From NCBI GenBank assembly GCA_945949525.1, contig CAMFES010000013.1:1-33430 (forward strand): DNA of 33,430 nucleotides, in the 5' to 3' direction. Below, in pieces: positions 1 to 33,430 of this stretch (position 1 is the first letter of the stretch; each line of letters starts with the position of its first letter). Position numbers and translations under genes: made by a program. Origin of the DNA: an uncultured Veillonellaceae bacterium (GTDB lineage: Bacteria; Bacillota; Negativicutes; Selenomonadales; Selenomonadaceae). The notes under the pieces were generated by a model. That model made no database searches and was not told the origin of the DNA. It saw only the letters and a list, made by a program, of their open reading frames with translations.

Positions 1-54
1 AATAATATTTTACCATGAATGGAGTGCTTTATGCTAGTTTGTCAACAATCTGAG

Positions 55-72
55 GGGGGGCATAAGCCCCCC
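55..72 (-). other. G6/C6 hairpin just downstream of gyrB
   Basis: Six G and six C residues pair around the loop CATAAG, starting 7 bases beyond the gyrB stop. There is no T-run after the stem in the direction of gyrB transcription, so it is not a textbook terminator. It may be an RNA-stabilising or processing hairpin between gyrB and whatever follows (often gyrA, which is not in the window). Confidence 0.45.
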
Positions 73-79
73 TTAAATA

Positions 80-2420
<2,341 letters not shown>

Positions 2421-2421
<1 letters not shown>

Positions 2422-3350
2422 TACCTAACAGCCTCCCCGGATGACCTTCCTCTGACCTTTGCCGGTACATAGCGCACATCACGGCGCAGGCGGCTCATGG
2501 TCTTTCTTACAACCTCATCGTTCAGCTGCTCCGGAGGCAACGAGCGATAGAGCATCACCAGGGTTCTGGCCTCCATGCTCTCCGTATCCCCATAATCCAC
2601 ACTGCCGGCCAGGCGCTGAATAAGAATCATCCTCTGCTCCTTGAACTCCTGTTCACTGCATTCCAGCTCCTGAAGAATATCGGCGTATCGTGACCAGGGC
2701 ATATCCAGAAGCAGCTGCTGGATTTTTCCTTCCCTCTGGCGGCGCAGCTTTCTGCGGCAGCCCTGACAATATTCCTCTCCCGGCTCACAACTGCCTGAGC
2801 AGCCGTCAGCTTTACAGCCATGCCACCTGTTCAGCCTTCGATAATGCATCATCCTGTGTACGTTGCAGCCCAGCCTTTCCGCCTGCCTGCGCAGCTCCTC
2901 ATCCTCAATGGCGGCACAGGCCTTCCTTATACCTGCCAGCTCAGCATCATCAAGCTGTATTTTCTTCAGCTGAAGACCGAGATTTTCCTGCTCAGCTTCC
3001 TGACCTGGCTCCCCCTGCCCATAGGCATGCCTTGGAGCCTGATTCGTAAATACAAGCTCCTGCACCAGCTCCTCGCCAAAATGGCCGTTTATCTTGCGCT
3101 TAAGCTCATATTCCATATATTTAAGCTGCTCGGACCAGGCAGGATGGGAGGTGCGGACAAAAAGCCTCTTGAACTCCAGCTTTACGGCCACAGCATTATT
3201 TGCAATATTCCTTCCAACCAGCTCCGGCCATTGATGAACCACCAGATGCTGCCTGAACTCCCTGCCAATCTTCATGTGCTTCAGGGAGGCAGCCAGAATA
3301 TCGCCAACGCTTTCCAGCCTGCCGTTTCCTGCGGATTTCTGCTTTGTCAT
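2421..3350 (-). CDS. DUF721/DciA-like protein with C-terminal cysteine-rich extension
   Basis: 309 residues. Residues 10-100 match DUF721, the DciA family: DILAASLKHMKIG, a WPELVGRNIA segment and HPAWSEQLKYME. DciA proteins help load or operate the replicative helicase in bacteria that lack DnaC/DnaI loaders, and the place beside recF and gyrB is typical. The rest is unusual. After a Gln/Glu-rich linker (105-130), residues 179-198 hold five cysteines (179, 184, 188, 195, 198) arranged like a zinc ribbon (C-x3-C-x6-C-x2-C), followed by a basic segment and about 90 mostly helical residues. A plain DUF721 protein is roughly 100-160 residues. The ATG at 3350 uses an AGGGT from the 3' end of recF. 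Helicase role is inferred from the family; the tail's function is unknown. Confidence 0.8.
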
Positions 3351-3353
3351 AAT

Positions 3354-4469
3354 CTACACCCTGCTGACACCGGTTACGCTTCCCGCTTGTACGCTGAAAT
3401 ACTTCTCCATGCCCTGATGGGAAAAATAAGCCTCATCAGTAGCCGTAATCAATGTCTGTATGCCTTCCCTGTCAATAAAGGACAAAAGCTGCTGCCGCCT
3501 GCCGGCATCCAGCTCGCTCATCACATCATCCAGAAGCAGGATGGGATACTCACCAGTTTCTGAGCGGATAAACTCCAGCTCGGACAGCTTCATGGACAAT
3601 ACTCCCGTTCTTTGCTGTCCCTGGGAGCCAAAGCTGCGGAGGTTGATGCCATTGACCGAAACAGCAATATCATCACGATGGGGCCCCACACTGGTAATCC
3701 CCCTGTATATATCCTCCTCGCCTAAACGGGTCAGCATGTCATTATACCATATTTTCAGATTTTCCGCTATCTCTTCCCCTTCACTGCCTTTTATCTGATA
3801 GACAATGCTGAGATTTTCCTCGTTGCCGGAAATGCGCTTCTGCATGAGATTGGCCAGCATATTGAGCTTTTTGACCGCCTCCATGCGCTTGGTGGTTATT
3901 TTCGCCGCACTTTCTGCCAGCTGGGGATTCCAGTAGTCCAGCATATCCCGCTTTGCCCTGCGCTCCCGGATTTCCTTTAAGAGCGAATTCCTCTGCTGCA
4001 AAATCCGGTTGTACCTGACAAGCTCGTGATAGTAGGCCGGGCTGGCCTGGGAGATTTCCATGTCCAGAAACCTGCGCCTGCCTGCCGGAGCCCCTTTAAT
4101 CAGCAGCAAATCATCCGGAGCAAACAGCACTACATTGACAGCGCCAATCAGCTCCCTAACGGAGATTTTTCTGCCGTTATAGGAAATAGTGCGCCTCTTG
4201 TCCTTATAAAACCTGAAGTCCAGCTGATTTTCCACCCCCAGCCTCTGAAAGCTCAGGGATATGCTTCCCTCGGAGGAATTCCAGCGAACCAGCTCACTGT
4301 CGGTATTACTGCGGAATGAACTGCCAGCTGCCGCATAATAAACAGCCTCAAGGATATTGGTTTTACCCTGGGCATTGCAGCCGATAAAAATATTCAGATT
4401 TTCATGAAAGGCTAATTCAAGCTTTTCGTAATTCCTATAATCAATGAGCTTGAGGTTCCTGACCTTCAT
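3354..4469 (-). CDS. recF: DNA replication/repair protein RecF
   Basis: SMC-like ATPase that binds gapped DNA with RecO and RecR and promotes RecA loading. The protein has 371 residues, the usual family length. The Walker A motif is GCNAQGKTN near residues 30-38. The ABC-type signature region (FGSQGQQRTGVLSMKLSE) and Walker B (ILLLDDVMSELD) are near the C-terminus. The ATG lies 3 bases after the S4-gene stop, and the last codons of recF contain the ribosome binding site of the next gene. This dnaN-S4-recF arrangement is the standard Firmicute origin operon. Confidence 0.97.
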   Translation of the reverse strand: MKVRNLKLIDYRNYEKLELAFHENLNIFIGCNAQGKTNILEAVYYAAAGSSFRSNTDSELVRWNSSEGSISLSFQRLGVENQLDFRFYKDKRRTISYNGRKISVRELIGAVNVVLFAPDDLLLIKGAPAGRRRFLDMEISQASPAYYHELVRYNRILQQRNSLLKEIRERRAKRDMLDYWNPQLAESAAKITTKRMEAVKKLNMLANLMQKRISGNEENLSIVYQIKGSEGEEIAENLKIWYNDMLTRLGEEDIYRGITSVGPHRDDIAVSVNGINLRSFGSQGQQRTGVLSMKLSELEFIRSETGEYPILLLDDVMSELDAGRRQQLLSFIDREGIQTLITATDEAYFSHQGMEKYFSVQAGSVTGVSRV

Positions 4470-4472
4470 TGC

Positions 4473-4703
4473 CTACTGCACCCCGGTTTCCTCTGCTGCC
4501 ACCTGCCAGCAGCCCACGTCCTTTATCTCCACAACGTCCCCTGCAGAAAGACGCCTCCTCCTGGCCGTTTCAAGCCTGCCGTTTACCGTAATCAGACCTT
4601 CCTCCAACAGAATTTTAACCTGACCGCCAGCCTCAACGGCACCAGCCCATTTCAAGAACTGGTCCATCTGAATTGTTTCCGTATGAATAGCTATCTTTTC
4701 CAT
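4473..4703 (-). CDS. yaaA: S4-domain RNA-binding protein (YaaA type)
   Basis: 76 residues with an S4 RNA-binding fold: IQMDQFLKWAGAVEAGGQVKILLEEGLITVNG is the helix-turn plus the typical L-I-x-V-N-G strand. Single-domain S4 proteins between dnaN and recF are a hallmark of Firmicute origins (YaaA in Bacillus). In Bacillus this protein is linked to ribosome assembly; that role is taken from the family. AAGGAG sits 7 bases before the ATG, in the 13-base gap after dnaN. The gene is certainly real because of its conserved place and tight spacing. Confidence 0.93.
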   Translation of the reverse strand: MEKIAIHTETIQMDQFLKWAGAVEAGGQVKILLEEGLITVNGRLETARRRRLSAGDVVEIKDVGCWQVAAEETGVQ

Positions 4704-4716
4704 ACCCGCTCTCCTT

Positions 4717-5823
4717 TTAGCTCCTTACAGGAGTGACAATATAGACAAAATTAGGTTCGCTTTCTGTCCTGATGCCGGCCGAGCTAAGAGGCCCATTCAG
4801 TGATAGAGTAAACTCAGGGGATTTAATGAGCTTCAAGCAGTCATTGATATAGTCGGCATTAAAGGAAATCCTGATATCGTCGCCATTTATTACCGCTGAG
4901 CCATACTCCTCACCATTGCCGATTTCTGGATTGGCAGAACAAATCTTGACCATGCTGTTGGCAAACTCCATTGTTATTACATTATAATCATTGGTCCTGG
5001 AAATCAGGGCGATACGGTCAATAATTCCCCTGATTTCATCTGTCTTCAGTGTGATGGACGTCTTGAACTCCACCGGAATAACCCTGTGATAATCCGGGAA
5101 CTGACCTTCAATCAGGCGGGAAGAGATGTATACATTATCCACCTCAAAGCTGATTTGGGTCGGACTGCAGTTGATATGCACGGTTCTCGGCATATCGGAC
5201 TGCAGAATCTTCTGCAGCTCATTCAGGAGCTTGGACGGAATAATCAGCTTCTGCTCCCCCTGAAAATCATCCAGCGTATCTGACTTGACAGCCAGCCTGT
5301 GGGTATCCGTAGCAGCCATGAGGATGGAATCGTCCTTCAGCTCCAGCAGGCAGCCTGTAAAAATAGGGCGGCTCTCCTCATGGGAGCAGGAAAAGGTGGT
5401 ATTGAGAATCAAATCACGCAGAATGACGTCAGAAAGCTGAAAGCTGCTGCTTCCTTCCAGTTTTGTAATGGTAGGATAATCTGTGGCATCCATGCTCAAA
5501 AAAGAAAATTTGGAACGATTGGATTTGATATAGACCATTTTTTCCTGGCTGCTGTATTCAAAATCAACAGTAGTGCCCGGCAGGCGACGGATAACCTCCT
5601 GGGCATAACGTCCTGCCAGCACGATTTCTCCAGGAATCTCAACATCTGCCTCTATATTGCAAATAATGCCCATCTCATAGTCCGTTGTCTGCAATGTGAG
5701 CCTGTTGTTTTCTGCCTTCATATAGATACCTGACAGGATAGGGGTTTGTGGCTTGGGGGATACGGCCTTCATTACAATTTGTATGGCCTGGACAATATCT
5801 TCCTTTTGGCAATTGAATTTCAT
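4717..5823 (-). CDS. dnaN: DNA polymerase III sliding clamp (beta subunit)
   Basis: The ring-shaped processivity clamp of the replicative polymerase. About 368 residues, within the normal range. It starts MKFNCQKEDIVQAIQIVMKAVSPK, contains the clamp landmarks SGIYMKAENNRLTLQTTDYE, ATDTHRLAVK and GQFPDYHRVIP, and ends YIVTPVRS, the typical clamp C-terminus. An in-frame GTG lies 9 bases further upstream, but AAGGA is 10 bases before the ATG at 5821-5823 and only one base before that GTG, so the ATG is preferred. It lies downstream of dnaA in the same direction, separated by the first origin region. Confidence 0.97.
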   Translation of the reverse strand: MKFNCQKEDIVQAIQIVMKAVSPKPQTPILSGIYMKAENNRLTLQTTDYEMGIICNIEADVEIPGEIVLAGRYAQEVIRRLPGTTVDFEYSSQEKMVYIKSNRSKFSFLSMDATDYPTITKLEGSSSFQLSDVILRDLILNTTFSCSHEESRPIFTGCLLELKDDSILMAATDTHRLAVKSDTLDDFQGEQKLIIPSKLLNELQKILQSDMPRTVHINCSPTQISFEVDNVYISSRLIEGQFPDYHRVIPVEFKTSITLKTDEIRGIIDRIALISRTNDYNVITMEFANSMVKICSANPEIGNGEEYGSAVINGDDIRISFNADYINDCLKLIKSPEFTLSLNGPLSSAGIRTESEPNFVYIVTPVRS

Positions 5824-6081
5824 GTTTTGCACATCCTTTAGTTATTATTACTCTTTAATATTTTTAAAGTTTTAGTAGACGTCATAGTAGAGGGTGTGGA
5901 AATGGTGGATAAGTGCGATATTGGTGCGAAATCATTCACATTTTTGCTGTGCATAATCTGTGAATGAAAATTGCGGCAGGCAGAAAAATTATCCACAAAA
6001 TTAACAGAACAAATGCTGGTGGTAAATTATCCACAGCTCATCTACACATCACTTCACCCTTTATCCACATATTTTTTATGG
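5824..6081. other. oriC: oriC, dnaA-dnaN part: DnaA box cluster and AT-rich stretch
   Basis: Three perfect TTATCCACA boxes read on the plus strand at 5989-5997, 6027-6035 and 6061-6069, and TTATGCACA reads on the minus strand at 5948-5956. One-mismatch boxes lie at 5932-5940 (TCATTCACA), 5959-5967 (minus) and 904-912 bases into the 5000s, i.e. 5904-5912 (minus). Next to dnaN, 5838-5876 is almost pure A/T and is the best candidate for the unwinding element. In Bacillus the unwinding site also lies between dnaA and dnaN, so this half is probably where strands open. Box calls are direct matches; the unwinding role is inference. Confidence 0.82.
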
Positions 6082-6110
6082 ATAAAAGAGCCGGGCAAAG
6101 CTACCCGGCT
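6082..6110 (-). terminator. Rho-independent terminator after dnaA
   Basis: On the minus strand a 7-bp GC-rich stem (AGCCGGG / CCCGGCT, loop TAGCTTTG) is followed by CTTTTAT, 6 bases past the dnaA stop. It would separate part of dnaA transcription from dnaN. Confidence 0.75.
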
Positions 6111-6115
6111 GCATC

Positions 6116-7555
6116 TTACATTTTTTCAATGCTCTTGATAAGCTCCTGCACGGTCTTGTCAAGCTGAATATTCGAGGTTCTGTCCTTGGCTATCTTCTTG
6201 TAAGCGTGGAGAACCGTGGTGTGGTCGCGGCCGCCGAAAAACTCTCCAATCTGCGGCAGGGAGGTATCCGTCAGCTCACGGCAGAGATACATGGCAATCT
6301 GCCGGGGTACGGCAAGGTTTTTGTTGCGCTTGCTTGAATTCAGGTCGTCAATGTTGAGCTTGAAATGGCTGGCTACAACCTCCCTGATAATTTCCAGCGT
6401 AATCTCCTTGGTGGTGTTGTCAGGGAAGATGTTCTTCAGTGATTCAGCCACCAGCTCCGTGGTAATCTTGCTGCCGGTCAGCGAAGCGTAGGCAACAACT
6501 CTGGTAAGGGCTCCCTCCAGCTCTCGGATGTTGTTGTCAATGCGTCCTGCGATGTAAATCAGGGCTTCATTTGGCACATCCAGGTTTTCCAGCATGGCCT
6601 TCTTTTTCAGAATGGCTATGCGTGTTTCAAGGTCAGGCACCTGAATATCGGCCAGAAGACCGCTGGCAAAGCGCGACTTCAGCCTTTCCTCCAGGGTCTG
6701 AATCTCATGAGGCGGCCGGTCGGAGGAAAGCACGATGGCCTTGTTTGACTGATAGAGGGCGTTGAAGGTGTGGAAAAATTCTTCCTGGGTCTGAATTTTT
6801 TTCGTCAGGAACTGCACATCATCAACCATCAGAAGGTCAATGTGGCGGTATTTCTGGCGGAAAGCCTCGGTAGAATTATCACGGATGGCATTAATCAGCT
6901 CATTGGTAAATTTTTCGCAGGTGATGTAGAGTACCCTTTTGGTAGGGTCATTCTTCAGCACCTCATGGCCGATGGCGTGCATGAGATGGGTCTTGCCCAG
7001 GCCTACACCGCCGTACATGAAGAGGGGATTGTAGGTCTTTCCAGGTTCCTTGGCTACCGCCAGGGCGGCCGCATGGGCTATTCTGTTGAAGCCGCCGGTG
7101 ACAAAATTGTCGAAAACGTACTTTGGATTAAGGGATGAGGCATCGCCAGGTGCAATCTTGGCAAAGGAGGCTTCATATCTGGCAGAGCTTTCCTCAGTTC
7201 TGCCAAAATCCAGGCTTCCCTGCACGGTTTCTTCCCTGACCTCCACGGCCTTCGGCTTTTCGACTATTTTTTCGGCGGGTCTGTATTCCAGGGAAAAGGT
7301 TATTTCACCCTGGATATCACTGGTGAAATCCAGCTTTTTGCAGGCTTCCTTGCAGGCATCCTGGGTAAAATCCTTGTAGCGTTTTTCAAAAAACTGGATA
7401 ATAACCTCGTTGTCGGCACTGAGGGTCAATGTGTTGTTTTCAAAGGAAACAGGCTTCAGCGGCTTGAGCCAGCGCTCGATGGCGCCGGGAGAAAGAAAAT
7501 TTTCTACCTCTGCCAGAATGGTTTCCCAGAATTCATCTAACTGTGTCTGTAGCAT
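6116..7555 (-). CDS. dnaA: Chromosomal replication initiator DnaA
   Basis: AAA+ initiator that binds DnaA boxes and melts oriC. From the chosen ATG it has 479 residues. Domain I is at the N-terminus ([27 protein letters not shown]), then a variable linker to about residue 140, the AAA+ core with Walker [10 protein letters not shown] (about 182-190) and Walker [11 protein letters not shown], and the C-terminal DNA-binding domain with the signature [15 protein letters not shown]. The ATG at 7553-7555 has GAGG 10 bases upstream. A longer frame from a GTG at 7588 would include that site and is rejected. DnaA boxes immediately upstream (7581-7632) suggest autoregulation by DnaA, as in many bacteria. 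Confidence 0.98.
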
Positions 7556-7850
7556 AAGATAATGACCTCGCAAAAAAAATTTATCCACCGATAAAGAAAT
7601 TTATCCACATCTGTGAATAAAAGTGTGGATAAATCAATAAAAAAGTGGAAGGAAGCTGTAAAATAAACATGTTTCCTTCTATATTATATTGCAATCAGTA
7701 ACTCAATAAACAATATGTGAATAAGTATCGTGAAAGACCTCTAATATTCTATCAAAATAAGAGAAAGTTATCAACAGAAAATGTGGGATAAAAACTAAAA
7801 AATCTAATTTTATCCCATTAAAACGTAAATTTATCCACAATGGTAAAGGA
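7556..7850. other. oriC: oriC, upstream part: DnaA box cluster between dnaA and rpmH
   Basis: This gene-free stretch (the gap to rpmH is about 415 bases) has perfect TTATNCACA boxes at 7601-7609 (plus), 7612-7620 (minus), 7624-7632 (minus), 7716-7724 (minus) and 7831-7839 (plus). Near matches are TTATCCACC at 7581-7589 and TTATCAACA at 7768-7776. The boxes close to dnaA face each other in opposed pairs and would overlap the dnaA leader. A possible dnaA -10 (TATAAT, minus strand) is at 7683-7688 without a convincing -35. An interrupted repeat (GAAGGAA / TTCCTTC) lies near 7648-7679. Confidence 0.82.
7784..7817. repeat. 10-bp perfect inverted repeat inside oriC
   Basis: TGGGATAAAA (7784-7793) and its exact complement TTTTATCCCA (7808-7817) flank a 14-base A/T-rich centre. 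Each arm contains TTATCCCA, one base away from a DnaA box core, so the arms may be weak DnaA sites or a binding site for another origin protein. No T-run follows in either direction that would suggest a terminator. Confidence 0.6.
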
Positions 7851-7857
7851 AAAGTGC

Positions 7858-7886
7858 TTGACACGCCTCCGGCAGTAGTCTATAAT
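7858..7886 (+). promoter_or_regulatory. Consensus sigma-70-type promoter for rpmH
   Basis: TTGACA (7858-7863), 17-base spacer, TATAAT (7881-7886): a perfect match to the housekeeping consensus. Transcription would start near 7893, giving a leader of about 80 bases before rpmH. The nearest DnaA box is 19 bases upstream of the -35. Confidence 0.88.
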
Positions 7887-7971
7887 CTTTGGTAGTTTAA
7901 ATTCAATATAGACTGTGTAGATTGGGTTTGACCGGGTTTTTACTCGTAAGTATATAAGGAGGTGCATTACG

Positions 7972-8106
7972 TTGAAGCAGACTTATCAGCCTAACAATCA
8001 TTGGAAGAAGAAGACTCATGGCTTTCGTGAGCGCATGAAGACTAAGGGTGGCCGTCAGGTATTGGCTCGTCGCCGCGCAAGAGGCAGAAAGAAGATTTCA
8101 GCATAA
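7972..8106 (+). CDS. rpmH: 50S ribosomal protein L34
   Basis: 44 residues, beginning [18 protein letters not shown] and ending in the Arg/Lys-rich tail [12 protein letters not shown], which is diagnostic for bacterial L34. It starts with TTG at 7972-7974, preceded 8 bases upstream by the very strong ribosome binding site AAGGAGGT (7956-7963). L34 sits in the large ribosomal subunit. rpmH-rnpA next to dnaA is conserved across bacteria. Confidence 0.97.
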
Positions 8107-8110
8107 TATT

Positions 8111-8137
8111 AGGTCACCTCGGTGACCTATTTTTATT
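8111..8137 (+). terminator. Hairpin with T-rich tail between rpmH and rnpA
   Basis: The 18-base palindrome AGGTCACCTCGGTGACCT is followed by ATTTTTATTAT, 4 bases after the rpmH stop. It is probably a partial terminator that lowers rnpA expression relative to the abundant L34 protein, because no new promoter is evident before rnpA. Confidence 0.65.
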
Positions 8138-8178
8138 ATCAGGGAAGCATATTGTATGCCTTGAATGGAGTTTTCTTT

Positions 8179-8526
8179 ATGTACAAATTACCGAAGGTGC
8201 GTATTCTGCGTCGAAAAAACGATTTTCAGAGAATTCACCGTTTCGGAAAATCTTATGCTAACAGGTATTTGGTGATGTATGTCTTTACAGCAAGCGGGCT
8301 GGAGGGCAGGGTAGGGTTTGCCGCCGGCAAAAAGCTGGGCAATGCAGTTACGCGTAATCGAGTCAAACGGCTTATGCGTGAATGCTACAGGCTGAATCAG
8401 CAGAAGATTGACAAAAGATATACGCTTCTGCTGGTGGGCAGAAAAGCGGCAACTACCGAAAAATGCGATGTTATCGAGAAGGCTTTTCTCAGCTTGGGTA
8501 GAAAAGCGAATATTTTGAAGGGATGA
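8179..8526 (+). CDS. rnpA: Ribonuclease P protein component
   Basis: Protein cofactor of RNase P, which removes 5' leaders from pre-tRNAs. 115 residues from the chosen ATG. It shows the family features [28 protein letters not shown] and the RNR signature in [20 protein letters not shown]. The ATG at 8179 has GGAG 8 bases upstream (8167-8170); an in-frame ATG at 8122 lies inside the upstream hairpin and is rejected. The stop overlaps the yidD start (ATGA). Confidence 0.96.
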
Positions 8527-8741
8527 TAAAGGTGAAGAAGGTTTTTCTTTTCCTGATAGGTGTATACAGAAGGTATATTTCACCGTTAAAATCCCCTTGC
8601 TGTCGCTATATTCCTACATGTTCGGAGTATGCGATGATAGCTGTTGAAAGATACGGAGCCGCAAGGGGCGGCTGGCTCGCCCTGAAGCGCATCCTGCGCT
8701 GCCACCCTTTTCACCAGGGCGGCTATGATCCGGTTCCGTAG
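8523..8741 (+). CDS. yidD: Membrane protein insertion efficiency factor YidD
   Basis: 72 residues of the YidD family, which assists YidC-dependent membrane protein insertion. It shows the conserved block [58 protein letters not shown], with the three family cysteines and the closing HPF-GGYDPVP; positions are residues 15-72. The start overlaps rnpA by 4 bases (ATGA). rnpA-yidD-yidC is the usual order. Confidence 0.95.
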
Positions 8742-8759
8742 TATAAAGGACGTGTTGAT

Positions 8760-9464
8760 TTGGAATTTATGATGAATCTTTTTGCTCCGCTGGTGCAGAT
8801 ATTCCGCCTGGTGTTTGAGGGCTTTTATAATCTCACTGCGGCTGTTGGCTTTGCCAATTATGGTATTGCCATCATTTTGATGACTATTCTGGTGAAGGCC
8901 ATCATGTATCCGCTGACTGCCAAGCAGGTGCGTTCCATGAAGGCCATGCAGGAGCTGCAGCCTGCCCTGAAGAAGCTGCAGAAGGACTATAAGAATAACC
9001 CTCAGCTTTTACAGCAGAAGATGGCGGAGCTTTACAAGGAGTCCGGTGTCAATCCGCTGGCAGGCTGTCTGCCGCTTTTGATTCAGATGCCTATTCTGAT
9101 GGGTGTTTACTACTGTCTGTACGACTACAGTTATTCCGGTGATCCGACTTTTCTGTGGCTCACCAGCTTGTCAAATACGGATCCTCTGTATGTGCTGCCT
9201 ATTCTGTCTGCCCTGACTACCTATATACAGCAGAAGCAGACTATGGCCAACAACGGTCAGGATAATCAGCAGATGAAGATCATGAGCTATATGATGCCTC
9301 TGTTTATCGGCTGGATTTCTCTTAATTTCCCATCCGGACTGGTTGTTTACTGGGTAACCATGAACATCTGCCAGATTGCACAGCAGTGGTACATGTTCCG
9401 CAGCGACAAGAAGCTGGACGTTACAGTAGAGGATACTGAGGAAAGCGGTAAGAAGAAGAGGTAA
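8760..9464 (+). CDS. yidC: Membrane protein insertase YidC/Oxa1
   Basis: 234-residue inner-membrane insertase. It lacks the large periplasmic domain of proteobacterial YidC and shows no lipobox such as Bacillus SpoIIIJ has, so it is a minimal Oxa1-like form. Membrane segments are visible at about residues 28-50 (ANYGIAIILMTILVKAIMYPL), 105-120, 140-160 and 175-205, with the cytoplasmic hairpin ELQPALKKLQKDYKNNPQLLQQKMAELYKESGVNPLAGCLP between the first two. Arg in the AKQVRSMKAMQ segment lies at the end of the first helix, as expected for the hydrophilic groove. It starts with TTG at 8760, with AAAGGA 9 bases upstream; the ATG at 8769 is too far from that site. The tail is charged and Lys-rich. 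Confidence 0.95.
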   Translation: MEFMMNLFAPLVQIFRLVFEGFYNLTAAVGFANYGIAIILMTILVKAIMYPLTAKQVRSMKAMQELQPALKKLQKDYKNNPQLLQQKMAELYKESGVNPLAGCLPLLIQMPILMGVYYCLYDYSYSGDPTFLWLTSLSNTDPLYVLPILSALTTYIQQKQTMANNGQDNQQMKIMSYMMPLFIGWISLNFPSGLVVYWVTMNICQIAQQWYMFRSDKKLDVTVEDTEESGKKKR

Positions 9465-9469
9465 AATTG

Positions 9470-10234
9470 ATGGCTGTTGAAATTGAAAAGACAGGAAAAA
9501 CGATAGAGGAAGCCAAGCAGGCTGCTCTTGAAGAGCTGCAGGTTTCCAGCGATTTGGTTGATTTTGAAATATTGGCTGAACCAAGCAAGGGCTTTCTTGG
9601 GCTGATTGGCAGCAAGCCTGCAAGGGTTCTGGCCAGGGTAAGGGAGCTTACTCCTGCTGATAAGGCCAGGAATTTCCTGCGGGATATCTTTGCTGCCATG
9701 AAGCTTGAGGTGCGCATTGAGGTCAGTGAGGCAGAGGATGGCGTTGTCATGAACCTGATTGGTGACAATCTGGGGATTTTGATTGGCAAGCATGGCCAGA
9801 CCCTGGATTCACTGCAGTATCTGTCCAACCTGACGGCCAATAAGGGACTGGTTGAGGAAAAGGTGCGCATTATTCTCGATATTGAGAACTATAGAAGCCG
9901 CCGGGAGGAAACCCTGCGCCGCCTGGCTCTGCGCCTGGCTGACAAGGTACGTCGTACTGGTGAGCGCATTGTGCTGGAGCCGATGAACCGCCATGAGAGA
10001 AAGATTATTCACATGGCGCTGCAGGATAATTATCGCATCTCCACCTATAGCGCCGGGGATGAGCCGTATCGCAAGGTTGTCATTGAGCTGAAGCGGGGCG
10101 GACGCCGTGAGCGCCGGGATTATCGCGACTATCGCAGTAATCGTGAGAATCATTACAGCAGGGAGCCTATTTCTACCGAGGCAGGCAGAACCGCTGATTT
10201 TTCCTACGAGGCTACGGAGCGCGGTGAGGAATAA
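9470..10234 (+). CDS. jag: Jag/KhpB RNA-binding protein
   Basis: 254 residues. A Jag-N domain (about 1-50, VEIEKTGKTIEEAKQAALEELQV) is followed by a KH domain with the GxxG loop in ILIGKHGQTLDSLQYL (about 105-120) and an R3H domain (RIVLEPMNRHERKIIHMAL). The tail is rich in Arg, Tyr and Asp. KhpB proteins bind RNA with KhpA and influence cell elongation and sporulation in Gram-positive bacteria; the role here is by family. The ATG at 9470 has GAGGT 7 bases upstream; a TTG three bases earlier is less likely. It follows yidC by 5 bases. Confidence 0.94.
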   Translation: MAVEIEKTGKTIEEAKQAALEELQVSSDLVDFEILAEPSKGFLGLIGSKPARVLARVRELTPADKARNFLRDIFAAMKLEVRIEVSEAEDGVVMNLIGDNLGILIGKHGQTLDSLQYLSNLTANKGLVEEKVRIILDIENYRSRREETLRRLALRLADKVRRTGERIVLEPMNRHERKIIHMALQDNYRISTYSAGDEPYRKVVIELKRGGRRERRDYRDYRSNRENHYSREPISTEAGRTADFSYEATERGEE

Positions 10235-10272
10235 GCAAATAAAATAGCTGATAGCTGTGAAAGGGCTGTTTG

Positions 10273-10302
10273 CAATTAGTTTATGATGGTATAATCTAAT
10301 TG
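10273..10302 (+). promoter_or_regulatory. Extended -10 promoter inside a 7-bp inverted repeat, before mnmE
   Basis: TGGTATAAT (10287-10295) is an extended -10; no good -35 is seen. The arms CAATTAG (10273-10279) and CTAATTG (10296-10302) enclose it, so a protein bound to the repeat would cover the promoter. The region lies in the 107-base gap after jag. Confidence 0.5.
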
Positions 10303-10341
10303 AAGCGGCTCTTTTTTTGTAGACTGAACGAGGATGAGATT

Positions 10342-11748
10342 ATGCAGCAGGATTATACGATTAGTGCGATTGCCACGGCCATTGGCGAGGGCGGCATAGG
10401 CATTGTTCGCCTCAGTGGTGAGAGGGCGGTAGAGATAGCCGACAGATGCTTTCGTCCGTCGGGGGGGCATCGTCTGACAGAGTGTACGCCGCGGCTGGCG
10501 GTGTTCGGCAGGATATATGACGAGGAAGAGCGATTTGTAGATGAGGCTGTCTGTATTGTGATGAAGGGGCCTCATTCCTATACCTGCGAGGATGTGGTGG
10601 AGCTGCAGTGCCATGGTGGAAGCCTGGTACTGCGCCAGGTGCTGGGGCTGACCTACAGGCTGGGGGCGCGTCCTGCCGAGCCGGGGGAATTTACCAAGCG
10701 GGCATTTTTAAACGGGCGGCTGGATCTCAGCCAGGCCCAGTCGGTCATGGACATGATTCAGGCCAGGACAAAGGCTTCCCTTGAGATGGCTGCAGGCAAT
10801 CTGCAGGGAAGGCTGTCGGAAGCAATAGGCAATCTGCGGCAGGAAATTCTGGAAATTATTGCCCATCTTGAGGCTTCCATTGATTTTCCGGAGGATGATA
10901 TTGAGGAAGTGGCACTGGGCGAAGCTGAGATGAAGGTAGAGCATATCTACAGTGAGGTGCAGGATATTTTAAGCTCCGCTGACAGGGGCAGGATACTTCG
11001 GGACGGGCTCAGAACGGCTATTATCGGCAGGCCCAATGCCGGCAAGTCCAGCCTGATGAATCTTATGCTGGGGCAGGAAAGGGCCATTGTGACAGATGTG
11101 CCGGGAACTACCAGGGACAGCATTGAGGAATATGTGAATATTGGCGGCATTCCTTTAAAGCTGGCAGATACGGCCGGTATAAGGGATACTGATAATCTTG
11201 TGGAGCAGATAGGCGTGGAGCGTGCCTACAGCTACGCCAGGGAGGCGGAGCTGGTGCTGGCGGTATTTGACGGCTCGGACGGGATGCAGGAGGCTGACGA
11301 GCCTATCTGGCACCTTTTGAGCCAGTGCAGTGGCAGGATTATTGTCATACTGAACAAGGCCGATCTGGCGGTGCGGATTGATGAGGATGAAATCAGGCAG
11401 CTGGCCGCAAAAAAAGAGGTTGAAAATCTCTACTGCATTGTAAGTATGTCAGCCAAATCGGGTACAGGGCTGAAGGAGCTGGAGGAAGAGATACAGAATC
11501 TGGCCTTTGGCGGCAAAATCGGCTGGCAGGAATCCGTGATGGTCAGCGATGCCCGTCAGCAGGATATTTTGCGCCAGGCTCTTTTGCTTCTTGAGCAGAC
11601 ACGCATAACCCTGATGAATGGCATGAGCGAGGATTTTGTGGTGATTGATTTGCGTTCAGCCTGGGAAAAGCTGGGGGAGATTACCGGCGATACCATCGGC
11701 GAGGACATTATTGATGAGATATTCAGCAGGTTCTGCATTGGCAAATAG
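10342..11748 (+). CDS. mnmE: tRNA modification GTPase MnmE
   Basis: Works with MnmG to add the (carboxy)aminomethyl group at C5 of wobble uridine in certain tRNAs. 468 residues from the chosen ATG. The N-terminal folate-binding domain starts YTISAIATAIGEGGIGIVRLSG. The G domain has GRPNAGKSS, the DTAGI switch and NKAD. The C-terminus ends FCIGK, carrying the catalytic cysteine of the family. GAGG lies 8 bases before the ATG at 10342; an upstream in-frame ATG at 10300 has no such site and falls at the transcription start. mnmG follows after 28 bases. Confidence 0.97.
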   Translation: MQQDYTISAIATAIGEGGIGIVRLSGERAVEIADRCFRPSGGHRLTECTPRLAVFGRIYDEEERFVDEAVCIVMKGPHSYTCEDVVELQCHGGSLVLRQVLGLTYRLGARPAEPGEFTKRAFLNGRLDLSQAQSVMDMIQARTKASLEMAAGNLQGRLSEAIGNLRQEILEIIAHLEASIDFPEDDIEEVALGEAEMKVEHIYSEVQDILSSADRGRILRDGLRTAIIGRPNAGKSSLMNLMLGQERAIVTDVPGTTRDSIEEYVNIGGIPLKLADTAGIRDTDNLVEQIGVERAYSYAREAELVLAVFDGSDGMQEADEPIWHLLSQCSGRIIVILNKADLAVRIDEDEIRQLAAKKEVENLYCIVSMSAKSGTGLKELEEEIQNLAFGGKIGWQESVMVSDARQQDILRQALLLLEQTRITLMNGMSEDFVVIDLRSAWEKLGEITGDTIGEDIIDEIFSRFCIGK

Positions 11749-11776
11749 CAGAAGGCCTGCTTTTTGAGGTGAGCTT

Positions 11777-13675
11777 ATGTGTAAGGATGATATATTTGTT
11801 GCCGGTGAGTATGATGTGATTGTCATTGGTGCCGGTCACGCCGGGGTGGAGGCGGCCCTGGCTTCAGCCAGGCTGGGATGCAGGACGCTTTTGTCCACCC
11901 TGAGCCTGGATAACATTGCCATGATGCCATGCAATCCCTCTGTGGGCGGACCGGGCAAGGGGCATCTGGTGCGAGAGCTGGATGCCCTGGGGGGGCAGAT
12001 GGGCATCAATGCCGATGAAACCTGCATCCAGTTCCGGATGCTGAATACCGGTAAGGGGCCTGCTGTTCACGCTCTCAGGGCGCAGGCTGACAAGAAGCAC
12101 TACCAGTTCCGCATGAAGGAGGTATGCGAGAATCAGGAGAAGCTTGATGTAAAGCAGCTGCTGATAGATGAGCTGATTGTGGAAGATGGAGCCGTAAAGG
12201 CGGTTCGCACGGAAAATGATGAATACTATCTTTGCAGGGCGGCAATCCTGGCTACAGGAACGTACCTGAAGGGATCTATCATCATTGGTGAGCATACTCA
12301 TACGGGAGGGCCAAACGGCCAGAGGGCGGCGGAGAAGCTTTCAGAATCCCTGCTGGCTGCCGGCATTGAGCTGATGCGGTTTAAGACAGGAACGCCGGCC
12401 AGGGTGGACAGCCGCTCCCTGGATTACAGCAAAATGGAGCTTCAGCCCGGTGATGAGGAGGCAAGAAATTTTTCCTTTATGAGCGATGTGGCTACCCGCG
12501 AGCAGGTGCCATGCTACCTCACCTATACCAACAGCGAAACCCATAAAATCATCATGGACAACATTCACCGCGCCCCTATGGCCAACGGGCTGATAAAGGG
12601 GGTAGGCCCCCGCTACTGTCCGTCCATAGAAACCAAGCTGGTGCGCTTCCCGGACAAGGAGCGGCATCAGCTGTTCCTGGAGCCGGAGGGGAATCACACC
12701 AATGAGGTATATGTGCAGGGCATGTCCACCAGCCTGCCCATGGATGTGCAGCTTGCCTTTTTGCACACCATTCCGGGGCTGGAAAAGGCGAAGATGATGC
12801 GCCCCGGCTATGCCATTGAGTATGACTGCATCAACCCGCTGCAGCTGAAGCCGACGCTGGAATTCAAGAAAATCAGCGGCATGTTTTCAGCAGGGCAGGC
12901 AAATGGTACATCAGGCTATGAGGAGGCCGCCGCACAGGGACTGATAGCGGGAATCAATGCGGCCATGAAGCTGAAGGGGCAGGAGCCTCTTGTCCTGAAG
13001 CGGTCTGAGGCGTATATTGGCGTGCTGATTGACGATCTGGTTACCAAGGGGACCAATGAGCCTTACAGGATTATGACCTCCCGGGCAGAATACCGTCTGC
13101 TGCTCAGGCAGGACAACGCCGATTTGCGCCTGACGCCTATCGGCAGAAAAATCGGGCTGGTAGATGATGCGCGCTGGCAGAGATTCAGCCGAAAAAAGGA
13201 AGCCATTGACAATGCCCTGAAGCTTTTGCAGGGATACATCATCAATCCAAGTCAGGAGATGCAGCAGCTTCTGGCCGGTGCCGGTATGGAAGGCATAAAG
13301 AACAGCCAGACCCTGTACGACTTGCTGCGGCGGCCGGAGGTCACCTATGACCTGGTACAGCCGCTGTTTTCCCTGCCGGAGCTTGCGGATGAGGTAAAGC
13401 AGCAGGTAGAAACTGCCATTACCTATGATGGCTATATCAAAAAGCAGATGGAGCAGGTGGCGCGCATGGAGCGGCTGGAAAACAGGAGAATTCCTGGGGA
13501 GCTTGACTATGCGGATGTGCCGAATCTCAGGGACGAGGCGCGTGAAAAGCTGCAGCTGGTAAAGCCTATGTCACTGGGACAGGCAGGCAGAATATCCGGC
13601 GTATCACCGGCAGATGTGTCGGTGCTGATGATATATCTGGAGCAGCAGCACAGACTGGAGGGAGAAAGGGCATGA
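11777..13675 (+). CDS. mnmG: tRNA uridine 5-carboxymethylaminomethyl modification enzyme MnmG
   Basis: FAD-dependent partner of MnmE. 632 residues, the normal length. It has the dinucleotide-binding motif [14 protein letters not shown] near residue 15, the signature [30 protein letters not shown], the FAD-binding segment [21 protein letters not shown] and the C-terminal GidA-associated helical domain. The ATG at 11777 follows GAGGT by 6 bases. Its stop overlaps the rsmG ATG by 4 bases. Confidence 0.97.
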
Positions 13676-14388
13676 ATTTTCAGGAATATCTCAAGGATGC
13701 GGCAGAGCAGTACGGACTGGTGCTGACTGACAGGATGCTGCGGCAGTTTGATACGTATTTTCAGCTTCTGGTGGAGTGGAACGAAAGAATAAACCTGACA
13801 GCCATTACCGAGCCGAAGGAGGCTGCCATAAAGCACATGGTGGATTCCCTCAGCTGCTGGAATGACAGGTATTTTCCGCCGGGAGCCTCCGTGATTGATG
13901 TGGGAACCGGGGCAGGTTTTCCGGGGATTCCCCTGAAGATTTTCCGGCCGGACATCAGGCTTACCCTGCTGGATTCATTGAACAAGCGGGTAAAGTTTCT
14001 GCAGGAGGTGGCGGACAGGCTGGAGCTGGACTGTGTGCAGTGCGTTCATCTGAGAGCAGAGGAGGGGGCCAGGCAGCCTCTTTTGCGGGAAAAATTTGAT
14101 GTGGCTGTTTCCCGTGCTGTGGCAAGGCTTTCTGTACTGGCTGAATACTGCATGCCTTTTGTCAAGGTGAATGGGTATTTTGTGGCCCTCAAGGGCATGA
14201 AATACGCGGAGGAAATAGCAGAGGGAGCAAATGCGGTCAAGGTGCTGGGAGGCAGCAGCATCAAATCAGTGCCGGTAAGGCTGCCATATATTGACGATAA
14301 ACGGGCCGTGCTTTACATCAAAAAGGTCAGGGCGACCCCAAAGGCCTATCCGAGAAAGGCGGGAACTCCGGATAAAAATCCTCTGTGA
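13672..14388 (+). CDS. rsmG: 16S rRNA (guanine527-N7)-methyltransferase RsmG
   Basis: SAM-dependent methyltransferase acting on G527 of 16S rRNA. 238 residues. The family N-terminus contains [29 protein letters not shown]; the SAM-binding loop is [17 protein letters not shown]; the later [13 protein letters not shown] and KGMKYAEEI segments also match. It overlaps mnmG by 4 bases. The rightward core operon seems to end here; the next gene begins 118 bases on. Confidence 0.97.
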
Positions 14389-14506
14389 TGATTTTCTCAT
14401 GGCAGAATTTTGTATTTTGGTGTAAAATTTAATCAATGGATTTTGTTTTGTCCCAATCGGATGAGGACTGGATGTTTTCTGTAATCAGGTTGCAGGGGGG
14501 AGCAGT

Positions 14507-15091
14507 GTGAAGAAAATAATAACCTTGACGCTGGTGCTGGCATTTTTGCTGGGCTGCGGGGCAGAGGCGGCAGAAAGTGCAGGCGGCACGGCTGGCAGCA
14601 GCGTTGCCAATGAGGAGAACGAAAATAAGGACAAGCGCTACGTAAAGCTGTTCACGGACAGTTATTTTAACTACTATATGGACAAGAAAAGTGCCAAGTG
14701 GGTTTTGTGCCCTAACAGGAGCGATGAGTACATTATAGATGTCTGGATAAAGCTGGAGCGCATCGAGGATACCAATGCCAAAACCCTGGCGGAAAGAATG
14801 AATGACAGCCAGTATGTATATCAGGAAAAGTATTATCTTGAGCATTATTATGTGCGCCCTGCTACGGAGCAGATTCAGTTTCTCTGTGAGCTGGAGGTAA
14901 GTGGCAGGCCTGATAATGATATCAAGCAGCGAAAGTATGATGTCAAAAATTGGGAGTACCTGGTGCCTGACAGCGTGGAGGACAGTATCTATCAGGCCGT
15001 GGTCAAGAAGATGGGAAGAAAGCACGGTGCCAACGGCAGCGATTTTGACCTGGGCAACATGATGGAGGATGTGTTCCGCATCTCCGTGTGA
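14507..15091 (+). CDS. Putative lipoprotein of unknown function
   Basis: 194 residues. The start is GTG at 14507 behind a G-rich ribosome binding site. Lys-Lys, a hydrophobic stretch (residues 4-15) and the lipobox LLGC give lipidation at Cys17. An Ala/Gly/Ser/Glu linker (18-45) leads to a soluble domain with many aromatic residues (KLFTDSYFNYYMDKKSAKW at about 49-67, then Y-rich segments around 105-125). I do not recognise the family. The visible pattern suggests a surface-anchored protein reporting on or binding something outside the membrane, but no function can be assigned. It ends just before a strong terminator and is probably a single-gene unit. Confidence 0.75.
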   Translation: MKKIITLTLVLAFLLGCGAEAAESAGGTAGSSVANEENENKDKRYVKLFTDSYFNYYMDKKSAKWVLCPNRSDEYIIDVWIKLERIEDTNAKTLAERMNDSQYVYQEKYYLEHYYVRPATEQIQFLCELEVSGRPDNDIKQRKYDVKNWEYLVPDSVEDSIYQAVVKKMGRKHGANGSDFDLGNMMEDVFRISV

Positions 15092-15122
15092 TGGCGATAG
15101 TCTTTTAGTGTGGCATGCCAAT

Positions 15123-15188
15123 AAAAATGCCTGGCTGTATATCTCGTGGATTAATCTATAATCCGGAGATAGCAGTCAGGCATTTTTT
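15123..15188 (+). terminator. Long hairpin terminator after the lipoprotein gene
   Basis: AAAAATGCCTG and its complement CAGGCATTTTT form the base of a stem of about 22 pairs with a few mismatches, and an inner GGATTA/TAATCC pair shortens the loop; the stem runs into a T-run. Because both ends carry A/T runs it could stop transcription in both directions. The remaining gap up to the Fic gene (15189-15462) holds only the Fic promoter that I can see. Confidence 0.82.
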
Positions 15189-15359
15189 GTGGGATTATTT
15201 ATTGATCTTTCGTCCGTATGTGATGCATCATAGTCTTTCAATCCTCCTGCTGATGGAATTAATGCTTATTCTACAAGGAGTGTATCAGGCGGTAGTTACC
15301 CACGGTCAAGAGGCTGGGAAAATATTTTTTGATAGCGTAAAATTGTACTGGTATTGCTG

Positions 15360-15388
15360 TTGACGATATGGCAGTTTTGTCCCATAAT
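15360..15388 (+). promoter_or_regulatory. Promoter for the first Fic gene
   Basis: TTGACG (15360-15365), 17-base spacer, CATAAT (15383-15388). Each hexamer has one mismatch to consensus. Predicted transcription start is near 15395, about 70 bases before the Fic TTG start. Confidence 0.65.
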
Positions 15389-15462
15389 GTGTCTTGTGGA
15401 GTATATTTGTGTGGAGCAGTATTTCCTGAGGTGGGGAAGCTCAATGAAGGAGGGATAGAAGG

Positions 15463-16065
15463 TTGCTGGAAAATAAGCTTGGGATTTTGAATGCTGCTGA
15501 GCTGGCAAGGACAGAGGAGCAGCTCAGCAAGAAGCGTGCTATGGAAATGTTCGAGGCTGGTTTTTTGGACAGCCTGCAGCCAGGGACTTTTGCCAGCCTG
15601 TCTGCTATTCATCGGCATTGGTTTGGGGGTATTTATGCCTTTGCCGGGGAAATGCGTACAGTCAATATTGCCAAAGGCAATTTCCGCTTTGCTCCTGTGA
15701 TGTATCTCAGGGAGGCAGTGAGCAGCATTGAGAGGATGCCACAGTCTGATTTTGAGCAGATTGTGGAAAAATATGTGGAGATGAATGTGGCGCATCCATT
15801 TCGGGAAGGGAACGGCAGGAGCATGCGCATCTGGCTGGATGTTATTTTGAAGGCGGAGATAGGGCGTGTGGTGAATTGGAGCCGCGTGGACAAGGAAGAA
15901 TATCTTTTGGCCATGGAGCGCAGCCCGGTCAGGGATATTGAGATAAAGCATCTGCTGCAAAATGCCCTGACGGATAAGATTGATGACAGGGCTGTGTACA
16001 TGAAGGGTATTGATTATAGCTATTACTATGAAGGGTATGCGGAATATAGAACTGAGGATTTGTGA
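15463..16065 (+). CDS. Fic family AMP-transferase, class III-like (C-terminal self-inhibition)
   Basis: 200 residues, almost exactly the size of single-domain Fic enzymes such as Neisseria NmFic. The catalytic loop HPFREGNGR begins at His111 and the flap region is near residues 68-75 (NIAKGNFRF). Near the C-terminus, residues 186-191 read SYYYEG, matching the inhibitory motif (S/T)xxxE(G/N). In class III Fic proteins this helix blocks ATP gamma-phosphate binding through its Glu, here Glu190. The Tyr right after the Ser (Tyr187) corresponds to the self-modified tyrosine described for NmFic. It starts with TTG at 15463, with AAGGAGGG 8 bases upstream and its own promoter. FicT-type relatives AMPylate GyrB and ParE; the target here is not shown. 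Confidence 0.93.
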   Translation: MLENKLGILNAAELARTEEQLSKKRAMEMFEAGFLDSLQPGTFASLSAIHRHWFGGIYAFAGEMRTVNIAKGNFRFAPVMYLREAVSSIERMPQSDFEQIVEKYVEMNVAHPFREGNGRSMRIWLDVILKAEIGRVVNWSRVDKEEYLLAMERSPVRDIEIKHLLQNALTDKIDDRAVYMKGIDYSYYYEGYAEYRTEDL

Positions 16066-16068
16066 AAT

Positions 16069-16161
16069 ATGGATGGGAAATGCAGGAAAAGATTTGATTC
16101 ATACAAAAAATCCCTTGTCAGCCTGGCGGAAGCAAGGGAACGTGAGGTGAGGTTATGGTAG
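16069..16161 (+). pseudogene. Possible 5' remnant of a nucleotidyltransferase substrate-binding (HI0074-like) gene
   Basis: A 30-codon frame starting 3 bases after the Fic stop. Its residues 7-26 (KRFDSYKKSLVSLAEARERE) resemble the first helix of HI0074-type proteins, which partner minimal nucleotidyltransferases and typically start with an RF(E/D)N(F/Y)KKAL motif. The frame then stops at a TAG and overlaps the next ORF by 7 bases. A match over one helix is weak evidence, so this may equally be a short chance frame. Confidence 0.3.
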
Positions 16162-16415
16162 TACATGGTGCGGTGATTATTGAGCAGGGAGTGACCTTTG
16201 CCATTGTAGTGGTAAAGCAGATTGTTACCCAGTATACGGTGCGGGCAACTAGATTTCGTCAGTCCATTGCGCCATTTTTTCCAAATATGCCGATTATCCT
16301 AATGTCCCAGGACAGGGAGGGGAAGCCTCATTATTATGGCAGGAAGGATATTGTGGATTTTTTGAAGACTGTGCCGCTGGATAAAATTCCCTGGAAGACA
16401 TATCACATATATTGA
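16155..16415 (+). CDS. Small conserved-looking hypothetical protein
   Basis: 86 residues. AGGTGAGG lies just before the ATG at 16155. The protein begins with a hydrophobic Val/Ile-rich half (VVHGAVIIEQGVTFAIVVVKQIV) and continues with a basic, aromatic half (FRQSIAPFFPNMPIILMSQDREGKPHYYG and then DIVDFLKTVPLDKIPWKTY, about residues 35-83). The segment 'MPI-LM-QD--G-P-Y-GR-DIV-FL' has the look of a conserved domain rather than a random frame, but I cannot name it. It is followed by a terminator and may be cotranscribed with the Fic gene. Confidence 0.6.
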   Translation: MVVHGAVIIEQGVTFAIVVVKQIVTQYTVRATRFRQSIAPFFPNMPIILMSQDREGKPHYYGRKDIVDFLKTVPLDKIPWKTYHIY

Positions 16416-16433
16416 GTAAAAATAAAACAATGC

Positions 16434-16467
16434 AAAAAACTCCCCATTATTGAGGGAGTTTTTTTGT
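16434..16467. terminator. Bidirectional terminator between convergent units
   Basis: AAAAAACTCCC and GGGAGTTTTTTT flank a 9-base loop; A-run on one side and T-run on the other allow it to end both the small gene (plus) and the DUF4143 ATPase (minus). Confidence 0.85.
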
Positions 16468-16551
16468 GAGAGATAAATCAGAGTATTGATTATCATATAA
16501 TGGGGGAAAGGAGTGATGTTTGCTGAAATGACGGGGAGGACAGATTTTTGC

Positions 16552-17829
16552 TTATGGCTTCAGGGAGGTTATAGGTATCACATAAACATTATCCTCCCGT
16601 TGATAGGCGGCATTAGTAAGGCCGCAAAGCACGCAGAGAAATTTAGGTTCCTTGCCTTTTCCTTCTTTGGCGATGCTTTCGCGGATACTGCGCAGGTTTT
16701 TGGCAGCGGCATCTATTTGATTGGCACCCAGCTTGATTTCAAAGGCTCCCCATTCGCCGTTGGGCAGTTCTACTATGGCATCAATTTCCTTCCCCTTGTA
16801 GTCCTGATAGTGGAACAGCTTTCCTCCATTGGCCTGGGCATAAATCCACAAATCACGTTCGCACAATGCTTCAAATAAAAAGCCCATGGTTTCCAGGTTA
16901 TTGATAAGGCCATCTACGTTAAGTCCTAACAGGCTGCAGGCAATGGACGGATCTGTCAGATGGCGTTTGCCGGACTGTTTAACCCTTACGGATGAGCGAA
17001 CGCTGGGGCTGAAGGGGGGCTGGTCTTCAATAACATATAATCTGCGGAATACATCAAGATAATCAGCTATGGTTTGGTCACTGATATCTACACCATCAAC
17101 ATCTTTTATGTCCTTTTTCAGTGATTTGTTTGATACAGTGGTAGATTCATTTCGTGCCAGTGATTTTAACAAGCGAATCATCTTGGAGCTATCTCTTTTG
17201 ATTTCATCCAGACGATTGGCACCATCATCAATAATTGCATTAATATAGCCATGAGGAAGTAAATAGGCCTTTTCCTCCGGCACGGTAATGCCTTGTGGCC
17301 ATCCGCCCCTGACAATCAGCTGGGCCAATCGTTTTAATGGTACTTCACCGGTCAGTTGAGTTTTGCTTTCTCCTATGAACAAGGAATGTAACGATACCTG
17401 TCCGTCAGAATCGCCAGATTCCCATAGTGACATTGTTCTCATGCGTAGAGGAGCGATGCGTCCGGCCCCGCTATGCATAATACCTTTTCGTATGGGGGTA
17501 GATGAGCCGGTCAGCACAAATTGTCCCTGCTTTTGCCTGATATCTACCTCGTATCGCACTGCGTCCCAGATACTGGTAACCTCCTGCCATTCATCAATAA
17601 GCCGGGGGGGTTTGCCCTGCAAAATAGTTGCTGGATCCAGGCTGGCCAGGGTTCTGTTTTGGAAATTATTGGCTGGATCACCTAGCATAAACTTGCTTTT
17701 ACAGCTGTTTTCTGCTGTCCATGTCTTTCCGCACCACTTGGGGCCTTCAATGCAAATGGCACCAAATGCTTGCAGATAGTCTTTTAACAGGCTGTCTATT
17801 ACCCTGGGACGATAGTTTCTTTTTGGCAT
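16552..17829 (-). CDS. AAA_14/DUF4143 family ATPase
   Basis: 425 residues. Walker A is GPKWCGKT (29-36), Walker B is PRLIDEW, and a sensor-like LTGSST follows: the pattern of AAA_14 ATPases. The C-terminal half carries DUF4143, with the nuclease-like segment YQDYKGKEIDAIVELPNGEWGAFEIKLG near residue 355, which has the D-x(n)-E-x-K arrangement (EIDAIV ... AFEIK) of PD-(D/E)xK folds. These ATPases are widespread, often solitary and without known role; defence or mobile-element links have been suggested but not settled. The ATG at 17829 is preferred because GAGG lies 8 bases upstream; a GTG at 17838 overlaps that site. It is flanked by AT-rich DNA and by a set of iterons (next entry). Confidence 0.9.
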   Translation of the reverse strand: MPKRNYRPRVIDSLLKDYLQAFGAICIEGPKWCGKTWTAENSCKSKFMLGDPANNFQNRTLASLDPATILQGKPPRLIDEWQEVTSIWDAVRYEVDIRQKQGQFVLTGSSTPIRKGIMHSGAGRIAPLRMRTMSLWESGDSDGQVSLHSLFIGESKTQLTGEVPLKRLAQLIVRGGWPQGITVPEEKAYLLPHGYINAIIDDGANRLDEIKRDSSKMIRLLKSLARNESTTVSNKSLKKDIKDVDGVDISDQTIADYLDVFRRLYVIEDQPPFSPSVRSSVRVKQSGKRHLTDPSIACSLLGLNVDGLINNLETMGFLFEALCERDLWIYAQANGGKLFHYQDYKGKEIDAIVELPNGEWGAFEIKLGANQIDAAAKNLRSIRESIAKEGKGKEPKFLCVLCGLTNAAYQREDNVYVIPITSLKP

Positions 17830-17838
17830 TTTATACAC

Positions 17839-17933
17839 CTCACTTTGTCAAATTTACCAATCTGACTTTTATATATTTACTGTTTTCACTTTAATATATT
17901 TACTATTTTCATTTTATCAAATTTACCAATCTG
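17839..17933 (-). repeat. Four 23-bp iterons upstream of the DUF4143 ATPase
   Basis: Read on the minus strand, GTAAAT begins at 17926, 17903, 17880 and 17857, exactly 23 bases apart. Each unit reads GTAAAT(T/A)T(A/G)..AAA(A/G)T(G/C). The outer two units share the longer 17-mer CAGATTGGTAAATTTGA; the inner two share GTAAATATAT. The fourth unit runs into the GAGG ribosome binding site of the ATPase. The array covers the predicted promoter, which fits an operator set for repeated cooperative binding about two helical turns apart. It is not a CRISPR: there is no unique spacer between units. Confidence 0.85.
17893..17920 (-). promoter_or_regulatory. Promoter of the DUF4143 ATPase, embedded in iterons
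   Basis: On the minus strand TTGATA (17915-17920) and TATATT (17893-17898) are separated by 16 bases, each one mismatch from consensus. The -35 lies in iteron 1 and the -10 in iteron 2; transcription would begin in iteron 3. Binding to the iterons should therefore repress. Confidence 0.55.
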
Positions 17934-18018
17934 CTTCAATCACATTTTTATGAATTAGTAATTATTATCATTGAGAGAGCTTACAGCTTTTTACAAAGAT
18001 ACTTTTTTTGTACATAGC

Positions 18019-18047
18019 TTGATTAGTGCGGTTGATTATATTATACT
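18019..18047 (+). promoter_or_regulatory. Promoter for the MBOAT-SGNH pair
   Basis: TTGATT (18019-18024), 17-base spacer, TATACT (18042-18047). It gives a leader of about 120 bases before the MBOAT start. The rest of the 345-base gap from 17830 holds the iterons on one side and the leader hairpin on the other; 17940-18015 shows nothing I recognise. Confidence 0.62.
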
Positions 18048-18096
18048 TAATGAAAAATAGAAGCATTTCTTATATAGGTATGTTATTTGTCCTCTC

Positions 18097-18126
18097 CTGA
18101 GATACAAAATATCAATTGTATCTTAG
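18097..18126 (+). promoter_or_regulatory. Leader hairpin before the MBOAT gene
   Basis: CTGAGATACAA (18097-18107) pairs with TTGTATCTTAG (18116-18126) with one G-U pair and an 8-base loop. A run of G residues follows, not T, so it is not a simple terminator. It may be a leader control element or protein site; no known riboswitch class is recognised. Confidence 0.45.
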
Positions 18127-18174
18127 GGGGGGACTTTTGTTGTTTTACCAGATATTTGTAAGGAGATGGTGTAA

Positions 18175-19623
18175 TTGCTGTTTAATTCATTAGAATTTAT
18201 ATTTTTATATGTTCCTATCGTGGTGGTTGTATTTTTTATATTGGGAAGATACAAGGAAAAGAAATACGCTATTGGATGGCTTGTGTTTGCTTCTTTTTTC
18301 TTTTATGGTTGGTGGGATGTGCGATATGTGCCTTTGCTTTTTGCCTCAATTTGTTTTAATTATCTTGTGGGGAAACGGCTGGAATTGGCACAAAATAAAA
18401 AATTCTGGTTGTGGTTCGGTATTTTCATAAACGTATCTATGCTGGCATATTTTAAATACATGGATTTTTTTCTAGGGTCTGTCAATGCCGTGCTTGGAAT
18501 GAGTTATTTTGACTTGATGCACATCGTATTACCGCTGGGAATATCATTTTTTACATTTACTCAGACTGCATACTTAATTGATGTGTATAGAGGGGATACT
18601 AAAAATACATCTTTCATTGTGTATTGTGAATTTGTAACGATTTTTCCGCATCTGATTGCCGGACCGATTATAAGCCATAGAAAAATGATACCGCAATTTA
18701 TTGACGATGCCACATTTAGAGTGGATTATCGTAATATAGCTATGGGTCTAGGATTGTTTTCCATGGGCTTGTTTAAAAAGGCTGTTATTGCAGATAAGCT
18801 GGCAATTGTAGCAACGGATGTATTTTCAAATGCTTTAGGTATTGGCATGCTTGAGGCATGGATGGGGGCAATTGCGTATACGTTTCAATTGTATTTCGAT
18901 TTTTCAGGATACAGTGAAATGGCAATTGGATTAGGATTAATGTTAAATTTAAAATTGCCACAGAATTTTAATTCTCCATATAAAGCAACAAGCGTTATTG
19001 ATTTTTGGCGCAGATGGCATATCACTTTAAGTAGTTGGGTTAGGGAATATTTGTATATTCCACTAGGAGGAAATCGCCATGGTCAGTTTAGTAAACTAAG
19101 AAACCTGTTTGTGTCTATGGTTATAATTGGACTGTGGCATGGAGCTGGGTGGACATTTATTGTATGGGGAGCATTGCATGGCTTATTTTTGATGATAAAT
19201 CATCTATGGCGTAATTTTGAGTATCGGCTTCCTGTTGTAATGAGCTGGAGCATAACATTTGTATGTGTTGTTATTGGCTGGGTATTTTTTAGGGCTGATT
19301 CAATTGGAGATGCAGTACAGATAATTAACACAATGTTTGATATAAATAGTTTACATTTTCCATCTGGGGGAAAATGGGAGCAGTGGCTTTATTGGACAGG
19401 AGCTTCTTTTAGTGCATGGCAATATAAATGGTCTATGGCAAAGTGTGCGGTTTCGTTAATGGTGTTGTTAATATGTATAATTATTATGAGAAATCCATGT
19501 GAAATATACGTTAATATGGTTCCAAACAAAAAATGGATGTGCTTTATTAGCCTTATGTTTTTAGCTGGTATTTATTCTGTTTGTGCAATGGGAACAGGAG
19601 AGTTTTTATATTTTCAATTTTAA
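18175..19623 (+). CDS. MBOAT-family O-acyltransferase (AlgI/DltB type)
   Basis: 482-residue polytopic membrane protein with about ten hydrophobic segments. It matches AlgI/DltB-type MBOAT enzymes, which move acyl (usually acetyl) groups across the membrane for polysaccharide or teichoic acid modification. Diagnostic segments are ASFFFYGWWDVRYVPLL, IDFWRRWHITLSSWVREYLYIPLGG and GLWHGAGWTFIVWGALHG; the invariant active-site His is at about residue 322 and another conserved His at about 282. It starts with TTG at 18175, with AAGGAG 9 bases upstream; the nearer ATG leads to an immediate stop. The next gene encodes an SGNH-like protein, the usual partner that completes transfer to the polymer. The sequence is clearly AT-richer than the core genes, which suggests acquisition. 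The polymer acylated is not known. Confidence 0.92.
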   Translation: MLFNSLEFIFLYVPIVVVVFFILGRYKEKKYAIGWLVFASFFFYGWWDVRYVPLLFASICFNYLVGKRLELAQNKKFWLWFGIFINVSMLAYFKYMDFFLGSVNAVLGMSYFDLMHIVLPLGISFFTFTQTAYLIDVYRGDTKNTSFIVYCEFVTIFPHLIAGPIISHRKMIPQFIDDATFRVDYRNIAMGLGLFSMGLFKKAVIADKLAIVATDVFSNALGIGMLEAWMGAIAYTFQLYFDFSGYSEMAIGLGLMLNLKLPQNFNSPYKATSVIDFWRRWHITLSSWVREYLYIPLGGNRHGQFSKLRNLFVSMVIIGLWHGAGWTFIVWGALHGLFLMINHLWRNFEYRLPVVMSWSITFVCVVIGWVFFRADSIGDAVQIINTMFDINSLHFPSGGKWEQWLYWTGASFSAWQYKWSMAKCAVSLMVLLICIIIMRNPCEIYVNMVPNKKWMCFISLMFLAGIYSVCAMGTGEFLYFQF

Positions 19624-19635
19624 AGGATGAGTACA

Positions 19636-20772
19636 ATGAATGCTTGGAAGATATGGGTGCGCCGATGGTTGTTGATTAATATTGTTGCTGTATTTGGATT
19701 TTTTTCCATATCGACATTGATTTTGGGTGAGTTTAGAGAATTGTATAGTGATGATGAAATACTATCAGAATATGATGATATTTTGTTGGGAAGTGCGATT
19801 ACTGATAGCAGTCTGATAAAGTTTAAAGTTATAGAGCAGAAAAAGCCAAAGGTAGTAGCAATTGGTTCTTCACGTGTTATGCAATTTCGTTCTAATTATT
19901 TTATTGATAAGGATTTTTATACTATGGGAGGAACTGCTAGTTCTCTTATAGATGCAGAAAAAACATTTGCGAAAATTAGAAAAAGCTATACGCCGGAGGT
20001 TGTTATTTTAGGTGTAGATTTATGGTGGTTAAATCCGAATTTTTCCCATGCATCTCAATTGGAGCGCTTGGGTGAGATTAGAGAAAGCAAATATAAAAAG
20101 TATTTCCAGTTAGTAGAATTTATGAAAGATAATGCGGAAATGCGAAATATGTTATTTCATCTAGATGATATAAAAGAGATGGATATAGTGGGAAAAAGAA
20201 AAACTGTAGGTTTGAGTGCAGCGGCAAAATCAGAAGGATATCGTCTTGCAGATGGCAGTTATCAATATGGAAGTATGCTGACTGCCGATTTTAAAACTTC
20301 GGCAGAGCTGTTTAAGGACACCCATAAACGGCTAGACAATAGAAATAGCCGCTTTGAAGCCGCAGATGATATAGATTATGGGGAATTTGAAAGATTGAAG
20401 AAGCTTATCAGGGAGATGAAAGAGGCTGGGTGCCATGTAATAGTGTTTTTGCCACCATTTCCGGATGAAATTTACAGCAGAATGTCAAATCATGATGAGT
20501 GGCGATTTCTGCTGGCAAATTTTGAAAGAAGCGTAAAGGAATACTGTGCAGAAGAAAACATACAATTTTTTAATTTTAGCAATGTTTTATGGGTCGGGTC
20601 AAATGATGATGAATGTCTTGATGGATTTCATGGCAGTGAAATGACATACACTAAAATTGTCAGGTCTATGTTGTCAGACAAGATTTTTGCCAAATATGTG
20701 GATAGTGACTATTTAGATTATATTCTGGAGCATCCTGCAAACAGATTTCAGGCAATTCCATTGAATGAGTAA
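19636..20772 (+). CDS. SGNH-like membrane-anchored protein, partner of the MBOAT acyltransferase
   Basis: 378 residues. A single hydrophobic segment (about 10-30, RWLLINIVAVFGFFSISTLIL) would anchor it with the bulk outside the membrane. AIGSSRVMQF (about 75-84) looks like the SGNH block I nucleophile region, and LDGFHGSE near the C-terminus (Asp329, His332) fits the D-x-x-H catalytic block. Together with the MBOAT gene ending 12 bases upstream this matches AlgI-AlgX/DltB-DltD-like pairs, where the SGNH protein delivers or transfers the acyl group. The ATG at 19636 has AAGGA 8 bases upstream; another ATG at 19627 touches that site. It shares the AT-rich composition of the MBOAT gene. The assignment to SGNH rests on the motifs and context. 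Confidence 0.75.
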   Translation: MNAWKIWVRRWLLINIVAVFGFFSISTLILGEFRELYSDDEILSEYDDILLGSAITDSSLIKFKVIEQKKPKVVAIGSSRVMQFRSNYFIDKDFYTMGGTASSLIDAEKTFAKIRKSYTPEVVILGVDLWWLNPNFSHASQLERLGEIRESKYKKYFQLVEFMKDNAEMRNMLFHLDDIKEMDIVGKRKTVGLSAAAKSEGYRLADGSYQYGSMLTADFKTSAELFKDTHKRLDNRNSRFEAADDIDYGEFERLKKLIREMKEAGCHVIVFLPPFPDEIYSRMSNHDEWRFLLANFERSVKEYCAEENIQFFNFSNVLWVGSNDDECLDGFHGSEMTYTKIVRSMLSDKIFAKYVDSDYLDYILEHPANRFQAIPLNE

Positions 20773-20819
20773 AAAATGCGGCTCCGACATTGCTATAGGG
20801 CGTGATAAAAATATAGAAA

Positions 20820-20843
20820 ATAATACTAATAAATAAGTATTAT
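20820..20843. repeat. 8-bp perfect inverted repeat upstream of the GGDEF promoter
   Basis: ATAATACT and AGTATTAT flank the 8-base centre AATAAATA and end 6 bases before the -35 of the diguanylate cyclase promoter. No T-run follows, so a regulator site is more likely than a terminator of the SGNH gene. Confidence 0.5.
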
Positions 20844-20849
20844 CTATTA

Positions 20850-20878
20850 TTGAAACATACATCTAAACGTGGTATACT
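20850..20878 (+). promoter_or_regulatory. Promoter of the diguanylate cyclase gene
   Basis: TTGAAA (20850-20855), 17-base spacer, TATACT (20873-20878). Start of transcription is expected near 20885, giving a leader of about 87 bases. Confidence 0.75.
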
Positions 20879-20886
20879 CTACTCGG

Positions 20887-20940
20887 ATGGGGGAAATGTA
20901 CCACTATATCCTGTCCAAAAAGCGTGATAGCATGGCGTAA
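20887..20940 (+). CDS. Possible 17-residue leader peptide at the extreme 5' end of the GGDEF transcript
   Basis: An ATG at 20887, within a few bases of the predicted transcription start, opens 17 codons (MGEMYHYILSKKRDSMA) ending in TAA at 20938-20940. If real it would be translated leaderless or nearly so, and end 32 bases before the main ATG. Nothing but position supports it. Confidence 0.2.
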   Translation: MGEMYHYILSKKRDSMA

Positions 20941-20971
20941 TCAAAACCAGGGGTTGAGGGGGATGGAGGCC

Positions 20972-22618
20972 ATGTGGAGAAAGACACATGCCAATGACAA
21001 CAGACAGATTTTTATTGCCGTATTGGTATGCCTCATAATGATTGCAAGTGGGTTTGGGGCCGACAGGCTGATAGATGATATTCTGGCAGCTCGCAGCTTT
21101 GATGTGCCGGAAAGCGTTGTTTTTGCAGATGCCGCGCCTATCAGGTGGGTGGTGCATGCCTTTGGCATTTTGCAGATAATGCTTTGCGGGGCGTATCTTT
21201 GCTACCTGTTTTACCGAAGCAGGAAGAGGAGCAGGGAGTATCATGTTGTCATTGACCAGAGCAAGTTTGCCTACAATATCCAGCAGCTGTTGTTTGGCGC
21301 CTACAAGGAGCCATACTGCATTACTGTTGCCATGCACATGCTGTCTGAATACACGGGAGCCAGTATAACGGTGTTTTCCCGCATGAAAAATAACAAGGTA
21401 AGCAGGGTGTACTGCTGGCCGATGCAGGAAAGTGAGATGCTGGAGAAGCTGGATACGGGAAGGTGTCCAAAGGATATCTGGCAGAAGCTTGTGGATGGCA
21501 AGGCAGTGGTGCTGGAGGCTGACGAGGTCGAGCAGCGCAGGCTGATAGGGGAGTTCTCCCCTGAAAATAAGCTTTCCATTGACAATATGGTAATTGCGCC
21601 TGTCATCAAGGGGGATACCGGGATATTGGGAACCCTTTCCCTGATAAATGTCAAAAATCCATCAAAATATGTGGATTTGATGAAAACTATTTCGGACAGC
21701 ATGCTACTGTCAGTCCAGAATGTGGAGGCCTACAGCATCATCAAAAAGATGGGAACCATAGATGAGCTGACGGGGCTGAAGAATCGCAATGCCTATCAGC
21801 AGGCGGTGATGGAGTATGAGGGAAACGGCAGCGGACTGTGCTGTATTTACATTGATGCCAATGGCCTGCATGACCTGAACAACACCCTGGGCCATGAGGC
21901 GGGTGACAGGATGCTGGCAAGGGTCGCTGACACGCTGAAGGACAGCTTCGGCCTGAGTGATGCCTATCGTATCGGCGGCGATGAGTTTGTGATACTGACA
22001 AAGCTTTTGGATGCAAGGGAGGCAGAGGTCAGGGTGGCAGCTGCCAAGGCACAGCTGGAGGCCATGGAGTACCATATCTCGGCAGGCTGGTCGATTTGCG
22101 CGGATGGCAATTTTTTGCAGCGTACCATTAAGGAGGCAGAAAAGGCCATGTATGCTGACAAGGAGCGCTATTACCGTGAAAATGGCAAGGAGAAAAAGAA
22201 CCGCCAGATGAACCATCAGCTGGAGGATATAATGGCAGAAAAGCGGGACAGGGACAGCTTCCTGCGGATTATCGCCACCCGTTTCATGGGTGTGTATGCG
22301 GTCAACCTGAATACGGATGATACCAGGATTATTTATCGGCCTGATTATTTTGCAAAATGCCTGGAAATGCACGATTATCGCTTCCGCAATGCCATCAGGG
22401 AGTACATAAAGCTCTATGTGGCAGAGGAAAGCAAGGGGCAGATGGCTCTTGTCTTTGATTATCCCCAGATAGAAAAACGTTTGGAGGAAAACACCTATAT
22501 TGAGTTTACCTATCTGAAGCTGAACGGGGTTGTGGTGCGCATACGCATCTTTAAGGCGGAGGATTATTCAGAGCAGCACAAAAATACCCTGTGGATATTT
22601 GAGCAGATTACCGGTTGA
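20972..22618 (+). CDS. Membrane-bound diguanylate cyclase (GAF-like and GGDEF domains)
   Basis: About 548 residues from the chosen ATG. Two membrane segments (about 14-33 and 58-82) enclose a short external loop. They are followed by a GAF-like sensor region (about 100-250, ending in the helix NVEAYSIIKKM), the GGDEF domain (about 262-400, opening DELTGLKNRNAY), and a PAS-like C-terminal region of about 110 residues (FMGVYAVNLNTDDTRIIYR). The active-site motif RIGGDEF is intact, so it should make cyclic di-GMP from GTP. The inhibitory RxxD site is absent: Gly sits where the Arg should be, before SDAYRIGGDEF, so product inhibition is unlikely. The ATG at 20972 has GAGGGGG 9 bases upstream; ATG 20963 or GTG 20924 are alternatives. 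It has its own promoter and terminator. Confidence 0.92.
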   Translation: MWRKTHANDNRQIFIAVLVCLIMIASGFGADRLIDDILAARSFDVPESVVFADAAPIRWVVHAFGILQIMLCGAYLCYLFYRSRKRSREYHVVIDQSKFAYNIQQLLFGAYKEPYCITVAMHMLSEYTGASITVFSRMKNNKVSRVYCWPMQESEMLEKLDTGRCPKDIWQKLVDGKAVVLEADEVEQRRLIGEFSPENKLSIDNMVIAPVIKGDTGILGTLSLINVKNPSKYVDLMKTISDSMLLSVQNVEAYSIIKKMGTIDELTGLKNRNAYQQAVMEYEGNGSGLCCIYIDANGLHDLNNTLGHEAGDRMLARVADTLKDSFGLSDAYRIGGDEFVILTKLLDAREAEVRVAAAKAQLEAMEYHISAGWSICADGNFLQRTIKEAEKAMYADKERYYRENGKEKKNRQMNHQLEDIMAEKRDRDSFLRIIATRFMGVYAVNLNTDDTRIIYRPDYFAKCLEMHDYRFRNAIREYIKLYVAEESKGQMALVFDYPQIEKRLEENTYIEFTYLKLNGVVVRIRIFKAEDYSEQHKNTLWIFEQITG

Positions 22619-22650
22619 TGTCTGCTGAATTGAATAGCTTTGGTCATTTG

Positions 22651-22691
22651 TGGACTGCTGTATTATAATATTGATATGGCAGTCCATTTTT
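22651..22691 (+). terminator. Terminator after the diguanylate cyclase gene
   Basis: TGGACTGC (22651-22658) pairs exactly with GCAGTCCA (22679-22686), followed by TTTTT. The 20-base centre is A/T-rich. Confidence 0.75.
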
Positions 22692-22721
22692 GCAGCCTTT
22701 GAAAAAACATCAGAAAACATA

Positions 22722-22750
22722 TTGAAAATTATTATCAATTATGCTATATT
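22722..22750 (+). promoter_or_regulatory. Promoter with overlapping Fur box 1 (22723-22737)
   Basis: TTGAAA (22722-22727), 17-base spacer, TATATT (22745-22750). The 15-mer TGAAAATTATTATCA at 22723-22737 matches the Fur 7-1-7 consensus TGATAATNATTATCA with one mismatch and covers the -35 and part of the spacer. Iron-loaded Fur bound here would block polymerase, so the downstream DUF3793-flavodoxin pair should be switched on in low iron. Confidence 0.8.
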
Positions 22751-22762
22751 ATTTTTTACAAA

Positions 22763-22777
22763 TGATAATAATATTCA
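22763..22777 (+). promoter_or_regulatory. Fur box 2, downstream of the transcription start
   Basis: TGATAATAATATTCA has a perfect left half (TGATAAT) and two mismatches in the right half of the Fur consensus. It lies about 40 bases from box 1, on the other side of the -10, so the promoter is bracketed. It ends 3 bases before the ribosome binding site GAGAGG. Confidence 0.65.
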
Positions 22778-22794
22778 GTTGAGAGGTGAAAGGG

Positions 22795-23385
22795 ATGGAC
22801 AGGAGACAGTTTGACCAGCTGCTGGCGCTGCATTGTGCGCCGACCCTGGCCGGTCTGAAGGCGGCCAGCATGGTAGCCCTGCCGGGCAGGAGCATGGAGG
22901 AGCTGAGGGATTTTTTCAGGGTGTACGAGCAGTGCTTTGCCTGCAAGGGACTGAAGGTAATGGAGCTTAGGCAGCAGAAGGCGCATGTGCTGCTCCTTAT
23001 ATACCGACCTGTGGTGCTGCAGAGGCTTTTGCGGCGCAAAACGGCAAAGGATATCCTGGCAATGTGCGGCTATCCGCCGGAGGCTGCGCTGGAGGAGCTG
23101 CTGAGCCACCTGAAGAGGCGCATGGAGCAGAAGCTGATGGAGCATGGCGTCAGGAACGGCTTTCCTCATGAGATTGGCCTGTTTCTTGGCTATCCGCCCC
23201 ACGATGTGAAGGGGTTCATCCAGCATGGCGGGAGGAATTTCCGCCAGTGCGGCTTCTGGAAGGTATATGATAATGAAAAGGCTGTCCTGCACCTGTTTCA
23301 CTGCTATGCTGTCTGCACCAAGAGGGTTTATGACAGCCTGCAGGAGGGCGTGAGCCTGCAATCCATGATTTGCAGTGCAGCCTGA
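22795..23385 (+). CDS. DUF3793 family protein
   Basis: 196 residues. The C-terminal half has the family core NGFPHEIGLFLGYPPHDVKGFIQHGG followed by CGFWKVYDNEKAVLHLFHCY (about 120-175), and the N-terminal half contains further cysteines (CAPTLAGLKAA, EQCFACKGLKV). DUF3793 proteins occur in anaerobic Firmicutes, commonly beside a flavodoxin and under iron control; no biochemical function is known to me. The ATG at 22795 is supported by GAGAGG 8 bases upstream; a GTG nine bases earlier overlaps it. It is cotranscribed with the flavodoxin 40 bases downstream. Role in iron limitation is inferred from the two Fur boxes. Confidence 0.88.
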   Translation: MDRRQFDQLLALHCAPTLAGLKAASMVALPGRSMEELRDFFRVYEQCFACKGLKVMELRQQKAHVLLLIYRPVVLQRLLRRKTAKDILAMCGYPPEAALEELLSHLKRRMEQKLMEHGVRNGFPHEIGLFLGYPPHDVKGFIQHGGRNFRQCGFWKVYDNEKAVLHLFHCYAVCTKRVYDSLQEGVSLQSMICSAA

Positions 23386-23425
23386 TGATAAATAAATAGC
23401 TATATTTAGCAGGAGGAAAGAAAAT

Positions 23426-23857
23426 ATGAAGCTAGCAGTTGTATATTGGAGCGGTACGGGCAATACGGAGATGATGGCAAAGGCCATGGTTGAGGGGGCA
23501 AAGGTAGCCGGGGCAGAGGTGGAGCTTTTGACGCCGGAGGAATTTCCTGCGTCAAAGCTGGAAAATTTTGATGCCCTGCTTCTGGGCTGTCCGGCCATGG
23601 GCAACGAGGTGCTGGAGGAGGCTGAATTTGAGCCGATGTTTACGGCGCTGGAAAAAAAGCTTGAGGGTGTACCGGTAGGTCTTTTTGGCTCCTACGGCTG
23701 GGGAAGCGGCGAGTGGATGGAGGACTGGCAGGCACGCTGCAAGGATCACGGTGCAAAGGTTTTTGGCACAGGGGTAATCGTCAACAATACTCCGGATGAT
23801 GAGGCATTGGTTCAGTGCAGGGATTTTGCTGGCAGCTTTGTCAGGGAAAACAGCTGA
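23426..23857 (+). CDS. Flavodoxin
   Basis: 143 residues, standard short-chain flavodoxin length. The FMN phosphate loop is SGTGNTE (residues 9-15), the isoalloxazine loop lies near LLLGCPAMGNE (about 51-61), and GSYGWGSGEWM (about 88-98) completes the FMN site. Flavodoxin is a soluble one-electron carrier that replaces ferredoxin when iron is scarce, which suits the Fur-controlled promoter of this operon. AGGAGG lies 9 bases before the ATG. Confidence 0.95.
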   Translation: MKLAVVYWSGTGNTEMMAKAMVEGAKVAGAEVELLTPEEFPASKLENFDALLLGCPAMGNEVLEEAEFEPMFTALEKKLEGVPVGLFGSYGWGSGEWMEDWQARCKDHGAKVFGTGVIVNNTPDDEALVQCRDFAGSFVRENS

Positions 23858-23911
23858 TATAAAACATAATTTTATTTTTAGCATATAAGAGGATTTTTTC
23901 TTCGCGCGTCG

Positions 23912-23962
23912 AATATCACAGTAGACGGCATGTTATGAGGCCGCCTGCTGTGATATTTTTTT
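23912..23962 (+). terminator. Strong terminator after the flavodoxin gene
   Basis: An 18-bp stem (starting AATATCACAG, two G-U type mismatches) with a 10-base loop ATGTTATGAG runs into seven T residues. It closes the Fur-controlled operon. Confidence 0.9.
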
Positions 23963-23987
23963 GTATAGAGATAAAAGGCGATGAACG

Positions 23988-26870
23988 GTGATGGAGAAAA
24001 GATGCCGATGTATAAATACGAGCTGGCCGGGGGATGCTGTGCGCCTCTTTACCGGGCTTGTGCTGTGGGTGCTGTGCCTGACGGCGCTGCTGCCCTCTAC
24101 GGCTTTGTCGGCGGAGGATGACGGCAGCGTGGGCAAACTAAACGCAAGCAGCTACCAGCAGAAGGTGGTACGTGTAGCGTACTATCCGGAGGTAAATTGG
24201 CAGGAGGGTGCGGAGGAGGGCCGCGTCAAAAAGGGCTACTGCTATGAGTATTATCAGCGACTGGCTCCCTATGCCCACTGGAGATATGAGTATGTGTATG
24301 GTTCGTTCCCGGAGCTGTATGAAAGGTTTCTCCGGGGCGAGGTGGACGTTTTTGCCGGACTGTCCAAGACGGATGGGCGCATAGGCAGCTTTTTATATCC
24401 TGACCTGCCCATGGGACAGTCGGGGTATATTTTCCTCAAGCGCAGCTCGGACAGCTCCATTACGGAGGATCCGACTTCCTTTAACGGCAAGCGGCTGGGA
24501 ACGGTGTCAGGAATCGTGGAAAGCAGCCTGCGGCAGTTTGTGAAGCAGCAGCATATCGTGGCCGAGGTTCTGGCTTATGATGATACGGATGCAGCTGTGG
24601 CCGCACTGCAGAAGGGGACTGTGGATGCTGTGCTGGGAGAAACCAGTGCCGAGGCTATTACCAACTACGGGCTGGAATCCTTTGTCAGCGGCGGTGCCAA
24701 GGAATTTTATCTCTGTGTGACGGCGGGCAGGGAGGATTTGCTGCAGGATCTGAACAGGGCGCAGGAGGAGCTGCGTCAGGCCATGCCGTTTTTGACGAAG
24801 CAGCTGAGCGACAAATATTTCCGGCGATCCAATATCACTGCGACCCTGACAGCAGGAGAAAAGAGGTGGGTGGCCGGGCATCAGACCCTGCGGGTGGGGG
24901 TACTGGAAGGCTACATGCCTTTTTCCGGTGTGGACAAGCATGGGATGGTGACAGGCATCGTCAAGGATATTGTGCCGGAGATGATTAAGCTGCTGGGGCT
25001 GGGCGGCAAGCTGAATGTTGTCTACAAGAGCTATGGAAATTTTGCAGCCATGGCGGACGGGCTGCACAGGGGAGAGGTAGATACTATCTTTCCTGTGTTT
25101 AACGATATGTGGGTGGCCGAGCAGTACGGACTGGCCGGTTCGGCAGATGTGACCAGCGTCAGCTCTGATTTTGTCTACGCCGGTGAGTATACCAAGGAAA
25201 AGGAAGACAGGATTGCCGTAGTGCGGGGGAATTATATGCAGCTGGCGGCCAGCCGCTCCATATATCCGGAGGCTAAGATTATTTTTTATGATACGGTGGA
25301 GGGCTGCCTGGATGCCGTCAAATACGGCGGCGTAGGCGGAACCCTCATTAATGGCATGCGTACCTATCCCCTGCTGCGCCAGGGCAGATACAAGATGCTG
25401 AACGCCTCACCTACGTCGTCTATTTCCATGCTGGGCTTTGGTGTAGCCAGCGGCTCGGCAGACCTTTTGAACCTTCTGAACCGCGGTGTGAGCGTTCTGG
25501 AGGAAGACTACATCATGCTGAACATCCGCAACTATGAGCAGGAGATGTATGAGTATACCCTGGCGGATTTTTTCATGGAATACCAGTATCTGGTGATTTT
25601 TGTCATGGGCCTGATTGCCCTGTTGTCCATGACGGTTGCCTTTATGTACATTCGGGCGGCCAGGCTGGAAAAAAAGAATCACGCTGCCTTGCAGAAAGCA
25701 TTGGAACAGGCTGAGGAAGGCAGTCGTGCCAAAACTAATTTTCTTTTTAATATGTCTCATGACATCCGCACGCCTATGAATGCCATTCTTGGCTTTACGG
25801 AGCTGCTGAAAAAGAACAGGGAAAAGCCGGAGCTGGTGGATGATTATGTGGAGAAGATACAGTCCTCCGGGGATTTTCTGCTGAGCCTTATCAACAATGT
25901 ACTGGAGATGGCGCGGATTGAAAGCGGGCAGGAAACGTTGACGGAGGAAGCTGCCAGCCTGCATGAGCTGGTGGATGACATCAGGGCGGTCTTCGAGGCA
26001 AGTCTTAGGGCAAAGAGCCTGACACTGCATACATCAGTCCTGGTGGAGCATGATGAGAATTATCTGGACACCACCAAGGTAAGGCAGATTTTTTTGAACC
26101 TTGTGAGCAATGCCATCAAGTACACACCGGATGGGGGAGAAATATGGCTGGAGATACGGGAGCTGGATTCTGACGGGTGTGGCCGCGACAAATTTATGAT
26201 TGTGGTACGGGATACCGGCATAGGCATGTCGGAGGATTACCTGCCTCACATCTTTGATGAGTTTTCGCGGGCAAGGAATACCACCGAATCAAAGATTATC
26301 GGCACAGGCCTGGGGATGCCGATTGTGAAAAAGCTGGTTGAGCTGATGGGGGGCACAATCTCCGTGGACAGCGCTCCGGGCAAGGGTTCCGCCTTTACCA
26401 TAGTAATCTATTTCAGGGCGGCTGCCGGAGATATGCATGAAAAAAAGGACGGCGCTCAGGAGCTGGGAGCTGACATCAGGGGCAGCAGGATTCTGGTGGC
26501 GGAAGACAATGACCTGAATGCCGAGATTGCGTCAGCTCTTTTGTCGGAGCTGGGCTGTCAGGTGGAAAGGGCCTGCGATGGCGCCGAATGTGTGGAGATG
26601 CTGAACCAGGCGGAGGCAGGATACTATGATCTGATTCTCATGGATGTGCAGATGCCGAACATGAACGGCCTGCAGGCCACGAAGGCAATCCGCGGCATGG
26701 CGGATGCCCGGAAGGCGGCGATTCCTATTATTGCCATGACCGCCAATGCCTTTGAGGAGGACAGGAGGCTGTGCCTGCAGGCGGGCATGAATGACCATCT
26801 GGCCAAGCCTATTGATGTGCATGGGATGGTGAAGCTGATGGCCGGATACATTGAAAAGCCCAATGACTGA
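23988..26870 (+). CDS. Hybrid sensor histidine kinase with two periplasmic solute-binding-like domains (BvgS/EvgS-like)
   Basis: 960 residues. A signal anchor (about 19-41) precedes two tandem SBP_bac_3-like sensor domains (about 58-280, starting VVRVAYYPEVNWQ, and 298-520, starting LRVGVLEGYMPFSG). A membrane helix (533-555), a short coiled linker, HisKA with the phospho-acceptor His591 in NMSHDIRTPMNAI, HATPase_c (N708, DTGIG 742-746, GTGLG 772-776) and a C-terminal receiver domain (acidic pocket AEDND, phospho-acceptor Asp886 in LILMDVQMP, Lys940) follow. No HPt domain is attached and no response regulator or transcription factor lies nearby, so the output partner must be elsewhere. GTG at 23988 is chosen because AAAAGG is 9 bases upstream; ATG 23991 is possible. 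The ligand is probably a small amino-acid-like compound by analogy. Confidence 0.93.
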   Translation: MMEKRCRCINTSWPGDAVRLFTGLVLWVLCLTALLPSTALSAEDDGSVGKLNASSYQQKVVRVAYYPEVNWQEGAEEGRVKKGYCYEYYQRLAPYAHWRYEYVYGSFPELYERFLRGEVDVFAGLSKTDGRIGSFLYPDLPMGQSGYIFLKRSSDSSITEDPTSFNGKRLGTVSGIVESSLRQFVKQQHIVAEVLAYDDTDAAVAALQKGTVDAVLGETSAEAITNYGLESFVSGGAKEFYLCVTAGREDLLQDLNRAQEELRQAMPFLTKQLSDKYFRRSNITATLTAGEKRWVAGHQTLRVGVLEGYMPFSGVDKHGMVTGIVKDIVPEMIKLLGLGGKLNVVYKSYGNFAAMADGLHRGEVDTIFPVFNDMWVAEQYGLAGSADVTSVSSDFVYAGEYTKEKEDRIAVVRGNYMQLAASRSIYPEAKIIFYDTVEGCLDAVKYGGVGGTLINGMRTYPLLRQGRYKMLNASPTSSISMLGFGVASGSADLLNLLNRGVSVLEEDYIMLNIRNYEQEMYEYTLADFFMEYQYLVIFVMGLIALLSMTVAFMYIRAARLEKKNHAALQKALEQAEEGSRAKTNFLFNMSHDIRTPMNAILGFTELLKKNREKPELVDDYVEKIQSSGDFLLSLINNVLEMARIESGQETLTEEAASLHELVDDIRAVFEASLRAKSLTLHTSVLVEHDENYLDTTKVRQIFLNLVSNAIKYTPDGGEIWLEIRELDSDGCGRDKFMIVVRDTGIGMSEDYLPHIFDEFSRARNTTESKIIGTGLGMPIVKKLVELMGGTISVDSAPGKGSAFTIVIYFRAAAGDMHEKKDGAQELGADIRGSRILVAEDNDLNAEIASALLSELGCQVERACDGAECVEMLNQAEAGYYDLILMDVQMPNMNGLQATKAIRGMADARKAAIPIIAMTANAFEEDRRLCLQAGMNDHLAKPIDVHGMVKLMAGYIEKPND

Positions 26871-26876
26871 TTTCGA

Positions 26877-26907
26877 GAAGCCTTTGCCGGAGGGTGAGGG
26901 CTTTTTG
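26877..26907 (+). terminator. Terminator after the histidine kinase gene
   Basis: AGCCTTTGCC pairs with GGTGAGGGCT (several G-U pairs) around a GGAG loop, followed by TTTTT. It begins 7 bases after the stop codon. Confidence 0.65.
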
Positions 26908-26946
26908 TATGCGATAAAATAATCCTTACAAAAATGGTAGGAATTA

Positions 26947-26975
26947 TTGACAAGCCCTGGCAATGTCCGTATAAT
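26947..26975 (+). promoter_or_regulatory. Perfect consensus promoter of the suf operon
   Basis: TTGACA (26947-26952), 17-base spacer, TATAAT (26970-26975). Such a strong promoter normally needs a repressor to be adjustable; the inverted repeat just downstream is the candidate site. No IscR-like or SufR-like gene is present in the window. Confidence 0.9.
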
Positions 26976-26984
26976 GTGTAGTAG

Positions 26985-27011
26985 TAATTCTGAGTAATTT
27001 TCTCAGAATTA
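26985..27011. promoter_or_regulatory. 10-bp perfect inverted repeat at the suf transcription start
   Basis: TAATTCTGAG (26985-26994) and CTCAGAATTA (27002-27011) flank a 7-base centre TAATTTT. Transcription should begin near 26982, so the repeat is either a downstream operator or forms a hairpin at the 5' end of the mRNA. The following bases (AATTATACAGG) contain no T-run. Confidence 0.65.
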
Positions 27012-27069
27012 AATTATACAGGATAAAATAAAGGTATATAGCTTAGTGTGTGTATTAGGAGATTTTATA

Positions 27070-27825
27070 ATGAGCAGAAAATTGTTGGAGATTAAGGATT
27101 TGCATGCAGGTGTGGCTGACAGGCAGGACAAGGGGGAAATTCTGCGGGGGCTGAACCTGGAGATTAATGCAGGCGAGATTCACGTGATTCTGGGGCCAAA
27201 CGGGTCCGGAAAGTCCACGCTGATGAACGTGATTATGGGGCATCCGAAGTATGAGGTCACCGGCGGCAGCATCGCCTTTGAGGGCGAGAGCCTGCAGGAG
27301 CTGAAGACCTTTGAGCGCACCCGCAGGGGTATCTTCCTGTCCTTCCAGAATCCGGAGGAGATACCGGGTATCACGGTGGAGAATATGCTGCGGGCTTCCC
27401 GTCAGGCAGTGACTGGCAAGCCGGTGAAAATCATGAAGTTCCGCAAGGAGCTGAAGGCCGCCATGGAGGAGCTGCAGATTGACCCTGAGTATGCCGGGCG
27501 CTATATGAATGTGGGCTTTTCCGGCGGTGAGAAAAAGCGGAACGAGATTCTGCAGCTGCTGCTTCTGAATCCGAAGCTGGCTCTTTTGGATGAAACTGAC
27601 TCCGGCCTTGATGTGGATGCGGTGCAGATTGTGTCCGGTGGTGTCAGGAGGTTTCACAATGAGGATAATGCCTGCCTGATTATCACCCACAATACCCGCA
27701 TTCTGGAGCAGCTGTCCGTGGACAGGGTGCATGTGCTGATGGATGGGCAGATTGTAGAGGAAGGCGGCCCTGAGCTGATTGAGAAGATTGACAGGGAAGG
27801 CTTCGGCTTTTTGAAGCAGGATTGA
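27070..27825 (+). CDS. sufC: Fe-S cluster assembly ATPase SufC
   Basis: ABC-type ATPase of the SufBCD scaffold; 251 residues. It has Walker A GPNGSGKST, the Q-loop SFQNPEEIPG, the signature FSGGEKKRNEI, Walker B LALLDETDSGLD and the switch His in ITHNTRIL. The ATG at 27070 has AGGAG 8 bases upstream; an ATG frame further 5' (27046) lies before that site and is not favoured. First gene of a five-gene operon. Confidence 0.97.
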   Translation: MSRKLLEIKDLHAGVADRQDKGEILRGLNLEINAGEIHVILGPNGSGKSTLMNVIMGHPKYEVTGGSIAFEGESLQELKTFERTRRGIFLSFQNPEEIPGITVENMLRASRQAVTGKPVKIMKFRKELKAAMEELQIDPEYAGRYMNVGFSGGEKKRNEILQLLLLNPKLALLDETDSGLDVDAVQIVSGGVRRFHNEDNACLIITHNTRILEQLSVDRVHVLMDGQIVEEGGPELIEKIDREGFGFLKQD

Positions 27826-27836
27826 GAGGCAGAAAT

Positions 27837-29246
27837 ATGGAAAACAGGAACAAGACCTTTGTAGAGGATATTGAGCGTACCCTCTACGATATTAGGAATG
27901 AGGACCGTTCTGCCTACAAGTCCCAGGCAGGGCTGACGGAGGATGTAGTGCGGGATATCTCAGCACGGAAGCATGACCCGGAGTGGATGCTGGAACGCCG
28001 CCTGGAATCCTTGAAGGTATACAACAGTCTGAGCCTGCCTGCATGGGGGCCGGATATCTCGGAGCTGAACATGGACGAGATTGTTACATACGTTCAGCCT
28101 GATGCCAAAATGGCAGGCAGGTGGGAGGATGTGCCGGAGGACATCAAGTCTACCTTTGACCGGCTGGGCATTCCGGAGGCGGAGAAGGTTTCTTTGGCCG
28201 GTGTTGGTGCCCAGTATGACTCCGAGGTGGTGTATCACAGCATACAGGAAAGCCTCATCCAGCAGGGTGTGGTATATACTGATATGGAAACGGCACTGCG
28301 GGAGTATGAAGCTCTGGTCAGGGAGCATTTTATGCGGCTGGTGCCGCCCAAGGACCACAAGTTTGCGGCCCTCCACGGGGCGGTCTGGTCAGGTGGCTCC
28401 TTTGTCTATGTGCCGGAGGGGGTACATGTGGAGATTCCCCTGCAGTCCTATTTCCGCCTGAACGCGGCAGGGGCAGGACAGTTTGAGCATACGCTGATTA
28501 TTCTGGAAAAAAATTCCAGCCTGCACTTTATTGAGGGCTGCAGTGCGCCAAAGTACAACGTAACCAACCTCCATGCAGGCTGCGTGGAGCTGTTTGTGGG
28601 TGAGGGGGCAAGGCTCCGCTATTCCACCATTGAGAACTGGTCCAGAAACATGATGAACCTGAATACGAAGCGTGCGCTGGTGGAAAAGGACGGCATTATT
28701 GAGTGGGTGTCCGGCTCCTTTGGCTCCCATGTGTCCATGCTTTATCCATGCAGTATTCTCCACGGGGAGAATGCCCGCTGCGAGTTTACCGGCGTGACCT
28801 TTGCATCCAAGGGGCAGAACCTTGATACCGGCGCCAGCGTGATTCATGCGGCACCATATACCTCGGCCAATATCAGCACCAGAACCATCTCCAAGGCAGG
28901 TGGCCGGGCAACCTACAGGAGCGCTGTAAAGGTGACGCCAAATGCCCACCATGCAAAATGCTCCGTCAACTGCGAGTCACTGATGCTGGACGATATTTCC
29001 CGCTCCGATACCCTGCCGGTAATGGATATTCAGGGGGATGAGGCGGATATCGGCCATGAGGCCACCATCGGCCGCATCAGCGAGGAGGCGGTGTTCTATC
29101 TCATGAGCCGCGGCATCAGCGAGGAGGAGGCGCGGGCCATGATTGTCCGGGGCTTTGTGGAGCCTATTGCCAAGGAGCTGCCGCTGGAGTACGCGGTGGA
29201 GATGAACAACCTGATTAATATTGAGCTGGAAGGCACAATGGGCTGA
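27837..29246 (+). CDS. sufB: Fe-S cluster assembly scaffold SufB
   Basis: 469 residues, the usual size. Family landmarks are LAGVGAQYDSEVVYHS, HGAVWSGGSFVYVPEGVHV, the core SAPKYNVTNLHAGCVELFV, and the C-terminal TYRSAVKVTPNAHHAKCSVNCESLMLD, GDEADIGHEATIGRISEEAVFYLMSRG and LEYAVEMNNLINIELEGTMG. SufB forms the platform where sulfur and iron are assembled with SufC and SufD. The ATG at 27837 has AGAGG 7 bases upstream, overlapping the sufC stop region. sufD follows after 20 bases. Confidence 0.97.
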   Translation: MENRNKTFVEDIERTLYDIRNEDRSAYKSQAGLTEDVVRDISARKHDPEWMLERRLESLKVYNSLSLPAWGPDISELNMDEIVTYVQPDAKMAGRWEDVPEDIKSTFDRLGIPEAEKVSLAGVGAQYDSEVVYHSIQESLIQQGVVYTDMETALREYEALVREHFMRLVPPKDHKFAALHGAVWSGGSFVYVPEGVHVEIPLQSYFRLNAAGAGQFEHTLIILEKNSSLHFIEGCSAPKYNVTNLHAGCVELFVGEGARLRYSTIENWSRNMMNLNTKRALVEKDGIIEWVSGSFGSHVSMLYPCSILHGENARCEFTGVTFASKGQNLDTGASVIHAAPYTSANISTRTISKAGGRATYRSAVKVTPNAHHAKCSVNCESLMLDDISRSDTLPVMDIQGDEADIGHEATIGRISEEAVFYLMSRGISEEEARAMIVRGFVEPIAKELPLEYAVEMNNLINIELEGTMG

Positions 29247-29266
29247 GAAAGGCGTGAGGTATAAAG

Positions 29267-30106
29267 ATGGCAGAAAAGATTTATAGTGAAATCCCGATGC
29301 GTACCTGGCGCTGGCTGGGTGTCAATGAGGCGAGGGTGGAGGAATCCGTTCTTGCTCCGGATATGGCGGCTGTGCAGTCCCTGTTCGTGCCTGCTGGTGA
29401 GAGCCGGGAGCTGACGGTGGTATATCGTCAGGAGGGCGAAGGCAGGCTGGATGTAAAGGTGGCCGAGGGAGGCTCGCTGAAGCTGACGGTGGTGCAGCTT
29501 CTGCCTGATGACAGGCAGTATGCCGGTCAGGTGGAGGTGGAGCTGGCCAAAGGTGCCAGCCTGGAGGCCGTGGCAGTGGAAGTCGGGGCAGCAAAGGCCG
29601 TAAGCAAAATGCAGGTATTTTTAAAGGGCGATGAATCCCGTGCTGATGTGCATGTGCTGTACTTTGGCCATGAGGCAAGGAAGCTGGACATGAACTATGT
29701 GCTGGTGCAGGAGGGCAGGCAGACGGAGGCAAATCTCAATGTCTACGGCGCCCTTTCCGGACAGGCAGACAAGATTTTCCGGGGAACGCTGGATTTTCGG
29801 CGTGGCTCCAAGGGCTCCAAGGGATACGAGAAGGAGCAGGTGATAGTTCTGTCAGGCAAGGTGCGGAACCGCAGTGTTCCTCTGATGCTGTCCGGTGAGG
29901 ATGCCGTGGAGGGGCATCATGCCGTTTCTATCGGCAAAATGGATGAGAATAAGCTGTTTTATCTCATGAGCCGCGGCCTGGATATGGCGGAGGCAAGACG
30001 TCTGGTGGTGGAGGCAGCATTTAACCCGGTGCTGGACAGGATTGGTGACGAGGAGCTTTATCGTGAGCTTGATGATTATATAAAGGAGCGGCTGGCCGAT
30101 GAGTGA
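29267..30106 (+). CDS. sufD: Short SufD-type Fe-S assembly protein
   Basis: 279 residues with the SufB/SufD beta-helix core. The C-terminal section VEGHHAVSIGKMDENKLFYLMSRGLDMAEARRLVVEAAF matches the conserved SufD/SufB end, including the His pair at the interface. It is much shorter than typical SufD (about 360-430): part of the N-terminal helical region is missing, and the protein begins directly with KIYSEIPMRTWRWLGVNEARVEE. The ATG is preceded by GAGGT 6 bases upstream. Its last 8 bases overlap sufS. SufD partners SufB and SufC; no frameshift is visible, so the short form looks genuine. Confidence 0.88.
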   Translation: MAEKIYSEIPMRTWRWLGVNEARVEESVLAPDMAAVQSLFVPAGESRELTVVYRQEGEGRLDVKVAEGGSLKLTVVQLLPDDRQYAGQVEVELAKGASLEAVAVEVGAAKAVSKMQVFLKGDESRADVHVLYFGHEARKLDMNYVLVQEGRQTEANLNVYGALSGQADKIFRGTLDFRRGSKGSKGYEKEQVIVLSGKVRNRSVPLMLSGEDAVEGHHAVSIGKMDENKLFYLMSRGLDMAEARRLVVEAAFNPVLDRIGDEELYRELDDYIKERLADE

Positions 30107-31346
30107 TAAGATTACTGGAACAAAGGATTATAAAAAGGAATTTCCCCTGCTGCAGCAGAAGATGCATGACAGGCAGATTGTCTATCTGGATAATGGTGCC
30201 ACCACTCAGAAGCCGGAATCAGTAATCCATGCCATGTGCAGCTATTATGGCGGCTGTAACGCCAATCCTCATCGGGGAGCCTACGAGCTGAGCGTGCGGG
30301 CTACGGACATCTATGAGAACGCCAGGGAGCGGGTAAGAAGGTTTATCAATGCGAAGCACAGCCATGAGATTATCTTTACCAAGAATGCTACGGAGTCCCT
30401 GAATTTGATTGCCTACAGCTACGGTATGAGCAATATAGGTGCCGGTGACGAGGTGGTAATTGCCATTTCCGAGCATCACAGCAATCTGGTGCCATGGCAG
30501 CAGATTTGCCGCCAGAAGGGTGCCGTGCTGAAGTACATCTATCTGGAGGAGGATGGCAATCTTTCTCAGGAGGATATTGAGGCGAAGATTACGGACAGGA
30601 CGAAGCTGGTAGCGGTGGCGCAGGTGTCCAACGTGCTGGGGCTGGTAAATCCCGTGAAGGAGATTGCCGCCAGGGCTCACAGCGTGGGCGCGGTGATGGT
30701 GGTGGACGGCTCCCAGTCCGTGCCTCATATCAGGGTGGATGTGCAGGACATGGATGCGGATTTCTTCGTATTTTCCGGTCACAAGATGCTGTCACCTATG
30801 GGAATCGGCGTCCTCTACGGCAAGGAAGCCCTTTTGAATGAAATGCCGCCGTTTCTGATGGGCGGTGATATGATTGACTACGTGGAGGAGCAGGAAACGG
30901 AGTTTGCGCCGCTGCCGGCCAAGTTTGAGGCAGGCACCCAGAATGTGGGGGGAGCGGCCGGACTGACTGCTGCCATTGACTATCTGGAAAAGGTGGGCTT
31001 TGACTACGTGGAGAAGGTGGAGCGTGAGCTTTTGGCCTATGCCCTGCCGAAGCTGAAGGCCATGCCTTATATTGAGCTGTACGGCTGTGATTCAACCCGT
31101 GACAACAAGACGGGCATTATTACCTTCAACGTCAAGGATGTGCATCCTCATGATGTGGCCACTATTCTGGATGCCCAGGGGGTTGCTATCAGGGCAGGCC
31201 ATCACTGCGCCCAGCCGCTGATGAAATATCTAGGACAGAATGCCACCTGTCGGGCCAGCTTCTATTTTTATAATACCAGGGAGGATGTTGACCGCTGGCT
31301 GGAGTCGCTGTCAAAGGTAAGGGGGGTGCTGGGATATGCTGAATAA
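30099..31346 (+). CDS. sufS: Cysteine desulfurase SufS
   Basis: PLP enzyme of group II that takes sulfur from L-cysteine and passes it as persulfide. 415 residues. The start of the fold is VYLDNGATTQKP, the PLP-binding Lys is Lys229 in FVFSGHKMLSPMG, and the active-site Cys is Cys384 in NATCRASF, preceded by RAGHHCAQPLM. It overlaps both neighbours: 8 bases with sufD and 11 with sufU, implying translational coupling. SufS hands sulfur to SufU next door. Confidence 0.97.
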   Translation: MSDKITGTKDYKKEFPLLQQKMHDRQIVYLDNGATTQKPESVIHAMCSYYGGCNANPHRGAYELSVRATDIYENARERVRRFINAKHSHEIIFTKNATESLNLIAYSYGMSNIGAGDEVVIAISEHHSNLVPWQQICRQKGAVLKYIYLEEDGNLSQEDIEAKITDRTKLVAVAQVSNVLGLVNPVKEIAARAHSVGAVMVVDGSQSVPHIRVDVQDMDADFFVFSGHKMLSPMGIGVLYGKEALLNEMPPFLMGGDMIDYVEEQETEFAPLPAKFEAGTQNVGGAAGLTAAIDYLEKVGFDYVEKVERELLAYALPKLKAMPYIELYGCDSTRDNKTGIITFNVKDVHPHDVATILDAQGVAIRAGHHCAQPLMKYLGQNATCRASFYFYNTREDVDRWLESLSKVRGVLGYAE

Positions 31347-31812
31347 TAACCATGCTGACAATCATGCAGGGCTGGGCGGCCTTAGCGGTATCGGCGGACT
31401 GGACAGCATCTATACGGAGCTGATTGCGGAGCATAGCCGCTCTGTGGAGAACAAGCATCATCTGAGTTTTCCCACTGTCACCCAGAAGGGCAGGAACCCA
31501 AGCTGCGGCGATGAGATAACCCTTGAGCTGCAGGTGGAGGATGGTATTATCAAGGATGCCGCCTTTACAGGCGTTGGCTGTGCAATTTCCCAGGCCTCTA
31601 CATCCATCATGATCGATCTGATCAAGGGTGAGAAGGTGGAGGAGGCCCACCGTCTGGCTGATTTGTTTTTGCAGATGATAAAAGGAGAAATCACTGATGA
31701 TGATGAGCTGGAGGATTTGGATGAGGCTCTGGCCCTGAAGAACATCTCCCACATGCCGGCCAGGGTAAAGTGCGCAGTATTGTCCTGGAGGACGCTGCTG
31801 GAAAGCATTTGA
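31336..31812 (+). CDS. sufU: SufU zinc-dependent sulfurtransferase
   Basis: 158 residues. The three zinc/sulfur ligands are Cys57 and Asp59 (NPSCGDE), Cys82 (GVGCAIS) and Cys146 (VKCAVLSW). The long insert between the second and third Cys is the SufU mark distinguishing it from IscU. It accepts persulfide sulfur from SufS and delivers it to SufB. The first about 25 residues are Asn/His/Gly-rich and lie before the usual family start (LDSIYTELIAEHSRSVENK), so a later start is possible but no other ATG is present. Last gene of the operon. Confidence 0.95.
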   Translation: MLNNNHADNHAGLGGLSGIGGLDSIYTELIAEHSRSVENKHHLSFPTVTQKGRNPSCGDEITLELQVEDGIIKDAAFTGVGCAISQASTSIMIDLIKGEKVEEAHRLADLFLQMIKGEITDDDELEDLDEALALKNISHMPARVKCAVLSWRTLLESI

Positions 31813-31844
31813 GGCATGGGATGAGCTTCATATTGTGATGTCAT

Positions 31845-31891
31845 AAAAGGGTGCAGGTACAGGCTTGATGCGTCTGTACTTGCACCCTTTT
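31845..31891. terminator. Terminator of the suf operon, shared with the convergent remnant
   Basis: AAAAGGGTGCAGGTACAG (31845-31862) pairs with CTGTACTTGCACCCTTTT (31874-31891), with a single mismatched pair and an 11-base loop. A-run and T-run on opposite sides make it usable in both directions. Confidence 0.92.
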
Positions 31892-32096
31892 AATATATTT
31901 GCTCACTTTTAAACTGTTTGGTTAGAAAATAATCCTTGCCAAAGAATGTTTTGCCCTGTTTTAACCGCTCATCATCCATAGCAAAGCCTTTTTGCATGTA
32001 TTCTTTTAAAATCTGCGTAGCCCAGATTCTGAACTTTGTTGCGGTGTATTGTAAATTAAGAACTGCAATTCTTTGTTCATCATACGCCACCCTCAA
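31890..32096 (-). pseudogene. RhuM-family gene remnant
   Basis: A 68-codon frame whose middle part (residues 21-56, TKFRIWATQILKEYMQKGFAMDDERLKQG plus KTFFGKDYF) is the hallmark of virulence RhuM-family proteins, which are about 300 residues. Both the DNA-binding-like N-terminal half and the C-terminal half are gone, and the last residues (LTKQFKSEQIY) run into the suf terminator. A short frame upstream (32080-32130, starting MAEIKYFSYEVIEGG) in another phase may be the original 5' end. I treat it as a decayed gene. RhuM function is unknown to me beyond the family name. Confidence 0.65.
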
Positions 32097-32170
32097 TTAC
32101 CTCATAGCTGAAATACTTTATTTCCGCCATAGGCTGTTATCTCATTTTATCTAAAATCTCTCTATGTATA

Positions 32171-32199
32171 AGTATAGCAATATCTTTCGGAACAAACAA
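32171..32199 (-). promoter_or_regulatory. Promoter reading into the RhuM remnant
   Basis: On the minus strand TTGTTT (32194-32199) and TATACT (32171-32176) are 17 bases apart. It would start transcription near 32164. It lies 14 bases from the parS candidate. Confidence 0.5.
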
Positions 32200-32212
32200 T
32201 GTAAAATGGCAT

Positions 32213-32228
32213 TGTTGCACGTGGAACA
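32213..32228. other. parS: Candidate parS centromere site
   Basis: TGTTGCACGTGGAACA fits the ParB-binding consensus TGTTNCACGTGNAACA at every defined base; only the two N positions differ from the fully palindromic form TGTTTCACGTGAAACA. The match extends to a 20-base near-palindrome (32211-32230, AT and AT at the ends). parS sites cluster near oriC in most bacteria, and this one is about 25 kb from dnaA in intergenic DNA. ParA and ParB genes are not in the window. Confidence 0.8.
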
Positions 32229-32271
32229 ATATTGCTGTGTGGAAAGTGATGCCTGGGCTCAATTTTCCCCT

Positions 32272-33381
32272 TTAAGTATATTTTTTCAATAGCAGCAGAT
32301 TGAGCTTATAAAATTTTTTTCTGTTGCGCTGTATTATGATAATATGTTCATTGGGCATAGCTTGCAACCTGCTTTTTATGGTGTTTGTTGATTTGCCAAG
32401 AAGTTTTGATAATTCCTGCATGGTAATGCCTTGCCCATAAAGCAGGCTGGCTTGGAAAAGCAACTTGTATATATCTTGAGATAGTGCATCTTCTGAAATT
32501 TGTTCCAGAATAGCCAGGTTCTTTTTATACTGAGCCAGTTTTCGTTGCAGCAGGGCAATAGTATCATTAACAGCCTGATGGATTATCTGCAAGAAGCCTG
32601 TTACAAATGGTGTCAGGTCACCGCAGTTGTTTTCGTCATCAGTGAGAGAAAAAAGGTCGTAATAATCTTTCCTGTTTTTTTTGATGGTGATTGATATGCG
32701 CAGGGCAACAGTATAATGCAATACCTGGGTTAATTGATATGAAGTCAGGAATCTGGCGGTTCTGCCATTACCATCATAAAATGGATGAATATAAGCGAAA
32801 AGGTAATGACAAAGTGTCGTGTTAATAAGGACGGGCAAATCTTTGTCATTAAAGATGCCAAGAAGCATTTCAATATAAGTGATGATTTTGCTTTCCGGGT
32901 ATACGCCTCTGTGAATGGATTTTCCCGTGGGAGCTTCTATGTCTACCGAGCCTGCCCGGAAAATCTTGCCATCAAGGCGATTGGCAGCATTTTCAACTAT
33001 AACCTCGTCATGAGCGAATTCATCATAAAACTGCCGCAGGTCATGGCAGGTGGCAAAAGAAATTTCTTTTTGGTTTGTCAGCAGGTGATATTTATAGATG
33101 GTGCTGACATAACGTGTTCCTTTTTTGAGGGAAGACATGGCATCCATGAGTTCACGCCTGGTACTGTGGACACCTTCGATTTCATTACTGGATTTTATCT
33201 CGTCTATAATACATAATAATGCTAACTGCTTCAGTACGATTTCAGGCGTAACGGCTACGATTGGCAGCAGCTTGTTATTAGCAGACAGAATATTTTCCTG
33301 TAGCTTGGCTATTTCTGTTGTCAGGCAAAAAAAGGCAGGATAGTCTTTGTTTCTGTTATACTGCCTGATAGGAATATTAAC
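32272..33381 (-). CDS. Fic family protein, 5' end interrupted (possible pseudogene)
   Basis: The conserved open frame is 369 codons. The Fic motif HPFYDGNGRTAR is intact, and the C-terminal GITMQELSKLLGKSTNTIKSRLQ (near the end) is a winged-helix-like module found in many Fic proteins. The first in-frame ATG is at 33147, but conserved sequence continues upstream of it: LLPIVAVTPEIVLKQLALL and, at 33172-33189, SNEIEG, the N-terminal (S/T)xxxE(G/N) self-inhibition motif. There is no ATG, GTG or TTG between 33147 and an in-frame TGA at 33382-33384; an ATG at 33405 would be cut off after 7 codons (MFSVCEV). Either a nonsense or frameshift mutation has broken the 5' end, or a rare start is used. 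A protein started at 33147 would lack its inhibitory helix. Confidence 0.75.
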   Translation of the reverse strand, partial: VNIPIRQYNRNKDYPAFFCLTTEIAKLQENILSANNKLLPIVAVTPEIVLKQLALLCIIDEIKSSNEIEGVHSTRRELMDAMSSLKKGTRYVSTIYKYHLLTNQKEISFATCHDLRQFYDEFAHDEVIVENAANRLDGKIFRAGSVDIEAPTGKSIHRGVYPESKIITYIEMLLGIFNDKDLPVLINTTLCHYLFAYIHPFYDGNGRTARFLTSYQLTQVLHYTVALRISITIKKNRKDYYDLFSLTDDENNCGDLTPFVTGFLQIIHQAVNDTIALLQRKLAQYKKNLAILEQISEDALSQDIYKLLFQASLLYGQGITMQELSKLLGKSTNTIKSRLQAMPNEHIIIIQRNRKKFYKLNLLLLKKYT

Positions 33382-33430
33382 TCAAACTTCGCACACGGAA
33401 AACATCCCGTATGCCTTGATAAATCAGCTT

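Follow-up and report, generated by a model that had tools for sequence, protein, structure and literature searches.

A conserved, protein-matched, operator-like array of 23-bp repeats in front of a DUF4143 ATPase-nuclease gene family

Introduction

Direct repeats of about 20 bp that adjoin the gene for their own binding protein are familiar from RepA-iteron modules, and Fur offers a well-known case of a winged-helix protein that binds palindromes as a metal-dependent dimer. The Can2/Card1/Cdn1 nucleases are also among the known systems closest to the locus described here. A regulatory parallel is provided by RptR, a dedicated repressor of 9 kDa that represses its own promoter via three direct repeats, 9 bp long with a 6-bp palindrome, overlapping the -10 element of a phage-defence island, as far as the accessible part of that account goes (PMC12255303).

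The gene in question encodes a putative member of PDC-S01, which in the accessible text ranks fourth in abundance among the defences of all prokaryotes, 9986 instances being given for archaea and 29494 for bacteria (PMC12988326), and which the accessible part of a rumen survey names as the most frequent individual locus (PMC13356809). According to the same text, experimental validation is pending for most such defence candidates (PMC12988326), and the phage-defence role of the family is a prediction made by others (PMC12988326, PMC13356809). In the parts of these two accounts accessible to us we found no mechanism for PDC-S01 and no mention of repeats, and DUF4143 is absent from both main texts. 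A literature search for DUF4143, COG1373, AAA_14, PDC-S01 and 23-bp repeats, with bioRxiv and most subscription journals outside its scope, returned no description of the repeats that we report here.

Results

The window, by which we mean the whole stretch of 33,430 nucleotides analysed (contig CAMFES010000013.1 of assembly GCA_945949525.1, from an uncultured Veillonellaceae bacterium), carries on its minus strand an ATPase-nuclease gene preceded by direct repeats with a 23-bp period. The earlier note had reported GTAAAT on that strand at 17926, 17903, 17880 and 17857, and the exact 23-base spacing was confirmed. Each unit consists of a box of about 15 bp (AAAT-word-AAT, with a word of 5-6 bases) followed by a degenerate spacer. 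Scored over 16 positions against the reference AAATNTGATAAARTGA, in a register taken from the homologues, the boxes are as follows:

17932..17947, minus strand: box 0 (degenerate), AAATGTGATTGAAGCA, 12/16, in phase with box 1; contains the -35 candidate TTGAAG
17909..17924, minus strand: box 1, AAATTTGATAAAATGA, 16/16
17886..17901, minus strand: box 2, AAATATATTAAAGTGA, 14/16
17863..17878, minus strand: box 3, AAATATATAAAAGTCA, 12/16
17840..17855, minus strand: box 4, AAATTTGACAAAGTGA, 15/16; its end is overlapped by the RBS-like GAGGTG

The earlier count of four iterons thus stands for four boxes matching at 12-16 of the 16 positions, but the array probably has five units, with the fifth at 17947-17932. 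This box 0 rests on its phase, because the window has 20 minus-strand sites with as good a match (12/16); the repeat segment, as computed in the family-wide upstream scan, begins at box 0 (-118). The suggestion that the ribosome binding site merges with the fourth iteron was borne out by the overlap of GAGGTG with box 4. Self-identity of the region 17839-17936 at lag 23 was 0.72, with all other lags from 5 to 39 at or below 0.52, and TRF called a repeat of period 23 over 17852-17932. The array reached a run score of 39 against a best of 17 elsewhere in the window (outside 17801-18000; lags 12-60), and in 1000 first-order Markov shuffles of the region the maximum was 22, so that none attained 39. 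The units are contiguous with a 23-bp period, not repeats separated by unique spacers of repeat length as in a CRISPR array, and an Rfam search gave a single sub-threshold match (E 0.71), located outside the array.

A scan of genome contigs for relatives of the gene yielded 33 loci with best-segment identity of 86-49%, ranging from Selenomonas to Mycoplasmopsis, Akkermansia, Sphaerochaeta and a Thermoplasmata archaeon. When the best tandem period among 12-59 was sought up to 200 bp upstream of the match in this first set (the 33 loci and the window), it was 23 in 30, 46 in three and 22 in one (L020) of the 34; a best period of 23 was found in 18 of 795 control windows, also 200 bp long and taken elsewhere in these loci. 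The two highest-scoring of the 18 were themselves further arrays of this kind, one before the second paralogue of L016 and the other just downstream of the gene in L015, where a second array copy lies at 1634-1694 in the same orientation, just 3' of the ATPase gene. L020, the upstream sequence of which is the same as that of L135, has a 22-bp repeat and an N-terminus unmatched by the close query, and was excluded from the unit analyses. Among 21 extra loci from whole genomes, plasmids and phage-labelled contigs (L043-L063), the best period was 23 in 20 and 69 in L044; the arrays of L050 and L056 are weak (scores 9-10), and L043 equals L007 in its first residues, array score and position. Plasmid-borne copies with an array occur in Bacteroides, Collinsella, Prosthecochloris, Lentilactobacillus and, weakly, Actinomyces. 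Among the rumen bacteria with an array are Anaerovibrio lipolyticus (L008) and Schwartzia succinivorans (L007).

A held-out set of 55 loci, four of them untestable, gave a best period of 23 in 43 of 51, 46 in four, 32 in two, 18 in one and 12 in one. The 23-bp score was at least 13 in 47 of the 51 and lower in L141, L164, L170 and L171, L164 being counted among the 43 with a score of only 8. L141 and L170 (genome G538) have a best upstream period of 32 although they are members of the 23-bp subfamily. The earlier note had named repeat-free homologues as the outcome that would count against its reading; nearly all subfamily homologues have 23-bp arrays (33/34, and 47/51 held-out). The held-out arrays have 3-4 boxes in 37 of 46 cases (range 2-6). 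The units of an array mostly agree well in the box and poorly in the spacer, and this unit-identity analysis, together with the phase analysis of the first set described below, used 43 of 52 arrays after near-copies and truncated genes were dropped. At three 5'-truncated ATPase genes, L032 (array at 2403-2511), L035 (2402-2484) and L045, the array lies at or beside the truncation; in L032 the box word is identical to the codons where the gene breaks off, which points to a recombination event involving both array and gene. A blind search with a generic DNA pattern found arrays in 0 of 398 genomes and a search of viral contigs for one box word found none, both being too strict to inform, and a scan of viral contigs with the ATPase protein detected no relative.

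Two promoter candidates of the window overlap the array:

17911..17939, minus strand: TTGAAG-17-TAAAAT, with TG before the -10, 9/12
17893..17920, minus strand: alternative candidate TTGATA-16-TATATT, 10/12, the choice of the earlier note

The -35 and -10 placed earlier in iterons 1 and 2 can therefore be recognised within the array, but a second candidate exists and neither is secure, because four promoter-like sites were counted in the region on both strands against 2.6 (sd 1.7) in shuffles. By eye, the candidate at 17939-17911 looks conserved in L003 and L004, which have a similar TTGAAT/TTGAGT..TAAA(A/G)T. The start codon of the ATPase gene is GTG at 17838 or, as homologues suggest, ATG at 17829.

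Across the family, the best sigma-70-like promoter was sought from the array start onward. In the first set its -35 fell within three adjacent array phases in 26 of 43 arrays, while sets of scrambled hexamers averaged 14.6, equalled the 26 in 2 of 150 trials and always stayed below the real mean promoter score. With the phases from the first set applied to the held-out arrays (46 of 51, after removal of four scoring below 13 and of L161, which duplicates L023, from both the phase and the code tests), the -35 was found at the expected phase in 34 of 46 (null mean 7.5, 0/100). The promoter score was below 6.5 in 19 of 86 classed arrays; among the 67 with a score of at least 6.5, a box lies between -35 and -10 in 34, directly upstream of the -35 only in 21, and in neither position in 12. 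This last class includes the window itself (L001), L003 and L004, in which the array covers the -10 region and continues to the RBS; the best promoter phase of the window differs from that common in the family, and its promoters are weak. The sites overlap the core promoter of their own gene, and since either geometry would put a bound protein on that core promoter, this speaks for repression, with activation by the upstream box being possible in the class that has a box only upstream of the -35.

The protein encoded behind the array has the following features:

16552..17838, minus strand: AAA_14 + DUF4143 ATPase-nuclease gene (Pfam PF13173, PF13635; PADLOC PDC-S01)
17722..17745, minus strand: GPKWCGKT, residues 29-36 from the ATG at 17829, which we take to be the Walker A motif
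16957..17190, minus strand: predicted winged helix, residues 214-291 (AlphaFold2 model; Fur-like structural matches)
17041..17079, minus strand: third helix (putative recognition helix), residues 251-263 (AlphaFold2 model and covariation; residue 252 at 17074-17076)
16666..16896, minus strand: PD-(D/E)XK core, residues 312-388 (motif conservation, AlphaFold2 model, structural matches)

The Pfam scores lie well above the gathering cut-offs (PF13635, 102.1 against 28.1 bits; PF13173, 47.4 against 27), and the scan returned AAA_14 and DUF4143 only, with no Rep-family domain of an iteron-type replicon. PADLOC models for PDC-S01 match the protein, the best being PDLC04790 (3.9e-58, residues 5-423; judged without a PADLOC cut-off, the tool giving none), which makes it a candidate member of this common group of predicted phage-defence genes; it joins an ATPase to PD-(D/E)XK, as PDC-S01 likewise does in the accessible description (PMC12988326). 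The AlphaFold2 model predicts an NLR/STAND-like ATPase, a winged helix and an intact PD-(D/E)XK core, in that order. Compared over the NBD-winged-helix fold, identities to PABY2304 (2qen) and SSO1545 (2fna) are 9-15%, the N-terminal part of the model being of low confidence, and a PDB search by sequence profile gave 0 hits. Since E320, D350, E364 and K366 of the PD-(D/E)XK core are invariant in 23 sequences, nuclease catalysis is probably kept.

To the earlier alternative of the ATPase itself or a partner as binder, the neighbourhood and the words of the boxes both bear. In an all-versus-all comparison of ORFs from 45 loci with flanks of up to 3 kb, no gene recurred with the array beyond near relatives. 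Apart from the ATPase, only four ORF clusters spanned at least four loci, all of minus-strand ORFs, and 85 of their 87 members overlap the ATPase gene antisense; among the 14 largest clusters, those outside the ATPase gene join near relatives only, in 2-3 loci each. A nearby partner regulator was rejected on this basis. The word of the array, on the other hand, follows the protein. A protein clade present in Erysipelotrichaceae, Clostridiaceae and Acholeplasma has GGTCA-type boxes, and a second clade has ACCGAA-type boxes; in L016, where one paralogue of each clade stand in tandem, the two arrays differ and each resembles those found elsewhere with its own clade, and in G592 and G482 three testable genes have three words each. 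Protein and array distances correlated with r = 0.61 (46 of 52 arrays, the other six having no full-length protein; 0/2000 permutations, which, as in all covariation analyses here, ignore phylogeny), and with r = 0.41 among pairs more than 35% different.

With overall distance regressed out, residues 250-260 ranked top for the word in the first set (r = 0.34, n = 33, after near-identical rows and the most distant ones were taken out of the 46 pairs), where 100 permutation maxima had a mean of 0.14 and a highest value of 0.26, and spacer columns gave 0.08. The same residues came top again in the held-out scan (r = 0.27, n = 44 of 46, 0/200), in which residue 252 was first of 363 single columns. 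The nulls of these initial scans sampled every fourth window, and a stricter null was then taken over all windows: residues 246-256 were top in the first set (0/1000, n = 32), more weakly when all 41 rows were used (r = 0.25, 5/1000), and residues 250-260 in the held-out set (0/1000). Within the protein, residues 246-260, at the predicted recognition helix, are therefore the best predictor of the word. A code fixed beforehand, which makes column 10 of the unit depend on residue 252, gave the correct base in 23 of 37 held-out arrays, namely those of the 46 with residue 252 in the code (permutation mean 13.5, 4/5000). At columns 9 (21/37, 5/3000) and 13 (11/37, 19/3000) these predictions likewise did better than permutation, so the code is not confined to column 10. 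Over 87 rows, the first 41 of which shaped the code, N252 occurs with T10 in 9/12, K with G in 11/14, D with C in 11/18, E with G in 8/14 and P with A in 6/9; the code is partial, E252 going with C10 in 5/14 and D252 with G10 in 6/18. Residue-base pairs of this kind are chemically familiar. They can be illustrated by a pair chosen after looking, L016b (DTD, ..GACCGAATGA) and L137 (DTN, ..GACTGAATGA), which are 64% identical. By APC-corrected mutual information over 7912 pairs in this small sample (41/46 rows), residue 252 with column 10 was not in the top 25. Keeping in mind the absence of a recurrent neighbour, the agreement of word and clade and the covariation with the protein's own predicted recognition helix, we favour the ATPase itself as the binder; modelling gives the gene product a putative DNA-reading domain that, indirectly, appears to match the sites.

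In its own genome (82.6% complete), the two-unit motif was found at this array only, with no regulon seen elsewhere, and a single box with up to three mismatches occurs in three places, two of them at the array. The same genome has one distant relative of the ATPase gene by BLAST, and three DUF4143 profile matches at E<=1e-12 including the gene itself. Among 16 genomes of the genus, including this one, seven have any match (E<=0.001), and a close full-length match is confined to G000 and G001. A 94-bp 5' piece in G009 and a 3' piece of about 50 bp in G004 (L087 and L086) both adjoin a relative of the gene that starts at 22786 in the window, about 5 kb further on; we take them for decayed copies of the ATPase gene, and a 23-bp array was not seen upstream of the 5' piece. 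In the window itself, a strong terminator-like stem of 19 pairs lies on the plus strand at 18089-18134, between the ATPase gene and the next gene. By eye, 80-14388 is presumably a replication-origin gene cluster (gyrB, recF, dnaN, dnaA, yidC, mnmE, mnmG, rsmG), and we take the ORFs at 15463-16065 and 32272-33147 to carry HPFxxGNGR-type (Fic-like) motifs.

The 23-bp array was not found before the more distant DUF4143 genes of the genus (L002, L037-L040, L042). It was likewise lacking in 28 of 30 DUF4143 loci of the family, a sample drawn from a longer list with start sites chosen roughly, the two exceptions being the window and L102 of the same subfamily. A group of about 409 aa, BLAST-linked to the window protein, often has a large palindrome upstream (for example L091, L092, L095 and L096; only 8 shuffles per locus). 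In these loci, as in L002, L038, L039, L040 and L042, the large palindrome lies over the promoter/RBS; CGACTAATTTATAATTGAATTATAAATTAGTCG is an example from this set. In a group of about 440 aa the best period was 32 or 33 in 10 of 13 loci, five of them above all 60 shuffles, and among the loci found with L099 (25, of which 24 testable, two already in the former sample) it was 32 or 33 in 14 of 24, again with five above all 60 shuffles. Examples of 32-33-bp repeats are L099, L104, L190, L198, L203 and L204; in more than half of the loci some shuffles score as high. Three scanned members of the 409-aa and 440-aa groups also match PDC-S01 models, and PDLC04790 fits the palindrome subfamily better than the window protein (L096, 1.6e-103). 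Self-specific upstream repeats of subfamily-typical layout may, judging by these sequences, be a general habit of DUF4143 genes.

Discussion

Cumulatively, these data describe an array that resembles an operator, is conserved in a family of ATPase-nuclease genes and matches the protein encoded behind it. We consider it probable, from sequence comparison and modelling, that the array serves the ATPase-nuclease as a private operator and that the ATPase acts as its own repressor via the winged helix. The earlier reading of an autoregulatory operator of a DUF4143 ATPase gains support from the conservation of the array and from the covariation of word and recognition helix. In the mechanism that we propose, the winged helix of one ATPase subunit would read each box of about 15 bp, and several subunits would line up on mostly 3-4 boxes, 23 bp apart, over their own core promoter, so that in the resting state the bound subunits would keep transcription low. 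In STAND/NLR proteins the winged-helix domain moves upon nucleotide exchange; the same switch could detach the protein from its operator and unleash the nuclease, so that triggering the sensor would bring a burst of synthesis. That the protein binds the array, that it represses and does not activate, that its subunits cooperate, that binding is coupled to the switch and that the gene acts against phages are all inferences. The second array of L015, downstream of the gene, counts against an operator, which does not need it.

The presumably active PD-(D/E)XK core, with its four invariant residues, brings to mind an unlikely use of the array as an address for the nuclease: the protein would load on it and cut there or from there, in self-destruction, as a sensor of replication or infection, or in homing, with the overlap with the promoter being secondary. 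Breaks at the array could cause truncations such as those of L045, L032 and L035, but these are three loci for which other explanations are available; moreover, a phase fixed to the core promoter is unexpected for a mere cut site, and an uncontrolled cut site in its own chromosome should harm the cell. The arrays on both sides of the gene in L015 would also suit an iteron-type replication origin, a centromere or the end of a transposon, as part of a mobile element that travels with the gene. The gene is patchy in the genus (any match in 7/16 genomes, two of them close and full-length, with remnants in G009 and G004), its relatives occur on plasmid records and phage-labelled contigs, and Orc1/Cdc6 is among the weak fold matches; keeping the array in promoter phase, having no recurrent partner gene and showing other repeat layouts at the same place in other DUF4143 subfamilies nevertheless make such an element quite improbable.

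That the operator serves a different, unlinked regulator is scarcely to be expected, as the words follow the clade of the adjacent ATPase, even between paralogues in one genome, and covary with its predicted recognition helix. The region is AT-rich by eye, and chance or AT-rich drift might have been suspected of producing the repeats; this was rejected, its probability being next to nil, on the lag identity, the 0 of 1000 shuffles and a period conserved across phyla, since a constant 23-bp period in homologues of diverging sequence leaves no room for drift.

Returning to the ATPase as reader of its own operator, we venture, with less than even confidence, a wider proposal. One of the most common putative defence genes would encode an NLR-like sensor-nuclease whose winged helix doubles as a sequence-specific repressor, making the immune switch a transcription switch as well. 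Each copy would have a private word, with the first turn of the recognition helix as its main determinant (for example Asn252-T10, Asp252-C10, Lys252-G10), so that paralogues in one cell would not cross-regulate, and other DUF4143 subfamilies would use other layouts (32-33-bp repeats, large palindromes) to the same end. A self-operator hints at how the cell restrains a sensor-nuclease that could do it harm and, being conserved, would offer a handle on PDC-S01 by providing both a ligand (the box) and an assay (gel shift, reporter). The array also helps to define start sites and orthologous groups, and the pairs of array and protein form a natural data set for a winged-helix recognition code.

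Compared with RepA-iteron modules, the gene lacks a Rep-family domain by Pfam, and the repeats stand in promoter phase in most relatives. The likeness to the winged helix of the Fur family is one of fold only. Relative to STAND/NLR ATPases such as the archaeal PABY2304 (2qen) and SSO1545 (2fna), a PD-(D/E)XK domain is fused here and the winged helix, as modelled, appears to read DNA. Like RptR, as far as the accessible part of its description goes (PMC12255303), the ATPase would presumably repress its own promoter through direct repeats; unlike that small dedicated repressor, the presumed reader is the ATPase-nuclease itself, and its repeats lie 23 bp apart with no palindrome seen.
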